This document shows, piece after piece, positions 1 to 64,000 of a stretch of 64,000 bases of DNA. Made by a program: the position numbers and the translations under genes. The DNA is taken from NCBI RefSeq assembly GCF_031583575.1, contig NZ_CP134146.1, positions 620,001-684,000 of the forward strand. Direction: 5' to 3'. The notes under the pieces are model-generated. The model was not told the origin of the DNA and made no database searches. It saw nothing but the letters and a program-made list of their open reading frames with translations. Numbering within the stretch: position 1 is the first letter of the stretch; the number at the start of each line of letters is the position of its first letter. Source of the stretch: Thalassotalea nanhaiensis (GTDB lineage: Bacteria > Pseudomonadota > Gammaproteobacteria > Enterobacterales > Alteromonadaceae).

Positions 1-38
1 CGGGCCAAAAATTAGTCATAGATGGTGGCAAGATATAA
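1..38 (+). CDS. Short-chain dehydrogenase/reductase, C-terminal tail (5' end outside window)
   Basis: Reading frame 3 gives a short tail, GQKLVIDGGKI, then TAA at 36-38. The pattern G-Q-x-L-x-I-D-G-G is the usual C-terminal end of classical SDR oxidoreductases. The stop overlaps the dgoK ATG by one base (TAATG), a translational-coupling arrangement that puts the two genes in one operon. Because an SMP-30 lactonase and KDGal genes follow, a sugar dehydrogenase (for example galactose to galactonolactone) is a reasonable guess. Only the last 11 residues are visible, so the substrate cannot be judged. Confidence 0.6.
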   Translation, partial: GQKLVIDGGKI

Positions 39-991
39 TGGCTAGCCAATATCTAGTAACTATTGATTGGGGAACCAGTTTTTTACGTGCTTACCTTTGT
101 GAGTTATCAAAGGACGCTGAATTGCGGCTTATTGAGACCCAAGTAGGACGTGGCGTGTCAAAGTGTGATGGTAATTTTGAGCAGGAGTTGCTTAATTGTA
201 TTTCATCTTGGATACCTCAGTATGGCAAACTACCTGTGTATATGGCGGGACAAATTAGTTCAAGTATTGGCTGGCAAAACACAAAATATTTACCCTGTCC
301 GCTAGCACCCAAAGACATTGCTTTTGGTGGAAAAAGTTTTAGCGCTAACGGTCATGATATCTATGTACTTCCAGGCACATCATGCGAGTATCCAGATCAA
401 AGTTTTGATGTCATGCGTGGCGAAGAGTTGCAAATTTTAGGTTGGATGCAATTAGCTTTAGCCCATGAAACCGGTAAGCATATCCTGTGTTTACCTGGCA
501 CCCATACAAAATGGGTATTAGTAGAAAATGGCACTATCCGATTGTTTAAAACAGCGATGACCGGTGAATTATTCGATATTTTATCAAATAGCAGTGTATT
601 AATAGAAGAGCCAAACGATAACTTTGATTCTAAAGTGTTTATAGAAGGTGCTGAATATGTTCTACAAGGTGATGCAGGTGATTTTAGTCATGACCTCTTT
701 AGTGTTAGAACCAGGCAAATACAGGCACAGCTAACCAAGCAACAAGCAACGTCATATCTATCAGGGATTTTGATAGGAACAGATGCAAGAGCTGCACAGC
801 AATCACCATATTGGGAATTCGATCAAGTTGAATCCATTCATATTGTTGGTTCAATAAAATTAAGTAAATATTTTGCAACGGTTTTAGGCTTAATGGGCTA
901 CAAAAGTAAAACCTATGATGCTAAACAAACGTCTTTGTTGGGCTTCGCCTCAATTCTTAAGCAGAGATGTCTTACCAATTCTACAAATTAA
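38..991 (+). CDS. dgoK: 2-dehydro-3-deoxygalactonokinase
   Basis: 317 aa, the usual DgoK length (about 290-320). It phosphorylates 2-keto-3-deoxy-galactonate (KDGal) to KDPGal in the cytoplasm. The N-terminal phosphate loop has the family form IDWGTSFLRAYL (residues 9-20), followed by the MRGEELQILG block near 127-136 and the LPGTHTKWV block near 153-161, both typical of the family. There is no signal peptide. The start at 38 is supported by the one-base overlap with the upstream dehydrogenase stop; the frame is open further upstream but that region matches another gene. It is followed 60 bp later by dgoA. A second, diverged copy lies at 7512-8474. Confidence 0.93.
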   Translation: MASQYLVTIDWGTSFLRAYLCELSKDAELRLIETQVGRGVSKCDGNFEQELLNCISSWIPQYGKLPVYMAGQISSSIGWQNTKYLPCPLAPKDIAFGGKSFSANGHDIYVLPGTSCEYPDQSFDVMRGEELQILGWMQLALAHETGKHILCLPGTHTKWVLVENGTIRLFKTAMTGELFDILSNSSVLIEEPNDNFDSKVFIEGAEYVLQGDAGDFSHDLFSVRTRQIQAQLTKQQATSYLSGILIGTDARAAQQSPYWEFDQVESIHIVGSIKLSKYFATVLGLMGYKSKTYDAKQTSLLGFASILKQRCLTNSTN

Positions 992-1051
992 TCCAAACTA
1001 AAACATAAAATCCTTTTATTCAGGTATGATTTATATTATAAATGGTGTTAT

Positions 1052-1696
1052 ATGAATATAGATCTACCTAAAGGAAATATGTTGCGCCAGTTACAAAGTA
1101 ATCCATGCATAGCTATCCTTAGGGGGCTGAAACCAGCTCAAGCCAAAGCTATAGGGCAAAAGCTTTATCAGCATGGCATCAAAATAATGGAAGTGCCATT
1201 GAATAGGGAAGGTGCTTATGAAAGCATTGAAATTCTTTATAACTCAATGCCTTCTGATTGTTTAATTGGTGCAGGTACAGTCACTAAAGTAGAGCAATTA
1301 GACAGGTTGCATGCTTTGGGGATTAAATTAGCAATCTCTCCAAATACTGATGTTGATATTATCCAAAAAGCGGCTGAATATAACATGTTACATATGCCTG
1401 GGGTTGCAACTCCTTCAGAGGTCTATACAGCATATAATAGTGGCGCTCGTTGGTTAAAGCTTTTTCCGGCAACAACTTTTGGTACAGGGCATTTAAAAGC
1501 ATTATTAAGTATTGCCCCCAAAGGTGCTAACTTTATTGCTGTTGGTGGACTAGATACTACTAACTTAAAAGATTGGATGGCTGCCGGAGCCAAAGGTGTT
1601 GGTATTGGAAATAGCCTTTACAGTGAAGATGACATATTCGTTGAAAGTGAGAAAAAAATAGCTTTGTTTGCAGAGGCTTGCAAACAAATTAAATAA
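1052..1696 (+). CDS. dgoA: 2-dehydro-3-deoxy-6-phosphogalactonate aldolase
   Basis: 214 aa class I aldolase of the KDPG/KDPGal family. It cleaves KDPGal to pyruvate and D-glyceraldehyde 3-phosphate. Visible landmarks are the AILRGL strand at 21-26, the catalytic Glu47 in IMEVPLN, the GAGTV block at 73-77, and the Schiff-base Lys136 in GARWLKLFPA. The C-terminal VGGL phosphate-binding loop is also present. It lies directly after dgoK and before a sugar symporter. That pairing, rather than KdgK/Eda, points to the galacto-configured substrate. An AT-rich motif resembling other upstream motifs in this window lies at 1021-1038, very close to the start. Confidence 0.92.
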   Translation: MNIDLPKGNMLRQLQSNPCIAILRGLKPAQAKAIGQKLYQHGIKIMEVPLNREGAYESIEILYNSMPSDCLIGAGTVTKVEQLDRLHALGIKLAISPNTDVDIIQKAAEYNMLHMPGVATPSEVYTAYNSGARWLKLFPATTFGTGHLKALLSIAPKGANFIAVGGLDTTNLKDWMAAGAKGVGIGNSLYSEDDIFVESEKKIALFAEACKQIK

Positions 1697-1737
1697 AACT
1701 AAAAACAAACTTAAAAGAGAATTTTCAGGGGAAAATT

Positions 1738-3300
1738 ATGAACTTATCAACACTAGACATTTCAGTCTTCGTGTTTTATGTGATTGCACTTATTGCAATT
1801 GCTTATATGGTTTCAAGAGAAAAAGTGGGCCATGAGAAAAATTCGAATGATTATTTTTTAGCAGGTAATTCATTACCTTGGTGGGCCGTTGGTGCTTCAC
1901 TAATTGCGGCAAATATATCTGCTGAACAGATTATTGGTATGTCGGGCTCTGGCTACAAAATTGGTTTAGCAATCGCTTCTTATGAGTGGATGGCAGCTAT
2001 CACTTTAATGATAGTTGGTAAGTATTTTTTACCAATTTTCCTCGAGAAAAAAATCTACACTATGCCGCAGTTTCTAGAACAGCGCTTTGACCATCGTGTA
2101 AGAACAGTAATGGCGGTATTCTGGCTAGGGGTTTATGTATTTGTAAACTTAACTGCTATTTTATGGTTAGGGGCTTTAGCAATTAACACCATTACCGGTG
2201 TAGATGTTGTTTATGGCATGATCTTCCTTGGTGGTTTCTCAGTAGCTTACTCTCTTTATGGTGGCTTAAAGGCAGTAGCCTTTACCGATATTATTCAAGT
2301 GGTGTTATTAGTATTAGGCGGCTTGTTCTTATCTTATATTGCTTTAGATTTGATTGGCGAAGGACAAGGCCTAATAGCTGGTTTTAATAACTTAGTAGCG
2401 CAAGCGCCAGAAAAGTTTGACATGATTTTAGCCAAAGACAGTGAGCACTATATGGACCTTCCTGGTTTGTCTGTTCTTGTTGGTGGCATGTGGATCATGA
2501 ACCTGTCGTATTGGGGGTTTAACCAATACATTATTCAACGTACGTTAGCCGCAAAAGATCTACGTGAAGGCCAAAAGGGTATCGCTTTTGCCGCATTTTT
2601 AAAACTATTAATGCCAGTAATTGTTGTATTACCAGGCATTGCAGCTGTGTTACTAGTACCTGATTTACACAAACCTGACCAAGCATATCCAGCATTATTG
2701 AATTTGATGCCAGAAGGCTTAAAAGGATTAGTTTTTGCAGCATTAGTTGCAGCAATAGTTTCTTCACTAGCGTCAATGACAAACTCAATCGCAACTATTT
2801 TTACCATGGATTTATATAAAAATGATAAGAAACCTCGTAGTGAAGAGCATTACGTAAAAGTTGGACGCATTGTGAGCTTAGGCGCTCTAGTTATTGCAAT
2901 GATAGTGGCTAAGCCATTACTTGGTCAATTTGATCAGGCTTTCCAATATATTCAAGAGTTTACTGGCTTCTTTACACCAGGTATAGTTGCGCTATTCTTC
3001 TTAGGTATGTTCTGGAAAACAACTACTGCAAATGGAGCTTTAGTTGCAGCTTTAGGTTCTGCACTATTTTCGTTTATATTTTGGATGATTTGGCCTGAAT
3101 TACCATTTATGGACCGTGTGGGTTTAGTGTTTGTACTTTGTACATCGCTCGCCGTTATTGTTTCCCTTTTAGAAAAGAAAGGTGAGCATGACAATGCAGT
3201 TGACCTGAAAGGAATGGACTTTAGCACATCAAAAGGATTTAACATTTCAACAGTCGCTGTTTGTTTAATCTTAATAGGCTTCTACTCTGCTTGGTGGTAA
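1738..3300 (+). CDS. Sodium/solute symporter (SSS family), sugar transporter
   Basis: 520 aa inner-membrane protein of the sodium:solute symporter family (SglT-like). It is rich in long hydrophobic segments, about 13-14 predicted by eye. Family landmarks include the N-terminal DYFLAGNSLPWWAVGASL region (about 38-55), the ANISAEQIIGMSGSGY segment (58-73), and the YSLYGGLKAVAFTDIIQ block (171-187). Its place between dgoA and an SMP-30 lactonase suggests uptake of galactose or an anhydrogalactose-type sugar from the periplasm, driven by sodium, which suits a marine bacterium. The start at 1738 follows an AGGGGAAAAT ribosome-binding region. The next gene begins 6 bp after the stop, so the two are probably co-transcribed. 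Confidence 0.9.
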   Translation: MNLSTLDISVFVFYVIALIAIAYMVSREKVGHEKNSNDYFLAGNSLPWWAVGASLIAANISAEQIIGMSGSGYKIGLAIASYEWMAAITLMIVGKYFLPIFLEKKIYTMPQFLEQRFDHRVRTVMAVFWLGVYVFVNLTAILWLGALAINTITGVDVVYGMIFLGGFSVAYSLYGGLKAVAFTDIIQVVLLVLGGLFLSYIALDLIGEGQGLIAGFNNLVAQAPEKFDMILAKDSEHYMDLPGLSVLVGGMWIMNLSYWGFNQYIIQRTLAAKDLREGQKGIAFAAFLKLLMPVIVVLPGIAAVLLVPDLHKPDQAYPALLNLMPEGLKGLVFAALVAAIVSSLASMTNSIATIFTMDLYKNDKKPRSEEHYVKVGRIVSLGALVIAMIVAKPLLGQFDQAFQYIQEFTGFFTPGIVALFFLGMFWKTTTANGALVAALGSALFSFIFWMIWPELPFMDRVGLVFVLCTSLAVIVSLLEKKGEHDNAVDLKGMDFSTSKGFNISTVAVCLILIGFYSAWW

Positions 3301-3306
3301 TAAGCT

Positions 3307-4206
3307 ATGTCAAAAGTAACAATCGGTAACTTACTCAAAGTTATCGACGTTACAAATACATTAGGTGAGGGCGTGCAATGGCACGCCCTTAGCCGTTGTA
3401 TTTGGTGGACCGATATCGAAGGCTCTAGCCTTTATTGTTACTGCACTAAAACAAACCAATTAACCAGATTTCAAATGCCTGACCGAGTAGGCTGCTTTGC
3501 TTTTATTAAAAATGATAAAAGGCTGATCGTTGCTTTCGCTAATGGTTTAGCTTTTTATGATTTTGAAAGTGAAGCGATTGAATGGCTAGATAAACCTGAA
3601 CAGCATATTCCCGGAAATCGGTTTAATGATGGGCGAGTTGATCGACAAGGTCGATTTTGGCCTGGTAGCATGGTTGAAACCCAATCAGCTAGCAATCAAT
3701 TAGCACATTTATATATGGTAAATAAAGAGCTTAAATGCCAACCAAAGATAAGTGATATTGAAATATCTAATGGTCTTTGTTGGAGTCCTGACGGAACTAA
3801 GCTTTATCATGCTGATTCACCAAAACAACAATTATTTCAATATGATTTCAATGTTGATACTGGTGAAATCTCAAATAAAAGGCTTTTCGTTACAACAGCT
3901 GAGAATTCATATCCAGATGGTTCAACGGTAGATGCACAGGGGTTTATTTGGAATGCTCAATGGGGAGGCTCTAGAGTTGTTCGTTATAATACTGATGGGC
4001 AAGTAGATATTGAACTTAGCTTGCCAGTTTCACAGCCTAGTTGTGTTGCTATTGGGGGGCCAAATCTTGATTGGCTAATCATAACTTCTGCTCGCCAAGA
4101 TTTATCAGCAGAGCAATTATTAACTGAACCACAAGCCGGTAATGTGTTTATTTATCAGCTTGATGGCGTACAAGGGCTTGAAGAAAACCAATACGTCTTA
4201 CCATAA
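3307..4206 (+). CDS. SMP-30/gluconolactonase family sugar lactonase
   Basis: 299 aa six-bladed beta-propeller lactonase. Residues matching the divalent-metal ligands of SMP-30 are in place: Glu21 (LGEGVQW), Asn155 (SNGLCWSPDG) and Asp204 (YPDGSTVD), with the substrate-side NRFNDGR at 104-110. There is no signal peptide, so it acts in the cytoplasm. It starts 6 bp after the symporter and belongs to the same operon. The likely role is hydrolysis of an aldonolactone such as galactonolactone made by the upstream dehydrogenase. Related enzymes act on glucono-, arabino-, fucono- and xylonolactones, so the sugar is inferred from context only. Confidence 0.88.
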   Translation: MSKVTIGNLLKVIDVTNTLGEGVQWHALSRCIWWTDIEGSSLYCYCTKTNQLTRFQMPDRVGCFAFIKNDKRLIVAFANGLAFYDFESEAIEWLDKPEQHIPGNRFNDGRVDRQGRFWPGSMVETQSASNQLAHLYMVNKELKCQPKISDIEISNGLCWSPDGTKLYHADSPKQQLFQYDFNVDTGEISNKRLFVTTAENSYPDGSTVDAQGFIWNAQWGGSRVVRYNTDGQVDIELSLPVSQPSCVAIGGPNLDWLIITSARQDLSAEQLLTEPQAGNVFIYQLDGVQGLEENQYVLP

Positions 4207-4236
4207 ATCCTCATCAGACAATGATGATTAAATTAT
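4207..4236 (+). terminator. Weak hairpin after the lactonase gene
   Basis: TCATCA (4211-4216) and TGATGA (4222-4227) form a six-base stem with a five-base loop, followed by an AT-rich stretch ending in TTTTT. The stem is short and weak. It may mark the end of the dgoK-dgoA-symporter-lactonase operon, but read-through into the epimerase gene is possible. Confidence 0.3.
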
Positions 4237-4321
4237 TTTTGGGTTAAATGCAATGCAGAGTTGCATAACCAAGAAACAAACGTTAATCTAATAATATGAT
4301 AAATAGTATTATAGATACTTG

Positions 4322-5200
4322 ATGAAGATAATAATAAAAGATAGTAAAAGTGAAGTGGTTATTGCACCTGAACTTGGTGCAAGTATCTTAGCTTATGACT
4401 ACATTACAAATGATAATCGATTTTCTATTTTCCCAAATAGGCTTGGTGCTGTAGATGTTACCAGCACAGCATGCTTTCCGTTAGTACCATTTTCAAACCG
4501 CATTCGAGAAGGCAAATTCTTCTGGCAAGGTGAACAAATTCAATTGCCATTAAATCAACTTCCAGAGCGGCATACAAACCATGGTCATGGGTGGCAAGTG
4601 GCTTGGAATGTTGACGAGCAAACTGAAAGTAGCTTGACCCTAAGCTATGTGCATACCGCTAATGAATGGCCTTTTTCGTACAAGTCGATATATCGTTTTG
4701 AATTGCAAAACGGAGAGCTGTTACAAACGTTAATCTTGAAAAACCTTAGCCCAAATGAGATGCCAGCGGGTCTTGGTTTGCATCCATACTTTTCCCGTAC
4801 TGCTCAAGCCACGCTTAAAGCTGATGTTAAACAAATGTGGCAGGTAGATAATGAATCCATGCCCGTTACCGTGATAGATGCACCTAAGTGCTTACAATCT
4901 GCGCAAGGTATGGTGGTTAATGATCATCAGTTGGATAATACATTCATCGATTTTCCTGCTAAAGCAAAAGTGTGCTGGCCTGAATGGCAAATGTGTGCAG
5001 AAGTTAGTGCATCTACTAACTGCAAATTTATGGTTGTTTATAGCCCTGAAAAGCAGGATTTCTTTTGTGTTGAGCCTGTTACTCATGCTCCAAATGCAAT
5101 AAATAAGCATCAACGAGGCATTGAAAATACCGGATTTTCAAGTCTGAAGTCACAACAAGAAATGACTGTTTGGATGCGCGTATCACCTAAACCAGTTTAA
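4322..5200 (+). CDS. Aldose 1-epimerase (galactose mutarotase-like)
   Basis: About 292 aa, cytoplasmic, of the galactose mutarotase-like beta-sandwich fold. Recognisable blocks are LVPFSNRIREGKF (about 58-70), the first catalytic-type His in the HTNHGHGWQ segment (about 91-99), GLHPYFSR (about 152-159) and the FCVEPVTHAPNA block, whose Glu matches the catalytic base. It interconverts alpha and beta anomers of aldoses. A TTG three bases upstream is in frame, but the ATG at 4322 is the better start. It follows the lactonase by 115 bp with its own AT-rich upstream region, including a copy of a recurrent motif at 4291-4310. In context it would feed the right galactose anomer to a dehydrogenase. 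Confidence 0.88.
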   Translation: MKIIIKDSKSEVVIAPELGASILAYDYITNDNRFSIFPNRLGAVDVTSTACFPLVPFSNRIREGKFFWQGEQIQLPLNQLPERHTNHGHGWQVAWNVDEQTESSLTLSYVHTANEWPFSYKSIYRFELQNGELLQTLILKNLSPNEMPAGLGLHPYFSRTAQATLKADVKQMWQVDNESMPVTVIDAPKCLQSAQGMVVNDHQLDNTFIDFPAKAKVCWPEWQMCAEVSASTNCKFMVVYSPEKQDFFCVEPVTHAPNAINKHQRGIENTGFSSLKSQQEMTVWMRVSPKPV

Positions 5201-5216
5201 TACTCTTTCGTTTCAA

Positions 5217-7292
5217 TTATTGCTGTAAGCGATACTTGTACATATGATAATTTGTCCTACGTACATACTCTAACAACTGATAATAAGGCCTGTCAGAAGA
5301 AGAGACTAAACCGGCATTAGCATTTTCCCCAACGACACTTCGACCAGCCGTTGTCGAGTCGGCCCACATAAACCAATGAGCACCGACATTTTTGGGGTCA
5401 CGCATCGAGCTTTCTACAAAGTTTTGATATTTTTCACCTCTGTTACGCTGATCTGATGCATGGCCAAGTCCTGGATAGAATTTACCTGAATCGACAGCAC
5501 CAAAGTTGAATTCAGAAATTAAGTAAGGTTTGTCTATATTAACCATTTCTGCAATGCTGTTTTCTAACATTTCGTTATCGTATTGATTAAATGAAATAAC
5601 ATCTAAATATTGTGCGCCAATGCTTACATTGTAGTGGTTTCGATGATCGGCATTTACGTGCCAGCGACAACCTAAATACAATTTATTAGGTGCGTGATTT
5701 TTTATTGCTTTAGAAATGGTACTGAAGTATTTGTGGCTCATTTTCTGATAAAAGGCAATGTTTGCTTGTTCAAGCATTGTTATGTTTTTTAAAGGAAATT
5801 CTTGTTTATTCGCCTTAAGAGCAGACCAATTCGTAAATGAACTTCCTAGGCGTTTATTTACTTCATCAAGAGTCTTGTATATATCTTTAACAATATCTAC
5901 ATACTGGTGCTTAGCAGAGCTGTTTTTAGGCTTTTTAATCAATTCTTTTGCCAAGGTATTTGGGCTTTTCCAATACAACTCGTTATCAATAAAAAAACCG
6001 ATAAAAAATGGATCATCTTTTATCGCTGTCGACGCCTGTTTTACTCGCTTGTTTACACTCTTGGCAAAATTTGGAGAGAATACATCCGGAAACTTACTGG
6101 TTATCCCTGGGTTTCCCCAAATTGTAGATAGTGTCTTTGTATATGGAATTCTATTTTGCTCACTTACAAGTGCGCCCTTATTGCTAAAGCCGGCTACCGT
6201 ATTTAACCCCCAGCTGTGCATTCGAGTGGCAGAAAATTGCGCATACTTTGATTCATCATTATGGCCATATTTGCGAAACATATTTAACTTACCGAAATCG
6301 AACTCGCCATTTTTCTGATAAAACTGACCATACTTGGCATCATTTTTCTTAGGAAGAAACTCGAAAAAGTTCTCACGGCCTGTTACTGGTGTACCCACAT
6401 GCAATTGCAGAGCACTATTCACCCCTATAGACCAGAATAAATAGCCGTTAGGATCAACAAACCACCATTTACCCTGATGTTTCTCTACACGAAAGTGCCC
6501 ACTTGCAGTTAGTTTCGGACCAAATTTACTCCACTCTTTGGAGCCAGTATGTAAGTTTAAGTCGACTTGTTCATCTTTAAGTTCTTGCTTAAGTTGTGCA
6601 TCTGTTAGTGTTTTACCTAGCCAAGTTTCATGTTTGTATTGGCCAAACCTGTCAATAAATGGAAAAAATTTCTCTTTGTTAGTTGTATATAGCTGAGCAA
6701 ATGCTGGGCGCTTTAAACTCATTTTTTTTAATAAAATAGTTTGCGAAAAAGACTGGGCAGGTAAGGTAAGTTTAATTTGATTAGTTAACGCTAAATCAAA
6801 ACTATTAGTGAATGATATTGCGGTTGGCATGCCGCGAGTGTTCGGAAAATCCTCGCTCATCGCTGCATAGGTTGTTTTTCTAGTCGAATAATCAGGAAGT
6901 AGTAAATTGTTAAATAAGCGTACTTCTTTAGCCTCAAGCCAACCAATAGCATGTATTGGTTTAGTAAACTTTCTTCCTTTTACCTTGCCTAAGATATAGC
7001 TATCGAAGCGCAGGCGCTGGTCAGTTTTATTTTCTAAATCTAGCGTTAAGTAGAGCCATTGATGTATATCCCAATTTCCCGAAAATGAAATGCTGGCCTT
7101 CTCATTGGCTTTAACCTCGATAAGTAAACCATCTTCACTGTAAGTAATGTTGCCGCCAGAGTGAGTTATTTCATTTTTCGGTATTGCTTTGCGAAAGTCT
7201 ACGAGGACTTTAGGTTCAGCATTTTCAGCAGCATTACAGCCCAACAATATAGATAAATATAAAATAAAAATCGCGCTGAATTTGGCCTTCAT
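5217..7292 (-). CDS. GH50-like (beta-agarase family) lipoprotein glycoside hydrolase
   Basis: 691 aa with a lipobox ending at Cys19 (SILLGC), so probably anchored in an outer membrane leaflet. An N-terminal beta-rich region (about 25-200) is followed by a TIM-barrel domain of the GH50 type: GHFRVEKHQGKWWFVDPNGYLFW near 265-287, then IDNELYW with the proposed acid/base Glu438, and SEFNFGAVDSG with the proposed nucleophile Glu594. The C-terminal block GAHWFMWADSTTAGR plus GENANAGLV also matches GH50 agarases. Known GH50 members are exo- or endo-beta-agarases. In this carrageenan-leaning locus the true substrate may be another beta-1,4-galactan. A paralogue is at 55728-57815. Confidence 0.8.
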   Translation of the reverse strand: MKAKFSAIFILYLSILLGCNAAENAEPKVLVDFRKAIPKNEITHSGGNITYSEDGLLIEVKANEKASISFSGNWDIHQWLYLTLDLENKTDQRLRFDSYILGKVKGRKFTKPIHAIGWLEAKEVRLFNNLLLPDYSTRKTTYAAMSEDFPNTRGMPTAISFTNSFDLALTNQIKLTLPAQSFSQTILLKKMSLKRPAFAQLYTTNKEKFFPFIDRFGQYKHETWLGKTLTDAQLKQELKDEQVDLNLHTGSKEWSKFGPKLTASGHFRVEKHQGKWWFVDPNGYLFWSIGVNSALQLHVGTPVTGRENFFEFLPKKNDAKYGQFYQKNGEFDFGKLNMFRKYGHNDESKYAQFSATRMHSWGLNTVAGFSNKGALVSEQNRIPYTKTLSTIWGNPGITSKFPDVFSPNFAKSVNKRVKQASTAIKDDPFFIGFFIDNELYWKSPNTLAKELIKKPKNSSAKHQYVDIVKDIYKTLDEVNKRLGSSFTNWSALKANKQEFPLKNITMLEQANIAFYQKMSHKYFSTISKAIKNHAPNKLYLGCRWHVNADHRNHYNVSIGAQYLDVISFNQYDNEMLENSIAEMVNIDKPYLISEFNFGAVDSGKFYPGLGHASDQRNRGEKYQNFVESSMRDPKNVGAHWFMWADSTTAGRSVVGENANAGLVSSSDRPYYQLLEYVRRTNYHMYKYRLQQ

Positions 7293-7511
7293 AATTGTCC
7301 TTTGACGATAATATTTGTCAGTTTATGCAAATTGTTCTTCCAAATTGTAGTAAAGTACTATATATAATACAATACAGATTAATAAATATGATGAATAAAG
7401 TATAACTACACTCTTTTCATCAACTGGGTATACGTCCCTGGAAGTTATAAGGTAAGAGCACCGCTATTTACGAATATGAATGTAATAAAACTATTGTTGG
7501 GGAAAGTATAG

Positions 7512-8474
7512 GTGAATGTTGAATATGTCATAGTTGCAGATTGGGGCAGTAGTCATTTGCGTGCCTATTTATGCCAACTTAATCAGCAAGGCACTTTAAC
7601 AGTAATAAAATCTGCCAAAGGAACAGGTGTAACGAAGATTGAAGAACAATTTGAGCAGCACCTTATGCAGGTTATAGCGCCATGGCGGAAAGAGTTTGGA
7701 CAAATGCCAATTCTCTTATCTGGCCAAGTAGGGTCAACCTTAGGCTGGAAAGAAGCACCGTATTTACCTTGTCCAGTTTCTCTTGATCGACTAGCAACCT
7801 CTTGTTTAACGTTTATATGTAGGGGCCACCCTATATACATCGTTCCCGGGCTAAGTTGTGAAATTCCTGATAAACACTCTGATGTAATGCGCGGCGAAGA
7901 ATTACAAGTATTAGGCTTGTTACTTAAACATGAAAAGTATCAACAAGGTCGTCAGCTTATTTGCTTACCTGGTACGCATACTAAATGGGTACTGGTTGAC
8001 AATGGCGAAATACAATTCTTTAAAACCGCAATGACCGGCGAGCTGTACGATCTGCTTACCAGTAAAAGTGTCTTAATTCAAAAGAAAACAAACATTTTTG
8101 ATGCAGACGCATTCAAGCTTGGCGTTGATAAAGCCAATTCAAGCAGCGTCGGTAGCTTTAGTCACAATATTTTTAGTGTGCGTACGAAGCAACTTTTTGG
8201 CGAGTTAAATCAAGGTAATGCATGCTCTTATTTATCTGGACTACTTATTGGTAGTGATGTACATGCTGCCATCGCGACTGAGCAATGGAATATCTCTGAT
8301 ATTACCGAAGTTGTCATCGTTGGAGATGAACATTTAAGCACTTGCTTTGCAATGGCGCTTGAATCGCAAGGTGTACAGACGCGTGTTGTTGATGAGGCCG
8401 AAGTTGCCATCGCCGGCTATTCAGGGATATGTAATAGTTTATTTTTAAAAGATTTAACGCAAACAGCAATATAA
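7512..8474 (+). CDS. dgoK: 2-dehydro-3-deoxygalactonokinase, second copy
   Basis: 320 aa paralogue of the kinase at 38-991, with the same blocks: ADWGSSHLRAYLC near residues 8-20, MRGEELQVLG, and LPGTHTKWV followed by GEIQFFKTAMTGELYDLL. It should also phosphorylate KDGal. The start is GTG at 7512, preceded by a good TTGGGGAAAG ribosome-binding region; no better ATG lies nearby. It is divergent from the GH50-like gene and is followed 73 bp later by a sulfatase, so here a cytoplasmic kinase leads a run of periplasmic enzymes. The stop lies in an ATAAAA hexamer repeat (about 8471-8490) that supplies several in-frame stops. Confidence 0.92.
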   Translation: MNVEYVIVADWGSSHLRAYLCQLNQQGTLTVIKSAKGTGVTKIEEQFEQHLMQVIAPWRKEFGQMPILLSGQVGSTLGWKEAPYLPCPVSLDRLATSCLTFICRGHPIYIVPGLSCEIPDKHSDVMRGEELQVLGLLLKHEKYQQGRQLICLPGTHTKWVLVDNGEIQFFKTAMTGELYDLLTSKSVLIQKKTNIFDADAFKLGVDKANSSSVGSFSHNIFSVRTKQLFGELNQGNACSYLSGLLIGSDVHAAIATEQWNISDITEVVIVGDEHLSTCFAMALESQGVQTRVVDEAEVAIAGYSGICNSLFLKDLTQTAI

Positions 8475-8547
8475 AAATAAAAATAAAAATAGGAATACGT
8501 TTTCTAACAATAGAACGCGGAGATGACATTAATCCCAGGGAATTAAA

Positions 8548-9993
8548 ATGTTTAACACCACTTTGAATAATTCAATTAAAGCGCTAATTCTAGCGACTGT
8601 AGCAGCCACTATCAGTATGTTCTTTGCACTCAAAGTGAACGCAGCAGAAAAACCTAATTTAATTGTTATTTTAACCGATGACCAAGGCTATGCTGATGTC
8701 GGCTTCAATGGCTCCAAAGAAATATTCACCCCCAATATTGATCGCATTGCCCATGAAGGAGCACGGTTTACTAAAGGCTATGTATCATACCCGGTTTGTG
8801 GACCGAGCCGAGCAGGTTTATTAACTGGTCGTTACCAAGATCGATTCGGTTTTGTCGGGAATCCAACCATAGATCCAACCGTTGAAAATGCAGGTATTCC
8901 CAAAACCGAGAAAAATATTGCTGAAGTATTAAAGCCTGCTGGCTATACGTCAGGTATTTTAGGGAAGTGGCATATGGGAACTCATCCAGACTTGCACCCG
9001 AATAAGCGTGGTTTTGATCACTTCTTTGGTTTTTTGTCTGGTGGTCATCGTTACTTTCCAGAAGAATTGAATATTAACGACTTATCAGAGGTGACGAAAA
9101 AATGGCAGTGGTATTCCACTCGATTATTACGCAATAACGAGCGCGTTGACATAAAAGAGTACTTAACCGATGAACTGTCTAATGATGCAGTAAACTTTAT
9201 TAAACAAGAAAAGGATAACCCATTCTTTTTATATGTTGCCTACAATGCCCCACACGCTCCATTACAAGCAACTCAAGAGTATTTAGACCGTTATCCGCAT
9301 ATAAAGAATAAACGTCGCAAAACTTATGCGGCTATGATCAGCGCAGTTGATGATGGCGTTGGCAAAATTTTAGATACCTTAAAAGAGCAGGGCATCGATG
9401 ATAATACTATTGTCTTTTTCCTATCAGATAATGGTGGTCCATTAGAAAAGAATGCTTCAGATAATGGCGTATTACGAGGTGCAAAAGGTGACCCGTTTGA
9501 AGGCGGTGTAAGAGTACCATTTGCTATGCGTTGGCCAACAAAAGTGCCTGCCGGCATAGATTACCATAAGCCGATAAGCTCGCTGGATATACTTGCCACA
9601 ATTGTTGATGAGGCAAGTGTTGATGTTAGCAAAAATAAGCCATTAGATGGGGTGAATTTAGTGCCTTATTTAACTGGCGAAAACAAAGGCCAACCTCACG
9701 ATGTTTTATTTTGGCGAAGTTTTGGTCGTTGGCAGGCATCGCTCACCGGCGATACGAAAATGATCAAACAACGCAAGCAAACCATGCTTTATGACATCGA
9801 GGAAGATATTTCAGAGAGTAGTAATCTTTATAAACAAAATAAAAGCGAGTTTAATAAGCTACACGCTGAGTATGAGCAATGGAATGAAGAGCTTGAAGGC
9901 CCATCATTCCCTAAATTAGGAAGCTGGGACTTTAAGAAGCAAAACGCTCAAGCAGTAAAGCCTAAAAATACAAAGACCAAAAAAGCAGAATAA
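8548..9993 (+). CDS. S1-family formylglycine sulfatase (secreted)
   Basis: 481 aa arylsulfatase-fold enzyme with an N-terminal signal peptide ending near residue 33 (KVNAA). The maturation motif is C84-G-P-S-R, where Cys84 becomes formylglycine. The metal-binding Asp pair is at 44-45 (LTDDQGYAD). The GKWHMG block and the SDNGG block with its following Lys complete the active site. It would remove sulfate esters from galactan oligosaccharides in the periplasm. It resembles the sulfatase at the right end of the window (both VCGPSRAGL.TGR). Its C-terminus is Lys-rich. It is followed 16 bp later by a small EF-hand gene. Confidence 0.92.
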   Translation: MFNTTLNNSIKALILATVAATISMFFALKVNAAEKPNLIVILTDDQGYADVGFNGSKEIFTPNIDRIAHEGARFTKGYVSYPVCGPSRAGLLTGRYQDRFGFVGNPTIDPTVENAGIPKTEKNIAEVLKPAGYTSGILGKWHMGTHPDLHPNKRGFDHFFGFLSGGHRYFPEELNINDLSEVTKKWQWYSTRLLRNNERVDIKEYLTDELSNDAVNFIKQEKDNPFFLYVAYNAPHAPLQATQEYLDRYPHIKNKRRKTYAAMISAVDDGVGKILDTLKEQGIDDNTIVFFLSDNGGPLEKNASDNGVLRGAKGDPFEGGVRVPFAMRWPTKVPAGIDYHKPISSLDILATIVDEASVDVSKNKPLDGVNLVPYLTGENKGQPHDVLFWRSFGRWQASLTGDTKMIKQRKQTMLYDIEEDISESSNLYKQNKSEFNKLHAEYEQWNEELEGPSFPKLGSWDFKKQNAQAVKPKNTKTKKAE

Positions 9994-10009
9994 AATCAAG
10001 GGGAAAATT

Positions 10010-10300
10010 ATGAAAGCCAAAATGTTCACAGTAGCAGCGTTACTAACGTTAAGTTTTTCAGCATCGGCAAACGACTACTTCAATAGTTTTGATGTAGATA
10101 AAAATGGCTATATCGATATCAACGAACATAAACAAATGTCGAAAGGTTGGATGGATAAAAAAGGCATTAAGGATGAAAAGCTGAGAGCTAAATATAATCA
10201 AGGTGGCTTCGATAAAAAAGATGCCAATAAAGATGGAAAGCTAACACTTGAAGAGTTTAAAAAAGCTCAAAAAAAGAAGAAAAAAAATAAAAACAAATAA
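10010..10300 (+). CDS. Small periplasmic EF-hand calcium-binding protein
   Basis: 96 aa with a signal peptide cut after SFSASA (residue 20) and two canonical EF-hand loops: residues 28-39 (D-V-D-K-N-G-Y-I-D-I-N-E) and 71-82 (D-A-N-K-D-G-K-L-T-L-E-E). Both have acidic residues at positions 1, 3, 5 and 12, with Gly at 6. The C-terminal 12 residues are almost all Lys or Asn. It starts 16 bp after a sulfatase gene and is followed by a hairpin and another sulfatase. A paralogue in the same setting is at 34724-35038. A calcium-buffering or chaperone role for Ca-dependent sulfatases is speculative. Confidence 0.85.
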   Translation: MKAKMFTVAALLTLSFSASANDYFNSFDVDKNGYIDINEHKQMSKGWMDKKGIKDEKLRAKYNQGGFDKKDANKDGKLTLEEFKKAQKKKKKNKNK

Positions 10301-10320
10301 CTGAGTTTATTTAAAGCAAA

Positions 10321-10390
10321 GCCGAAGTTGCAACTAAGCATCATAAAGTTATGGCTGCTTGTGCCGAGGACTTCGGTTTGTTTATTTTTA
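10321..10390 (+). terminator. Long stem-loop with T-rich tail
   Basis: GCCGAAGT (10321-10328) pairs with ACTTCGGT (10370-10377), and further pairing is possible inside. A T-rich tail of TTTGTTTATTTTT follows. It lies between the EF-hand gene and the next sulfatase, so it could end transcription or reduce expression downstream. Confidence 0.55.
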
Positions 10391-10412
10391 AGGGCTCGAG
10401 AAAGAGATTAAT

Positions 10413-11978
10413 ATGTCTAATAATACTATCAAAAAAATACAAAAATCTGTATTAAGCATCCTTGTACTGATGACCATAGGTTGTAGTGAACAAGTGGATG
10501 TTGCTAGCGCCACAATTGAGAAAAAAGCACCAGTAAAGAAACCTAATGTAGTTATATTTTATGTTGATGATTTAGGTTTTGGCGACCTTTCTAGTTACGG
10601 TATGACGGCAACAAAAACTCCTAATGTTGATGAATTAGCGGCGCAAGGTATTCGCTTTACTGATGCCCATAGTTCAGCTGCAACTTGTACGCCGAGTCGT
10701 TATTCATTGCTTACCGGGCAATATGCTTTTCGCAATAATGCAGCAATTTTACCTGGCGATGCGCCTTTAATTATTGATCACACAAAGCCAACCTTACCTA
10801 AAATGATGAAAAAGGCTGGTTATAAAACCGCTGTAGTCGGTAAGTGGCATTTGGGTCTTGGTCGTGGCGAAGTTGATTGGAATAAAGACGTTAAACCTGG
10901 TCCATTAGAGCTTGGTTTCGATTACAGTTTTTTAATGCCGGCAACAGGTGATCGAGTACCGACAGTTTATCTTGAAAATCATAAAGTGGTTAACCTTGAT
11001 CCAAGCGATCCTATTACTATTAGCTATGAAAAACGAGTTGGTGACCGCCCGGTAGGGACAGAATCACCAGAGTTATTAAAGCAGACCGCAGATTTACAAC
11101 ACAGTGCCACAATCGTTAATGGCATAAGCCGTATCGGTTGGATGAAAGGCGGCAAGTCTGCTGAATGGGTTGATGAAGATTTCCCACAAGTATTCACAGA
11201 TAAAGCCATTGATTTTATTCAAGAGTCGAAAGATGAAGCATTTATGCTATTTTTCCCATTCCATGATATTCATGTACCGCGAGTGCCGAATAAAATGTTT
11301 GCCGGTAAATCGGGTATGGGACCACGTGGCGATGCAATTTTACAAATGGACTGGATGACAGGACGCATTGTTGATGAGTTAAAAAAACAAGGTTTATATG
11401 AAAATACCTTAATTATCTACTCAAGTGATAATGGCCCGGTTATGGATGACGGTTATGACGACTTTGCTGAAGAAATGCGAGGTGAGCATGACCCAAGTGG
11501 TGGTTTTAGGGGCGGGAAATACAGCGCATATGAAGCAGGAACACGTGTTCCTATGATCGTAACTTATCCAAACGGTATGATTGAAGCGGGTGAAAGTGAT
11601 GCGTTAATTAGTCATATCGATTTATATAAAACGTTAGCGACACTTGCTGGTGTTGAACTGGAAGCAAATGAAGCTGTGGATAGTGTTAATGTACTTCCTG
11701 CTTTGCTGAATTCTAAATTGTCAGCCCGTGATGAAATGCTAGAAGAGTCATTTACTTTATCTTTGCGCGCGGGAAAATGGAAATATATCGAACCATTTAG
11801 TGGTGTAACACCTGATTGGTTGGCGAATAAAACGGCGATTGAAAATGGTTTAACAACAGAGCCGCAGCTTTACGATATATCCAGTGATCAGAAAGAGCAG
11901 CTGAATTTAGCTGACAAGTATCCTGATAAAGTCATTGAATTACAGCAGCGATTAGACAGTATTAGGGCGTTAAAATAG
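10413..11978 (+). CDS. S1-family formylglycine sulfatase (lipoprotein)
   Basis: 521 aa. A lipobox (MTIGC, Cys24) predicts a membrane-anchored periplasmic or surface lipoprotein. The metal Asp pair is at 52-53 (VDDLGFGD) and the maturation motif is C92-T-P-S-R. GKWHLG and SSDNGPV blocks follow at the expected places. The segment after the catalytic motif (GQYAFRNNAAILPGDAPLI) resembles arylsulfatase A-type enzymes. It is separated from the EF-hand gene by a hairpin and is followed by a strong terminator at 12022-12057, so it may be its own unit. The position of the sulfate it removes cannot be read from sequence alone. Confidence 0.92.
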   Translation: MSNNTIKKIQKSVLSILVLMTIGCSEQVDVASATIEKKAPVKKPNVVIFYVDDLGFGDLSSYGMTATKTPNVDELAAQGIRFTDAHSSAATCTPSRYSLLTGQYAFRNNAAILPGDAPLIIDHTKPTLPKMMKKAGYKTAVVGKWHLGLGRGEVDWNKDVKPGPLELGFDYSFLMPATGDRVPTVYLENHKVVNLDPSDPITISYEKRVGDRPVGTESPELLKQTADLQHSATIVNGISRIGWMKGGKSAEWVDEDFPQVFTDKAIDFIQESKDEAFMLFFPFHDIHVPRVPNKMFAGKSGMGPRGDAILQMDWMTGRIVDELKKQGLYENTLIIYSSDNGPVMDDGYDDFAEEMRGEHDPSGGFRGGKYSAYEAGTRVPMIVTYPNGMIEAGESDALISHIDLYKTLATLAGVELEANEAVDSVNVLPALLNSKLSARDEMLEESFTLSLRAGKWKYIEPFSGVTPDWLANKTAIENGLTTEPQLYDISSDQKEQLNLADKYPDKVIELQQRLDSIRALK

Positions 11979-12021
11979 AACTAACAAGGCAGTTCTTAAC
12001 TAAGATGTTTAACAACAATAG

Positions 12022-12057
12022 CCAACCAATTTAATCATTTAAATTGGTTGGTTTTTT
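12022..12057 (+). terminator. Rho-independent terminator
   Basis: A perfect 13-bp stem, CCAACCAATTTAA (12022-12034) with its complement at 12039-12051, has a four-base loop and is followed by TTTTTT. It closes the unit containing the sulfatase at 10413-11978. Confidence 0.88.
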
Positions 12058-12130
12058 GTATAAAGTTTGACCATTTAAGCAATTCATTGTAATGTGTGAT
12101 TTATATTACTTATTAAAATAATAACAAATT

Positions 12131-14224
12131 ATGTCCCCTATCATAAACATTTCAAAAGTAAGTCTATTAAATACAGGTTTCATTCTCGCTTTATTCTCTA
12201 ACTCTATATTTGCTGCAGACTATTACGTTAATAATAGTGGTGATGATAGCTATGATGGTTCATCGCATGAGCAAGCTTTTCAAACGTTGAGCAAAATAAA
12301 TTCTTTGTCTTTGCAGGCCGGAGATAATGTTTTTTTAGCTGCAGGGCAGACGTTTAATGGATATTTGAAGGTTGCTTACGCTTCAGGAACAGCTGAGTCA
12401 CCAATAACAATTTCAAATTATGGTGAAGATACTCAGCGAGCAATCATTGACGCAACTGGAGAATTGGCAGGTATAGAGTTTCTTAATGCTCGTCATATAA
12501 ACGTGAGTAATATTGAGATAACTGCAGACGGTGGGGACAAAAAGAATTATCGAAATGACACTAAAAAGCCAATGCGGTTAGGCGTTCTTGTCGATGTTAA
12601 TTCTTTAGACAATGCCACTCCTTTTGGCTATATCACCATGGATAACTTGTATATTCACGATATCTATTATGAAGAGTTTGGTTATGAAGGCCGCGGTAGC
12701 GATGTTAATACACCAAATGGTACACAGGCATATGGTTGGGGGGTTCGTCTATACAACAACAATAACGGTACGACAAAGCTTACTAATGTTTCGATGATAA
12801 ATTCAGAAATCGCCGACGTCGCTCACACCGCATTCAAAGTAACGTCAAATTCTAATAAAGATATTACTGAGCGTCGTTGGGGTAATGTTTATGAGGTTGA
12901 GCTTAATAATAACTACTTTCATGATATTGGTGGTCCAGGTATACAATTTGGTGGTACTAACAGTGGTTATGTAGGTCATAACAAAGTACATCGTACCGGC
13001 AGTGGTAGTGACACGCGTAAATGGCATCGTGGCAGTGGTATGTGGCCATGGGGAAGTAAAAACTTGCTTATTGAACACAATGAGTTTACCGACGCACAAG
13101 GTCCTGCAGATTCAGCTGGCTTTCATATTGATTTCAATTGTACCAACATCGTTGTCCAATATAACTTAAGTAAAAATAACGCTGGTGGGTTTGTTGAAAT
13201 ATTAGGGAATAATGAAAATAACAGCTACCGCTACAATGTTAGTGTTAACGATGGTTATCGCCAAAAAGGTAAAGATGGCGCATCTCACGATGGTAAGATA
13301 CTTTGGTTTAGTGGTTATGTTGGTAAAAATAACCCGCAAGTAGCAGCCAAAAACAATTACATTTATAACAACACCGTTTATGTAAAAGACGACCAACTTG
13401 CTCAGTTTGCTTTTCATAATGAAACAGATGGACTGATAGTTGCTAATAACTTATTTATCATTGAAGGCGAAAGTCACTACATCACCCAAGATATTTATAA
13501 CTTAGTCGATGGTGAAAACCCCACGCAAGACATTTTGGTTAGCAATAATGTTTTCTTAGATGCTGCTGATTGGCCTACGGAATCATTAGCGGTCAGCACT
13601 AACCCGGTTATTGGGGATCCGCAATTTGCCAATAAAGGCGGATTTTCTATTACAGATTACACCCCAGGGAACATTGATTTAGTCGCATATAAAGGCATCG
13701 AAATAAACGCCATTGATGATGACCCAATTGGCTTGGTGCCTGGGTTTATATTAGCAACTGATATTTTAGGTAACAGTATTAATGGTAACCAGCATATTGG
13801 CGCTATCGCGCCAGGGGACGATAAAGGGCCTTCTGTAAATATAATCGGACCAACCGGCACTAAATTAACTGCGCAAAGCTTTTCTCTAACTTTCGAATTT
13901 GACGAGGCTATTGACACTTTTTACGAAACAGATCTTACCGTCAAAAATGCTACCCTCGCTAATTTTGTGTCTGTATCAAGTACGCAATGGAAAGTGGATG
14001 TAACCGCAATAGATTTTGGCGAAGTCACTATTACACTCCCAGAAAATACAGTTTATGACCTTTCAGGAAATGGCAACAAAGCAGTAACTTATTCAATTAA
14101 TTATGAGAAACCTGCTGAAATATACAAGCAGGAGATATCTAAAGGCAGCTCAGGCGGTTCATGGCACTATATGCTAATAGTATTAGTGGCAACGTTGGTA
14201 AGAGCACGCTTAAAGGTTAACTGA
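12131..14224 (+). CDS. Parallel beta-helix protein with Ig-like domain and GlyGly-CTERM tail
   Basis: 697 aa. A signal peptide (cut near AAD, residue 29) leads into YYVNNSGDDSYDG, the entry of pectate-lyase-like right-handed beta-helices. Repeated turns rich in Asn and aromatic residues run to about residue 480 (for example the MWPWGSKNLLIEHNEF segment near 303). A bacterial Ig-like region lies near 565-670. The last 25 residues read as a GlyGly-CTERM signal: SSGGSW, a hydrophobic helix, then basic residues, which is a rhombosortase substrate that ends up surface-exposed or secreted. The CAZy family cannot be assigned. A shorter paralogue lies at 37616-39046. It is a good candidate for a polysaccharide-cleaving enzyme. 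Its upstream region has a recurrent motif at 12091-12108. Confidence 0.82.
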   Translation: MSPIINISKVSLLNTGFILALFSNSIFAADYYVNNSGDDSYDGSSHEQAFQTLSKINSLSLQAGDNVFLAAGQTFNGYLKVAYASGTAESPITISNYGEDTQRAIIDATGELAGIEFLNARHINVSNIEITADGGDKKNYRNDTKKPMRLGVLVDVNSLDNATPFGYITMDNLYIHDIYYEEFGYEGRGSDVNTPNGTQAYGWGVRLYNNNNGTTKLTNVSMINSEIADVAHTAFKVTSNSNKDITERRWGNVYEVELNNNYFHDIGGPGIQFGGTNSGYVGHNKVHRTGSGSDTRKWHRGSGMWPWGSKNLLIEHNEFTDAQGPADSAGFHIDFNCTNIVVQYNLSKNNAGGFVEILGNNENNSYRYNVSVNDGYRQKGKDGASHDGKILWFSGYVGKNNPQVAAKNNYIYNNTVYVKDDQLAQFAFHNETDGLIVANNLFIIEGESHYITQDIYNLVDGENPTQDILVSNNVFLDAADWPTESLAVSTNPVIGDPQFANKGGFSITDYTPGNIDLVAYKGIEINAIDDDPIGLVPGFILATDILGNSINGNQHIGAIAPGDDKGPSVNIIGPTGTKLTAQSFSLTFEFDEAIDTFYETDLTVKNATLANFVSVSSTQWKVDVTAIDFGEVTITLPENTVYDLSGNGNKAVTYSINYEKPAEIYKQEISKGSSGGSWHYMLIVLVATLVRARLKVN

Positions 14225-14312
14225 TAAATTTAACGGCCATTTGAGATGTTAGCATTTGCAACATTTAAATTTATAACCTAAATTATTTAAAACCTTCAGC
14301 CGGGCGTGAGTT

Positions 14313-14885
14313 ATGTATAAACATTCACACCACTTCATATTAGTAGGGCTTTTTCTGAGCTTCACTTGCTGTCTTCTTACTCCTTTTCTGAGTCATTCAG
14401 AAGAAATGGATTTAGTGAGCATCAATATGCGTGCTAGCGTTTCAGAGGAGACAGTGCTGGGAAAAGATGCACCTGAAAATTTTGAGGCGTACGATTTGTC
14501 AGCGAATTTCGCTCTACCTTGGAAAAACTACTCAACCTCAGGTTGGGGATTGGGTACTAATTTGATGGCAAGCGCCGGAATTTTGCGCGGCTCTGGGGAA
14601 AACGCTCTTGTCGTTTCTCTTGTCCCTGAATTGGTTCTAGGGACTGAAGACGGGCGTTTTAATCTGGATCTTGGGGCTGGTGGAGCATTGTTTAGCAGAC
14701 ATCGCTTTGGGAAACAGGATTTTGGTGGACCTTTTCAGTTTACTCTTACTATAGGTGTCACTGTTCCGCTCTATAAAAAATTGAAGCTGGGCTATCGATT
14801 TTTGCATTATTCTGATGCCGGTGTTAATGGTTCAGATACCATAGGGGCCGATCTTCATATGATTATGCTCAGTTATAGGTTTTGA
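14313..14885 (+). CDS. PagL-like lipid A deacylase (acyloxyacyl hydrolase family)
   Basis: 190 aa outer-membrane beta-barrel with an N-terminal signal peptide. The C-terminal part has the PagL active-site signature GYRFLHYSDAG (about 157-167), in which the His and the Ser two residues later correspond to the catalytic pair, followed by amphipathic strands ending in Phe as in barrel proteins. The family removes the 3-O-acyl chain of lipid A. Codon use and base composition look clearly more GC-rich than the neighbours. It has no obvious link to galactan use, so it may be an independent insertion. The bidirectional terminator at 14939-14978 follows. Confidence 0.78.
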   Translation: MYKHSHHFILVGLFLSFTCCLLTPFLSHSEEMDLVSINMRASVSEETVLGKDAPENFEAYDLSANFALPWKNYSTSGWGLGTNLMASAGILRGSGENALVVSLVPELVLGTEDGRFNLDLGAGGALFSRHRFGKQDFGGPFQFTLTIGVTVPLYKKLKLGYRFLHYSDAGVNGSDTIGADLHMIMLSYRF

Positions 14886-14938
14886 TCTTAGTCGGTAGGA
14901 TTAGTTGAGCTACTTCTATTGCCATATTCCATAAAAAA

Positions 14939-14978
14939 ACTCCTTAGAGTGTAGCGAATACACCTGTAAGGAGTCTTT
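14939..14978. terminator. Bidirectional terminator between convergent genes
   Basis: ACTCCTTA (14939-14946) pairs with TAAGGAGT (14967-14974), with an inner stem GTGTA/TACAC. An A-run precedes and a short T-run follows, so it can serve both the plus-strand deacylase and the minus-strand GH2 gene. Confidence 0.8.
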
Positions 14979-15030
14979 GTTTACGTTGGTTAAGCATTGT
15001 TAGATACATGCTAACAATGCCTGTTTATTT

Positions 15031-17388
15031 TTAAAACGTATACGTTTGGCTAACACCTGAGGCATGAGTTGCAGTAATGCTTGCGCCATTTAAGCTGTTG
15101 CCTATTTCAATTAACGTTGAGGCAATACCTTGTTCTGAGGCTGAACTGCTCGGCGCTAAAACTTTAATATCACCTTGCGTAGTAAAAACTACGTCTTCAT
15201 TATTTAGTGGTACAGTAACATTATCAGCATCTAAGAATGTTGCATGAACAAACACGACGTCTTTGGTACCTGTTGCGGGGGCAACACCGCTGGTATCTAT
15301 GCTTACAGATAGCTGAGTAAATTCTCCCGGTGTCGTTACCTGGTGAGTAGCAACTTGTTTACCATCAATATATGCTTTTGCTGTTAACGTTCCAGGAGTA
15401 AAACCTTCTAATGAAAACTTAAAAGGTGCGTATTTAAGCATGGTTGAATATTTATCGTCTGAGGCTTTATTGCGAGCAACAAGGGTGTCGTTTAAATAAA
15501 GTTCTATTTCTTGTGCATTACTAAATACGGTTACATTTGTAGACGATGTTTCGCGCCACTCGTTGGCAATAAATGCCATTGGACCAGAAGCGTAATTATC
15601 TGAAACTATGTTAGGGTCACGTTGACTTTGATAGAAGTAATAACTGTATTTAGGTAAACGGTTAATGCTCATTATGCCAGACGATTCCAAGTCGTGATAA
15701 TAGCCACGGTTATAATCAAACATTACCCAGTAACCGTCGGCAAACGCAGGGTAGGTAAGGTTATCATTATGTGATTCTTGTAAATTAAACGCTTGTTGTA
15801 GTAGACGTTTCTCACCTGAGTTTAATAGTTGTCGACTGGTGCGCTCTTCTTTTTTAAGATCTTGCCATGCATCTTGGTTTAATCCTGCATTTTGCGCGTA
15901 ATATTCCCAATCACCATACTCAGAAACATTATAAGGTTGGGTAGGTTCATGGTAGTGGTTTTTCTTCATGCGGTGCTGGCGTGCTTGTAAGTAAATATCA
16001 AAATCTGGTTTCCAGCCGGCAGATAAACGAGTAGTGTCTTCTTGGTGTACAACGTTGTTTAATTGCTTCATAAACCCTTTAGTCATTTTAGATTCGTTTA
16101 ACGAACACTCCCACGCTAAAACACTGGCATGGTTTCTATCACGACGGATCATGTCATGACAAGTACGTAGCACTTGTTCTTTAAATTCAGGCGTATTGGC
16201 AAAGTACTGCCAGCCTAATATCGCATCAAGTAATACTAAACCCAGTTCATCAGCAGCATTCATAAACGCTTTAGAGTGTGGGTAATGTGATAAACGCACA
16301 TAATCATAACCAGCAGATTTAATTTTTACTGCATCACGATAATCAGCTTGCGGTGATGTTGCATAACCAACATACGGATATTCTTGATGGCGGTTTACGC
16401 CTCGTAAAAATGTTACTTTGCCATTAATCAATAACTCGTGGTCTTCATTAAATTCAAATGAACGGATACCAATTCGATTACTTTGTGACTCTAGCACGGC
16501 ATCGTTTTTAATGAGCTCTGTTGTTACGGTATATAAATTAGGAGAATTAGGGCTCCACAGCTTGGCATTGTTAACCAATAAGTCTTGGCTAAATTGTTTA
16601 TCTGTATTTGCATCAAGGCTAACTGTTTCGCTAATCGTCGCAACTTCTTTATTGTCAGCTGATAACAGTGTTTGACGAATTGTGAATTCGGCTTTACTCG
16701 CTTCAGTGTTGGCAATATGAGTTTTAATATTTACTGAAGATTGCTTTTCTGCAACCACAGGAGTTGTGATAAAAATTCCGCCACTGGCAACTTTGTTTGC
16801 CATAATTTCGTCGGTTATATGTAATGAATTTTTTACCAAAATATTTACATCGCGGTATAAACCACCGTATGTATTAAAATCTAAACGTTTTAACGGTTTA
16901 GGGCCTATATCCGGATTGTCTTGGTTGTTAAGTTTAACGGTTAGGGTATTTTCTACACCAATGTTAATTACTTTAGACATGTCTAAAGTAAATGGTAAAT
17001 AGCCACCCATGTGCTCACCGAGCTTTACGTCGTTTAAAAATATATGGGCATGGTTCATTGCTGCTTCAAAGCGAATCAGTAACGTTTTGTTTTGCCATTC
17101 TTTAGGCGCAATAAACGTTTTTTTATACTCAGCTAAACCTTGCCATTGATCGTTTACAATTAAAGGCTCTATCTGAGCTGTATGAGGTAAATTAACGTTA
17201 GTCCAAGTTGGGTTTTCAATAGCTAACTCTTTATTGCTTACCTTTTTAAATTGCCAATCTTGGTTAAATGGAACCACCTTAGCAACTGATAATGGGTCTA
17301 CGCTCGAATCAGTATCGGCACCATTACAGGCACTTAAGGTTGATACCAAAGTTAGGTTTATAAGAAGAGTTTTGAATAAATGTTTCAA
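15031..17388 (-). CDS. GH2 family glycoside hydrolase lipoprotein (beta-galactosidase-like)
   Basis: 785 aa with a lipobox at Cys21 (LSACNG). The order is a sugar-binding jelly roll (about 40-190), an Ig-like domain, a TIM barrel (about 310-570) and C-terminal beta domains. The barrel starts with FLRGVNRHQEYPYVG (328-342). The proposed acid/base is Glu432 (SLNES) and the nucleophile Glu490 (VSEYGDWEY). These mark it as GH2, probably an exo-beta-galactosidase, although GH2 also includes glucuronidases and mannosidases. It is transcribed alone, divergently from the sulfatase at 17611, with 222 bp between them. A terminator follows. Confidence 0.88.
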   Translation of the reverse strand: MKHLFKTLLINLTLVSTLSACNGADTDSSVDPLSVAKVVPFNQDWQFKKVSNKELAIENPTWTNVNLPHTAQIEPLIVNDQWQGLAEYKKTFIAPKEWQNKTLLIRFEAAMNHAHIFLNDVKLGEHMGGYLPFTLDMSKVINIGVENTLTVKLNNQDNPDIGPKPLKRLDFNTYGGLYRDVNILVKNSLHITDEIMANKVASGGIFITTPVVAEKQSSVNIKTHIANTEASKAEFTIRQTLLSADNKEVATISETVSLDANTDKQFSQDLLVNNAKLWSPNSPNLYTVTTELIKNDAVLESQSNRIGIRSFEFNEDHELLINGKVTFLRGVNRHQEYPYVGYATSPQADYRDAVKIKSAGYDYVRLSHYPHSKAFMNAADELGLVLLDAILGWQYFANTPEFKEQVLRTCHDMIRRDRNHASVLAWECSLNESKMTKGFMKQLNNVVHQEDTTRLSAGWKPDFDIYLQARQHRMKKNHYHEPTQPYNVSEYGDWEYYAQNAGLNQDAWQDLKKEERTSRQLLNSGEKRLLQQAFNLQESHNDNLTYPAFADGYWVMFDYNRGYYHDLESSGIMSINRLPKYSYYFYQSQRDPNIVSDNYASGPMAFIANEWRETSSTNVTVFSNAQEIELYLNDTLVARNKASDDKYSTMLKYAPFKFSLEGFTPGTLTAKAYIDGKQVATHQVTTPGEFTQLSVSIDTSGVAPATGTKDVVFVHATFLDADNVTVPLNNEDVVFTTQGDIKVLAPSSSASEQGIASTLIEIGNSLNGASITATHASGVSQTYTF

Positions 17389-17527
17389 CGGTTGTCTCCT
17401 AAAGAGGCTGATGCTTTATGATGTTATTTAATTAGTAGCATTACTCGTTAGTGTTAATTTTTGTGTTAACCAGCAATGCTAATTTTTAGTTATTTACCTA
17501 GTATCGCGTAAATAAAATAATTAATAA

Positions 17528-17545
17528 ACATATTTATCATATAAT
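17528..17545 (+). promoter_or_regulatory. Candidate operator, recurrent ATCATA motif
   Basis: ATATTTATCATATAAT here closely matches the motif upstream of the genes at 46196 and 54120. It lies in the divergent region between a GH2 gene and a sulfatase gene, about 65 bp upstream of the sulfatase start. The AT-rich background makes chance matches possible. Confidence 0.3.
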
Positions 17546-17610
17546 TATTGATTAGAGTTAACATAGTGTTTACTATTGATGTAATACACTAATAATCAGA
17601 GTTGTAATTT

Positions 17611-19077
17611 ATGAATCTTGGCAACACTTTACTTAATACTAAAGCCGTTTTAGTTATTAGCTTGTTTTCACTTTTGATCGTTGATCAAACAAAAGCATTT
17701 GCAGAAAATAAGTCTATTCAATCCGTTACTGAAAAACGTCCCAATATCGTGTTTTTACTGGCGGATGATCTTGGTTACGGTGAGCTTGGTGCTTATGGTC
17801 AAAAGAAAATTAAAACCCCAAACTTAGATAAATTAGCAACAATGGGAATGCGCTTTACTGATTTTTATGCTGGTAATGCCGTATGTGCTCCTTCTCGTGC
17901 CGTCTTGATGACAGGTAAGCACCCTGGACACGCAACTATTCGTGGCAATCAAGGGTACTATGCAGAGCAAAAAACATGGGATCGTGTCGCTCTTAATAAG
18001 GACGAATTAACTTTAGGTGAGTTAATGCAAAACTCTGGATACAACACAGCGTTTATTGGTAAATGGCATTTAGGTGTACCTGAAGATACTTCAACGTGGG
18101 CATCTGCTCGCGGCTTTGATTATGCGGTTCAAGAACAATGGGGACAATCTGATGAAGATACCACTTTTGATGAGCGTGAACATTGGATAAATGGGCAAGA
18201 AAGTAGCAGCTTTTATGACTATACCAAGTTTGATAACTTAGATGAGTTTCGCACTAATTTTGCCATTAAGTTTTTAGATAAACATCAACAAAACCAAGAA
18301 ACTAAAGAACAGCCATTCTTTTTGTTTATGTCTTATAGAGCGCCTCATGGTCATGAATGGACCGTACGTAACGACCAAATGTACAAAGAATATCATTGGC
18401 CAGAAGGCGAGCGTCATCACGCAACTAAAATAACTCTTTGGGATCAGCAAGTAGGTCGATTATTAGATTACCTAAAACACATCGGTGAATTTGATAATAC
18501 CTTAATTGTATTGACCAGCGATAATGGTCCTCATAATGAACATAGCACTACGTCAGGTAAGCATGACTATAAGTTCTTTAACAGTAACGGTCAGTTAACA
18601 GGTTATAAGCGTGACTTATATGAAGGCGGCATTCGTGTACCCCATATTGCCGTTTGGGCAAATAAAATAAAGCCTAATACTGAATCTAAACACATTGGTG
18701 CGTTTCAAGACTTTATGACTACTTTTGCTGACGTTGCTGATGTTAAAGCTCCTTCTGAGTTAGACGGTATATCTTTGTTACCTACTTACCTACAAAAAGG
18801 CAAGCAACAAGAACATCCTTACCTTTACTGGGAAGAACAGCGTAAGTTTGATAATAAACCAAGAAAATCCCTTTTACGCGCTATTCGCCAAGGCAACTGG
18901 AAAGCGGTACAAGTTAATTTAGATCGTCCGATTGAGATCTACAACCTAGAAAATGATATTGACGAAACCGATAATTTAGCTAAGCAATACCCAGAAAAAG
19001 TAAAACACTTTAAGGCATTGTTTGAGCAATCCAGTGTACCTGCAGAGCATTTTCCATTTGCTCATACTGACGAATAG
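17611..19077 (+). CDS. S1-family formylglycine sulfatase (secreted)
   Basis: 488 aa with a signal peptide (cut near AFAEN, about residue 31). The metal Asp pair is at 52-53 (ADDLGYGELG) and the maturation motif is C92-A-P-S-R, followed by TGKHPGHATIRGN, a motif shared with the sulfatase at 23076-24545. GKWHLG (about 150) and TSDNGPHNEH blocks complete the core. The C-terminal part has the usual four-stranded domain, ending with a YNLENDIDETDNLA segment. It is monocistronic, with a strong terminator at 19098-19137. It faces the GH2 gene across a shared upstream region and probably acts on the same oligosaccharides. Confidence 0.92.
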   Translation: MNLGNTLLNTKAVLVISLFSLLIVDQTKAFAENKSIQSVTEKRPNIVFLLADDLGYGELGAYGQKKIKTPNLDKLATMGMRFTDFYAGNAVCAPSRAVLMTGKHPGHATIRGNQGYYAEQKTWDRVALNKDELTLGELMQNSGYNTAFIGKWHLGVPEDTSTWASARGFDYAVQEQWGQSDEDTTFDEREHWINGQESSSFYDYTKFDNLDEFRTNFAIKFLDKHQQNQETKEQPFFLFMSYRAPHGHEWTVRNDQMYKEYHWPEGERHHATKITLWDQQVGRLLDYLKHIGEFDNTLIVLTSDNGPHNEHSTTSGKHDYKFFNSNGQLTGYKRDLYEGGIRVPHIAVWANKIKPNTESKHIGAFQDFMTTFADVADVKAPSELDGISLLPTYLQKGKQQEHPYLYWEEQRKFDNKPRKSLLRAIRQGNWKAVQVNLDRPIEIYNLENDIDETDNLAKQYPEKVKHFKALFEQSSVPAEHFPFAHTDE

Positions 19078-19097
19078 TTAAGCCTAACTACTTTCAA

Positions 19098-19137
19098 AAA
19101 AGCCCAGTGATTAGACAATCACTGGGCTTTTTTTTTA
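19098..19137 (+). terminator. Rho-independent terminator
   Basis: AAAAGCCCAGTGATT pairs with AATCACTGGGCTTTT around the loop AGAC (19113-19116), followed by a long T-run. This is a textbook intrinsic terminator for the sulfatase at 17611. Confidence 0.93.
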
Positions 19138-19223
19138 AAGCTTTACAACTAAAATAATATCATTAGAGTGTTAATAAAGGACTTGCGGGTTCCGCCGTTA
19201 GTTACGTCATAAAGAGTAAGTGA

Positions 19224-19895
19224 ATGAAGTTGATACTTTTGCCAGGTCTGGATGGTACCGGCAACCTTTTCAAGGCTTTGTTAGAGGTATTACCTAACCA
19301 TATTACCTACCAAGTTATTCCGTTATCAGATGAGTGTTTAAACTATTCTGAACAGGCATCACAGATCGCAAACCAAATAGATACCGATGAAATCATCATC
19401 TTAGCAGAATCTTATTCAGGTAAAATTGTGTATGAGTTGTGTAAACTTGATTTGAACATCAAACACATAATATTTGCAGCAAGCTTTATAAGTCGGCCAT
19501 CTTTGATCAGCAAATTTTCGAGTCTATTGCCAATAATTTTAATAAAGAAAAAATTTATACCTAACCAGATATTGAGTAAATTATTTTTTGATTCATATAA
19601 TATGTCCAATAGTGTTTCGGAAGTTTTTGAATCGTTAAATAAAGTGAGCAATGAAACTCTTAGTAGTCGATTGAGTTTGGTTTCGTCTCTTGATGAGCCA
19701 AATGATAGATTTGCGGTAAAGGCTACATATATCCGACCAAGTAATGATTTATTTGTTATGCCTGAATGCATTAAACCTATAAAGAGTACATTTCAACATT
19801 TAGAAGTAATAAATGTTTCTGGAGGGCACTTTATCCTGCAATCTAACCCAGAAAGGTGCAGTGAAATAATACAAACTAAATTCGAAGGGTGGTGA
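19224..19895 (+). CDS. Small alpha/beta-hydrolase
   Basis: 223 aa without a signal peptide, so cytoplasmic. LPGLDGTGNLF (6-16) forms the oxyanion-hole strand turn, AESYSG holds the proposed nucleophile Ser63 at the nucleophile elbow, and SGGHFILQ near the C-terminus supplies the His. The elbow has Ala and Ser in place of the usual two Gly, which some families of this fold allow. The substrate is unknown, and nothing visible ties it to sulfated galactans. It sits between two terminators and so is probably transcribed alone. Confidence 0.75.
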   Translation: MKLILLPGLDGTGNLFKALLEVLPNHITYQVIPLSDECLNYSEQASQIANQIDTDEIIILAESYSGKIVYELCKLDLNIKHIIFAASFISRPSLISKFSSLLPIILIKKKFIPNQILSKLFFDSYNMSNSVSEVFESLNKVSNETLSSRLSLVSSLDEPNDRFAVKATYIRPSNDLFVMPECIKPIKSTFQHLEVINVSGGHFILQSNPERCSEIIQTKFEGW

Positions 19896-19929
19896 CTTAA
19901 TTGCCTGAAATAATTGACTAAAAAAATAA

Positions 19930-19965
19930 AAACGGTATTAGGGCATTGCTGCCCTAATACCGTTT
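19930..19965 (-). terminator. Rho-independent terminator for the TonB-dependent receptor
   Basis: A perfect 15-bp stem, AAACGGTATTAGGGC (19930-19944) and its complement (19951-19965), has a six-base loop. Read on the minus strand it is followed by TTTTATTTTTT, so it ends the receptor transcript. It may also work for the plus-strand hydrolase. Confidence 0.9.
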
Positions 19966-19985
19966 GTGTTAACAGAACTCTAAAA

Positions 19986-22859
19986 TTAGAACTTAGCGCG
20001 TAAGCCTAATGTATAACGAGTTCCTGTGTATTGAATACGACCTAAACGTTCTTCTATATCTAGGTATTCATGGGTCTTTTCATCGGTTAAGTTAATTGCC
20101 GCAAGAGATACCTGGAAGTGCTCAGATATTTTGTACGAAACGCTAGCATCTAACTGACCGTAAGCTTTAACATGTTCAGGGATACCTTCACCATGTTGAT
20201 AACGTGTACCATTTCTTAGTTTCAAGAAGTCATCACGCCAGTTGTAAGCAATTCGCCCTTGAAAGGCATCTTTTTCATAAAAGGCAATGATGTTATATGA
20301 GGTTTCAGAAAAACCTTCTAAACCCGAACTAGGAGCTTTGATACCATCAAGTTCAATGGTTTCAGAGTTATCATCTTCACTGTCTAAGAAGGTTGCATTC
20401 GCTTGAATACCAAAACCACTTAAAAAGCCAGGAAGATAATCAAAGTAGTGTAACGCAGCTAGTTCAACACCATTAATTTTACCGCCATTACGGTTTTCTT
20501 TCTGTGTAATTAATTCAGATAAATTTGAACCATCAGCTAAAGTAACTGTGGAATCTTCCAGTCCGCCATTAACGTAAATATCTGGCGTAGGATCTGAAGT
20601 GGTTTTTTTAGAGATAAAGGTGTCTATATCCTTTGTAAAAAAGTTCACTGCATAAGCACTGCCGTTGTCTTGATAATACTCTAAAGTAAAATCAAACTGG
20701 GTTGCTTCATATGGGTTTAAAAATGGGTTACCACCTGATTGAGCAAAGTTATCAACTCGACTGTCAGTATATTTTCTATCGGTGCCAATATCTGTAATTG
20801 CAGGTAAAGAAATTACCTGCGCACCAGATAATCGAGCTACAAGGTTGTCATTAATATCTAGTTTAAAGTTTGCACTAGGCAATACATTATCATACGAATT
20901 TTCACGCTTAATTTGGCCAGGCTCACTATACATTACATTGAGTAGTTCCTTACCTTCTTCATCGACTTCAACTTCAATTGATAAGCGGTTTTTACCATGA
21001 CCACGTGAGGTAGTTTCCGTGTCTACATAACGAAGACCGACATTACCACTCCAGCTCAAGCCACCAACTTCTCCGGCTAAATTTGCTTGAGCATAAATTG
21101 ATGTTCGTGTTTCTTCGACAGAGGTTGAACGGGTTTCGTCATAATCCTGACGAGGCCAATCTGGCTGCCCTCTAAGCTCTGCCATTGCCGCATGATAAGC
21201 ATCTAAATCAGCTACTATCATAAATTGACGAGGGAAAGTGCCACTTTCTTCAGATAAATAATCTGACGTTGTATTTACCGCAAATATTTCATCAGGTAAA
21301 TCGAACTCTTTACCACAAATAGCTGGCCCCCATGTTGTTTTATCACTAGGGTCTGGTTTATCCCTACAGGCGGTACCTTGTGGAATTCGATAGTCATCTA
21401 CTATTTTTTCGCGATCAAAATAGCTTACACCGGTATCAATAGAGACCAATACTCCGCTATCAATGTTATAACTTACATCAAATTGAACTTCTGTGATCTC
21501 ATCTTCTAATTCTTGATGGACAAGGTTATTAAAATGCGCTCTGGCATTAGCCGGATCAGTATAGTCGATAGGGGTGGTATAAGTGATAATGTCATTATCC
21601 CTCATATCGAAAACATCAGGATTATCTGGTGTTGAATTTGTACCATCTGAGTAATGTGGTACTAAGTCTTCCTGACCAATGTTGGCATCAGCCGTAGAAT
21701 ATGAAACATCAAAATTAAAGGTGAAATCATCCATATAAGCTAAAAGGTTATAACCAATGGCTTGGGTTTCACTGTCTGTTCCCCGAATACCAAATTGACC
21801 ATCAAGGGGTTTTCCGTGATTTTTCTCCCCAGCAATAGCGGTACCTGCGTCTGATGCAATAACGTTCTGCCAACCTTTAACTTGCATTGGCACTTGCATG
21901 CCTTGTTTATTTTCTTGGCGGCTAAAGTCACTGTATAAAAAGTCTATTCTGTGGGTTATATCATCTGATTGAGCAAATTCTAGGGTTGCATTTGCCCCGG
22001 TACGTTCACGTTCTTCTTCAGCTAAGGTAAATTGATAACGCCCCGGAAACCAAAGCTTATTATTTACTTCCTCACCATCAACAATTTTAGTTTCTGGAAC
22101 AACTTCACCACGTTCATCATGAGCACCATCAATATCGCTCACTTTTACTTGATCCCAGCGCTTAGTTTCAACTAAGTCTATTCGGTTAGTGCTTTCTTCG
22201 TGGCTAAAACCTAGTAATACCCCAAATCTATCATCTAAAAAGGTGTTACTGATAATCCCTGAAAATTTAGGACTGTATTCATCTGATAAATCGTTATATT
22301 TACTTTTAATTGAGCCTGCGGCTTGGAAGCCTGGTTTATTCAATGGGCGGGCAGTTTTAATATTAACATAAGCACCCATACTTCCTTCTGGCGTTTTTGC
22401 CATTGGGGTTTTGCTCACTTCAGCACCAGAAATAAGCTCTGATGGTAGTAATTGAAAATCAAGAGAACGAGAAGCGTCGGTAGTCGCTAAAGTTCTTTCG
22501 TTTAGTTGAACAACGTTAAATTTGGGACCAAATCCTCGAATGGTTAGTTTAGAACCTTCACCATTTTCTCGAGAGATAGCGACCCCTGAAATTCTTTGTA
22601 AAGACTCTGCAACATTTTGGTCAGGAAATTTACCTATATCTTCAGCAGCAATACTGTCAATAATGTTAGCAGCATTTCTTTTATTCCCTAGGGCTTCAGT
22701 TAAACTACTTCTAATACCAGTGACCTCTATCACCTCTAGTTCTTCTTCTGCTTGTACAGATGTGACAGCTTGTGTTTCAGATGTTTCTTCCTGAGCAATC
22801 GCGTAGGCAGGCAACTGCAGAGCTGCGAGTAACGCTAAGCTTATTTTAGACTTTTTCAT
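19986..22859 (-). CDS. TonB-dependent receptor (oligosaccharide importer)
   Basis: 957 aa outer-membrane receptor. A signal peptide (cut after AIAQ, residue 23) is followed by a TonB-box-like segment, LEVIEVTGIR (about 41-50). The plug domain has IGKFPDQNVAESLQRISGV and LTIRGFGPKFNVVQLN, and a long beta-barrel ends in LGLRAKF with the terminal Phe. The plug wording is typical of the Xanthomonas/Caulobacter-type TonB receptors that import glycans. It is the only outer-membrane importer in the window. It lies 216 bp after a sulfatase in the same orientation and probably has its own promoter in that gap. Substrate preference is inferred from neighbours: sulfated galactan oligosaccharides. Confidence 0.93.
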   Translation of the reverse strand: MKKSKISLALLAALQLPAYAIAQEETSETQAVTSVQAEEELEVIEVTGIRSSLTEALGNKRNAANIIDSIAAEDIGKFPDQNVAESLQRISGVAISRENGEGSKLTIRGFGPKFNVVQLNERTLATTDASRSLDFQLLPSELISGAEVSKTPMAKTPEGSMGAYVNIKTARPLNKPGFQAAGSIKSKYNDLSDEYSPKFSGIISNTFLDDRFGVLLGFSHEESTNRIDLVETKRWDQVKVSDIDGAHDERGEVVPETKIVDGEEVNNKLWFPGRYQFTLAEEERERTGANATLEFAQSDDITHRIDFLYSDFSRQENKQGMQVPMQVKGWQNVIASDAGTAIAGEKNHGKPLDGQFGIRGTDSETQAIGYNLLAYMDDFTFNFDVSYSTADANIGQEDLVPHYSDGTNSTPDNPDVFDMRDNDIITYTTPIDYTDPANARAHFNNLVHQELEDEITEVQFDVSYNIDSGVLVSIDTGVSYFDREKIVDDYRIPQGTACRDKPDPSDKTTWGPAICGKEFDLPDEIFAVNTTSDYLSEESGTFPRQFMIVADLDAYHAAMAELRGQPDWPRQDYDETRSTSVEETRTSIYAQANLAGEVGGLSWSGNVGLRYVDTETTSRGHGKNRLSIEVEVDEEGKELLNVMYSEPGQIKRENSYDNVLPSANFKLDINDNLVARLSGAQVISLPAITDIGTDRKYTDSRVDNFAQSGGNPFLNPYEATQFDFTLEYYQDNGSAYAVNFFTKDIDTFISKKTTSDPTPDIYVNGGLEDSTVTLADGSNLSELITQKENRNGGKINGVELAALHYFDYLPGFLSGFGIQANATFLDSEDDNSETIELDGIKAPSSGLEGFSETSYNIIAFYEKDAFQGRIAYNWRDDFLKLRNGTRYQHGEGIPEHVKAYGQLDASVSYKISEHFQVSLAAINLTDEKTHEYLDIEERLGRIQYTGTRYTLGLRAKF

Positions 22860-23075
22860 GATATTCCCAATTTTTATGTATGGCTTTAGTGCTTTTTAAC
22901 CATTTATAATTTTTATACTGCTAACGGTCATTACGCCGTAGCTTATTTTTGTATGCTTAAATAAAGTGCAACAATAATTTAACAAGTTTAAGTTATTGTT
23001 GCAATACTTATATTATTTATAATACAAAACAATTGTGCTTTAGTTGGAGGCAATCAAAGGTCTTTGTTGATCAGG

Positions 23076-24545
23076 TTAATTTTTGCTTTTATTTTTCCAA
23101 GGATTAGCAAGTTTTTTAAGTGAAAATTCAGGATGAGCGCTTCTGGCGTTTTCAAGAAGCGCTTTTAATTCATCAAATTTTTCTGGCATTTGTGCGATCA
23201 AGTTATGATGCTCGCCAATATCTTCGTCTAAATTGTATAATTCGAACTTATTAGGGTATTTTTTAACAAGCTTCCAGTTATCTTTTCTTAATGCTTGTAG
23301 CGGCCCTTCTTTTTCATTAAATTCCCAGTACAAATAGTTATGTTTTGCTTGCTCTTGTTGACCAGTAAGGGCGTTAACAAATGAAATGCCATCGGTGTTT
23401 GCACAAGCCTGCGACTTTTTATCCATGCTTAAATCGCACAATGTCGCGAAATAATCCCAAAAGGCTGATGCATGTTCACTGGTCGTGCCGGCTTTAATTT
23501 TATCAGGCCAGCGAGCAATAAATGGCACACGAATACCACCTTCATATAAATCGCGTTTTTTGCCGCGCAGCGGACCATTACTGTTGAAGAATCCATTGTC
23601 GTATTCATGACCGTTGTCACTGGTAAAAATTACCAATGTATTATCATCAATACCTTGCTCTTTAAGGGTGTTCATAACTTTACCTATGTCTCTATCCATC
23701 CTTGAGATCATGGCTGCATAGGTGACATTGCCTTCAGGATCATTACGATAATGGCCATCAGTATTTAATTTACGTTTTGGCCAACCTAAGTTTTTGTATT
23801 GGCTTTTAGCATCTTCAGGCACTGTTAAAGCAAGGTGGGGAATGGTATAGGCTAAATAAAGAAAAAATGGTTGTTGTTTGTCGGTATTACTCTGCTTGAT
23901 ATAGTCCAATGCCTTGGTAGTAAATAAGTCGTGAGTATATTGGCCCTTGTTTTTTAAATAGTCATTTCCAACTAATGGATATTCGCTGTTATTTTCAAAC
24001 AAAGTCGGCCAATAGTAGTGATGGGCTGCAAGGTGAGTTTTATAACCAAAAAAGTAATCAAACCCTTGAGCATTAGGCATGGCGTCAAGGTTTGTGGGAA
24101 CCTCTTCTGCCATTCCCCACTTACCAACTACCGCGGTGCGATAACCATTTTTTTGCAACATAGTGGCAAAGGTGGTGTCTTGTTTTGATAAGTCGACTGG
24201 TTTGCCGCTATCTGTCCATTTTGGATTACCGCGTATGCTGGAGTGACCCGAATGTAGCCCGGTCAGCAAACTTGCTCTTGAAGGGCCACATACGGTGGAA
24301 CCTGCATAATGCTGAGTAAACTTAATGCCTTCTTTAGCAAGTACATTCAAGGTTGGCGTCTTGGTATATTGTTGCCCATAAGGTTCAATGTCACCGTAGC
24401 CTAAATCATCGGCAACAATTAAAATAATGTTAGGTTTGATTTCTACATTACTGATATTGCTAGCATAGCAATTAAAGGTAAAAACTGCTGTTATGGCTGC
24501 TAATTTTATGAGCGAATATTTGATTGAATTAGTCTTAGGTTTCAT
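23076..24545 (-). CDS. S1-family formylglycine sulfatase (secreted)
   Basis: 489 aa with a signal peptide ending around residue 28 (NCYAS). The Asp pair is at 46-47 (ADDLGYGD) and the maturation motif is C86-G-P-S-R, followed by TGLHSGHSSIRGN, which groups it with the sulfatase at 17611. The block usually written GKWHLG reads GKWGMA here (about 142-147), so the conserved active-site His of that block is replaced by Gly. This is a notable change for catalysis or specificity. FTSDNGHEYDNGF is intact. It belongs to the minus-strand run between the GH2 at 24632 and the receptor. Confidence 0.9.
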   Translation of the reverse strand: MKPKTNSIKYSLIKLAAITAVFTFNCYASNISNVEIKPNIILIVADDLGYGDIEPYGQQYTKTPTLNVLAKEGIKFTQHYAGSTVCGPSRASLLTGLHSGHSSIRGNPKWTDSGKPVDLSKQDTTFATMLQKNGYRTAVVGKWGMAEEVPTNLDAMPNAQGFDYFFGYKTHLAAHHYYWPTLFENNSEYPLVGNDYLKNKGQYTHDLFTTKALDYIKQSNTDKQQPFFLYLAYTIPHLALTVPEDAKSQYKNLGWPKRKLNTDGHYRNDPEGNVTYAAMISRMDRDIGKVMNTLKEQGIDDNTLVIFTSDNGHEYDNGFFNSNGPLRGKKRDLYEGGIRVPFIARWPDKIKAGTTSEHASAFWDYFATLCDLSMDKKSQACANTDGISFVNALTGQQEQAKHNYLYWEFNEKEGPLQALRKDNWKLVKKYPNKFELYNLDEDIGEHHNLIAQMPEKFDELKALLENARSAHPEFSLKKLANPWKNKSKN

Positions 24546-24631
24546 CGTATTCCTGGTGCAATAAATTTAATAAAAAGCGCGACACAACTTAATGATTTCG
24601 CGCTTAACTTTAACTACAGTATGTGAGTTGT

Positions 24632-27556
24632 TTAACGATTGGTGATATAACTTAGGATGTTTATCAATAGCGTATCAGCTACCGGGTCTTTACCTAGGTT
24701 TGGCACAATCTGCATTGTCGATAAAATTAACTTACCTTTACCAAAATCAACTTCCGATAAATCAGACCCAACCCAAACATCACCCGTACCTTTATAATGG
24801 CGCTTCATCAGGGTCATATCAGGGAAATTATCATTAGCAACAAGCGTAACAATTGGCTTGGCTTTTAAATCGACCATACTAATTTTAGGGCGTACATTTT
24901 CATATATGCCTTGCATAGCTTTGTTAACTGGAAGGTTATTAAATACAGGGTGATCGCTAACAACATGACTCATGCCAGCCCATAAACCTGTCGATGCCTT
25001 CATCTTGATAGATAATGGCATATGTACTGCAGAGCCTTTACTTAACACACCACTTTTCCATTTAGGGCCAATATATGGGAACTGAATATAGGTAACAATT
25101 CCACCTTTGTTAGCAAACGCTTTTAATTGCTTGTTAAGCGTTTTTTGCTTTTTGTTAGGCTTGCTTGCCATTGCAACAACTACTGGAGTATCAATGCTGG
25201 TGTTGTCATTAAAATCACTAAATGAAATTTGGTTATCGCTTAAGAATGCGCGTAAATTACCGGTTTGATCGGCAAGGGCAAAAGTGCCAATGTTGTTATC
25301 CTTACTGGTAGCAAACACGTTAAAATCATAGGTATAGTCAGCGATGGTGTTACCATGTTTATCGGTAACTTTGGCATCAACAATATACTTGCCTGAGAGA
25401 GTACTAGTGTCGATACTGTGTTCTAGTAAGGTTGATATGCGCGCTGCAAAGTTGATTTCTTTTTTGCTTTGCCAAACTTGTTTACCAGCTGAGTCACTAA
25501 CAACTACATGTAATGTGCCTTTTACCGATTTTAAATCGTTGACGCCTTGCACTAATACCTCAACGTTTTCACCTGCATATGCGCTATATGGAAATGTTCT
25601 GATTGATAAAATACGCGGTTGGTTTGCTGCCTTTGTACGCTCATATACTTGTGGTTTGGGATCGCGCCATAAATCTAATAAACCAGCACCCATGATCCAG
25701 TCACCGCCAGTTAAGGCGTGCACACAATAGCCGGTAACATTTGGATTTAAGCGAGTTGCTTCAATCATGCGGGCATTGGCTTTACCATGAATTTCTTGTT
25801 GTTCAGTGAAGAATTCTTGTGGCGTCTTATAAATGTCAGCAAGGTCAGATTGCAATACCTTGTTTAATTGGCTGCCAAGTTGTTTGTGATAGCGAGTTGG
25901 CGGCACAATAGGGTTGCCTTGTTCACTAAACCGTTTATTTACCTTGTCAAAATCAACATAACTGCCATAGCCAAGCTCAGACACAAATGAAGTAACACCG
26001 GGTTTTAAATTATGGCCGATTGGCTTGCCTTTGATACCAAATGCTTCACGTTCTTCCTTGGTGTAACCCACGCCTAAAAATTTATCAAACCATGCGTTGG
26101 TCATGTTAGGGCCAGGGTAGGTATGGACATCGTTAAAACTAACAAAGTTTTTCTCATTTGGTAAAAATACTTTAGCACCAAATGCCCAGCCACCAGACTC
26201 ATCTAAAATTAAACGACTTGGGTCTAAATCACGAGCCATCATTGATGTTTCTTGCATCATTTGTTTTAAAATAGGACGTCTTACTTCGTTATATAACTCC
26301 CACATTACAATACTGGCACGGTTACGATCACGCTTGATTGTTTTACCAATTTCACTAACAACTCGCTTAGGTAAATCTGGTGTATTTACCGGTAAATCCA
26401 TACACTCGAGCGCAGGAGAACCAATTACCAAAACGCCCATTTCGTCAGCCAAATCTAGCCACTGAGGAGGTGGTGGACGTCGCCATGGACGGATCATATT
26501 AAAGCCAGCTTCTTTAGCTAGTTTGATTTCTTTTCTTGCTAATTCCATATCAACAGGTGTTGCTACACCTACCGGATAAACGCCTTCTAAGAACACTGAT
26601 TTAACGTAAATTTCATCACCATTTAAATGGAAACGTTTATCTTTTACGGTAAATTCACGCAAGCCGAAGCGCTCGCTAACGCTGTCACTTAAGGCATTGT
26701 TTCGATTAATATTAACTCTAATATCATAAAGGTTCGGGCTATCTGGCGACCATGCTTTGGCATTGGGAATTACAATGTCTGTGGTTAAGCTGTTTTTACC
26801 AGGGGTGAAGGTTGTGTTAATTTGCTTGGTAACAATTAACTTGTCTGACTGATGCTCTCTAATTTCAATATCGACGATATTTTCACTGTCATAAACATCA
26901 TAATTAGTGGCAGAAACAGTAACATTGGCAGACTGATTTGCTAAATCTGGTTGCACATAAACATCGCTTATATACGATTTGTCAGTAACAACAACACGTA
27001 CTGATTGCCAAATTCCACCGGTAATACCGCCACGCCATTGTGGTGTTTCCATTGCACCCATGCCATCAATTACTTTGTCGGTATCAAGTAAAATAGGACC
27101 AAGTACCCGTAAAGTTAATACGTTTTCTTTATCAAAATTCAACATAGAATCAACGCGAAAACTAAATGGTGTAAAACCACCTTCATGCACACCAACTACA
27201 TGGTCGTTTAAGTATACTTCGGCACGATAATTGACCGCATCAAAGGAGATATGAGCAATTTTATTTTGCCATTCTATAGGAGCATTGAAAGTACGGCGAT
27301 AAACGGCAACACCCTCATAGTCTTTTTCAATTCTCTCCCAAACACTTGGTACTTCAATGTTACGAATATCTTTATGTGCTAAAAAGTTACTGTTTTTATA
27401 GGTTTTGTTGGCTCTACTTTGATTATCTTTATCAAAAATTATTTGCCAAGTACCATCAAGAGACAGGGTGTTTTGATGACTTTTTTGTGCGTAAACAGTG
27501 GTGTTGCCAACAATAGTAAGTGTTAATAGCAAAACCATCTTGAGTATATGTTTCAC
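24632..27556 (-). CDS. GH2 family glycoside hydrolase, large, secreted
   Basis: 974 aa with a signal peptide (cut after VYAQ, residue 24). A jelly-roll sugar-binding domain (about 30-200) and an Ig-like domain lead to a TIM barrel with acid/base Glu424 (ELYNEVRRP) and nucleophile Glu527 (VSELGYGSY). After the barrel come another Ig-like segment (about 650-750) and a C-terminal alpha/beta-looking region (about 780-970, with KAFANKGGIVTYIQFP) that resembles a glutamine-amidotransferase or trimerisation-type fold and is unusual for GH2. It starts 26 bp after the aldehyde dehydrogenase stop (minus strand), so a periplasmic hydrolase is co-transcribed with cytoplasmic anhydrosugar genes. Confidence 0.87.
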   Translation of the reverse strand: MKHILKMVLLLTLTIVGNTTVYAQKSHQNTLSLDGTWQIIFDKDNQSRANKTYKNSNFLAHKDIRNIEVPSVWERIEKDYEGVAVYRRTFNAPIEWQNKIAHISFDAVNYRAEVYLNDHVVGVHEGGFTPFSFRVDSMLNFDKENVLTLRVLGPILLDTDKVIDGMGAMETPQWRGGITGGIWQSVRVVVTDKSYISDVYVQPDLANQSANVTVSATNYDVYDSENIVDIEIREHQSDKLIVTKQINTTFTPGKNSLTTDIVIPNAKAWSPDSPNLYDIRVNINRNNALSDSVSERFGLREFTVKDKRFHLNGDEIYVKSVFLEGVYPVGVATPVDMELARKEIKLAKEAGFNMIRPWRRPPPPQWLDLADEMGVLVIGSPALECMDLPVNTPDLPKRVVSEIGKTIKRDRNRASIVMWELYNEVRRPILKQMMQETSMMARDLDPSRLILDESGGWAFGAKVFLPNEKNFVSFNDVHTYPGPNMTNAWFDKFLGVGYTKEEREAFGIKGKPIGHNLKPGVTSFVSELGYGSYVDFDKVNKRFSEQGNPIVPPTRYHKQLGSQLNKVLQSDLADIYKTPQEFFTEQQEIHGKANARMIEATRLNPNVTGYCVHALTGGDWIMGAGLLDLWRDPKPQVYERTKAANQPRILSIRTFPYSAYAGENVEVLVQGVNDLKSVKGTLHVVVSDSAGKQVWQSKKEINFAARISTLLEHSIDTSTLSGKYIVDAKVTDKHGNTIADYTYDFNVFATSKDNNIGTFALADQTGNLRAFLSDNQISFSDFNDNTSIDTPVVVAMASKPNKKQKTLNKQLKAFANKGGIVTYIQFPYIGPKWKSGVLSKGSAVHMPLSIKMKASTGLWAGMSHVVSDHPVFNNLPVNKAMQGIYENVRPKISMVDLKAKPIVTLVANDNFPDMTLMKRHYKGTGDVWVGSDLSEVDFGKGKLILSTMQIVPNLGKDPVADTLLINILSYITNR

Positions 27557-27582
27557 GGAGAGACTTCCTTTACTTATTCTTT

Positions 27583-29019
27583 TTAATCGTTAACTAATAC
27601 GGATACACGTTTTAAGGTCATGTACTCTTCTAAGCTATAATGTGAGCAATCTTTGCCTACACCACTTTGCTTTAAACCACCATGTGGTAGTGATACGTCA
27701 TAGTGCACTTCATTTACACAAACGCTGCCTGCTTGTATTTGACTTGCCGCTTGTAAGCCACGCTGTAAATTGCTGGTAAATACATAGGCCGCTAAGCCAT
27801 ATTCGGTATCATTTGCCATCGCAATTACATCATCACTGTCTGAGTATTTAATCACGGGTAATACTGGGCCAAAAATCTCATCACATGCTAATGGCATACA
27901 AGGGTCAACATCGGCCAAAATAGTTGGCTCAAGATAGTAGCCTTTGGCCATTGATTGTGGGATTTTTCCTCCTAAAATCAGTCGGGCACCTTTATCAATA
28001 GCATCTTTGACGTTTGTTAGTACTCGCTCACGAGCTTGTGCGGTTAGCATAGGACCCATCAAGTTTCCATCGCTTCTACCTGTACCAAAGACTAAATCTT
28101 GTGCTTGTATTTTCGCTTTATCAATAAACTCGTCATACACTGATTCATGCACAAAACAACGATTTGGTGATACACAAACTTGCCCTGAATTAGCAAACTT
28201 AAGGCCAACAATATTTGCTACGGCTTTGTCGACATCTGCATCGTCATAAACCACAACAGGCGAGTTACCACCAAGTTCAACAGAGAAATGTTTAATGTTT
28301 GTACTGGCAGTGTGCATTGCGCCAACACCAGCTTTAGTTGACCCAATCATGGTAAACATGGTGGTTTTATCTGAAGTTAATAATGGGTCGGTAATATCGT
28401 ATCTATCACCTGAAATCACGTTAATAACTCCGGCAGGTATGCCAGCCTCAATAGAAAGCTCTGCACAACGAAGCGTTGCCAGTGGCGTTAACTGCGATGG
28501 TTTGATTATTGCGGTACAACCAGATGCCAAAACAGGCCCTAGCTTGTAACCTAGATTTAGTAATGGAAAATTCCAGGCTAAATATCCGACAACAACGCCT
28601 AGTGGCTGGCGCATCATATAATTTAGAAAACGGCCGTTAGGATCGGCAATTATCGGTTGGTCGATACGCTTTGCTTCTTCAAGAAAAAAGCGTAAGCAAG
28701 TAGTGAGCATGTCAAAGTCATATTCTGCATTATCGGCAGGTTTACCGGTCTCTTCAACCAATAAATCAACGATTTCATCTCGATGTTTTTCTAAAATATT
28801 TGCATAGTTTAAAATTATTTCACTGCGCTCTGCCAATGTCATTTTTGACCACGTGCTAAACGCGCTGTCGGCGCTGTCTAGTGCTGTCTGAATTTGTTCT
28901 GGTTCCACTTGAGGAGCAGTTGCAATTACCTCTTCAGTTGCAGGGTTAATCACATTTAGGCTATCTTTTGCAGTGACCAATTCACCATTGATCAGCATTT
29001 TGTATTGTTTGTTACTCAT
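27583..29019 (-). CDS. NAD(P)-dependent aldehyde dehydrogenase, candidate 3,6-anhydrogalactose dehydrogenase
   Basis: 478 aa ALDH-superfamily enzyme of normal length, cytoplasmic. The general base is Glu248 (VELGGNSP), the catalytic Cys is Cys282 (NSGQVCVSPNR), and cofactor-binding WNFP (149-152) and IKPS (172-175) are intact. Its start overlaps the stop of the cycloisomerase gene by four bases (ATGA). That coupling with a Gci-like cycloisomerase matches the known anhydrogalactose pathway: oxidation of the aldehyde of 3,6-anhydro-D-galactose, then ring opening to KDGal. The dgoK and dgoA genes in the window supply the next steps. Other aldehydes such as lactaldehyde remain possible. Confidence 0.85.
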   Translation of the reverse strand: MSNKQYKMLINGELVTAKDSLNVINPATEEVIATAPQVEPEQIQTALDSADSAFSTWSKMTLAERSEIILNYANILEKHRDEIVDLLVEETGKPADNAEYDFDMLTTCLRFFLEEAKRIDQPIIADPNGRFLNYMMRQPLGVVVGYLAWNFPLLNLGYKLGPVLASGCTAIIKPSQLTPLATLRCAELSIEAGIPAGVINVISGDRYDITDPLLTSDKTTMFTMIGSTKAGVGAMHTASTNIKHFSVELGGNSPVVVYDDADVDKAVANIVGLKFANSGQVCVSPNRCFVHESVYDEFIDKAKIQAQDLVFGTGRSDGNLMGPMLTAQARERVLTNVKDAIDKGARLILGGKIPQSMAKGYYLEPTILADVDPCMPLACDEIFGPVLPVIKYSDSDDVIAMANDTEYGLAAYVFTSNLQRGLQAASQIQAGSVCVNEVHYDVSLPHGGLKQSGVGKDCSHYSLEEYMTLKRVSVLVND

Positions 29020-30167
29020 CGTGTTTCCGTATTATTAATATCAAATTGTTTTATTGCATTTAAATCAATGTTTACCCCTAAACCCGGAGCGGTAGGAACA
29101 CTGGCTTGGCCACCTTCAATGTGAACAGCAACACTGTACAATTCATCACGCAATGGATTTTCGGTACGATCGTATTCAAGCATTAATTGCTTTTCTTCTG
29201 CTCTGCCAGGTTCGTGGTATGCACTTGCTAAAAAGTGCGTCGCTGCTGCCAGGTTGAGCTGAGTTCCCCAAACGTGAGGTACACAGTTAATGCCATTAGC
29301 AGAAGCTAATGTACGTATTTTTAATGCTTCACTTGGACCACCACAATAGGCAAGATCTGGTTGTAAAAGAGTCACTCCTCCTGATGCTATTAGCTTTTGA
29401 AAACCAAATCGTGTTTGTTCACACTCCCCGGTCGCGATCGCAAGGTCGAGTTTATTATGGAGTTGTTGAAATAGAGGCAAATGCTCAGGCGATAAGGGCT
29501 CTTCAAACCAGTCATAGTCATGTTTATCTAATAAACGACCAATGCGAATTGCTTCAGGTAAATCATAGGCATGATTAGAGTCAGCCATTAACGTTGTGTT
29601 TGGAAGAGCTTCGCGCATGGCAGTAATAAGCTGTTGATCAAAATCAGGATTTTTTCCGACCTTAATTTTCATCGCTTTAAAGCCTTCATCAGCATAGCCT
29701 TTAGCTTCTTCAACTAATAAGGGCAGTAATGCATCTTCTGTTAAGTCCTGATAATACATACCGGTAGCATAACAAGGGATGAAATCGCGTTGTCGTCCGC
29801 CCATTAACTCACTAACGCTTAATCCGAGTGCCTTGCCTTTAAGATCCCATAACGCCATATCAATACCTGACATGGCGCCCATCATTATTCCTGCTCTGGC
29901 AAAATCTAAGCTTGAACGCCACATGTGTTGCCATATAGCATCCGTAGCATAAGCATCCATGCCAATAATGCGAGGTGCATAAAAGTTATTTACTGCAGAC
30001 TGTGTAACATCAGCTGGGCCATAACATTCCCCCCAGCCTGATATGCCAGTATCAGTGATAATCTCAATAACTAACACGTTGCGTTGATCATAAGACCATT
30101 GGGAGAAGCCAAAAGGCTTCTCTAAATGACACCTAAGGTGATGACTGCGAATACATACTATTTTCAT
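29016..30167 (-). CDS. Enolase-superfamily cycloisomerase (Gci-like), candidate 3,6-anhydrogalactonate cycloisomerase
   Basis: 383 aa member of the mandelate racemase/muconate-lactonising group. The Lys-x-Lys pair is Lys167/Lys169, metal ligands are Asp196, Glu222 and Glu248, and the His is in VPHVWGTQ (His298). The N-terminal WGECYGPA, SGIDMALWDLKGK and PHVWGT blocks strongly recall D-galactarolactone cycloisomerase (Gci), so ring opening fits better than dehydration by DgoD. The proposed reaction is 3,6-anhydro-D-galactonate to 2-keto-3-deoxy-galactonate. It is translationally coupled to the aldehyde dehydrogenase and lies 11 bp after the transporter gene. A sugar-acid dehydratase function is the main alternative. 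Confidence 0.83.
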   Translation of the reverse strand: MKIVCIRSHHLRCHLEKPFGFSQWSYDQRNVLVIEIITDTGISGWGECYGPADVTQSAVNNFYAPRIIGMDAYATDAIWQHMWRSSLDFARAGIMMGAMSGIDMALWDLKGKALGLSVSELMGGRQRDFIPCYATGMYYQDLTEDALLPLLVEEAKGYADEGFKAMKIKVGKNPDFDQQLITAMREALPNTTLMADSNHAYDLPEAIRIGRLLDKHDYDWFEEPLSPEHLPLFQQLHNKLDLAIATGECEQTRFGFQKLIASGGVTLLQPDLAYCGGPSEALKIRTLASANGINCVPHVWGTQLNLAAATHFLASAYHEPGRAEEKQLMLEYDRTENPLRDELYSVAVHIEGGQASVPTAPGLGVNIDLNAIKQFDINNTETR

Positions 30168-30178
30168 TTAAGCGCTAC

Positions 30179-31276
30179 CTAACTTTTAATGGTTACGGTA
30201 GTGTCTTCAAAAATATTATATTCAACATTGTTCACGCTAGTTTGTGGTTGTTCAATTGAATTTGAATAACCTAATAAGCAAATGGCGCTGATTAAAATAA
30301 CAATACCGGTCGCCATAGTCTTAAATGGGCCTGGTGCACCTTTCCACTCGCCAGTGTATATACCTATAACGGTTGAGATAATAAGTGCTAAACCAAGCAA
30401 CATAGGCCAACCAATTACCGGACCAATATCTCCCATAAGCGCTGCACCTTGTCCGTAAACGCCTAAAGCGGCGAACCACAATAAGCCGGCAATCACCGCC
30501 CATTTATATGCTTTACCTGATTCGGCAACACCAAACGAACTCCAGGATTTATTTTTAAATAATAAAAATATGGCGAATCCTGCGTTCATTGCATAAGCAC
30601 CAATTAATACAACAACCCAGCGTGCAAGGGCGGTATTTCTAGTTACCGCACCAGCTTCTTCCGCTGCTGCGCCAATCGCTTCTGTTGCTGAAAAGCCAAC
30701 ATTTAACAGTGATGACAAAATACCACAGGCAATTGCTATCATTAGTCCTTTTTTAAAGGCTGCACCGGTTTGGATACCGGCAATTTCAACACCTGACTCA
30801 GCTAAAACTTTATCGCGGTTGATCCCTGCCTTTGCAACTATGGCAACAGCAATAAGCATGATCACCATACCTGTTAAAATAAAAGGAATAGCTGAGTTTG
30901 CACTCATGTTATTTAGTTGCATTAGTGGTATTAACGACCCCATCAAGGCAGCAAGTCCCATAACAATACCCATAGTTAATGCAACACCGATATAAGGCAC
31001 ACAAACACCAAACATTATGCCGCCTATACCCCAAAGGAAACCGTATAGAGCACCTTCTTGAATAGCTGAAGCTGGTGATGCAGCTATGACCGTAAATAAA
31101 TCTGGAACTACAATAAATGCCCAAATCCCAGGGAAAATAATCATCGCGATAGTTACGTGTACTAACCACCAAGCTTCCCATGCGAGCGGTTTAGTGTATT
31201 TCATGCCAAGGCCAAATGTGCCTTGGAAAACGCTGGCCAGTAATACCAGTAATAGTGGAAACATAATTTCAATCAT
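30179..31276 (-). CDS. RhaT-like sugar/proton symporter
   Basis: 365 aa inner-membrane protein with about ten hydrophobic segments. The N-terminal FQGTFGLGMKYTKPLAWEAWW stretch (starting at about residue 18) is characteristic of the L-rhamnose/H+ symporter (RhaT) family. It leads directly (11 bp) into the cycloisomerase and aldehyde dehydrogenase genes. The transported sugar is therefore more likely 3,6-anhydrogalactose than rhamnose, but the GH78-like gene just across the divergent region keeps rhamnose open. No rhamnose isomerase, kinase or aldolase gene is in the window. Confidence 0.82.
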   Translation of the reverse strand: MIEIMFPLLLVLLASVFQGTFGLGMKYTKPLAWEAWWLVHVTIAMIIFPGIWAFIVVPDLFTVIAASPASAIQEGALYGFLWGIGGIMFGVCVPYIGVALTMGIVMGLAALMGSLIPLMQLNNMSANSAIPFILTGMVIMLIAVAIVAKAGINRDKVLAESGVEIAGIQTGAAFKKGLMIAIACGILSSLLNVGFSATEAIGAAAEEAGAVTRNTALARWVVVLIGAYAMNAGFAIFLLFKNKSWSSFGVAESGKAYKWAVIAGLLWFAALGVYGQGAALMGDIGPVIGWPMLLGLALIISTVIGIYTGEWKGAPGPFKTMATGIVILISAICLLGYSNSIEQPQTSVNNVEYNIFEDTTVTIKS

Positions 31277-31322
31277 TGGTTTATCCTGTTGTATTTATTA
31301 TTAATTGAATATTTTTTCTTAT

Positions 31323-31622
31323 TTAAAAATCTACTATTTGCTCGTCTTCAGTAACTGACTGAATGTAAGCAACAACCGCATCGTGTTCTGGATAAACACA
31401 ATAGGCCTTAAAATCTTCTTCATTATCAAAAGTTGAGAATAGGCCCACATCAAAAAACTGAGCGCCATAGCTACCAATATTGATACCAACATCATATTGG
31501 CGAACTTCTTTTATTAGCGCAGGTAAGCTGTCAAGTTTGGCTTTAACAGTTATTGCTAGCTGATCTTTGCTTTGTCCGTCGGCTTGCTCTTTTAATTTCC
31601 ATAACACTAAATGTCTGTACAT
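31323..31622 (-). CDS. Dabb (stress-responsive A/B-barrel) domain protein
   Basis: 99 aa. MYRHLVLWKLKEQADG at the start and an aromatic/acidic C-terminus (YCVYPEHDAVVAYI) are typical of Dabb ferredoxin-like dimers. The ATG at 31622 is chosen over a TTG 12 bases upstream because GAGG lies six bases before it. It comes first among the intact genes of the minus-strand run that includes the transporter, cycloisomerase and dehydrogenase. Dabb proteins often sit in sugar-catabolic operons as mutarotase- or cyclase-like enzymes; the reaction here is unknown. Confidence 0.8.
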   Translation of the reverse strand: MYRHLVLWKLKEQADGQSKDQLAITVKAKLDSLPALIKEVRQYDVGINIGSYGAQFFDVGLFSTFDNEEDFKAYCVYPEHDAVVAYIQSVTEDEQIVDF

Positions 31623-31661
31623 GGTTATCCTCAAAAATTCGTTGTTGTCTGTTGAAACTTC

Positions 31662-31995
31662 TTATTGTTTTGGTCCTAATGATAAAGCTTGCAATGCATT
31701 GGCCTTGGCCACTTGCATTGCTTCAGCTGTTGCTAGTCGGGCAGCTTCGCCATCTCTTGCTTTTAATGCATCAAGACTTTTGGGGTAATAGATTGAGCAG
31801 CCTCATCTGCGGCATAACTTTCTAGAGCTTCACGCACACCGTACCTTTGTGTTAACTCTTGGCTATCTGGCCTGTGCACTACCGCGCCAAACCTTGGGCT
31901 ATAATCGAGCATGCCTTCAATTTCCATTTGCCTTATCGTTTCTCTGATTGGCGTTCGGCTCATGCCCAACTTTTAATTAATGCCTCAACCTTTAA
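31662..31995 (-). pseudogene. Decayed GntR/FCD (FadR-type) transcriptional regulator
   Basis: Three pieces of one regulator can be read on the minus strand. A fragment LKVEALIK (about 31995-31971) runs out of frame into the winged-helix piece LGMSRTPIRETIRQMEIEG, which continues through the first FCD helix (RYGVREALESYAADEAA) until a stop at about 31763. A third piece in another frame, SLDALKARDGEAARL to ALQALSLGPKQ and TAA at 31662, matches the C-terminal FCD helices. About 90-100 residues of the middle FCD domain are missing. It therefore carries at least one frameshift and one internal deletion and cannot make a normal sensor. It heads the anhydrosugar operon. Confidence 0.82.
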
Positions 31996-32033
31996 CTAAC
32001 GTGCTCTTTAGATGCCACAAATCAATTGTTAAT

Positions 32034-32058
32034 GGCCTGTATACAATGTATACAAGCC
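32034..32058. promoter_or_regulatory. 25-bp palindrome, candidate GntR-family operator
   Basis: The two half-sites GGCcTGTATACA and TGTATACAaGCC are separated by one base. The dyad is perfect except for the centre and one position in each arm, and holds two GTATAC cores (32039-32044 and 32048-32053). GTATAC-type dyads are typical of FadR-type GntR regulators such as UxuR and LldR. It lies between the decayed regulator with its operon on the left and the GH78-like gene, 60 bp away, on the right, so it could control both directions. Confidence 0.6.
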
Positions 32059-32118
32059 ATTACTTTTATGCAAGAATAAATATGATTTATACGATTATCT
32101 TGTGGGTTTATAACAATA

Positions 32119-34662
32119 ATGACTGTTTCAAAGCTAACTCTATTACTGCCGCTTTTTCTAATTTCACAACTTTGCAACGCAGTTTCAGTACAAGAATCTG
32201 CATTAAATAATGGTGTTATTGGCGAGTGGCAAGCGAACCATGTTGAAACCAATAAAGATTGGCAAGCGGCTTGGATATGGCATGAAAAAGGCAGTAACAA
32301 CAACTTAATGTTGTTTCGAAAGTCATTCACATTAACTGGTGACGCGGTGAATGCAGTATTGAAAATTACAGCCAGTAGCGTTTATAAACTTTATGTAAAT
32401 GGAGAGTATGTTAATAGAGGCCCTGCTCGAAGCGCACCTCATCATCAATCATTTGATCAGTTAAATATTAGCTCTTTGTTACAGCTAGGAAAAAATACGT
32501 TGGCTATTCAAGTGCATGCGCAAGACATGCTTAACAGTTATGCCTCCCCCGGGCGTGCCGGCTTGCTGGCAGAGCTTTTACTAAATGACAAGATACTCGT
32601 TAAAACCGACGCAAGCTGGAAAGTAAGTAAAGATCCTAGTTGGCGTGACAATAGCCCCAAGATGAGTCGTTTTCATCAAGAAGTAAACGACAGTGTTGAC
32701 CTGAGACTCGCACTGCATGACTGGCAAAGCTTAGAATTTAACGACAGTGATTGGCAAAATGCCACTGAGCTGATGCGTAATAATGGCTGGCCTACGGCCC
32801 AAAAGAATGACAGTGCACATGCAATAACACCGCCGTGGGTTTCATTGGTCAAACGCGATATACAGTATTTAAAAGAACAAAGCCTGACAGCCAAAAAACT
32901 AGTGTCGGCACAATACATTGATGATTATTTTACGAGTAAAATATCTTTTCCTAAAAAAATAAAAAGCATTCCAAAAGTCTCACTCGAACGAGACAATAAA
33001 GCGCTACAATTTTCAACGTATCCCATTAACTTAGAGTCGTCAGATAAACCATTGTTATTGGTATTCGATTTAGGTGAAGTTAAAAATGGTTTGCCTGAAT
33101 TTACTATTAAAGGCAGCGCTGGCGATAAGGTAGAGGTGATTGCCATACCATATATGATAAACAGCAAATTTACCTATCATATGGTTGATGCAAATTTAAT
33201 TGACCGTGTTGTGCTGTCAGGAAAAACAGATTATTGGCAGGCGCAATATTTTAAGCCGACACGTTATTTGGGGATTGTGGTAAAACCAAGTAATACAATG
33301 GAAATTAGTCATTTTGGATTGCACCAATTAAGTTTTGAACTGCATGAACAAAGCAGTATCAAGTCAGCTTCAGCTACTTGGATAACTGACTATGTTAATG
33401 CCAGTAAAAAGACAATCAAAGTCGCAACCACAGATGCTTATACCGATAATTATCGTGAGCGTCGTCAATATGCGCAAACGGGTTTTTATGCAGCCCTTGG
33501 CAATTATTACACGTTTGCCAACCACACGTTACAACGTCGATATTTAATCCAAACAGCACAGGAACAAATGGCAAACGGCTTAATGCCTGCTTATGGCCCG
33601 TTACAAACAGATGATTATATGGTGATTTTGGATTCTAATAGTTTGTGGATCCGCAGCTTAAAAAACTATTTCCTATATTCAGGTGATAAAAATACTGTAC
33701 TGCAATTGATGCCGGCAGCTACAAAAATGATGGCATTGTTAAACTCTTTTACCAATTCAGATGGTCTAATTGACAATCCTCCTTATGCCTATTGGCTTGA
33801 TCATGCTAAAAATGATCGACGCGGTGCTAACTTAAATCTCAATGGTCATTATTTAGGTGCTTTAGAGGATTTTGTTGAGCTGAACGCTTGGTTAGGTATC
33901 AGTGATGTGAGGCAATATGGAGAACAAGCAAAGAGAGTTCGCACTGCAATAAATACAAAGTTTTGGAATGAAGATAAGGGTTTATTTGTTGATGCCTTAA
34001 TTGATGGTGAACAGTCTAATCAATATAGCGAACATGCCAACGCGATGGCTTTGGCACTTAATATTGCAACTAAACAACAAGCTGACATGGTGATAAAAAC
34101 CTTACTTGATGATACGCCTGATAATTATATTACTCGTGCCAATGGCATGACTATGGTTACGCCTGCAATGAGTTACTTTTTACATAAAGGTATTGCTAAT
34201 TATGGCTATATCGATGAGTCGTTTGCGTTAATGCGTAAGCGTTTTGATAAAATGCTAGCACCGCAATATAACGGTACATTATGGGAAGAGTGGTGGCTGG
34301 ATGGCACAGGACGTTCAGGTACATTTATAAATAATGGCCGTACTCGCTCAGATGCACAAACTGAAAGCGCCTTTGCTCCCGCGCTATTTGCGGAATACTT
34401 GCTTGGCATAAAGCCTATTGAACCAGGCATGAGAACCATTACTTTAGCAAAGCGTAAGCACAGTATTTCTAATATGGAGGGGACTGTTGCAACCCCTTAT
34501 GGTCTATTAAAAATTCAATGGCAATATACCACCCCTAAGCAACAAGCTTTACTTATTGATGTACCAAATGGCGTAATCATTAAGCTAGACCGGCACAGTC
34601 TAGGTTTTAACGGTGAACAATATCAACAAATTAACTCAGGTACTCATCATATTGAGTTTTAA
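32119..34662 (+). CDS. GH78-like alpha-L-rhamnosidase family protein (secreted)
   Basis: 847 aa with a signal peptide (cut near CNA, residue 21). The N-terminal beta domain (WIWHEKGSNNNLMLFRKSF, then YKLYVNGEYVNRGPAR near 89-104) is the accessory jelly roll of bacterial rhamnosidases. The catalytic (alpha/alpha)6 barrel begins near residue 420, with TDNYRERRQYAQTG at about 441-454 holding the probable acid and GTLWEEWW near 720 the second acidic residue. The motif differs from classical GH78 (D-x-R-x-E-R), so specificity may be altered. It is the first plus-strand gene after the palindrome. Rhamnose is not a component of carrageenan or agar, so the substrate is uncertain. Confidence 0.75.
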   Translation: MTVSKLTLLLPLFLISQLCNAVSVQESALNNGVIGEWQANHVETNKDWQAAWIWHEKGSNNNLMLFRKSFTLTGDAVNAVLKITASSVYKLYVNGEYVNRGPARSAPHHQSFDQLNISSLLQLGKNTLAIQVHAQDMLNSYASPGRAGLLAELLLNDKILVKTDASWKVSKDPSWRDNSPKMSRFHQEVNDSVDLRLALHDWQSLEFNDSDWQNATELMRNNGWPTAQKNDSAHAITPPWVSLVKRDIQYLKEQSLTAKKLVSAQYIDDYFTSKISFPKKIKSIPKVSLERDNKALQFSTYPINLESSDKPLLLVFDLGEVKNGLPEFTIKGSAGDKVEVIAIPYMINSKFTYHMVDANLIDRVVLSGKTDYWQAQYFKPTRYLGIVVKPSNTMEISHFGLHQLSFELHEQSSIKSASATWITDYVNASKKTIKVATTDAYTDNYRERRQYAQTGFYAALGNYYTFANHTLQRRYLIQTAQEQMANGLMPAYGPLQTDDYMVILDSNSLWIRSLKNYFLYSGDKNTVLQLMPAATKMMALLNSFTNSDGLIDNPPYAYWLDHAKNDRRGANLNLNGHYLGALEDFVELNAWLGISDVRQYGEQAKRVRTAINTKFWNEDKGLFVDALIDGEQSNQYSEHANAMALALNIATKQQADMVIKTLLDDTPDNYITRANGMTMVTPAMSYFLHKGIANYGYIDESFALMRKRFDKMLAPQYNGTLWEEWWLDGTGRSGTFINNGRTRSDAQTESAFAPALFAEYLLGIKPIEPGMRTITLAKRKHSISNMEGTVATPYGLLKIQWQYTTPKQQALLIDVPNGVIIKLDRHSLGFNGEQYQQINSGTHHIEF

Positions 34663-34675
34663 TGGTAGTAATATT

Positions 34676-34715
34676 TTGTATTTATGTTATAAATACTATA
34701 AATACAACTAGGAGG
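34676..34715 (+). promoter_or_regulatory. Inverted repeat and strong ribosome-binding site before the EF-hand gene
   Basis: TTGTATTTAT (34676-34685) is the exact inverted copy of ATAAATACAA (34698-34707), with 12 bases between. It may be an operator or an mRNA hairpin. Immediately after it, AGGAGG lies about nine bases before the ATG at 34724, the strongest Shine-Dalgarno seen in the window. Confidence 0.4.
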
Positions 34716-34723
34716 ATAAAAGA

Positions 34724-35038
34724 ATGAAAACAATAATAACGATAGCAACAGTTGCAATTCTAGCATCAACAACGTGTCAAGCTGGGCAAGATAACAGCAA
34801 TATAACTGATTGGCAAAAGACGCGTTTTAAGCAATTAGACCTTGATAACAATGGTTCATTAAATGTAGAAGAGATGCGTGGAACGACCAAAGAATGGATG
34901 ACGAAAGCTGGCTTTGATGAAGCGGAGCAAGTTAAACGAACGAGTAAAAAATTAGCAAAATTAGATACAAATAAAGATAAGTCAATTTCTTTAGATGAAT
35001 TTGCTGCTGATCATAATAAACAAAAAAAGAAAAAGTAA
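34724..35038 (+). CDS. Small periplasmic EF-hand protein, paralogue
   Basis: 104 aa with a signal peptide cut after CQA (residue 20). EF loop 1 is at 39-50 (D-L-D-N-N-G-S-L-N-V-E-E) and is canonical. Loop 2 at 81-92 (D-T-N-K-D-K-S-I-S-L-D-E) has Lys at position 6, where Gly is usual, which may weaken it. The C-terminus is a Lys-rich tail, as in the paralogue at 10010. A strong AGGAGG site precedes the start, suggesting high expression. It is followed by a hairpin and a lipoprotein sulfatase, the same order as at 10010-11978. Confidence 0.85.
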   Translation: MKTIITIATVAILASTTCQAGQDNSNITDWQKTRFKQLDLDNNGSLNVEEMRGTTKEWMTKAGFDEAEQVKRTSKKLAKLDTNKDKSISLDEFAADHNKQKKKK

Positions 35039-35061
35039 ATCTAGTTTAACTTAAGCAGTAT

Positions 35062-35099
35062 CTAGCTATTTACCAGTGAACATTGCAGTAAATAGCTAG
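35062..35099 (+). repeat. Hairpin between EF-hand and sulfatase genes
   Basis: CTAGCTATTTAC (35062-35073) is perfectly complementary to GTAAATAGCTAG (35088-35099), with a 14-base loop. No T-run follows, so it looks more like an mRNA-stability or processing hairpin, or an operator, than an intrinsic terminator. Confidence 0.5.
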
Positions 35100-35140
35100 T
35101 TAACACCAACGAAAAAATAACGGCTAACCAGATACTTAAA

Positions 35141-36694
35141 ATGAAACACCTGTCTATATCTCTTATAATTGTGCTGTTAATGGCAACGGCAAGTTGTGTA
35201 CAACTAAGTTCTGAAACTAATCAGCAGCAACCTAATATTGTCGTATTTGTTGTTGATGATATGGGACTTATGGATACATCGGTGCCATTTGTTATTGATA
35301 ATAGCAACCCTATAAAACAGCCGTTAAATGACTGGTATCAAACACCCAACATGGAAGTGTTAGCTGAGCAGGGGGTACGTTTCAGCCAGTTTTATGCACA
35401 AAGTGTTTGTTCACCAACAAGAGCATCTTTGCTGACCGGGCAAAATGCAACTAGACATCACACCACAACCTGGATTATGCCGACACAGAATAATCGCGGA
35501 GAGTTTGGCCCTAAGCTGTGGAACTGGCAAGGTCTAAACAGCAATTCAACGTCCTTCCCACAATTGTTAAGTAAAGCCGGATACAAAACTATTCATGTTG
35601 GAAAAGGCCATTTTGGCCCTCTTGAGAGTGAAGGCGCCGAACCTTTAAAATTAGGTTTTGATGTTAATGTGGCTGGTGCTGCTTGGGGGCGTCCAAAAAG
35701 TTATTTTGGTCGAGAACATTACGGTAATCATAAAAAATACCTGAATAAAAACAAAACGCTAACTCATAACATTCCTCACTTAGAAGAATATTATGAAGAT
35801 GATGTGTTTTTAACAGAGGCGCTAACGCTTGAAGCAAATAAACATATTGAAATTGCCAATAACGAGCAGCAACCATTCTTACTTTATTTGTCGCATTATG
35901 CTGTGCATGCGCCGTTTAATAGTGATCCAAGGTTTGCCAAAAACTATGAAACCAGTGATAAAAAACCAAACGCCAAAGCCTATGCAACGTTAGTTGAAGG
36001 CATGGATAAGTCGTTAGGTGATGTAGTTAGTAAGCTTAATGAACTAGGCGTCGCAGAAGACACACTGATTGTATTTTTAGGTGATAATGGTGGTGATGCG
36101 CCATTAGGCGGTAATGATGTTATCGCCAGTTCAGCACCTTTTAGGGGTAAAAAAGGCACAAGCTGGGAAGGGGGGATGCGCGCACCACTTATGGTAAGTT
36201 GGGCAAAAGTTAATGATAGTAATCCTCTTCAACAGCAATATCCTATCGCAAAAGGCGCAATTAATAATCAAATCGCGACTATTTTAGACGTGTATCCAAC
36301 GCTTTTGTCAGTCACCAATGTTGATAACCCAAAGACACATGTGATTGATGGTTTCGATCTGAAAAAGCAATTAGTAAATGAATATGACGATGTTCGTGAT
36401 AATAGCTTTTTGATGCACTTTCCCCATAAGCATCGTCATTCATATTTTACCAGTTTACGTGTTGGTGATTGGAAGGTAATTTATCATTACAACCCTGAAA
36501 ACAAAGCAAAAATAAAAAGATACCAATTGTTTAACTTGAACACGGATAGAACTGAGTCTGTTGACCTTGCACAGTCAGAGCCAACAAAGTTGGCAGAGAT
36601 GATGCAACTGATGTTAGTAAAGTTAGAACAAGAAAACGCTCAATATCCAATAGATAAACAAGGGCATACACTTAAACCCGTAATGCCAATATAG
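35141..36694 (+). CDS. S1-family formylglycine sulfatase (lipoprotein)
   Basis: 517 aa. The lipobox MATASC puts the anchor at Cys19. The Asp pair is at 39-40 (VVDDMGLMD) and the maturation motif is C90-S-P-T-R, with Thr replacing the common Ser in fourth position, a variant still compatible with formylglycine formation. A long insertion after the first strand (SVPFVIDNSNPIKQPLNDWYQ) and the block GKGHFG (about 155) in place of GKWHLG set it apart from the other six sulfatases here. GDNGGDAPLGG is intact. It is followed 37 bp later by an esterase in the same direction. Confidence 0.9.
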   Translation: MKHLSISLIIVLLMATASCVQLSSETNQQQPNIVVFVVDDMGLMDTSVPFVIDNSNPIKQPLNDWYQTPNMEVLAEQGVRFSQFYAQSVCSPTRASLLTGQNATRHHTTTWIMPTQNNRGEFGPKLWNWQGLNSNSTSFPQLLSKAGYKTIHVGKGHFGPLESEGAEPLKLGFDVNVAGAAWGRPKSYFGREHYGNHKKYLNKNKTLTHNIPHLEEYYEDDVFLTEALTLEANKHIEIANNEQQPFLLYLSHYAVHAPFNSDPRFAKNYETSDKKPNAKAYATLVEGMDKSLGDVVSKLNELGVAEDTLIVFLGDNGGDAPLGGNDVIASSAPFRGKKGTSWEGGMRAPLMVSWAKVNDSNPLQQQYPIAKGAINNQIATILDVYPTLLSVTNVDNPKTHVIDGFDLKKQLVNEYDDVRDNSFLMHFPHKHRHSYFTSLRVGDWKVIYHYNPENKAKIKRYQLFNLNTDRTESVDLAQSEPTKLAEMMQLMLVKLEQENAQYPIDKQGHTLKPVMPI

Positions 36695-36731
36695 ACTTAT
36701 CATTTAACGGTAAAAGATAACAAAGAAAACT

Positions 36732-37615
36732 ATGAAATATTACCTTCAGCTCATAACTTTATTTATTCTCGGCAGCAATTTAATAGCCTGTTCGAGCAAT
36801 GAAATTCCTCTGGAAAATAAATTAGTAGCGATATCAGAAAGTAAGTCTATAGATGTAAAGAAAGTAGTACCTAGTAAGTTAATTGAATACAAAAAAACGA
36901 ATGATATTTCTCTTACTTTGCACGTGTTCAATCCTGAAGGACACAAAGCCAGTGATAACCGTCCTGCTATTGTTTTCTTTCATGGTGGAGGCTGGAATGG
37001 TGGCTCGCCACACCATTTTTATCGTCAAAGTAAGTACCTAGCCGATAGGGGAATGGTTGCTATTAGCGCTCAATACCGTACTAAAAAACAGCATGGCACA
37101 TCACCGGCTGAAAGTGTTAAAGATGGTAAATCAGCAATGCGCTGGGTTAGAGCACATGCCAAAGAGTTAGGTATTAACCCGAATATGTTAGCCGCAGGTG
37201 GTGGCTCTGCAGGTGGACAGGTAGCTGCAGCAGCTGGCACAGCAACAACAATTGAAGAATTGGGTGAAGATAAAACAATAAGTTATCGACCAGATGCTTT
37301 AGTGCTTTTTAATCCTGTATTTGATAATGGTCCTGGAGGCTTTGGTTATGACCGAGTAAAGGACTATTGGCAGCAGTTTTCACCGCTACACAATGTTACT
37401 AAAGATACGCCGCCAACTGTTGGCATGTTTGGTGAAAAAGATACCGCGATCAAAGTTAAATCAGCGTTAGAGTTTGAAAAGCTGATGAAGGGTTTAGGCA
37501 ACACAGTAGAATTACATATTTACAAAGATCAGCCTCATGCATTTTTCAATGATGCAAAGTATGAAGAGACTGTATTAGATATGGACAAATTTTTAACTAA
37601 GCAAGGATTTATACA

Positions 37616-37619
<4 letters not shown>
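36732..37619 (+). CDS. Alpha/beta-hydrolase esterase (lipoprotein, HGGG type)
   Basis: 295 aa. The lipobox LIAC puts the anchor at Cys20. FFHGGGWNGG (82-91) is the HGGG oxyanion hole of hormone-sensitive-lipase or BD-FAE-type esterases, and GGGSAGG has the nucleophile Ser159. The Asp and His are probably in GEKDTAI and DQPHAFF. It probably removes acetyl or similar esters from oligosaccharides in the periplasm. Its stop overlaps the next gene's ATG by four bases (ATGA), so it is coupled to the beta-helix protein; this suggests a shared substrate. Confidence 0.82.
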
Positions 37620-42305
<4,686 letters not shown>

Positions 42306-42310
42306 TAATA

Positions 42311-42352
42311 AAAACGCCCAAGCAAAGATTATTTGTTTGGGCGTTTTGCTTT
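42311..42352 (+). terminator. Rho-independent terminator
   Basis: AAAACGCCCAAGCAAA (42311-42326) pairs, with one G-T pair, with the complement at 42332-42347 around a five-base loop. T-rich sequence follows. It ends the operon of esterase, beta-helix protein and GH2. Confidence 0.88.
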
Positions 42353-42406
42353 TAAGCTTAAATGGAAAACCATAAACACTTAACTATCATCAACGCGAGT
42401 AGCATT

Positions 42407-43294
42407 ATGATGCGATATTTAACCAGAATAGCTTGCATGTCTAGCTTATTACTCATGTGTACTTTTTCAGCCCTAGCAGAGCAGCGAACGGGTAGAAGCC
42501 CTGCCAGAGACATAAAGGTACCCACCGGTATAACCTATGAAGTTATGTCCTATGGGGATTCTGTTGAGCCAAGAGCAAACCAAATCGGCATAGCCTATAA
42601 CAAGTCGAGTACCGAGCTTAAACCAACAGTGGTGTTTATTCATGGTGGTGGCTGGCGAAAAGGCGATAAAGATGATGCCGCTTGGATGGCAATTAATGCT
42701 GCACAAAAAGGTTATATTGGTATTACTGTTTCTTATCGATTACTAGCGGACGCACCATTTCCTGCCTGTATAGAAGATACCAAACAAGCGATTCGTTTTA
42801 TAAAATCGTTAAGTCCAAACATACCCATTGATACTAAGAGGATTGGCCTATGGGGTTATAGTGCCGGGGCGCATTTGGCATTGATGGCGGCACTATCACC
42901 TGAAGATGTTTTTAACAGTGGTAAGTATGCTCAATATAGCAATGAGGTTAAGTCTGTTTTTGCAGTTTCCGGGCCAACGAATTTTATCAAACGTATCGGT
43001 AAAAAATCTGGTATGAAATTATTCAGTAAAGAGCAGGCGGAAAATACTGAGTTTTTAAACGCTATTTCGCCACTCTCTTACATCAATAAAAAACAAGCGC
43101 CAGTGACAATTTTGCATGGTGATGAAGACCGTTTGGTAAAGCCGTACCACTACCTGGACTTTAAGCATAAAGCAGCAGAGTTAGGTGTAGAAAACTTCAA
43201 TTTAATTGAAGTTAAAGGTGGCAATCACACCTTTTACTTTAAGAAAAAGTCATTAGTAAAGCCGATATTTAATGAATTTATTGAATCGCTCTGA
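42407..43294 (+). CDS. Alpha/beta-hydrolase esterase (secreted)
   Basis: About 295 aa. FIHGGGWRKGD is the HGGG oxyanion hole and GYSAGAHLAL holds the nucleophile (about Ser152 from this start). GDEDRLV and GGNHTFYF supply the Asp and His. The chosen ATG at 42407 gives a compact signal peptide, MMRYLTRIACMSSLLLMCTFSALA. An ATG at 42362 is in frame but would add 15 residues and lie almost inside the terminator. It resembles carbohydrate esterases of the BD-FAE/acetyl-xylan type. A lactonase and GH29 follow in the same direction. Confidence 0.82.
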   Translation: MMRYLTRIACMSSLLLMCTFSALAEQRTGRSPARDIKVPTGITYEVMSYGDSVEPRANQIGIAYNKSSTELKPTVVFIHGGGWRKGDKDDAAWMAINAAQKGYIGITVSYRLLADAPFPACIEDTKQAIRFIKSLSPNIPIDTKRIGLWGYSAGAHLALMAALSPEDVFNSGKYAQYSNEVKSVFAVSGPTNFIKRIGKKSGMKLFSKEQAENTEFLNAISPLSYINKKQAPVTILHGDEDRLVKPYHYLDFKHKAAELGVENFNLIEVKGGNHTFYFKKKSLVKPIFNEFIESL

Positions 43295-43341
43295 TGATGT
43301 AAATTATCTAAATTTGCCCAACATAATAAATAAGAATATTG

Positions 43342-44445
43342 ATGATGACTCCTAAAACAAGTGGTGCTTTCATTTTGCTATTAGCATCTTTATTCGCGCC
43401 TTCTTTAGCAGCGCAAGAGATGCTTTATTTGTCATCAGGTGATGCAATAGAAGTAAAGAAAGTCAATGATCAAACTGGCGCATTAACCAATGTTCAAAAA
43501 GTAGAGCTGAAGGGGATTTCGGTATTCACTTTTTCTCACAACAAAAAATTTCTTTATGCCCGCGCGCTCATCAATGGCAAACGCAAACAAAATTCAATTG
43601 CCACCTATACAGTTTCCGACAGCGGCAGATTAACACTTATTCATAACGCTCCTATCGATGGGAAAACTACCGAGCTTAAAAGCGATGCAAGTGATCAATT
43701 TATCGCGGGTGCAGATTATGGCAAGGGAGCAGTCTCCATTTGGAAACTCGATAATGGCGTTTACAAGGGAGAACTGGTACAGCAGGTGAAGCTTGAACAA
43801 AAAGCTCATGCAGCACGATTTTCTCCCGATAATAATATGCTGTTTGTTCCTGCTACCGGCCCCAATAAAATATTTCAATTATCGTTTGATAACGCTACAG
43901 GGAAGGTCGAACAGATTGACCCGGCTTTAGGGCCACAAAAAGGCGCATTACAACCTCGGCATTTACTATTTCACCCAACATTAAATGTTGCCTATTCAAC
44001 ACAAGAAAGAATGCAGCCGGGTGTCGCTATTTGGCAAGTAACAGCAGGTGGAACACTCACCCTGAGTCAAACACTAACCAATAGCGATGACACAACAGGG
44101 CGAATAACCAATGCAGATTTACATATGTCACCGGATAATAAATTTTTATATATATCCAGTCGCGATCAGCAAAAGCAATTCGACCAAATCATCGCCTATA
44201 AGATACACCCTACAAGTGGACAATTAATCCTAGTTGAGAAGTTTGCCAGTGAGCACTTTCCCCGTTCATTTACCATAAATAAACGCGGCGACTTTCTTTA
44301 TGTTGCCGGCCAAAAAGAAGACAAATTAGGCGTTTATCAAAGGGATAAGGAAACAGGACACTTAACTAAAGTAGAGCAATATAACACTGGTAAAAATCCT
44401 ATTTGGGTTGAAACCTTAATTTTAGAGTCGAAAGAAAAACAATAA
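43342..44445 (+). CDS. Seven-bladed beta-propeller lactonase family protein (periplasmic)
   Basis: About 367 aa. A signal peptide (cut after SLAAQ) precedes repeated blades with SPDN motifs (FSPDNNMLFVPATGPNKI, MSPDNKFLYISSRDQ), as in the YbhE/Pgl-type lactonase family. Cytoplasmic members hydrolyse 6-phosphogluconolactone, but export of this one excludes phosphorylated substrates, so it more likely acts on a free lactone or only binds ligand. TTG at 43339 and ATG codons at 43342 and 43345 are all in frame. It starts 47 bp after the esterase, and the GH29 gene begins 5 bp after its stop. Confidence 0.78.
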   Translation: MMTPKTSGAFILLLASLFAPSLAAQEMLYLSSGDAIEVKKVNDQTGALTNVQKVELKGISVFTFSHNKKFLYARALINGKRKQNSIATYTVSDSGRLTLIHNAPIDGKTTELKSDASDQFIAGADYGKGAVSIWKLDNGVYKGELVQQVKLEQKAHAARFSPDNNMLFVPATGPNKIFQLSFDNATGKVEQIDPALGPQKGALQPRHLLFHPTLNVAYSTQERMQPGVAIWQVTAGGTLTLSQTLTNSDDTTGRITNADLHMSPDNKFLYISSRDQQKQFDQIIAYKIHPTSGQLILVEKFASEHFPRSFTINKRGDFLYVAGQKEDKLGVYQRDKETGHLTKVEQYNTGKNPIWVETLILESKEKQ

Positions 44446-44450
44446 ATGTT

Positions 44451-46016
44451 ATGAATAAAAATAAAACCACCATTATTAAGCGCAGTTTACTGACTATATC
44501 AATACTCGTTTTGGCGTCTTGTAGCAAACAAGACGTTGGCTCATCTAATGCCAAGGACGATTCGTTAGAGCAGCTTAACGCTGTTGCTGATATGGCAGCA
44601 AACATGGCAGGTAAGGCCGAGCAAGATAAAGGGTTACCTCATCGTTACCAATTACAAAACCCATTACCTATTACTGAAAAGGGACAATGGTTTAAAAACG
44701 CAGGTTTAGGTCTGTTTATTCATTGGGGACCTGCCTCAATTCCAGATATTGAAGATGTCTGGCGTATAAGGCAGGCCAAAAAAGGAGAGCCAAACCAGCC
44801 TAAAGTGGTACCCGAAGATTACTACAATCGCGCGCCTCAAGGATTTACCGCCGAAAAATATGATCCTAAAATGTGGTTAGATGCCGCTAAAAAAGCTGGC
44901 TTTAAATATACTGTACTTACCTCAAAGCATCACGATGGTTATACGCTATGGCCAACTAAGCACACCGATCTTGGCGTGCAAAAATACCTGGATAGTAAAG
45001 ACTTATTGCAGCCTTATGTTGATGCCGCACGAGCTAATGACATGAAAGTCGGTTTTTATTTTTCTGCAGTTGATTGGTATTTAGATAAAAATTACATGAA
45101 CTACAAATGGGGTAATGATGCTATAGGTTGGGACTTTTCTGGCCAACCACTAGCGCGGAAATCAATAAAACCATTACCTATGGAAATCATTGAACAAAAG
45201 CGTCAAATGGCCTTTGAAGTGATGGATAAATATCGACCTGATATTTGGTGGTGGGATACCGGATTACCTGTTAGTTATGACGAAACTGTCAAAAAATATA
45301 ACCCAGATATGCTCTTTAATAATCGTGGAAATTTTTACCACGACGGTAAGAAAAAAGGAAAATTTCCAGGATCTCATTATGTTACCCCGGAAGGGTTTCA
45401 TACCCTAGAGTGGCAATACATTAAAAAATTGATTGAGCAAGATACTGCATGGGAAGTGTGCATGACCTTTAACCGTTCAGGTTGGTTTTATCATGCAAAT
45501 AATGACTTAGGTAATCAGACGGGCAACTTAACCGATACCTTATATGCGCTTGCTAGAATTCGTTCATGGCAAGGTAACATGTTGTTAAATATGTCTCCAC
45601 GTGAAGACGGCACCCTCGCACCTGCCAATTATGAAGCAATGGAAAAAATGAGTAATTGGATGGCGTGGGCTGATGTATCGGTATTTGATACGAAAGGAAC
45701 ACATTTTCCAGAGCAATCAAATGTCCCTATTACCACATCTAGCGATGGCAAAACTTGGTACTTACATGCAAGACCTGGTGAGCAGAAAGATTTTAACTCT
45801 TGGGGACGATGGAAAAAACCATATTACACCCATACTGAACCTGGAAAACCAATCAAAGTACAAAGCGTACCCGCAGTTACATCAGTCACTTTATTACGAA
45901 CTGGTGAAACCATCGAGTTCAGCTATAAAAACGGTGAGCTTGTTATCGATAACCCTCCTGCAGGACCTGATGGCCTACATGAAGTGATTAAATTAACCTT
46001 AGTTGAACATAAATAA
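44451..46016 (+). CDS. GH29-like alpha-L-fucosidase/galactosidase (lipoprotein)
   Basis: 521 aa with a lipobox LASC at Cys24. The catalytic domain begins with WFKNAGLGLFIHWGPASIPD (80-99), contains SKHHDGYTLW (158-167), and carries the proposed nucleophile Asp269 in IWWWDTGLP, where GH29 usually has W-x-D-G. A C-terminal beta-sandwich (about 410-520) follows. GH29 enzymes release alpha-L-fucose, and some act on alpha-L-galactose, which is stereochemically related. Fucose is rare in red-algal galactans, so L-galactose or another sugar may be the true target. It is the last gene before a hairpin terminator. Confidence 0.82.
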   Translation: MNKNKTTIIKRSLLTISILVLASCSKQDVGSSNAKDDSLEQLNAVADMAANMAGKAEQDKGLPHRYQLQNPLPITEKGQWFKNAGLGLFIHWGPASIPDIEDVWRIRQAKKGEPNQPKVVPEDYYNRAPQGFTAEKYDPKMWLDAAKKAGFKYTVLTSKHHDGYTLWPTKHTDLGVQKYLDSKDLLQPYVDAARANDMKVGFYFSAVDWYLDKNYMNYKWGNDAIGWDFSGQPLARKSIKPLPMEIIEQKRQMAFEVMDKYRPDIWWWDTGLPVSYDETVKKYNPDMLFNNRGNFYHDGKKKGKFPGSHYVTPEGFHTLEWQYIKKLIEQDTAWEVCMTFNRSGWFYHANNDLGNQTGNLTDTLYALARIRSWQGNMLLNMSPREDGTLAPANYEAMEKMSNWMAWADVSVFDTKGTHFPEQSNVPITTSSDGKTWYLHARPGEQKDFNSWGRWKKPYYTHTEPGKPIKVQSVPAVTSVTLLRTGETIEFSYKNGELVIDNPPAGPDGLHEVIKLTLVEHK

Positions 46017-46043
46017 TAAATAGTAAAGCAGGGCTTTAGTTCG

Positions 46044-46076
46044 GCTAATAGTCTTAATTTTGACTATTAGCTCTTT
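46044..46076 (+). terminator. Hairpin terminator after the GH29 gene
   Basis: GCTAATAGTC (46044-46053) pairs perfectly with GACTATTAGC (46062-46071), with an eight-base loop and a short T-rich tail. It separates the GH29 unit from the next GH2 unit. Confidence 0.6.
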
Positions 46077-46097
46077 AACTTGTATATTTATATATAG

Positions 46098-46118
46098 TAA
46101 TATTTATCATACATAATG
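46098..46118 (+). promoter_or_regulatory. Candidate operator, recurrent ATCATACATAATG motif
   Basis: This 21-base site differs at only one base from the site at 54052-54072 (core ATCATACATAATG). It lies 78 bp before the GH2 start at 46196, just after a terminator, where a promoter is expected. It is probably a regulator-binding site shared by several genes of the cluster. Confidence 0.42.
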
Positions 46119-46195
46119 TGAGTGATGTGTTAAATATAAGGTGTAAAAGCTTAACAACAATAACTAGATCTGCTTTTGCTAAACAGAGACATTAG

Positions 46196-48790
46196 ATGAA
46201 AACTTTACCCAAATATTTGATCGTGATTTTAGCTTTGATAGTTATTTTTACAACACTCAAACCATTTTCTGAAGATAACCAAAACGCTCGAATAAAAGAA
46301 AATATAAACCGTGATTGGCAGTTTACCTTTAGTTCTGATACCGATGATTTTTCAAATAAAGGTGCAAAGTTAGCACAATGGCAAAACGTAGGTTTACCCC
46401 ATTCATTTAGTCTGCCTTATTTCCGCTCGGAAAGTTTTTATACCGGTTTTGGCTGGTATAAAAAATCGCTTAAAATTGACCAAGAATGGTTAAATAAAAA
46501 TATATCTCTTGAGTTTGATGGCGTGTTTCAAGTCGCTGAAATTTATCTAAATGGCGAAAAAGTTGGTGACCATCGTGGTGGTTATACTGGCTTTACTGTT
46601 GATATATCGAAAGCGGCAAAGGCAGGCGAAAACTTACTAGCCGTTAGGGTAAATAACCTTTGGGATGCACAACTTGCTCCTCGCGCTGGTGAGCATGTAT
46701 TTAGTGGCGGTATTTACCGTGATGTTTATCTTAGTGTAACTCACCCTTTGCATGTTGCTTGGAACGGTACATTTGTAACTACCCCAATAGTTAACAAAGA
46801 AAATGCGACTGTTAATGTACAAACCACGATAGAAAATAACAGTAGCAAAGCCAGAAACTTCACCTTAAAAACACTAATAGTTGATAGTAGTGATACTCAA
46901 TTAATTGAAATGGTTTCTAAACTAGCTATTGGAGCCAATGAGGCACTCGAAATTGAGCAACTCAGTGATGAAATAAAGCAACCAAAATTATGGTCGCCAG
47001 ACTCACCAAATTTGTACCAAGCTAAGACCACCATTTATGAAAACAATACAGAGGTTGATAGCTACCTAACGCAATTTGGTTTTAGGTGGGTAGAGTGGAC
47101 TGCCGACAGCGGTTTTTTCTTAAACGGCGAACATTTGTACCTTGAAGGCGTAAATGTCCATCAAGACCATGCAGGTTGGGGCGATGCCGTAACCAAAGCC
47201 GGTGTTTACCGAGACCTAAAATTAATGAAAGACGCCGGCTTTAATTTAATTCGTGGTTCGCATTACCCTCATCATCCTTACTTCACCCAAGTGTGTGATG
47301 AACTTGGTTTAATGTTTATTCCTGAAAATAGTGTTTGGGGCATCGGTGGCTTTAAAGAAGATGGTTATTGGGACTCAAGTACTTATCCTATTCATGACAA
47401 AGACAAACAAGCTTACGAGGAAAGTGCAGCCGCTAGCCTTGCAGAGCTAATTCTTATTAATAGAAACAGTCCTTCGGTTATCGCATGGAGCATGAGTAAT
47501 GAACCATTCTTTAGCGCCAATGCCGTCATTGACGATATGAAGGGCTTGCTCAGTGATATGGTCGACTTATCACATAAGCTTGACCCTACTCGAAAGGCAA
47601 TGATTGGTGGTGCTCAACGTGCAGGCGTCGACATATTAGGGGATATTGCTGGCTATAACGGTGATGGTGCAACCAGAGATAGAGATCCTGGCATGCCAAA
47701 TATGGTTAGTGAGTATGGCTCTTGTGTTACCGACCGTCCAGGGGAGTATGACGCTTGTTGGTCCTCTCATTTAAATGGTGGTGAAAAGCCTAAATGGCGC
47801 AGTGGACATGCAATTTGGTGTGGTTTCGACCATGGCAGTATTGCTGGCAATATGGGGGAAATGGGCATTGTCGATTTTGCTCGTATACCAAAGAGATCTT
47901 GGTATTGGTATCGTAATTACTTTAAAGGCATTGCGCCTCCTAAGTGGCCAATTCAAGGAACACCTAAAAGCCTAAAGTTGTTTGCTGATAAAACAACAAT
48001 TAAAGGTACAGATGCTACCGATGATGCTCATATCAATGTACAAGTATTGGATGCCAATGGAACGCATATTTCCAACAGCCCAACGGTTACTTTAACCATA
48101 GTTTCAGGCCCTGGAGAGTTTGCTACTGGTAGAAGCATTACCTTTAAAAAGACCACTCGTAATGATATTCAAATCTTAGATGGCCATGCTGCCACTGAGT
48201 TTCGCTCTTATCATGGTGGTGTCACAGTAATTGAAGCTACATCTTCCGGCTTAGAACCAGCTCAAATTGAAATAACTACAATGGGTACACCTTTATTTGA
48301 ACAAGGTGTTTCAAAGATAGTAGAAGACCGACCTTATATTGATTATCGCTTAACCAAAGCGATTAAAGAGCAAGCACCGGTAAGAGTCTCAGACGCTCGT
48401 CCTAATCGTACTAACTCAAAAGGGACAAGTGATCCTAGCTATGCAAATGATGGCCACAAGTGGCGTCAATGGGTACCTAAGTTCGACAAAAATGCTAAGC
48501 AGGGTAACGTTTGGTGGGAGCTGGATATGGAGAATTTCTATGACGTTGAGCGCGTTGAGTTTTCTTTTAAGCCGGCAGCCGATGTAAAAATTGATATTGA
48601 AACATCAACCAATCAAAAAGACTGGGTAACCGTTGCCGATGGTAAATTTGTAAAAGCTGGCACACCCAATGTTAGCTTTGACGTAAAAGACAATACCAAG
48701 GTGCGTTTTTTAAAAGCAACCTTTTCAGTCGATGATACGAGCAAACCTTTCGGAGTGGGTGAAATAGAAGTGTTTGGCAGTACCAACTAG
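46196..48790 (+). CDS. GH2 family glycoside hydrolase with C-terminal discoidin-like domain
   Basis: 864 aa with an N-terminal hydrophobic segment (8-20) that is either a signal peptide or membrane anchor. A jelly roll (about 35-185), Ig-like domain and TIM barrel follow, with acid/base Glu436 (SMSNEPFFS) and nucleophile Glu506 (VSEYGSC). After another Ig-like domain, the last 140 residues (DARPNRTNSKG, then WWELDMENFYDVERVEF to FGVGEIEVFGS) form an F5/8-type (discoidin, CBM32-like) carbohydrate-binding domain. It is likely an exo-beta-glycosidase tethered to its polymer. It heads a unit with the GH95 (26 bp later) and ThuA genes. Confidence 0.88.
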   Translation: MKTLPKYLIVILALIVIFTTLKPFSEDNQNARIKENINRDWQFTFSSDTDDFSNKGAKLAQWQNVGLPHSFSLPYFRSESFYTGFGWYKKSLKIDQEWLNKNISLEFDGVFQVAEIYLNGEKVGDHRGGYTGFTVDISKAAKAGENLLAVRVNNLWDAQLAPRAGEHVFSGGIYRDVYLSVTHPLHVAWNGTFVTTPIVNKENATVNVQTTIENNSSKARNFTLKTLIVDSSDTQLIEMVSKLAIGANEALEIEQLSDEIKQPKLWSPDSPNLYQAKTTIYENNTEVDSYLTQFGFRWVEWTADSGFFLNGEHLYLEGVNVHQDHAGWGDAVTKAGVYRDLKLMKDAGFNLIRGSHYPHHPYFTQVCDELGLMFIPENSVWGIGGFKEDGYWDSSTYPIHDKDKQAYEESAAASLAELILINRNSPSVIAWSMSNEPFFSANAVIDDMKGLLSDMVDLSHKLDPTRKAMIGGAQRAGVDILGDIAGYNGDGATRDRDPGMPNMVSEYGSCVTDRPGEYDACWSSHLNGGEKPKWRSGHAIWCGFDHGSIAGNMGEMGIVDFARIPKRSWYWYRNYFKGIAPPKWPIQGTPKSLKLFADKTTIKGTDATDDAHINVQVLDANGTHISNSPTVTLTIVSGPGEFATGRSITFKKTTRNDIQILDGHAATEFRSYHGGVTVIEATSSGLEPAQIEITTMGTPLFEQGVSKIVEDRPYIDYRLTKAIKEQAPVRVSDARPNRTNSKGTSDPSYANDGHKWRQWVPKFDKNAKQGNVWWELDMENFYDVERVEFSFKPAADVKIDIETSTNQKDWVTVADGKFVKAGTPNVSFDVKDNTKVRFLKATFSVDDTSKPFGVGEIEVFGSTN

Positions 48791-48816
48791 AAATATAAAA
48801 ATAGAGGAATTACGGT

Positions 48817-51324
48817 TTGAATAATAACAACTATATTGCAATAACAAACTCATTAAAATTGGCGGGCATTGCAATAACTACATTTATAATTTCGGCTTGT
48901 GGTGAACCTGAAACCGCGACTAAAGGAGCCAGTCTTTCTGTAAAAAATAAATATAGCCAACCAATCAAAGTTAGCACAGGTAAACATCGTCTTTGGTATA
49001 AAAAACCTGCGACAGATTGGATGACACAAGCATTGCCCATTGGTAATGGTTTTATGGGGGCGATGCTATTTGGTGGCATTGAAGAAGACCGTATTCAATT
49101 TAATGAACAATCGTTGTGGGCAGGTGGTCCTGGTAGTAGTGAAAGCTACACCAGCGGTAATCGTAAAGGTGCGTATAAAGTATTACCTGAAGTACGAAAA
49201 TTAGTGAATGATGGCAAGTTTGAGCAAGCACATGCATTAGCAAAAACAGAGTTAACCGGTAAAATTAGCAAAGAAGAAAAAAGTGCTAAAGGTCATAGTT
49301 TTGGTGACTTTGGTGCGTATCAAGCGTTTGCTGATGTCTATGTTAACCAAGTGGTCAAAAATGATACCTCAAATTACACCAGAACGCTGGACCTTGAGAC
49401 TGGCTTAGTTACTGTGAAGTACCTTGATGGCCAAATAAATCATAAACGTGAATATTTTGCTAATTACCCGTCAAGGGTCATGGCATTTCGTTATGAAAAC
49501 GATGCGAAAGCCGGCGTAGATTACAGCGTTCGTTTAGATTCTTTGCACCCAACTCAAGTGCACAGTGAAAGTAATGTTTTAATTTTAACAGGCCATGTTG
49601 CTGACAATGGCATGGCAATGGAAGCAAGATTAGAAGTTCGTGTTGAAGGTGGCGAAGTTAACATTAAAGATGGTCTGGCTCACATTGTTGGCGCTAATGC
49701 CATGACTTTAGTACTTACTGCAGCAACCGATTACCAAGATGTAGCACCTAAATACAAAGGCAATGATTACGCTAAATTTAACCAAGAAACGTTAGCATCA
49801 GTTGCGAGCAAAGATTATCAATCACTACTAATAGAGCATGTTAGTGATTACCAGTCACTGTTTCACCGAGTTGCTCTTACGCTAGATAATGGTGGTGATT
49901 CAAACTCTGAGATGGCAACAGATCAACGTATCCTAAATTATAGTAAAACAGCAAGTGACGTAGACTTAGAAGCGTTGTTTTTTCAGTACGGCCGTTACTT
50001 ACTCATTAGTAGCTCGAGACCGGGATCTCTACCGGCTAATTTGCAAGGTAAATGGAATGACTCTCTGGTTCCTGCATGGGCATCAGACTATCACTTTAAT
50101 ATTAATGCTCAAATGATTTACTGGCCTGCAGAAGTGACTAACTTAGCAGAAACTCATGAACCACTCCTAGAGTACACTCAAAGTTTAGTTACGCCAGGTC
50201 AAGTAAGTGCCAAAGCCTTTTTTGGGGTAAATGGTTGGGTGGTCAATACGATGAATAACATCTTTGGTTATACCGCTACTGGTTGGGGATTTCCTTGGGG
50301 CTACTTTCCTGCTGGAGCTGCTTGGTTAAGTCAGCATCAGTGGCAACACTATGACTTTAATGGCGAACAAGCTTATCTCGCAGAAGGTGCACTGCCTACT
50401 ATGGAGCAAGCGGCATTATTTTGGCTAGAGTACTTACAAGAAAATGAGCAGGGCCAACTGATTTCTATTCCAAGCTACTCACCGGAACATGGGGGCATTT
50501 CTGGCGGTGCTTCTATGGATCACCAAATTGTTTATAACTTATTCACCAACTACTTAAGTGCTTGTGAAGTGGCTGCTTATGATTGCTCTTTTACAGATAG
50601 AGTAGAAACAGCAAAAGCAAAACTACTGCCACCGCAAATTGGTCATTGGGGACAATTGCAAGAGTGGGCTGAAGATCGAGATAATCCAAACAGTAAACAT
50701 CGTCATGTTTCGCACATGTTTGCCGTTTATCCGGGAAACCAAATTGGACGATTAAGTACACCTAAATTGGCAGATGCGGCTAAAGTTTCGCTTAATGCTC
50801 GTGGTGATAATGGTACTGGTTGGTCTTTAGGTTGGAAAATGAATCTATGGGCACGTTTAGCTGATGGCGACCGCGCCCATAAGTTATTACAGCGCACCAT
50901 GAGATTAGTTGGCTTCAAAGAAACCGACAGCTCAGGTGTGTTAGTAAATAATCATGGCCAGTATGATAGTGGCGTTTACCATAACTTCTTATCTGCTCAC
51001 CCACCGTTTCAACTTGATGGCAACATGGGGGCAACTGCGGGCATCGCAGAAATGCTATTACAATCTCACGATAGTGCCATAGAGTTGTTACCAGCACTTC
51101 CTAACGCATGGCCTAGTGGTGAAATTAAAGGGCTACGCGCACGTGGTGGTTTTGAAATTGATATGGCTTGGGAAAAAGGTCAACTGAAGCAAGTTGATAT
51201 TCTTAAAGTGGGTCATACCGTTAACGGCAAAACCGTTAAATTAAAGTATGGTGCTAAAGAGATAAGCTTTAAAGATGAAGCTGGTTTGGCGATGAAACTC
51301 AATGGTGCATTAAGCGACCTTTAA
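48817..51324 (+). CDS. GH95 family alpha-L-fucosidase/alpha-L-galactosidase (lipoprotein)
   Basis: 835 aa starting with TTG at 48817. GAGG lies nine bases upstream, and no in-frame ATG appears before the catalytic domain, so the rare start is well supported. The lipobox IISAC sits at about Cys27. GH95 blocks are clear: LPIGNGFMGAMLFGGI, QFNEQSLWAGGP, then SSSRPGSLPANLQGKWND and NINAQMIYWPAEVTNL in the (alpha/alpha)6 barrel, and QLDGNMGATAGIAEMLLQS. GH95 inverts alpha-L-fucosides, and some members prefer alpha-L-galactosides. It follows GH2 by 26 bp, so both probably act on one glycan. Confidence 0.9.
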   Translation: MNNNNYIAITNSLKLAGIAITTFIISACGEPETATKGASLSVKNKYSQPIKVSTGKHRLWYKKPATDWMTQALPIGNGFMGAMLFGGIEEDRIQFNEQSLWAGGPGSSESYTSGNRKGAYKVLPEVRKLVNDGKFEQAHALAKTELTGKISKEEKSAKGHSFGDFGAYQAFADVYVNQVVKNDTSNYTRTLDLETGLVTVKYLDGQINHKREYFANYPSRVMAFRYENDAKAGVDYSVRLDSLHPTQVHSESNVLILTGHVADNGMAMEARLEVRVEGGEVNIKDGLAHIVGANAMTLVLTAATDYQDVAPKYKGNDYAKFNQETLASVASKDYQSLLIEHVSDYQSLFHRVALTLDNGGDSNSEMATDQRILNYSKTASDVDLEALFFQYGRYLLISSSRPGSLPANLQGKWNDSLVPAWASDYHFNINAQMIYWPAEVTNLAETHEPLLEYTQSLVTPGQVSAKAFFGVNGWVVNTMNNIFGYTATGWGFPWGYFPAGAAWLSQHQWQHYDFNGEQAYLAEGALPTMEQAALFWLEYLQENEQGQLISIPSYSPEHGGISGGASMDHQIVYNLFTNYLSACEVAAYDCSFTDRVETAKAKLLPPQIGHWGQLQEWAEDRDNPNSKHRHVSHMFAVYPGNQIGRLSTPKLADAAKVSLNARGDNGTGWSLGWKMNLWARLADGDRAHKLLQRTMRLVGFKETDSSGVLVNNHGQYDSGVYHNFLSAHPPFQLDGNMGATAGIAEMLLQSHDSAIELLPALPNAWPSGEIKGLRARGGFEIDMAWEKGQLKQVDILKVGHTVNGKTVKLKYGAKEISFKDEAGLAMKLNGALSDL

Positions 51325-51377
51325 TAATCTATGTGTAATTAAGCTACTTATGGGAACTCCACAACAGGGTAAATTTT

Positions 51378-52358
51378 ATGAATTATAAATATCTTATAGT
51401 ATTCATATTTTCCACGTGTTTATATTCGTGTGGTCAAAGCAGTGAACCAAATAAAGAAATATCAAAACCTGTTGTATCTTCTACAATCGATATTCCTATA
51501 AGGATCGAAAGTGATAACAAACCGAATGAGTTAATTAAGGTACTTATTGTTGATGGCATAAATAACCACAACTGGCAGGAGACTACCGCTCGTATTAAGG
51601 CGATTCTAGAGCCTAGTGGGCTTTTTGATATCACTGTTTCTACAACGCCATCACGGGAAGCAACAGACAAAGAGTGGAGCAGGTGGCGTCCTGAATTTTC
51701 TGCTTATGATGTTATTTTGAATAACTTCAATGGAGGTCATAACAGTAATGGAAAACGTTGGCCCGACGCTGTTGAAAAAGCTTTTGAGAGTTATGTAAAA
51801 AATGGCGGAGGTGTTGTTAATTTTCATGCGGCAAATAACGCGTTTCTAAATTGGCAGGCTTATAACGAAATGATTGGTTTAGGGTGGCGCAACCCGAGCT
51901 TTGGCCGAGGTGTGATTGTTGATGCAACGGATAAGCTTGTTTATATCCCTAAAGGCGAAGGACTAGGTGCTGGTCATAAAGAGAACCATGACTTTGTGAT
52001 GACGGTTTTCGAGAGAGATCACCCAATCACCGTTGGATTTCCACAAAAATGGATGCATGCTATGGAACAGCTTTCTCATGGTCAGCGTGGGCCAGCAAAG
52101 AATATGACGGTGCTACACTACGCTTGGTCAAAAGACAGTAAACGTAATGAACCCATAGACTGGATTGTTAACTATGGTGATGGCCGAGTTTATACAACAA
52201 TGTTGGGACATTTGATGCAGGAAGAAGGGTTAAACTTTCGCAGTGTTGGTTTTCGAGTTCTATTGATTCGTGCTTTACAGTGGACCGCAACTCAGCAAGT
52301 GACCTATCCTGTGCCATCAAACTTTCCAAGTAGTGATGCTATTATATTAGTCGATTAG
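51378..52358 (+). CDS. ThuA-like domain lipoprotein
   Basis: 326 aa with a lipobox (LYSC, about Cys18). LIKVLIVDGINNHNWQETT opens the ThuA (trehalose-utilisation, class-I glutamine-amidotransferase-like) fold. NGGGVVNFHAANNAF and the GAGHKENHDFVM segment with clustered His residues follow, and GDGRVYTTMLGH is the usual C-terminal block. ThuA-like proteins are frequent in polysaccharide loci, but their reaction is mostly unknown; proposals include keto-sugar or lactone chemistry. It ends the GH2-GH95 unit, followed by a weak hairpin. Confidence 0.85.
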   Translation: MNYKYLIVFIFSTCLYSCGQSSEPNKEISKPVVSSTIDIPIRIESDNKPNELIKVLIVDGINNHNWQETTARIKAILEPSGLFDITVSTTPSREATDKEWSRWRPEFSAYDVILNNFNGGHNSNGKRWPDAVEKAFESYVKNGGGVVNFHAANNAFLNWQAYNEMIGLGWRNPSFGRGVIVDATDKLVYIPKGEGLGAGHKENHDFVMTVFERDHPITVGFPQKWMHAMEQLSHGQRGPAKNMTVLHYAWSKDSKRNEPIDWIVNYGDGRVYTTMLGHLMQEEGLNFRSVGFRVLLIRALQWTATQQVTYPVPSNFPSSDAIILVD

Positions 52359-52364
52359 TAAACT

Positions 52365-52390
52365 ATGGCTCCGTTAATTAACAGAGCCAT
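52365..52390. terminator. Hairpin between convergent genes
   Basis: ATGGCTC (52365-52371) pairs with GAGCCAT (52384-52390), with an inner self-complementary GTTAATTAAC. It sits between the ends of the plus-strand ThuA and minus-strand GH29 genes. There is no clear T-run on either side, so its strength is doubtful. Confidence 0.45.
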
Positions 52391-52431
52391 TGCTTAACCA
52401 TTATACTTATTCTAAATAGAGTAAATTAAAC

Positions 52432-53928
52432 TCATCTACTTAATCTTAATCCCCACACGTATTTTCCAGTTTTATTCTTAGGCAGGCTAACAATAATGTC
52501 GTTATCTTTATTCGTAAAAGGTACAGAGCTATTAGCACTTATCAGTTCTATTTTATTTGCATTAAATTCAGCTGCTTGTGGCAGTTTGACTTGTCCGCTT
52601 TCTGGCCAATCTACAAACCAAGCATAAAGTGTGTCATCCTTTTGGGTGTAACGAATGGCTTTTTTCTCATATTTCCAATTGCCGTTTCCACCTGCCTGTA
52701 AACTATTAAGTTTACCTGTACCATAAGTAGACCATGGTTTTGTTTTGTGAATGCCTTCACCATTAATTTGCATCCACTCGCCAATTTCTATTAAAGCTTT
52801 TTCTTGAGCTTTATCTAATGTGCCATCAGGTCTTGGGCCAATATTGAGCAGCAAATTTCCATTGCGGCTGACAATATCAATAAACCCACGCAGTAGACTA
52901 TCAGTAGCAAAAGCGGGCTTTTCCCCTGCATAACCCCAACTGCCATTTACCGTATAGTGAGCCTGCCAAGGGCGCTGCTTTATTGCGCCCTCAAGTTGTC
53001 CTTCTGTATCATGTATACCTTCACCTTCTTGCATGGCGTCGCGTTTCCACGATAAAGCGACGGTTTTATTTAACGCTGAGCTAGTGTTGTAAAAGTTTGC
53101 GGTAACACGGCGCATTGCATCGCTAAAATAATCCTTGTTGTATTCTGTTCGCGCATCACAAACACCACCGTCGACAAAAATATAATCAGGCTGGTAGTTA
53201 TCGATAAGCTCATTCATTACCCGCTCCCATTTCAGCGCATCTTCTGGGCGAGGTGGGTCGGTATCTTTGCGACGTTTACCATAAAGGCCTTCATTCGCAG
53301 GGTCCCAAGTATCAAACTGTGGACGAAAGTTATAATATTTCCAGTGTCTGCCGTAATGTGTTGATACGCCAGTTTTAATGCCTTTTTTGCGCATGGCTTC
53401 AGTCAACTCTTTAACCACGTCACGCTTTGGCCCCATTTTAGAAGAATTCCATTCAATTTCTTTAGAGTCCCACATTGCAAAGCCATCATGATGTATTGCA
53501 GGTGCGGCAAAATATGTGGCACCAGTGTTAGCGATCAAATCGGCGTAATAATTAGCATCAAATTTTTCTAAAGTCAGCGCTGGAATTAAATCTTTATAAC
53601 CAAAGGATTTACGGTCGCCGTATTTTTTAGTGTGATGCTCCACAAATGACATCGCATAATCAGGATGTCTTTGCATATTCGGATTGTCAGCGGTGTAGTA
53701 CATATTCGTCGGATACCATTCATTCTTATAGGCAGGAACAGAGAAAACGCCTAAGTGCATAAAAAAACCTAACTTACCCTCACTGTACCACTGTGGCACA
53801 TCGTAAGAAGATAATGATTGATGACTTGTATCGTACTTTTCTTTGGCGCCAATACTGCTTGTAGAGAACAAAAGTACGAGCAAAATACATTTTAAAAGTC
53901 TTTCTTTGTAGCGTTTTACATTGTTCAT
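52432..53928 (-). CDS. GH29-like alpha-L-fucosidase (secreted)
   Basis: 498 aa with a signal peptide (cut near SIGAKE, about residue 28). WYSEGKLGFFMHLGVFSVPAY (47-67) replaces the common FGIFIHWG with FFMHLG. APAIHHDGFAMWDS (142-155) binds substrate, and the proposed nucleophile is Asp253 in YIFVDGGV. A C-terminal beta domain follows from about 410. It shares little beyond core motifs with the other GH29 at 44451, so the two likely cut different linkages. It is transcribed alone, divergently from the SGNH gene at 54120 across 191 bp of very AT-rich DNA. Confidence 0.85.
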   Translation of the reverse strand: MNNVKRYKERLLKCILLVLLFSTSSIGAKEKYDTSHQSLSSYDVPQWYSEGKLGFFMHLGVFSVPAYKNEWYPTNMYYTADNPNMQRHPDYAMSFVEHHTKKYGDRKSFGYKDLIPALTLEKFDANYYADLIANTGATYFAAPAIHHDGFAMWDSKEIEWNSSKMGPKRDVVKELTEAMRKKGIKTGVSTHYGRHWKYYNFRPQFDTWDPANEGLYGKRRKDTDPPRPEDALKWERVMNELIDNYQPDYIFVDGGVCDARTEYNKDYFSDAMRRVTANFYNTSSALNKTVALSWKRDAMQEGEGIHDTEGQLEGAIKQRPWQAHYTVNGSWGYAGEKPAFATDSLLRGFIDIVSRNGNLLLNIGPRPDGTLDKAQEKALIEIGEWMQINGEGIHKTKPWSTYGTGKLNSLQAGGNGNWKYEKKAIRYTQKDDTLYAWFVDWPESGQVKLPQAAEFNANKIELISANSSVPFTNKDNDIIVSLPKNKTGKYVWGLRLSR

Positions 53929-54051
53929 AGTTGACCTAACTTAACCTATAAATTGTTGATCCTAAGCACCTTAAATATTATTACGATTGCGGCAGTTAAT
54001 ATTTAGTACTAAATTTTTCGATGATTATTTATTATACGAATTTGCAATAAT

Positions 54052-54072
54052 TAATATATATCATACATAATG
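54052..54072 (+). promoter_or_regulatory. Candidate operator, recurrent ATCATACATAATG motif
   Basis: It is almost identical (20 of 21 bases) to the site at 46098-46118 and lies 48 bp before the gene at 54120, within the region shared with the divergent GH29 gene. Looser versions occur at 17528-17545 and, inverted, at 1021-1038, 4291-4310 and 12091-12108. Confidence 0.42.
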
Positions 54073-54119
54073 AATATGGAGTAGTATTTACTGCACAATA
54101 TTCAAATAACTCTTAATTT

Positions 54120-55670
54120 ATGTTGAACGTACTTCTAGATAAAAACGCCATCTTTAGAACATTGATATTTGTTTTACTTTCTTCATTTAACCTTTCATTG
54201 TTGATTGGCAAAGCTGAAGCACAAGTAAAGCTTGCCACAGTATTTGCAGACTCAATGGTTATACAACGAGAACAACCAATAAATATTTGGGGAACCGCCT
54301 CAGAAAATGAGCAAATTGCTGTTGTTTTTAAGGACGAAACTTATTACGGGCAAGCCGATAAAAATGGCAACTGGTTAATTAGACTACCCTCACAATCTGT
54401 AGCAACTGAACAGTCGCTAAAAGTTGTGGGTCAAAATACACTCGAGATCAAGAACATTGCTTTTGGCGACGTTTTTTTGGCCGGCGGTCAATCAAACATG
54501 GGATTTAAACTGAAAGAGGTTTTTAGCAAGTTTCCAAATGAAACCAACCTCAGCGATTACCCTGATGTTCGTCACTTTAAAGTAAAAAGGCACTACAACT
54601 TTAGCGGGCCTCAACAGGATATTGAAGGTGGGCACTGGCAAACGGCACGTGCTGGAACTGTAGGTAACTTCTCAGCTGTTGCTTGGTTTTTTGCTAAAGA
54701 TCTATACCAAAAATATAAAGTACCGATTGGCATTATTTCTTCCAGTGTGGGATCTACACCGGCAGATAGCTGGATGAGTATCGAGTCATTAAAAGACTTT
54801 CCAGATGCTCAAGCACTGGCCTATAAACTAGGCAACGATGACTATGTTAAGCAATTAAAAAATGAATACCAGCAAGAGCGACAAGCTTGGCGAAAGCAAA
54901 ATCCTAACAAAAAGAAAATCCCTTTTATCCTAATGCATCGCACCAGCCTGGATTTCAAACCAACAGGCTTTTATAACGCCATGATAGCGCCGTTAAAATC
55001 GATGAAATTTGCCGGCGTTATTTGGTATCAAGGCGAGAGTAATGCTAGATCACCAAAGAACTATGCCAAGCAGTTTACAGAGTTAATCTCGCTATGGAGA
55101 GATTTGTTTTCACAACCTAAATTACCATTTATGTTTGTGCAAATAGCTAATTTTCAAATGCCTGATGAAAGTCCAGCTGAAAGTAAATGGGCTGAGCTTA
55201 GAGCCGAACAAACGTATGTAGCAAATACGGTAGAAAACACAGCTATGGCGTTAGCGATAGATACTGGCGAACGGCATAATATTCACCCATTAGATAAAAA
55301 GACTGTAGGAGAGCGTTTAGCCTTAGCTGCGCGTAACCTGATTTACGGTGAAAAACAGCTAAATTATACCAGTCCATTAGTTGATCAGGCGGTTGTAAAT
55401 AATGGCCTGGTAACAATTAGTTTTAAGCACGTTAATAAAGGCCTATTGGTAAAGGGGGGGAAGCTATTTGGCTTTGCTATTGCCGCTGAAGATAAGGAAT
55501 TTATTTGGGCAAATGCAAAGTTAGAAAGCAACCAAGTAACGGTTTGGCATGACAGTATAAAAGCCCCTAAATATGTACGCTATGCATGGGCAACCAATCC
55601 TGAAAATGCAAATCTATATAACGATCAAGGGTTACCGGCTACACCATTTAGTATTGCGCTTAAATATTGA
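54120..55670 (+). CDS. Sialate O-acetylesterase-like (SASA) carbohydrate esterase
   Basis: 516 aa with a signal peptide cut after AEA (residue 34). An N-terminal beta domain (about 35-110) precedes the SGNH core: GDVFLAGGQSNMGF with nucleophile Ser125, the WYQGESNARS block near 305, and the Asp/His pair in ERHNIHPLDK near 385. This is the architecture of SASA-type sugar O-acetylesterases, which remove acetyl groups from glycans in the periplasm. It is the only plus-strand gene in the right 12 kb. It ends 57 bp before the convergent GH50-like gene with no clear terminator between. Confidence 0.88.
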   Translation: MLNVLLDKNAIFRTLIFVLLSSFNLSLLIGKAEAQVKLATVFADSMVIQREQPINIWGTASENEQIAVVFKDETYYGQADKNGNWLIRLPSQSVATEQSLKVVGQNTLEIKNIAFGDVFLAGGQSNMGFKLKEVFSKFPNETNLSDYPDVRHFKVKRHYNFSGPQQDIEGGHWQTARAGTVGNFSAVAWFFAKDLYQKYKVPIGIISSSVGSTPADSWMSIESLKDFPDAQALAYKLGNDDYVKQLKNEYQQERQAWRKQNPNKKKIPFILMHRTSLDFKPTGFYNAMIAPLKSMKFAGVIWYQGESNARSPKNYAKQFTELISLWRDLFSQPKLPFMFVQIANFQMPDESPAESKWAELRAEQTYVANTVENTAMALAIDTGERHNIHPLDKKTVGERLALAARNLIYGEKQLNYTSPLVDQAVVNNGLVTISFKHVNKGLLVKGGKLFGFAIAAEDKEFIWANAKLESNQVTVWHDSIKAPKYVRYAWATNPENANLYNDQGLPATPFSIALKY

Positions 55671-55727
55671 GGAAGGTGATGCAGCTTTTTTATGGATCAT
55701 ATGTTACGAAGCTAACTTATTTCACTA

Positions 55728-57815
55728 TCACTTTTCATTTAATCGATATTGATACAGGCGGTAATTGGTCTCGCGCATATACGAGATTAACTCGTAGTAT
55801 ATTTGGTCTGTCATTGACACCAAACCACAATTTGCATTTTCGCCGTTACCACGGCCTGCGGTGGTTGAATTTGCCCACATAAACCAGTGAGCACCAACAA
55901 TTCGTGGGTTTCTTAACGCGCCTTCTACAAAGTTCTTATACTTCTCACCTCTATTTCGCTGGTTAGACGCATAACCTAGACCGGTAAAAAACTTGCCTGC
56001 ATCCAACGCGCCAAAATTAAATTCAGAGATGATAAAAGGTTTGTCTATATCTGCTGCTGGGTAGGGGTAATGTTCAACTTCATTTTCATAGGCGTTGAAT
56101 GACAATATATCGACATATTTTGCCGCGACAGAAATATTGATGTGGTTTTTATGATTACCATGCCAGCGGCAACCTAAATAAAGCTTGCCCGGTGCATGGG
56201 TGTCGATAAGTTCTTTACTGGTTTTAAAATAAACGTCCGTCATATTGGTGTAGTGAAGGACATTTATATCTTTAAGTAAACGGTGTTTAACCTTATTTTT
56301 TTTAACCTTGGTTGTTAAAAGCGCTTGCCAACTTTTAAAGTTACTGCCGGCCATTTTATTAAAGGTTTCAATGTTTTTTAGCTTGTCTTTTAATAGCGCA
56401 ATATAGACTTTTTTACCGGCACTATTTTGACCTTTTGCAAGAGTGCTAGCCGCTATACTTTGTGGCGTTCCCCAATGGATTTCGTTATTGATAAAGAAAC
56501 CAAAAAAATACGGATCATTTTTAACAAGAGCAGCCTTTTGTTTAACTTTCCTTTCAAGTTCGTCTTTCCACTTTGGGTCAAACACATCGGGAAATTTTTC
56601 ATGAATTTCTGGTTTAGTTGCACCAATAAAAACGGTATATGGTAGCTTTTTCTTCTCGGATGACGACGCGACGTCTTCATTCGACCAGCCGCCTAAGGTA
56701 TTTAAGCCCCAGCTTTTCATTCTATCTAAGCTTATATCAAGGTACTTTCCTTCACTATTATCACCATACTTTCGATGCAAGTTCTTCAAACCATGATAAT
56801 AAGTTTGGCCTTTAAAATATTCTTGGTTATTTGGGCTTTTATTAGGAATTCCTTCAAAGAAATGCTCCCTGTTTTTAGTGGGGGTTCCTACAGTTAATTT
56901 ACCGGCACCATTAACGCCAGATGACCAAAAAAGATTGCCATCTGGATTTATTATCCACCATTTTCCTTCTATTTTTTGTGTTCTAAAATGTCCTGTAGCC
57001 TCAAACTTTGGTCCGTTGGCAAAACCTCCAAATCTATCCCATTCAATCGACTTTGGATGTTTGGCTAAGTCTTTTTGTTCTTTTTCTATTGCTTGCTTAA
57101 ACTGAGTGTCGTCAGTTATTTTTCCGGGCCAAGTGTCATGTTTATATTGGCCATATTTATTAATAAACGGAAAGTAGGACGTTTTATCTTTGGTGTATAA
57201 ATATGGTAGTGCAGGGCGGTTTTTGAAGATTCGTTTTAGCAGTATTTTTTGCTCAAAACCTTTGGCCGGGAAAGCAATTTTAAGGCCGTTTATATGTTTT
57301 GCATCAACGCCTTCCCAAATCATAATAACGCCATTAGGTATGCCTTTCATGCCAGGAAAGTCACTTTTATACGGATAGTCTGCTTTGGTGATTTGGTCGC
57401 GTATTAACACATTGTTATAAATCAGAGACTCTAGTGGCTTCAAAAAACCAATATGGGCAAGGCTATGCTGATTTTTTGACTTTGCCTGTGTTTGCTTCTG
57501 TCTTTTGGGACTTTCATACATAATAACGGGATCAAAACGTATTTGTTGCTGAGTTTTATTTTCTAATTCAATACTTAAAAATACCCACTGGGTTAAATCC
57601 CAATAATCAACGCTTGGCTTGAATACAATGCTACCTTTTTGACCCGACTGTATCGTTATTTCAATGCCATCTGCAGTGCGTTTCGTTTGTACATTATTGG
57701 TCTTATAGGACTCTGCAGTTAAAGTATTTAAATTTATAATATCAGAAGTTAATTCTTGTACAGCGATAACTGGAAGAGCCAATGTTAGTGCGAGTAATAT
57801 AAATAGATTTTTCAT
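55728..57815 (-). CDS. GH50-like glycoside hydrolase, second copy (secreted)
   Basis: 695 aa with a standard signal peptide (LPVIAV, about residue 19) rather than the lipobox of its paralogue at 5217. Domain order is the same: beta-rich N-terminal region, then GHFRTQKIEGKWWIINPDGNLFW, INNEIHW with acid/base Glu445, LYLGCRWHGNH, and SEFNFGALDAG with nucleophile Glu598. The C-terminal GAHWFMWANSTTAGRG and GENANCGLV blocks are conserved. It is last in a minus-strand run after GH43 (14 bp gap). Related enzymes are exo-beta-agarases; the substrate here is inferred to be a beta-linked galactan disaccharide or its neighbours. Confidence 0.8.
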   Translation of the reverse strand: MKNLFILLALTLALPVIAVQELTSDIINLNTLTAESYKTNNVQTKRTADGIEITIQSGQKGSIVFKPSVDYWDLTQWVFLSIELENKTQQQIRFDPVIMYESPKRQKQTQAKSKNQHSLAHIGFLKPLESLIYNNVLIRDQITKADYPYKSDFPGMKGIPNGVIMIWEGVDAKHINGLKIAFPAKGFEQKILLKRIFKNRPALPYLYTKDKTSYFPFINKYGQYKHDTWPGKITDDTQFKQAIEKEQKDLAKHPKSIEWDRFGGFANGPKFEATGHFRTQKIEGKWWIINPDGNLFWSSGVNGAGKLTVGTPTKNREHFFEGIPNKSPNNQEYFKGQTYYHGLKNLHRKYGDNSEGKYLDISLDRMKSWGLNTLGGWSNEDVASSSEKKKLPYTVFIGATKPEIHEKFPDVFDPKWKDELERKVKQKAALVKNDPYFFGFFINNEIHWGTPQSIAASTLAKGQNSAGKKVYIALLKDKLKNIETFNKMAGSNFKSWQALLTTKVKKNKVKHRLLKDINVLHYTNMTDVYFKTSKELIDTHAPGKLYLGCRWHGNHKNHINISVAAKYVDILSFNAYENEVEHYPYPAADIDKPFIISEFNFGALDAGKFFTGLGYASNQRNRGEKYKNFVEGALRNPRIVGAHWFMWANSTTAGRGNGENANCGLVSMTDQIYYELISYMRETNYRLYQYRLNEK

Positions 57816-57829
57816 TATTTTTATATTGC

Positions 57830-58843
57830 TTATAACTTAGTTTCAGGGTTCAAATTAGGTGCTTGATAGACTAAAGGAATAATTTTCCCTTCATCGTCAA
57901 AACCAATTTCATCAAAATGTACAGAGCGTTGTTTAGCAGAATGTGATAACACTCGAGAGTGATAGAACACGTACCATTTGTCGTTAAACTCAGTAATAGA
58001 GCCATGACTGGTACCAGCACCAACCGGTGTCATAACTTCGCCTACATAGTCGAATGGTCCAAGTGGATTTGTGGCCATGGCATAAACCAAGGTTGTGTTT
58101 TTTTCCCAGCCATTTGAGTACATGTAGTAGTAATATTTACCACGTTTAAATACCCATGGGCCTTCGCCGTACCAGCCTCCGCCAGTTTTTTCAGTATATT
58201 GTTCAATACCATTTATTTGCACAGGCTCAATATCACCATCAAGCTCTATCATGTTGTCTTTAAGTTTGACCACTCGCGGGCTGCGACAGCCAAAATACAT
58301 ATAAGCCTGACCGTCATCATCAATAAGCATTGCAGGGTCTATCGGCTCTTGACCAACCACTTGCTCATTTCCAGTTTTATCAACTAAAGGTTTTCCTAGT
58401 GGATCAATAAAACCCGAAGTAGGAGAGTTACTTACCGCGACACCAATTTTTGCTTGTTCAACTGGGTAATAAAAGTAGTATTTTCCATTACGTTTTATTG
58501 CATCTGGCGCCCAAGCTTGTTTTGTTGCCCAGGAGATATCATCTAAGTTGAAAAATGCCCCATGATCTGTCCATGTATTTAAATCTTTGGTAGAAAAGAC
58601 ATGCCAGTCGGTCATATCAAAATGAGCTTGATGATCAGTGTCTGAGCGGTCGTGTGAAGTATACAAATATAACGTATCGTCAAACACTCTCGCTGAAGGA
58701 TCCGCAGTAAATATATGTCGGATCAGGGGGTTGCCTTCATTTTTAAATTCAACAAACTGGGATTCACTACAAGCAGTTAATAAGGCGAGCATTACCATTA
58801 CCATCGCCCAAATAATATTCTTCACTGAAGAATGGGAGTTCAT
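57830..58843 (-). CDS. GH43-family glycoside hydrolase (lipoprotein)
   Basis: 337 aa five-bladed propeller. A lipobox LTAC sits at Cys25. The catalytic base is Asp48 (TADPSARV), the pKa-modulating Asp is Asp169 (EPIDPAML) and the acid is Glu227 (YGEGPWV), the standard GH43 trio. GAGTSHGSI and FYHSR blocks complete the fold. GH43 enzymes usually cut arabinosides or xylosides, but some cut beta-1,3-galactans. It lies between a CBM9-like protein (15 bp) and the GH50-like gene (14 bp), so it is part of one operon. Its role in a galactan locus suggests side-chain removal or galactosidase activity. Confidence 0.88.
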   Translation of the reverse strand: MNSHSSVKNIIWAMVMVMLALLTACSESQFVEFKNEGNPLIRHIFTADPSARVFDDTLYLYTSHDRSDTDHQAHFDMTDWHVFSTKDLNTWTDHGAFFNLDDISWATKQAWAPDAIKRNGKYYFYYPVEQAKIGVAVSNSPTSGFIDPLGKPLVDKTGNEQVVGQEPIDPAMLIDDDGQAYMYFGCRSPRVVKLKDNMIELDGDIEPVQINGIEQYTEKTGGGWYGEGPWVFKRGKYYYYMYSNGWEKNTTLVYAMATNPLGPFDYVGEVMTPVGAGTSHGSITEFNDKWYVFYHSRVLSHSAKQRSVHFDEIGFDDEGKIIPLVYQAPNLNPETKL

Positions 58844-58858
58844 ATTAATTGCAGCTAC

Positions 58859-59614
58859 TTAATTAGCAACAAATTTAATCTGACCGAACACCTTAGGTTC
58901 ATGAACATCGATATGCTCAGTCAGAGGTAAAAGCGACGATATTGAAGTCCTATCGCCTAATGCATCATTTCGGTCTTGACGAATTATCATAATGTTCCAT
59001 ACACTTCCTTCTGCAAGAGGTGCAAATTCAGATGCACTATGGAATGCCTGAATAGGAATAGCCAACTCCATAGACCAACCAACATCCTGGTCAGAGTTAT
59101 CATTTAAACTGCCTTCAATTCTAGTTTCCACCTGATAAGATGGGTTATATGATTTCAGTGACACTTTTGAGTTTTGATAAAAATCGTTTAAGAAAATAAA
59201 ATCATTTGCAGTTTTATTTAAGTTCACCTCAAAACCATAGTGAAGTTTGATCGGCTTCGCACTTGGCATCAAAAACACTTCAAAACAATCATCATAATAT
59301 GGGACACCGTCTCGCTCGGTTTCTCTAGCCGTCAAATAACGATCTTCTGCATTAAATAAAAAGTAAAGGTGACTATCATCCCATAGCATTTTAACGTTAG
59401 ATGCTTGTTTGTCTTTTGAACTATTGGCGTTATAAACATAAGATAATGGATAAGCTTCTGCCTTACTCCAATCTTTATCAGTTGCCATCCCGTCCACAAC
59501 TATATGTTGCGCGGCTTTTTCTACCCTAATAACAGCAGAGTTTTTGTCTACAGCAGCAAGAGTGTGATTATAAAATGTGCCTAAGAACCATATTAACAAC
59601 ACTAACCTTTTCAT
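58859..59614 (-). CDS. CBM9-like carbohydrate-binding protein (secreted)
   Basis: 251 aa with a signal peptide (cut near LAAVD, about residue 20). The rest is a single beta-sandwich domain: IVVDGMATDKDWSKAEAYPL, VKMLWDDSHLYFLFNAED, YYDDCFEVFLMPS and WSMELAIPIQAF match family 9 carbohydrate-binding (DOMON-like) modules, which bind reducing ends of sugars. No catalytic domain is attached, so it may be a periplasmic glycan-binding or accessory protein. It is co-oriented and closely spaced with the SGNH and GH43 genes. Confidence 0.82.
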   Translation of the reverse strand: MKRLVLLIWFLGTFYNHTLAAVDKNSAVIRVEKAAQHIVVDGMATDKDWSKAEAYPLSYVYNANSSKDKQASNVKMLWDDSHLYFLFNAEDRYLTARETERDGVPYYDDCFEVFLMPSAKPIKLHYGFEVNLNKTANDFIFLNDFYQNSKVSLKSYNPSYQVETRIEGSLNDNSDQDVGWSMELAIPIQAFHSASEFAPLAEGSVWNIMIIRQDRNDALGDRTSISSLLPLTEHIDVHEPKVFGQIKFVAN

Positions 59615-59638
59615 ATTATTTATTACTCCACCTATTTG

Positions 59639-60361
59639 TTAATTAGCCATTAATTGCTTAACTTTAGGCTCAATGGTCATTGCCCAGTTTTTATATTGCT
59701 CTTTATTTGGGTGCAATAAATCTTTCATCACAGATCTGCTTAAGTTGCCATTTGCATCTAAAAAAATATGATTGATGTCTAAGTAATGAACCTTCTCGCC
59801 ATCGCCATAGGTGCTGATAATGTTGTTAATGTCGTCGTTTATTTTTCTTAGAGGATCATCTGTTGTTGCCCCTCTAGGGAAAACGGCCAACAGTAAAATC
59901 TTACTATTAGGCAGCTTGTCATTAATTGATGTTAGTATTTTTTTGATCCCTAAAGCTGTATCTTCAGGCTTGTCTTGACGATGACCTGTGTTATTGGTAC
60001 CAATCATAAGCACGACCAACTTCGGATCTATATTATCCACCTCGCCATGTTCAAGTCGCCACAATACTTGTTCTGTTCGATCGCCGCTAAAACCTAAATT
60101 TAAAGCGTTTCTAGATTGATAATATTGTTGCCAAACCGACTTGCCTTTGTCATCAAAAGAATGAGTTATAGAATCACCAATAAAAACTAGGTCAACCTGT
60201 TCCATCTTTACTTTTAGTGCCAGTTTTTCTTCATGTCTCGGCATCCACCAATTTTTAGTCCAAGGGTCTGTTTGTGCTTCTGCTCGAACTGATTTTGGTT
60301 GTACTTCTATCGCCGTACAGCCAGCACACAATAAAACAAGGCTTAACAATAGATACTTCAT
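59639..60361 (-). CDS. SGNH/GDSL esterase (lipoprotein)
   Basis: 240 aa with a lipobox LCAGC at Cys15. FIGDSIT carries nucleophile Ser64, GFSGDRTE the oxyanion Gly, MIGTNNTGH the Asn, and [10 protein letters not shown] the Asp-His pair, so all four SGNH blocks are intact. It resembles platelet-activating-factor acetylhydrolase-like carbohydrate esterases (CE3 or CE20 neighbourhood). It probably removes O-acetyl or similar esters from algal oligosaccharides. It is tightly packed in the minus-strand operon, 6 bp after the TonB-C-like lipoprotein gene. Confidence 0.85.
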
Positions 60362-60367
60362 CTATGA

Positions 60368-61072
60368 TTATCCTTTTAGTGTTCTTAATGTTTTAGGAAC
60401 TTGGTCGCAGGTGCCTGGTGATTGTTCAATTGTTTTCTTAATTTTAGCAAGTGCCTGGCGTTTGCGTTTTTTAACCCATTTTTGCAAGTCTTTATCGCTA
60501 GCTTCGGGCCTTTCCTTAGCAATCTCTATCTTAAATTGTTCTATAGATAGTTTGTACTTGGTCTGGAAACTTGTATAACCAACGCCGGAAGAAATGTTGC
60601 ATGCGATAGCTAATGAATTAATTCGGTTTAAATGGTTAAACCATTTTTTTACCGTTTTGTCATTATGTGCATTGAGTTTACATTCATCATTGGCATTACA
60701 GACTCTACCTGATTCTTTATTAGGAGGAGATAGTTTGACGATAAACCTAATATTTTCATATTCATCAACTTTGTTTTTGCTGTACCGCCATTTTTCTAAG
60801 CTTTGCTCAAAGTCTTCGGCAAGGCTTAAAATAGAAGGCGAACTTTCTTTAACTAGTTTTATATTTGCAGGTTTAAGCTGATCATCGCCAGCATCTACCA
60901 ATTCAAACGATAATTCAGCCCAACTATCTTTTGGTAAGTTTGTTCTATAAACCGTTCGCTTAGGCTTAGCCGTTAATGGGACTAAGCTTTCAGTACTAGT
61001 TTCTTCTGGCGTACTTTTACACGCCATTAAACTGAGTGTAAGTACTAACAAAACGAGCGATTTTAAATGCAT
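60368..61072 (-). CDS. Lipoprotein with TonB C-terminal-like domain
   Basis: 234 aa with a lipobox LMAC at Cys18. Residues about 45-115 (KDSWAELSFELVDAGDDQ, VKESSPSILSLAEDFEQSL, then KWRYSKNKVDEYENIRFIVKL) follow the TonB-C pattern: a beta strand, V-x-x-S-S-P, a helix, W-[KR]-Y, and a final strand. The remaining C-terminal half is Lys-rich and helical with four Cys residues (about 125, 133, 159, 221) that could pair as disulfides. No transmembrane helix or Pro-rich linker is present, so it cannot act as a normal TonB. I do not recognise the C-terminal half. It lies between a sulfatase and an SGNH esterase in one operon. Confidence 0.65.
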   Translation of the reverse strand: MHLKSLVLLVLTLSLMACKSTPEETSTESLVPLTAKPKRTVYRTNLPKDSWAELSFELVDAGDDQLKPANIKLVKESSPSILSLAEDFEQSLEKWRYSKNKVDEYENIRFIVKLSPPNKESGRVCNANDECKLNAHNDKTVKKWFNHLNRINSLAIACNISSGVGYTSFQTKYKLSIEQFKIEIAKERPEASDKDLQKWVKKRKRQALAKIKKTIEQSPGTCDQVPKTLRTLKG

Positions 61073-61096
61073 TTTATGTTGTCCCTAGCTGATTTA

Positions 61097-62548
61097 TTAT
61101 TTTGTGTTTTTTAAGCGTTTCGCATCGGCGCCAAACAAGCTCCAATTAGAAATATATTCTTCAATTGTCGGTGCTTCTTCTTTAGGTAATAGCGCTTCAA
61201 GTTCTTTTAATTTATTTTGATATTCAGTTTTATTGGCCAAATTATGCCACTCGTGTTGATCTTTTGTGTGGTGATACAGCTCCATTTCGCCATCAAAATA
61301 TTTAATTAAACGCCAATCTTGGGTACGTACAGAGTAATTACCACGGCCCCAAGTGGAAATCGCTGGCGCTGCAACAGGTGATTCTTGATCTTTCAGTTGT
61401 GGCACTAGACTAAAGCCATCAACATATTCAGGTACTTGTAGGTTTGCCATATCAGCAATGGTGCGATAAACGTTAATTAGGGTAACGGCTTGATCAACTT
61501 TTCTGCCAACAGCAGCTTGTTGTCTTTTATCATGAATAATAAATGGCACTCGCGATGCTTCTTCCCAAAGGGTGAATTTTTTAAAAGATTGCTTTTCGCC
61601 TAAGTGATAACCGTGATCAGACCATAAAATTACCACCGTATTATTCGCTTCAGGGCTGTTATTTACTGCATCCATTATGCGACCAACATTATAATCAACC
61701 CAGGAAATGCAGGATAAATAAGCACGGCGAACATCTTGCCATTTGTTACCTTTTTTGAACTTTTTATCATCGCCGGCGCGGCGCATTCTGTTGCCTTCTC
61801 TGCCTATGTCGTTAAGGTCATTGGCTAATAGTGCCGGTGCTTCAATGGTTTCTGGTAAAGCATCGTAAAACTCTACTGGACAATCAAACGGTAGGTGCGG
61901 TTTTACTAAACCAATGGCGGCAAAGTAAGGTTTATCGGTGGCGTTGCTGCCATGTTTTTTAATTGCATCGATACCGTAAGAAGCAACTTGATGATCAAAC
62001 AATTGTTCTAACGGGTTAGTTACCGGTCGAAACGAGTTCTTTTTGTTGGTATGAAAGCCTTTGTTTTTAGCAAACACTTTTGGGTGTCTGTCGGCATCTA
62101 AATAATCTGTCCATTCAAGGTTACTGTACTCTGGGCCGTGATGAATTTTACCTGAGCCATAAGTTAAGTAGCCATTGTCTTTTAAAAACCTTGGCAAGGT
62201 TACGTATTTTTCATGTAACTGTTTATGAATATCGTGTTCATAAAATGGATACAAGCCCGAGTTATAAGGCTCTACTCCATAAAGCAGAGCATTACGACTT
62301 GGCGAACAACCTGGGCTAACCGTTTGCGCATTCATAAAGGCAACGCCTTGATTAGCTAATTTATCCATATTAGGTGTCATTGCTTGAGGATGACCACCCA
62401 TATAACCTACCCAGTCATTCATGTCATCAACGGCGATAAATACAATGTTAGGCTGCTTTGCACTATTTGTTTTTTCAGCAGCTGTACTTGGAGCCATAAA
62501 ACCAATAAGGGTTATAAAAAGCGCTGCAATTTGAGTAATTTTATTCAC
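61097..62548 (-). CDS. S1-family sulfatase, iduronate-2-sulfatase-like (secreted)
   Basis: 483 aa with a signal peptide cut after STAA (residue 24). AVDDMNDWVGYM with Asp41-Asp42 is the hallmark of the iduronate-2-sulfatase-like branch. The maturation motif is C81-S-P-S-R. GSGKIHHG replaces GKWHLG, as is normal for this branch, and LWSDHGYHLGEKQSF is the second active-site block. In carrageenan-degrading marine bacteria, enzymes of this branch have been linked to removal of particular sulfate groups. It follows the edge sulfatase by 46 bp in the same operon. Confidence 0.92.
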   Translation of the reverse strand: MNKITQIAALFITLIGFMAPSTAAEKTNSAKQPNIVFIAVDDMNDWVGYMGGHPQAMTPNMDKLANQGVAFMNAQTVSPGCSPSRNALLYGVEPYNSGLYPFYEHDIHKQLHEKYVTLPRFLKDNGYLTYGSGKIHHGPEYSNLEWTDYLDADRHPKVFAKNKGFHTNKKNSFRPVTNPLEQLFDHQVASYGIDAIKKHGSNATDKPYFAAIGLVKPHLPFDCPVEFYDALPETIEAPALLANDLNDIGREGNRMRRAGDDKKFKKGNKWQDVRRAYLSCISWVDYNVGRIMDAVNNSPEANNTVVILWSDHGYHLGEKQSFKKFTLWEEASRVPFIIHDKRQQAAVGRKVDQAVTLINVYRTIADMANLQVPEYVDGFSLVPQLKDQESPVAAPAISTWGRGNYSVRTQDWRLIKYFDGEMELYHHTKDQHEWHNLANKTEYQNKLKELEALLPKEEAPTIEEYISNWSLFGADAKRLKNTK

Positions 62549-62594
62549 ATTATTCTCTTAGTATTTTTATGATACTTTTAGTTATTCCGTAAAT

Positions 62595-64000
62595 TTATTT
62601 GGGTTGTGTAATTCGATATTGAGCATCGTAACTTTTAAGCTGCTCTTTTTTATATCTAGCGCCTTCCATATAAAGATGCTGTGGTGTTGATATATCCCAA
62701 GTACCGAGCGTTTTTAACATTTTAACTACTCGTTCAGGGTGTTTTGCTGCAACATCGTTTAACTCGGCAACATCTTCTTTAACGTTATATAGTAGCGGTA
62801 GGCGATCTGGTAAGCGGATAAGTTTCCAGTCACCATCGCGAATACTGGCACTTACGGTAAAGCGCCATTTCATTTGTTGATTAGGATTACCTGTGTTTTC
62901 GCCAGTTAAATACGGGTAGACATTAACGCCGTCTATTTTATCTTTAGGTAATATTTCTCCACCAGCTAACGCAACAAATGTGGGGGTTAAATCCAGGGTA
63001 GTTATAGGGTGTTCATAACGAGAATTTGCTTTCAGACCGTTTGGCCAAGACATAATAAACGGTACGTGAATACCACCTTCTAGCAATATACCTTTTGAAC
63101 CTCGAAATGGTGCATTTACTGTTCTAGACTTTTTGCCAGTACCTGGACCACCGTTATCGCTTAGAAATACAATAACGGTGTTGTCGTAAACGTTGTTGGC
63201 TTTCAACTCGGCAACAATTTTACCAACGTTTTCATCTAAGCGATGTATCATCGCGGCGTAGATACGGCGGTTTTCATTTTTAATGTGTTTATAAAGATCG
63301 ATATCTTTTTGCGGTGCTTGTAGTGGCGCATGTGGGGCATTGAAAGATGCATATAAGAAAAACGGTTTGTTTTTATTACGCTTAATAAACGCAGCACTTT
63401 CATTACCAGTATCATCGGTAATATAGGTAATAGGATCGGGCGTTTTAAAATTACTTTCTAATGGCGATAGATAACCTTCACCATTTGGCTCTGAACGAAA
63501 GTAATCATGACCACCAACAGGGTAGGTCCAAACTTCATCAAAGCCTCGCTTAGGTGCTTTAAAATGAGCTTCGTCACCTAAATGCCATTTGCCAATCATG
63601 CCATTAACATAACCTTGTTTTGCTAATCTGTCGGCAATGGTTTTTTCTGTGATAGGTAAGCCAAAATACTCGCGATTATATTGTGGTCCGGGTTTTACAT
63701 TGTTGTTATCAAAACCAAAATTTACCTGATTACGACCTGTCATTAGGCCGGCACGAGATGGCCCACAAACAGGTGCTGAAACATAACCTTGCTCAAAAAT
63801 AACGCCGCTTTTAGCCAACGCATCAATGTGCGGGGTTTTAATTTCAGTGCTGCCCGTATAGCCAACATCACCATAGCCTAAATCATCAGCGAGTATAATG
63901 ATGAAGTTTGGTTTTTCATCTGCTGCAATGGCAGGTGACATTCCAATAACGACTGCAAAGAGGCTTAACGCAGCCCCTTTAATAAACTTATTTGAGATCA
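62595..64000 (-). CDS. S1-family formylglycine sulfatase (secreted), start just outside window
   Basis: The frame stays open to the window edge and upstream of the first internal Met reads ISNKFIKGAALSLFAVVIG, a clear signal peptide ending at AIAAD. The codon cut by the edge ends in TG, so the start codon is probably an ATG whose A is base 64001, giving 468 aa. The maturation motif is C-G-P-S-R (Cys79 in the full protein) and the Asp pair is in LADDLGYGD. GKWHLGDEAHF and LSDNGGPGTGKK are intact. It resembles the sulfatase at 8548. It is first in the minus-strand run down to the GH50-like gene at 55728. Confidence 0.9.
   Translation of the reverse strand, partial: ISNKFIKGAALSLFAVVIGMSPAIAADEKPNFIIILADDLGYGDVGYTGSTEIKTPHIDALAKSGVIFEQGYVSAPVCGPSRAGLMTGRNQVNFGFDNNNVKPGPQYNREYFGLPITEKTIADRLAKQGYVNGMIGKWHLGDEAHFKAPKRGFDEVWTYPVGGHDYFRSEPNGEGYLSPLESNFKTPDPITYITDDTGNESAAFIKRNKNKPFFLYASFNAPHAPLQAPQKDIDLYKHIKNENRRIYAAMIHRLDENVGKIVAELKANNVYDNTVIVFLSDNGGPGTGKKSRTVNAPFRGSKGILLEGGIHVPFIMSWPNGLKANSRYEHPITTLDLTPTFVALAGGEILPKDKIDGVNVYPYLTGENTGNPNQQMKWRFTVSASIRDGDWKLIRLPDRLPLLYNVKEDVAELNDVAAKHPERVVKMLKTLGTWDISTPQHLYMEGARYKKEQLKSYDAQYRITQPK

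Follow-up and report, generated by a model that had tools for sequence, protein, structure and literature searches.

The window is the whole stretch of DNA analysed (64,000 nucleotides, positions 620001-684000 of a one-contig 4.31-Mb genome with a completeness of 99.99%). Between a divergent GH78-like gene and a putative anhydrogalactose operon, it most probably carries a recently inactivated local VanR-like GntR/FCD regulator lying beside its own operator, with derepression of the operon as the predicted outcome. The regulator gene is split, shortened and scrambled. Two genomes of the same genus (G002 and G009) encode an intact regulator at the equivalent place (228 and 230 aa, respectively). 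The palindrome next to it is found in these three genomes alone among 395 genomes of the family, and the neighbouring genes are intact.

Locus and gene content

The features of the locus are listed in Table 1. Gene order is common to G002, G009 and the window: GH78-like gene, divergent regulator, Dabb, RhaT-like symporter, cycloisomerase, aldehyde dehydrogenase, GH2. The five genes from Dabb to GH2, which would form a single operon, encode proteins 79-89% identical to those of G002 (70% for the GH78-like gene).

Table 1. Features of the locus (window coordinates)
Feature	Position	Strand	Basis or remark
Glycoside hydrolase family 2-like protein, intact	24632..27556	-	Pfam
Aldehyde dehydrogenase, DauA-like by context, intact	27583..29019	-	Pfam Aldedh
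DauB-like 3,6-anhydro-D-galactonate cycloisomerase, intact	29016..30167	-	Top PDB match 5olc
RhaT-like sugar/proton symporter, intact	30179..31276	-	Pfam RhaT 6.5e-23; NCBIfam RhaT matches below cut-off
Dabb-domain protein, intact	31323..31634	-	Pfam Dabb 5.3e-20
GntR/FCD regulator remnant (pseudogene)	31662..32015 (upper limit approximate)	-	Alignment to intact G002 and G009 orthologs, same place
Piece B of remnant, other frame: last FCD helix	31683..31775, reading on to stop ending at 31662	-	
Piece A of remnant, 65 codons: recognition helix, wing, first FCD residues	31778..31972	-	83% identical to G002 regulator
Apparent imperfect 19-bp tandem duplication, LAKKLGM-coding stretch	31962..31998	-	Local alignment
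Full window dyad, 16-nt arms	32030..32062	.	Outer 6 nt asymmetric in G002 and G009
Candidate operator core, conserved: CTTGTATACA-N-TGTATACAAG	32036..32056	.	Two TGTATACA units; one private window change
Promoter-like pair TTGCAT (32073-32068) N17 TACATT (32050-32045)	32045..32073	-	By eye, letters checked
GH78-like (alpha-L-rhamnosidase-like) gene, divergent, intact	32119..34662	+	Pfam Bac_rhamnosid models

PDB entry 5olc, the nearest to the cycloisomerase, is DauB of Zobellia, described in excerpts of PMC5698469 as acting on 3,6-anhydro-D-galactonate. As in a dau operon, the DauB-like cycloisomerase adjoins an aldehyde dehydrogenase; the two are paired in 25 of the 28 loci listed (four genomes appear twice). 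A D- rather than an L-anhydrosugar is the putative substrate, assigned by sequence. The cycloisomerase is present in 4/15 genomes of the genus and 23/395 of the family (window genome counted in both). In a third congener (G010), the enzyme pair was the only match to the queries in the stretch fetched.

The window (1-64000) contains many sulfatase-like genes plus GH2-, GH29-, GH95- and agarase-like proteins, that is, a very large seaweed-polysaccharide cluster. The GH78-like gene is separated from a sulfatase-like gene by one for a small EF-hand protein (104 aa, 34724-35038). Among the listed longer ORFs of the window (at least 150-200 aa), inspection by eye revealed no further transcription regulator. 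No terminator-like site was found in 31600-32200. The Rfam scan of the window gave no match at gathering score, and a known RNA element was rejected on this ground as a reading of the feature.

The regulator remnant

The remnant lies in two frames of the minus strand (coordinates rechecked), in agreement with the split proposed by the original prediction. The 90-100 FCD residues said to be missing are likewise confirmed: pieces A and B are separated by 2 nt where both intact relatives have 91 codons, so that the FCD domain is incomplete, with a net 271 bp gone and a frameshift. The damage extends beyond the FCD loss described there, as the DNA-binding half is also affected. In the window copy, the first 36-38 codons are for the most part lost or scrambled, the start codon included. 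As the N-terminal half of the winged helix is thereby largely gone, the DNA-binding domain is broken too. Accordingly, the wHTH is incomplete in piece A, which matches positions 34-64 of the 64 of the Pfam GntR profile (2.1e-5, 24.5 bits, under the cut-off of 27). The distance from the dyad core to piece A is 63 nt in the window vs 134 in G002 and 147 in G009. The copies of the apparent duplication (31962-31979 and 31980-31998) align with 16 matches, 2 mismatches and 1 gap. This duplication was spotted post hoc.

The remnant descends from the FCD-type GntR family: its pieces are 75-83% identical to the G002 regulator, and the positional orthologs have intact domains. Alignment to intact FCD regulators of relatives, suggested by the original prediction, is thus provided by G002 and G009. 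Both of their regulators score above the Pfam cut-offs for GntR and FCD, the FCD matches (77.7 and 76.9 bits) covering nearly the whole profile. By sequence, the top PDB relative of the G002 ortholog is 7xp0. The remnant itself is absent from the 14 GntR-domain hits and the nine other FCD hits of its genome. Judged from these lesions, the window copy of the gene is dead.

Searched against the 395 family genomes, the G002 regulator retrieves itself (1.2e-146), its G009 ortholog (2.5e-82, 62% identical) and the window remnant (31760-31978, E 1e-30, 75%, 2 internal stops). The next matches are distant proteins (7e-22 onward, 33% identical). Some match at 1e-5 occurs in 388/395 genomes, as expected for so large a family. 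Two intact orthologs only were found, and all three loci lie within one genus. A class-wide search at E <= 1e-35 gave no further ortholog in 350 genomes; it had no positive control, and the window remnant itself (1e-30) is above this limit. The plasmid collection gave one distant match (36.5%).

The dyad and its putative role as operator

The palindrome, originally described as a near-perfect dyad of 25 bp, is real and near-perfect; its length is 33 bp, of which the inner 21 bp are conserved. The window arms (16 nt, one mismatch, 94% complementary) flank a 1-nt centre. Those of G002 and G009 are perfect over 10 nt, the inner 21 bp alone being common to the relatives. The two TGTATACA units are one base apart (9 bp centre to centre). 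The window core is identical to that of G009 at 20/21 positions and to that of G002 at 19/21.

At up to one mismatch, TTGTATACANTGTATACAA occurs in 3/395 family genomes, one site each: exact in G002 and G009, with one mismatch in the window genome. These are exactly the genomes that have the regulator or its remnant, and the dyad always precedes the regulator, the distance to the start codon being 26 bp in G002 and 33 bp in G009. The reversed control pattern of TTGTATACANTGTATACAA gives a single hit in each of two other genomes. As the dyad occurs at 3/3 regulator loci and in 0/392 other genomes, it is very probably the operator of the lost regulator; the view that it is the right kind of site for this protein is thus upheld. 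Part of the conservation is due to shared descent, since the three loci belong to one genus. Exact TGTATACANTGTATACA is expected 0.004 times per 4.31 Mb (first-order Markov) and was observed once in the genome. Elsewhere in the window genome, nothing matches the dyad within 2 mismatches; with 3 mismatches, there are 22 others vs 12 control hits. One of these weak sites, G000:C1:1776925-1776941 (L017, 3 mismatches), has a regulator gene nearby (L123, 472 aa), whose GntR domain is some 300 bp away; the site may be due to chance, with 12 control hits at this level.

GTATAC is present twice inside the 21-bp dyad, which thus has the GT...AC boxes of a GntR-type operator. Excerpts of PMC4494728 give NyGTM-N0-1-KACNy, with GT...AC boxes, for FadR-type sites and report weaker half-sites 7-12 nt away. 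The FadR-type label of the original prediction is sustained as regards these boxes; VanR-like may suit better, as Atu1419 is reported to have the same core, TGTATACA (excerpts of PMC7797058). The VanR group is set apart from the FadR group by a C-terminal domain that lacks an extra helix; the label used here is based on the core.

The six extra symmetric pairs of the window arms have a chance of about 3e-4 at the given base composition (post hoc estimate). A copy-correction event was considered for the longer palindrome; it may instead be ancestral, since the left flank of the G009 dyad resembles that of the window (by eye).

TTGCAT is kept in all three species, and the -10-like TACATT lies inside the dyad, which may therefore overlap a promoter. 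The promoter-like pair is weak, as an automatic sigma-70-type scan of the region reported no site (shuffles: 1.7 on average).

Predicted regulation and related systems

In the sister species, the intact regulator would bind the double TGTATACA site ahead of its own start codon and block the operon promoter, and would leave the site on sensing an intermediate in the breakdown of 3,6-anhydrogalactose. As the window genome would yield no full regulator, the Dabb, symporter, cycloisomerase, dehydrogenase and GH2 genes would be transcribed without a local brake. Constitutive expression of this operon is plausible, and the divergent GH78-like gene is perhaps freed of local repression as well. The window operator may not yet have had time to decay, or may be partly held by the overlapping promoter.

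The closest parallel is Atu1419, a VanR-group FCD repressor of Agrobacterium fabrum. According to excerpts of PMC7797058, it has the same order of domains (wHTH, FCD) and the same core site TGTATACA, and binds ATGTATACAT palindromes that either cover -10 boxes or lie between -10 and -35. It is a local repressor of a catabolic cluster, and its sites include its own control region, which has two palindromes. Unlike the units of the window dyad (9 bp centre to centre), these palindromes are separated by 190 bp, and Atu1419 forms a tetramer; moreover, the window gene is dead and the partner genes differ.

Other likenesses are by description. DgoR (D-galactonate repressor, FadR family; PMC7674646) is likewise a GntR protein of galactonate/anhydrogalactose breakdown. 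The carrageenan cluster of Pseudoalteromonas carrageenovora includes a GntR labelled galactonate operon repressor (excerpts of PMC6262041); with a figure legend of PMC5698469, this makes two sources with GntR labels near carrageenan genes, likened here by label. CgrA (AraC-type) of the Zobellia carrageenan regulon also targets a cluster that includes dauA and dauB; in excerpts of PMC5698469 it differs from the lost regulator in being a positive regulator of another protein family. The literature search found no paper uniting GntR, operator and TGTATACA, and no description of the lost regulator among the matches listed. The case looks like ordinary regulator decay in a known family, with no new kind of system.

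Age of the loss and survival of the dyad

The dN of the remnant vs G002 is 0.112 over the 96 remaining codons. For the five operon genes it is 0.077-0.153 and for the GH78-like gene 0.229, with dS of 1.57 or higher, or saturated. The neighbour-scaled dN expected for an intact regulator (about 0.20) is higher than observed. Measured against G009, the remnant (dN 0.347) and the intact G002 gene (0.346) have diverged alike, so that the remnant has not evolved faster. As its protein divergence is the same as that of intact neighbours, the loss looks recent, and the regulator gene probably died late in the lineage. Amino-acid changes among the 96 codons could be polarised to the window side (5) or the G002 side (2), with 9 unresolved. 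This leans slightly towards relaxed constraint; the lean is not telling, since the intact Dabb shows 7 to 1. The copies of the apparent duplication already differ from each other, which further loosens the dating. With synonymous sites nearly saturated and 96 codons left, the age of the loss is a rough estimate.

One private change is observed in the 21-bp core of the window. With 0.05 neutral changes per site, the expectation is about one change, and at most one has P 0.72; with 0.5 per site, P falls to 0.0003. One change in 21 bp fits neutral drift after a recent loss, and the survival of the dyad is thus no argument for a new binder.

Alternative explanations

The original prediction held that, if the site still works, another regulator must bind it. 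Takeover of the dyad by another regulator of the cell would account for its intactness and is compatible with the death of the local regulator; it is considered unlikely. The near-identity of the core and the longer outer arms of the window speak for it, as does paralog L002 (233 aa), whose recognition-helix core SRTPIREA is the same as in the intact ortholog, so that weak cross-binding is possible. The search for a protein of the same subfamily nevertheless yields poor candidates. The genome has nine other FCD-domain hits (eight over cut-off) and 14 GntR-domain hits, mostly the same genes. The nine FCD proteins are 21-36% identical to the G002 regulator (21-28% over long alignments, 32-36% over short ones), and the two best-scoring are about 25% identical. 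For four of the five other GntR-domain loci (all but L120), the protein was compared as well, the best being 29% identical over 45 residues. TGTATAC is absent from the nine FCD and 14 GntR-domain loci (overlapping sets, 3.1-3.4 kb each). By eye, the palindromes upstream of L001 (TTGGTACTACCAA) and L003 are different. With no second double site within 2 mismatches in the genome and a core change that drift explains, the claim of a necessary new binder is not supported. A same-subfamily paralog was rejected as stand-in for the low identities and the absence of TGTATAC at FCD/GntR loci; the comparison covered FCD- and GntR-domain proteins. That the dyad was kept and lengthened to 33 bp (16-nt arms) because another factor now reads the operator, a rewiring within one genus, is more doubtful than takeover as such.

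Only slightly less probable than takeover, and still improbable, is that the lost regulator was an activator; the outcome would then be inverted, the operon being silenced (now weakly or never expressed). FCD activators exist, e.g. CitO (PMC4746285), and the Zobellia carrageenan cluster has an activator of another family (excerpts of PMC5698469). The position of the dyad, which is near the start of the regulator gene and covers a -10-like hexamer, would rather suit a repressor, and the operon genes are intact, with low dN. It is very improbable that piece A still yields a short protein (68 aa, starting with TTG at 31969) that acts on the dyad. Its ORF (31763-31969) exists and contains the recognition helix and wing, the 65 codons of piece A are stop-free with a normal dN, and GAGG about 13 nt ahead of the TTG makes a weak start possible. 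Against this, the protein would lack the beginning of the wHTH and almost all of the FCD domain. Close relatives with the short form, which the original prediction named as refuting, were not seen among the listed loci and the listed family matches, and a conserved short form was rejected on this ground. An assembly or sequencing error, the least probable explanation, is rejected, as there are several separate lesions of different type, including the 271-bp loss, in a single-contig genome with intact neighbours. A recently inactivated local regulator beside its own operator is thus retained as the preferred reading.

Other FCD regulators of the genome

Upstream of L003, GTCGACA palindromes are repeated before another FCD regulator (by eye); they are probably its own operator. 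L004, an FCD gene just left of the window, differs from the lost regulator, as its product is 23% identical to the G002 regulator. It is DgoR-like by neighbours only: it adjoins 2-keto-3-deoxygalactonate kinase- and aldolase-like genes (names read from sequence), and may still control later steps of the pathway. Two 2-keto-3-deoxygalactonate kinase-like genes (38-991 and 7512-8474), an aldolase-like gene and the DgoR-like FCD regulator were seen by eye in window 38-8474 and L032 6345-9697, which suggests that the lower anhydrogalactose/galactonate pathway is encoded at the left side of the window too.

Significance

As a natural example of the loss of a likely repressor, the locus is clean: the catabolic operon is otherwise intact, the sister species supply intact copies for comparison, and one single site is predicted. 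A preserved palindrome beside a dead regulator need not imply another reader protein. The locus also points to a local regulator of anhydrogalactose use, with a testable operator.
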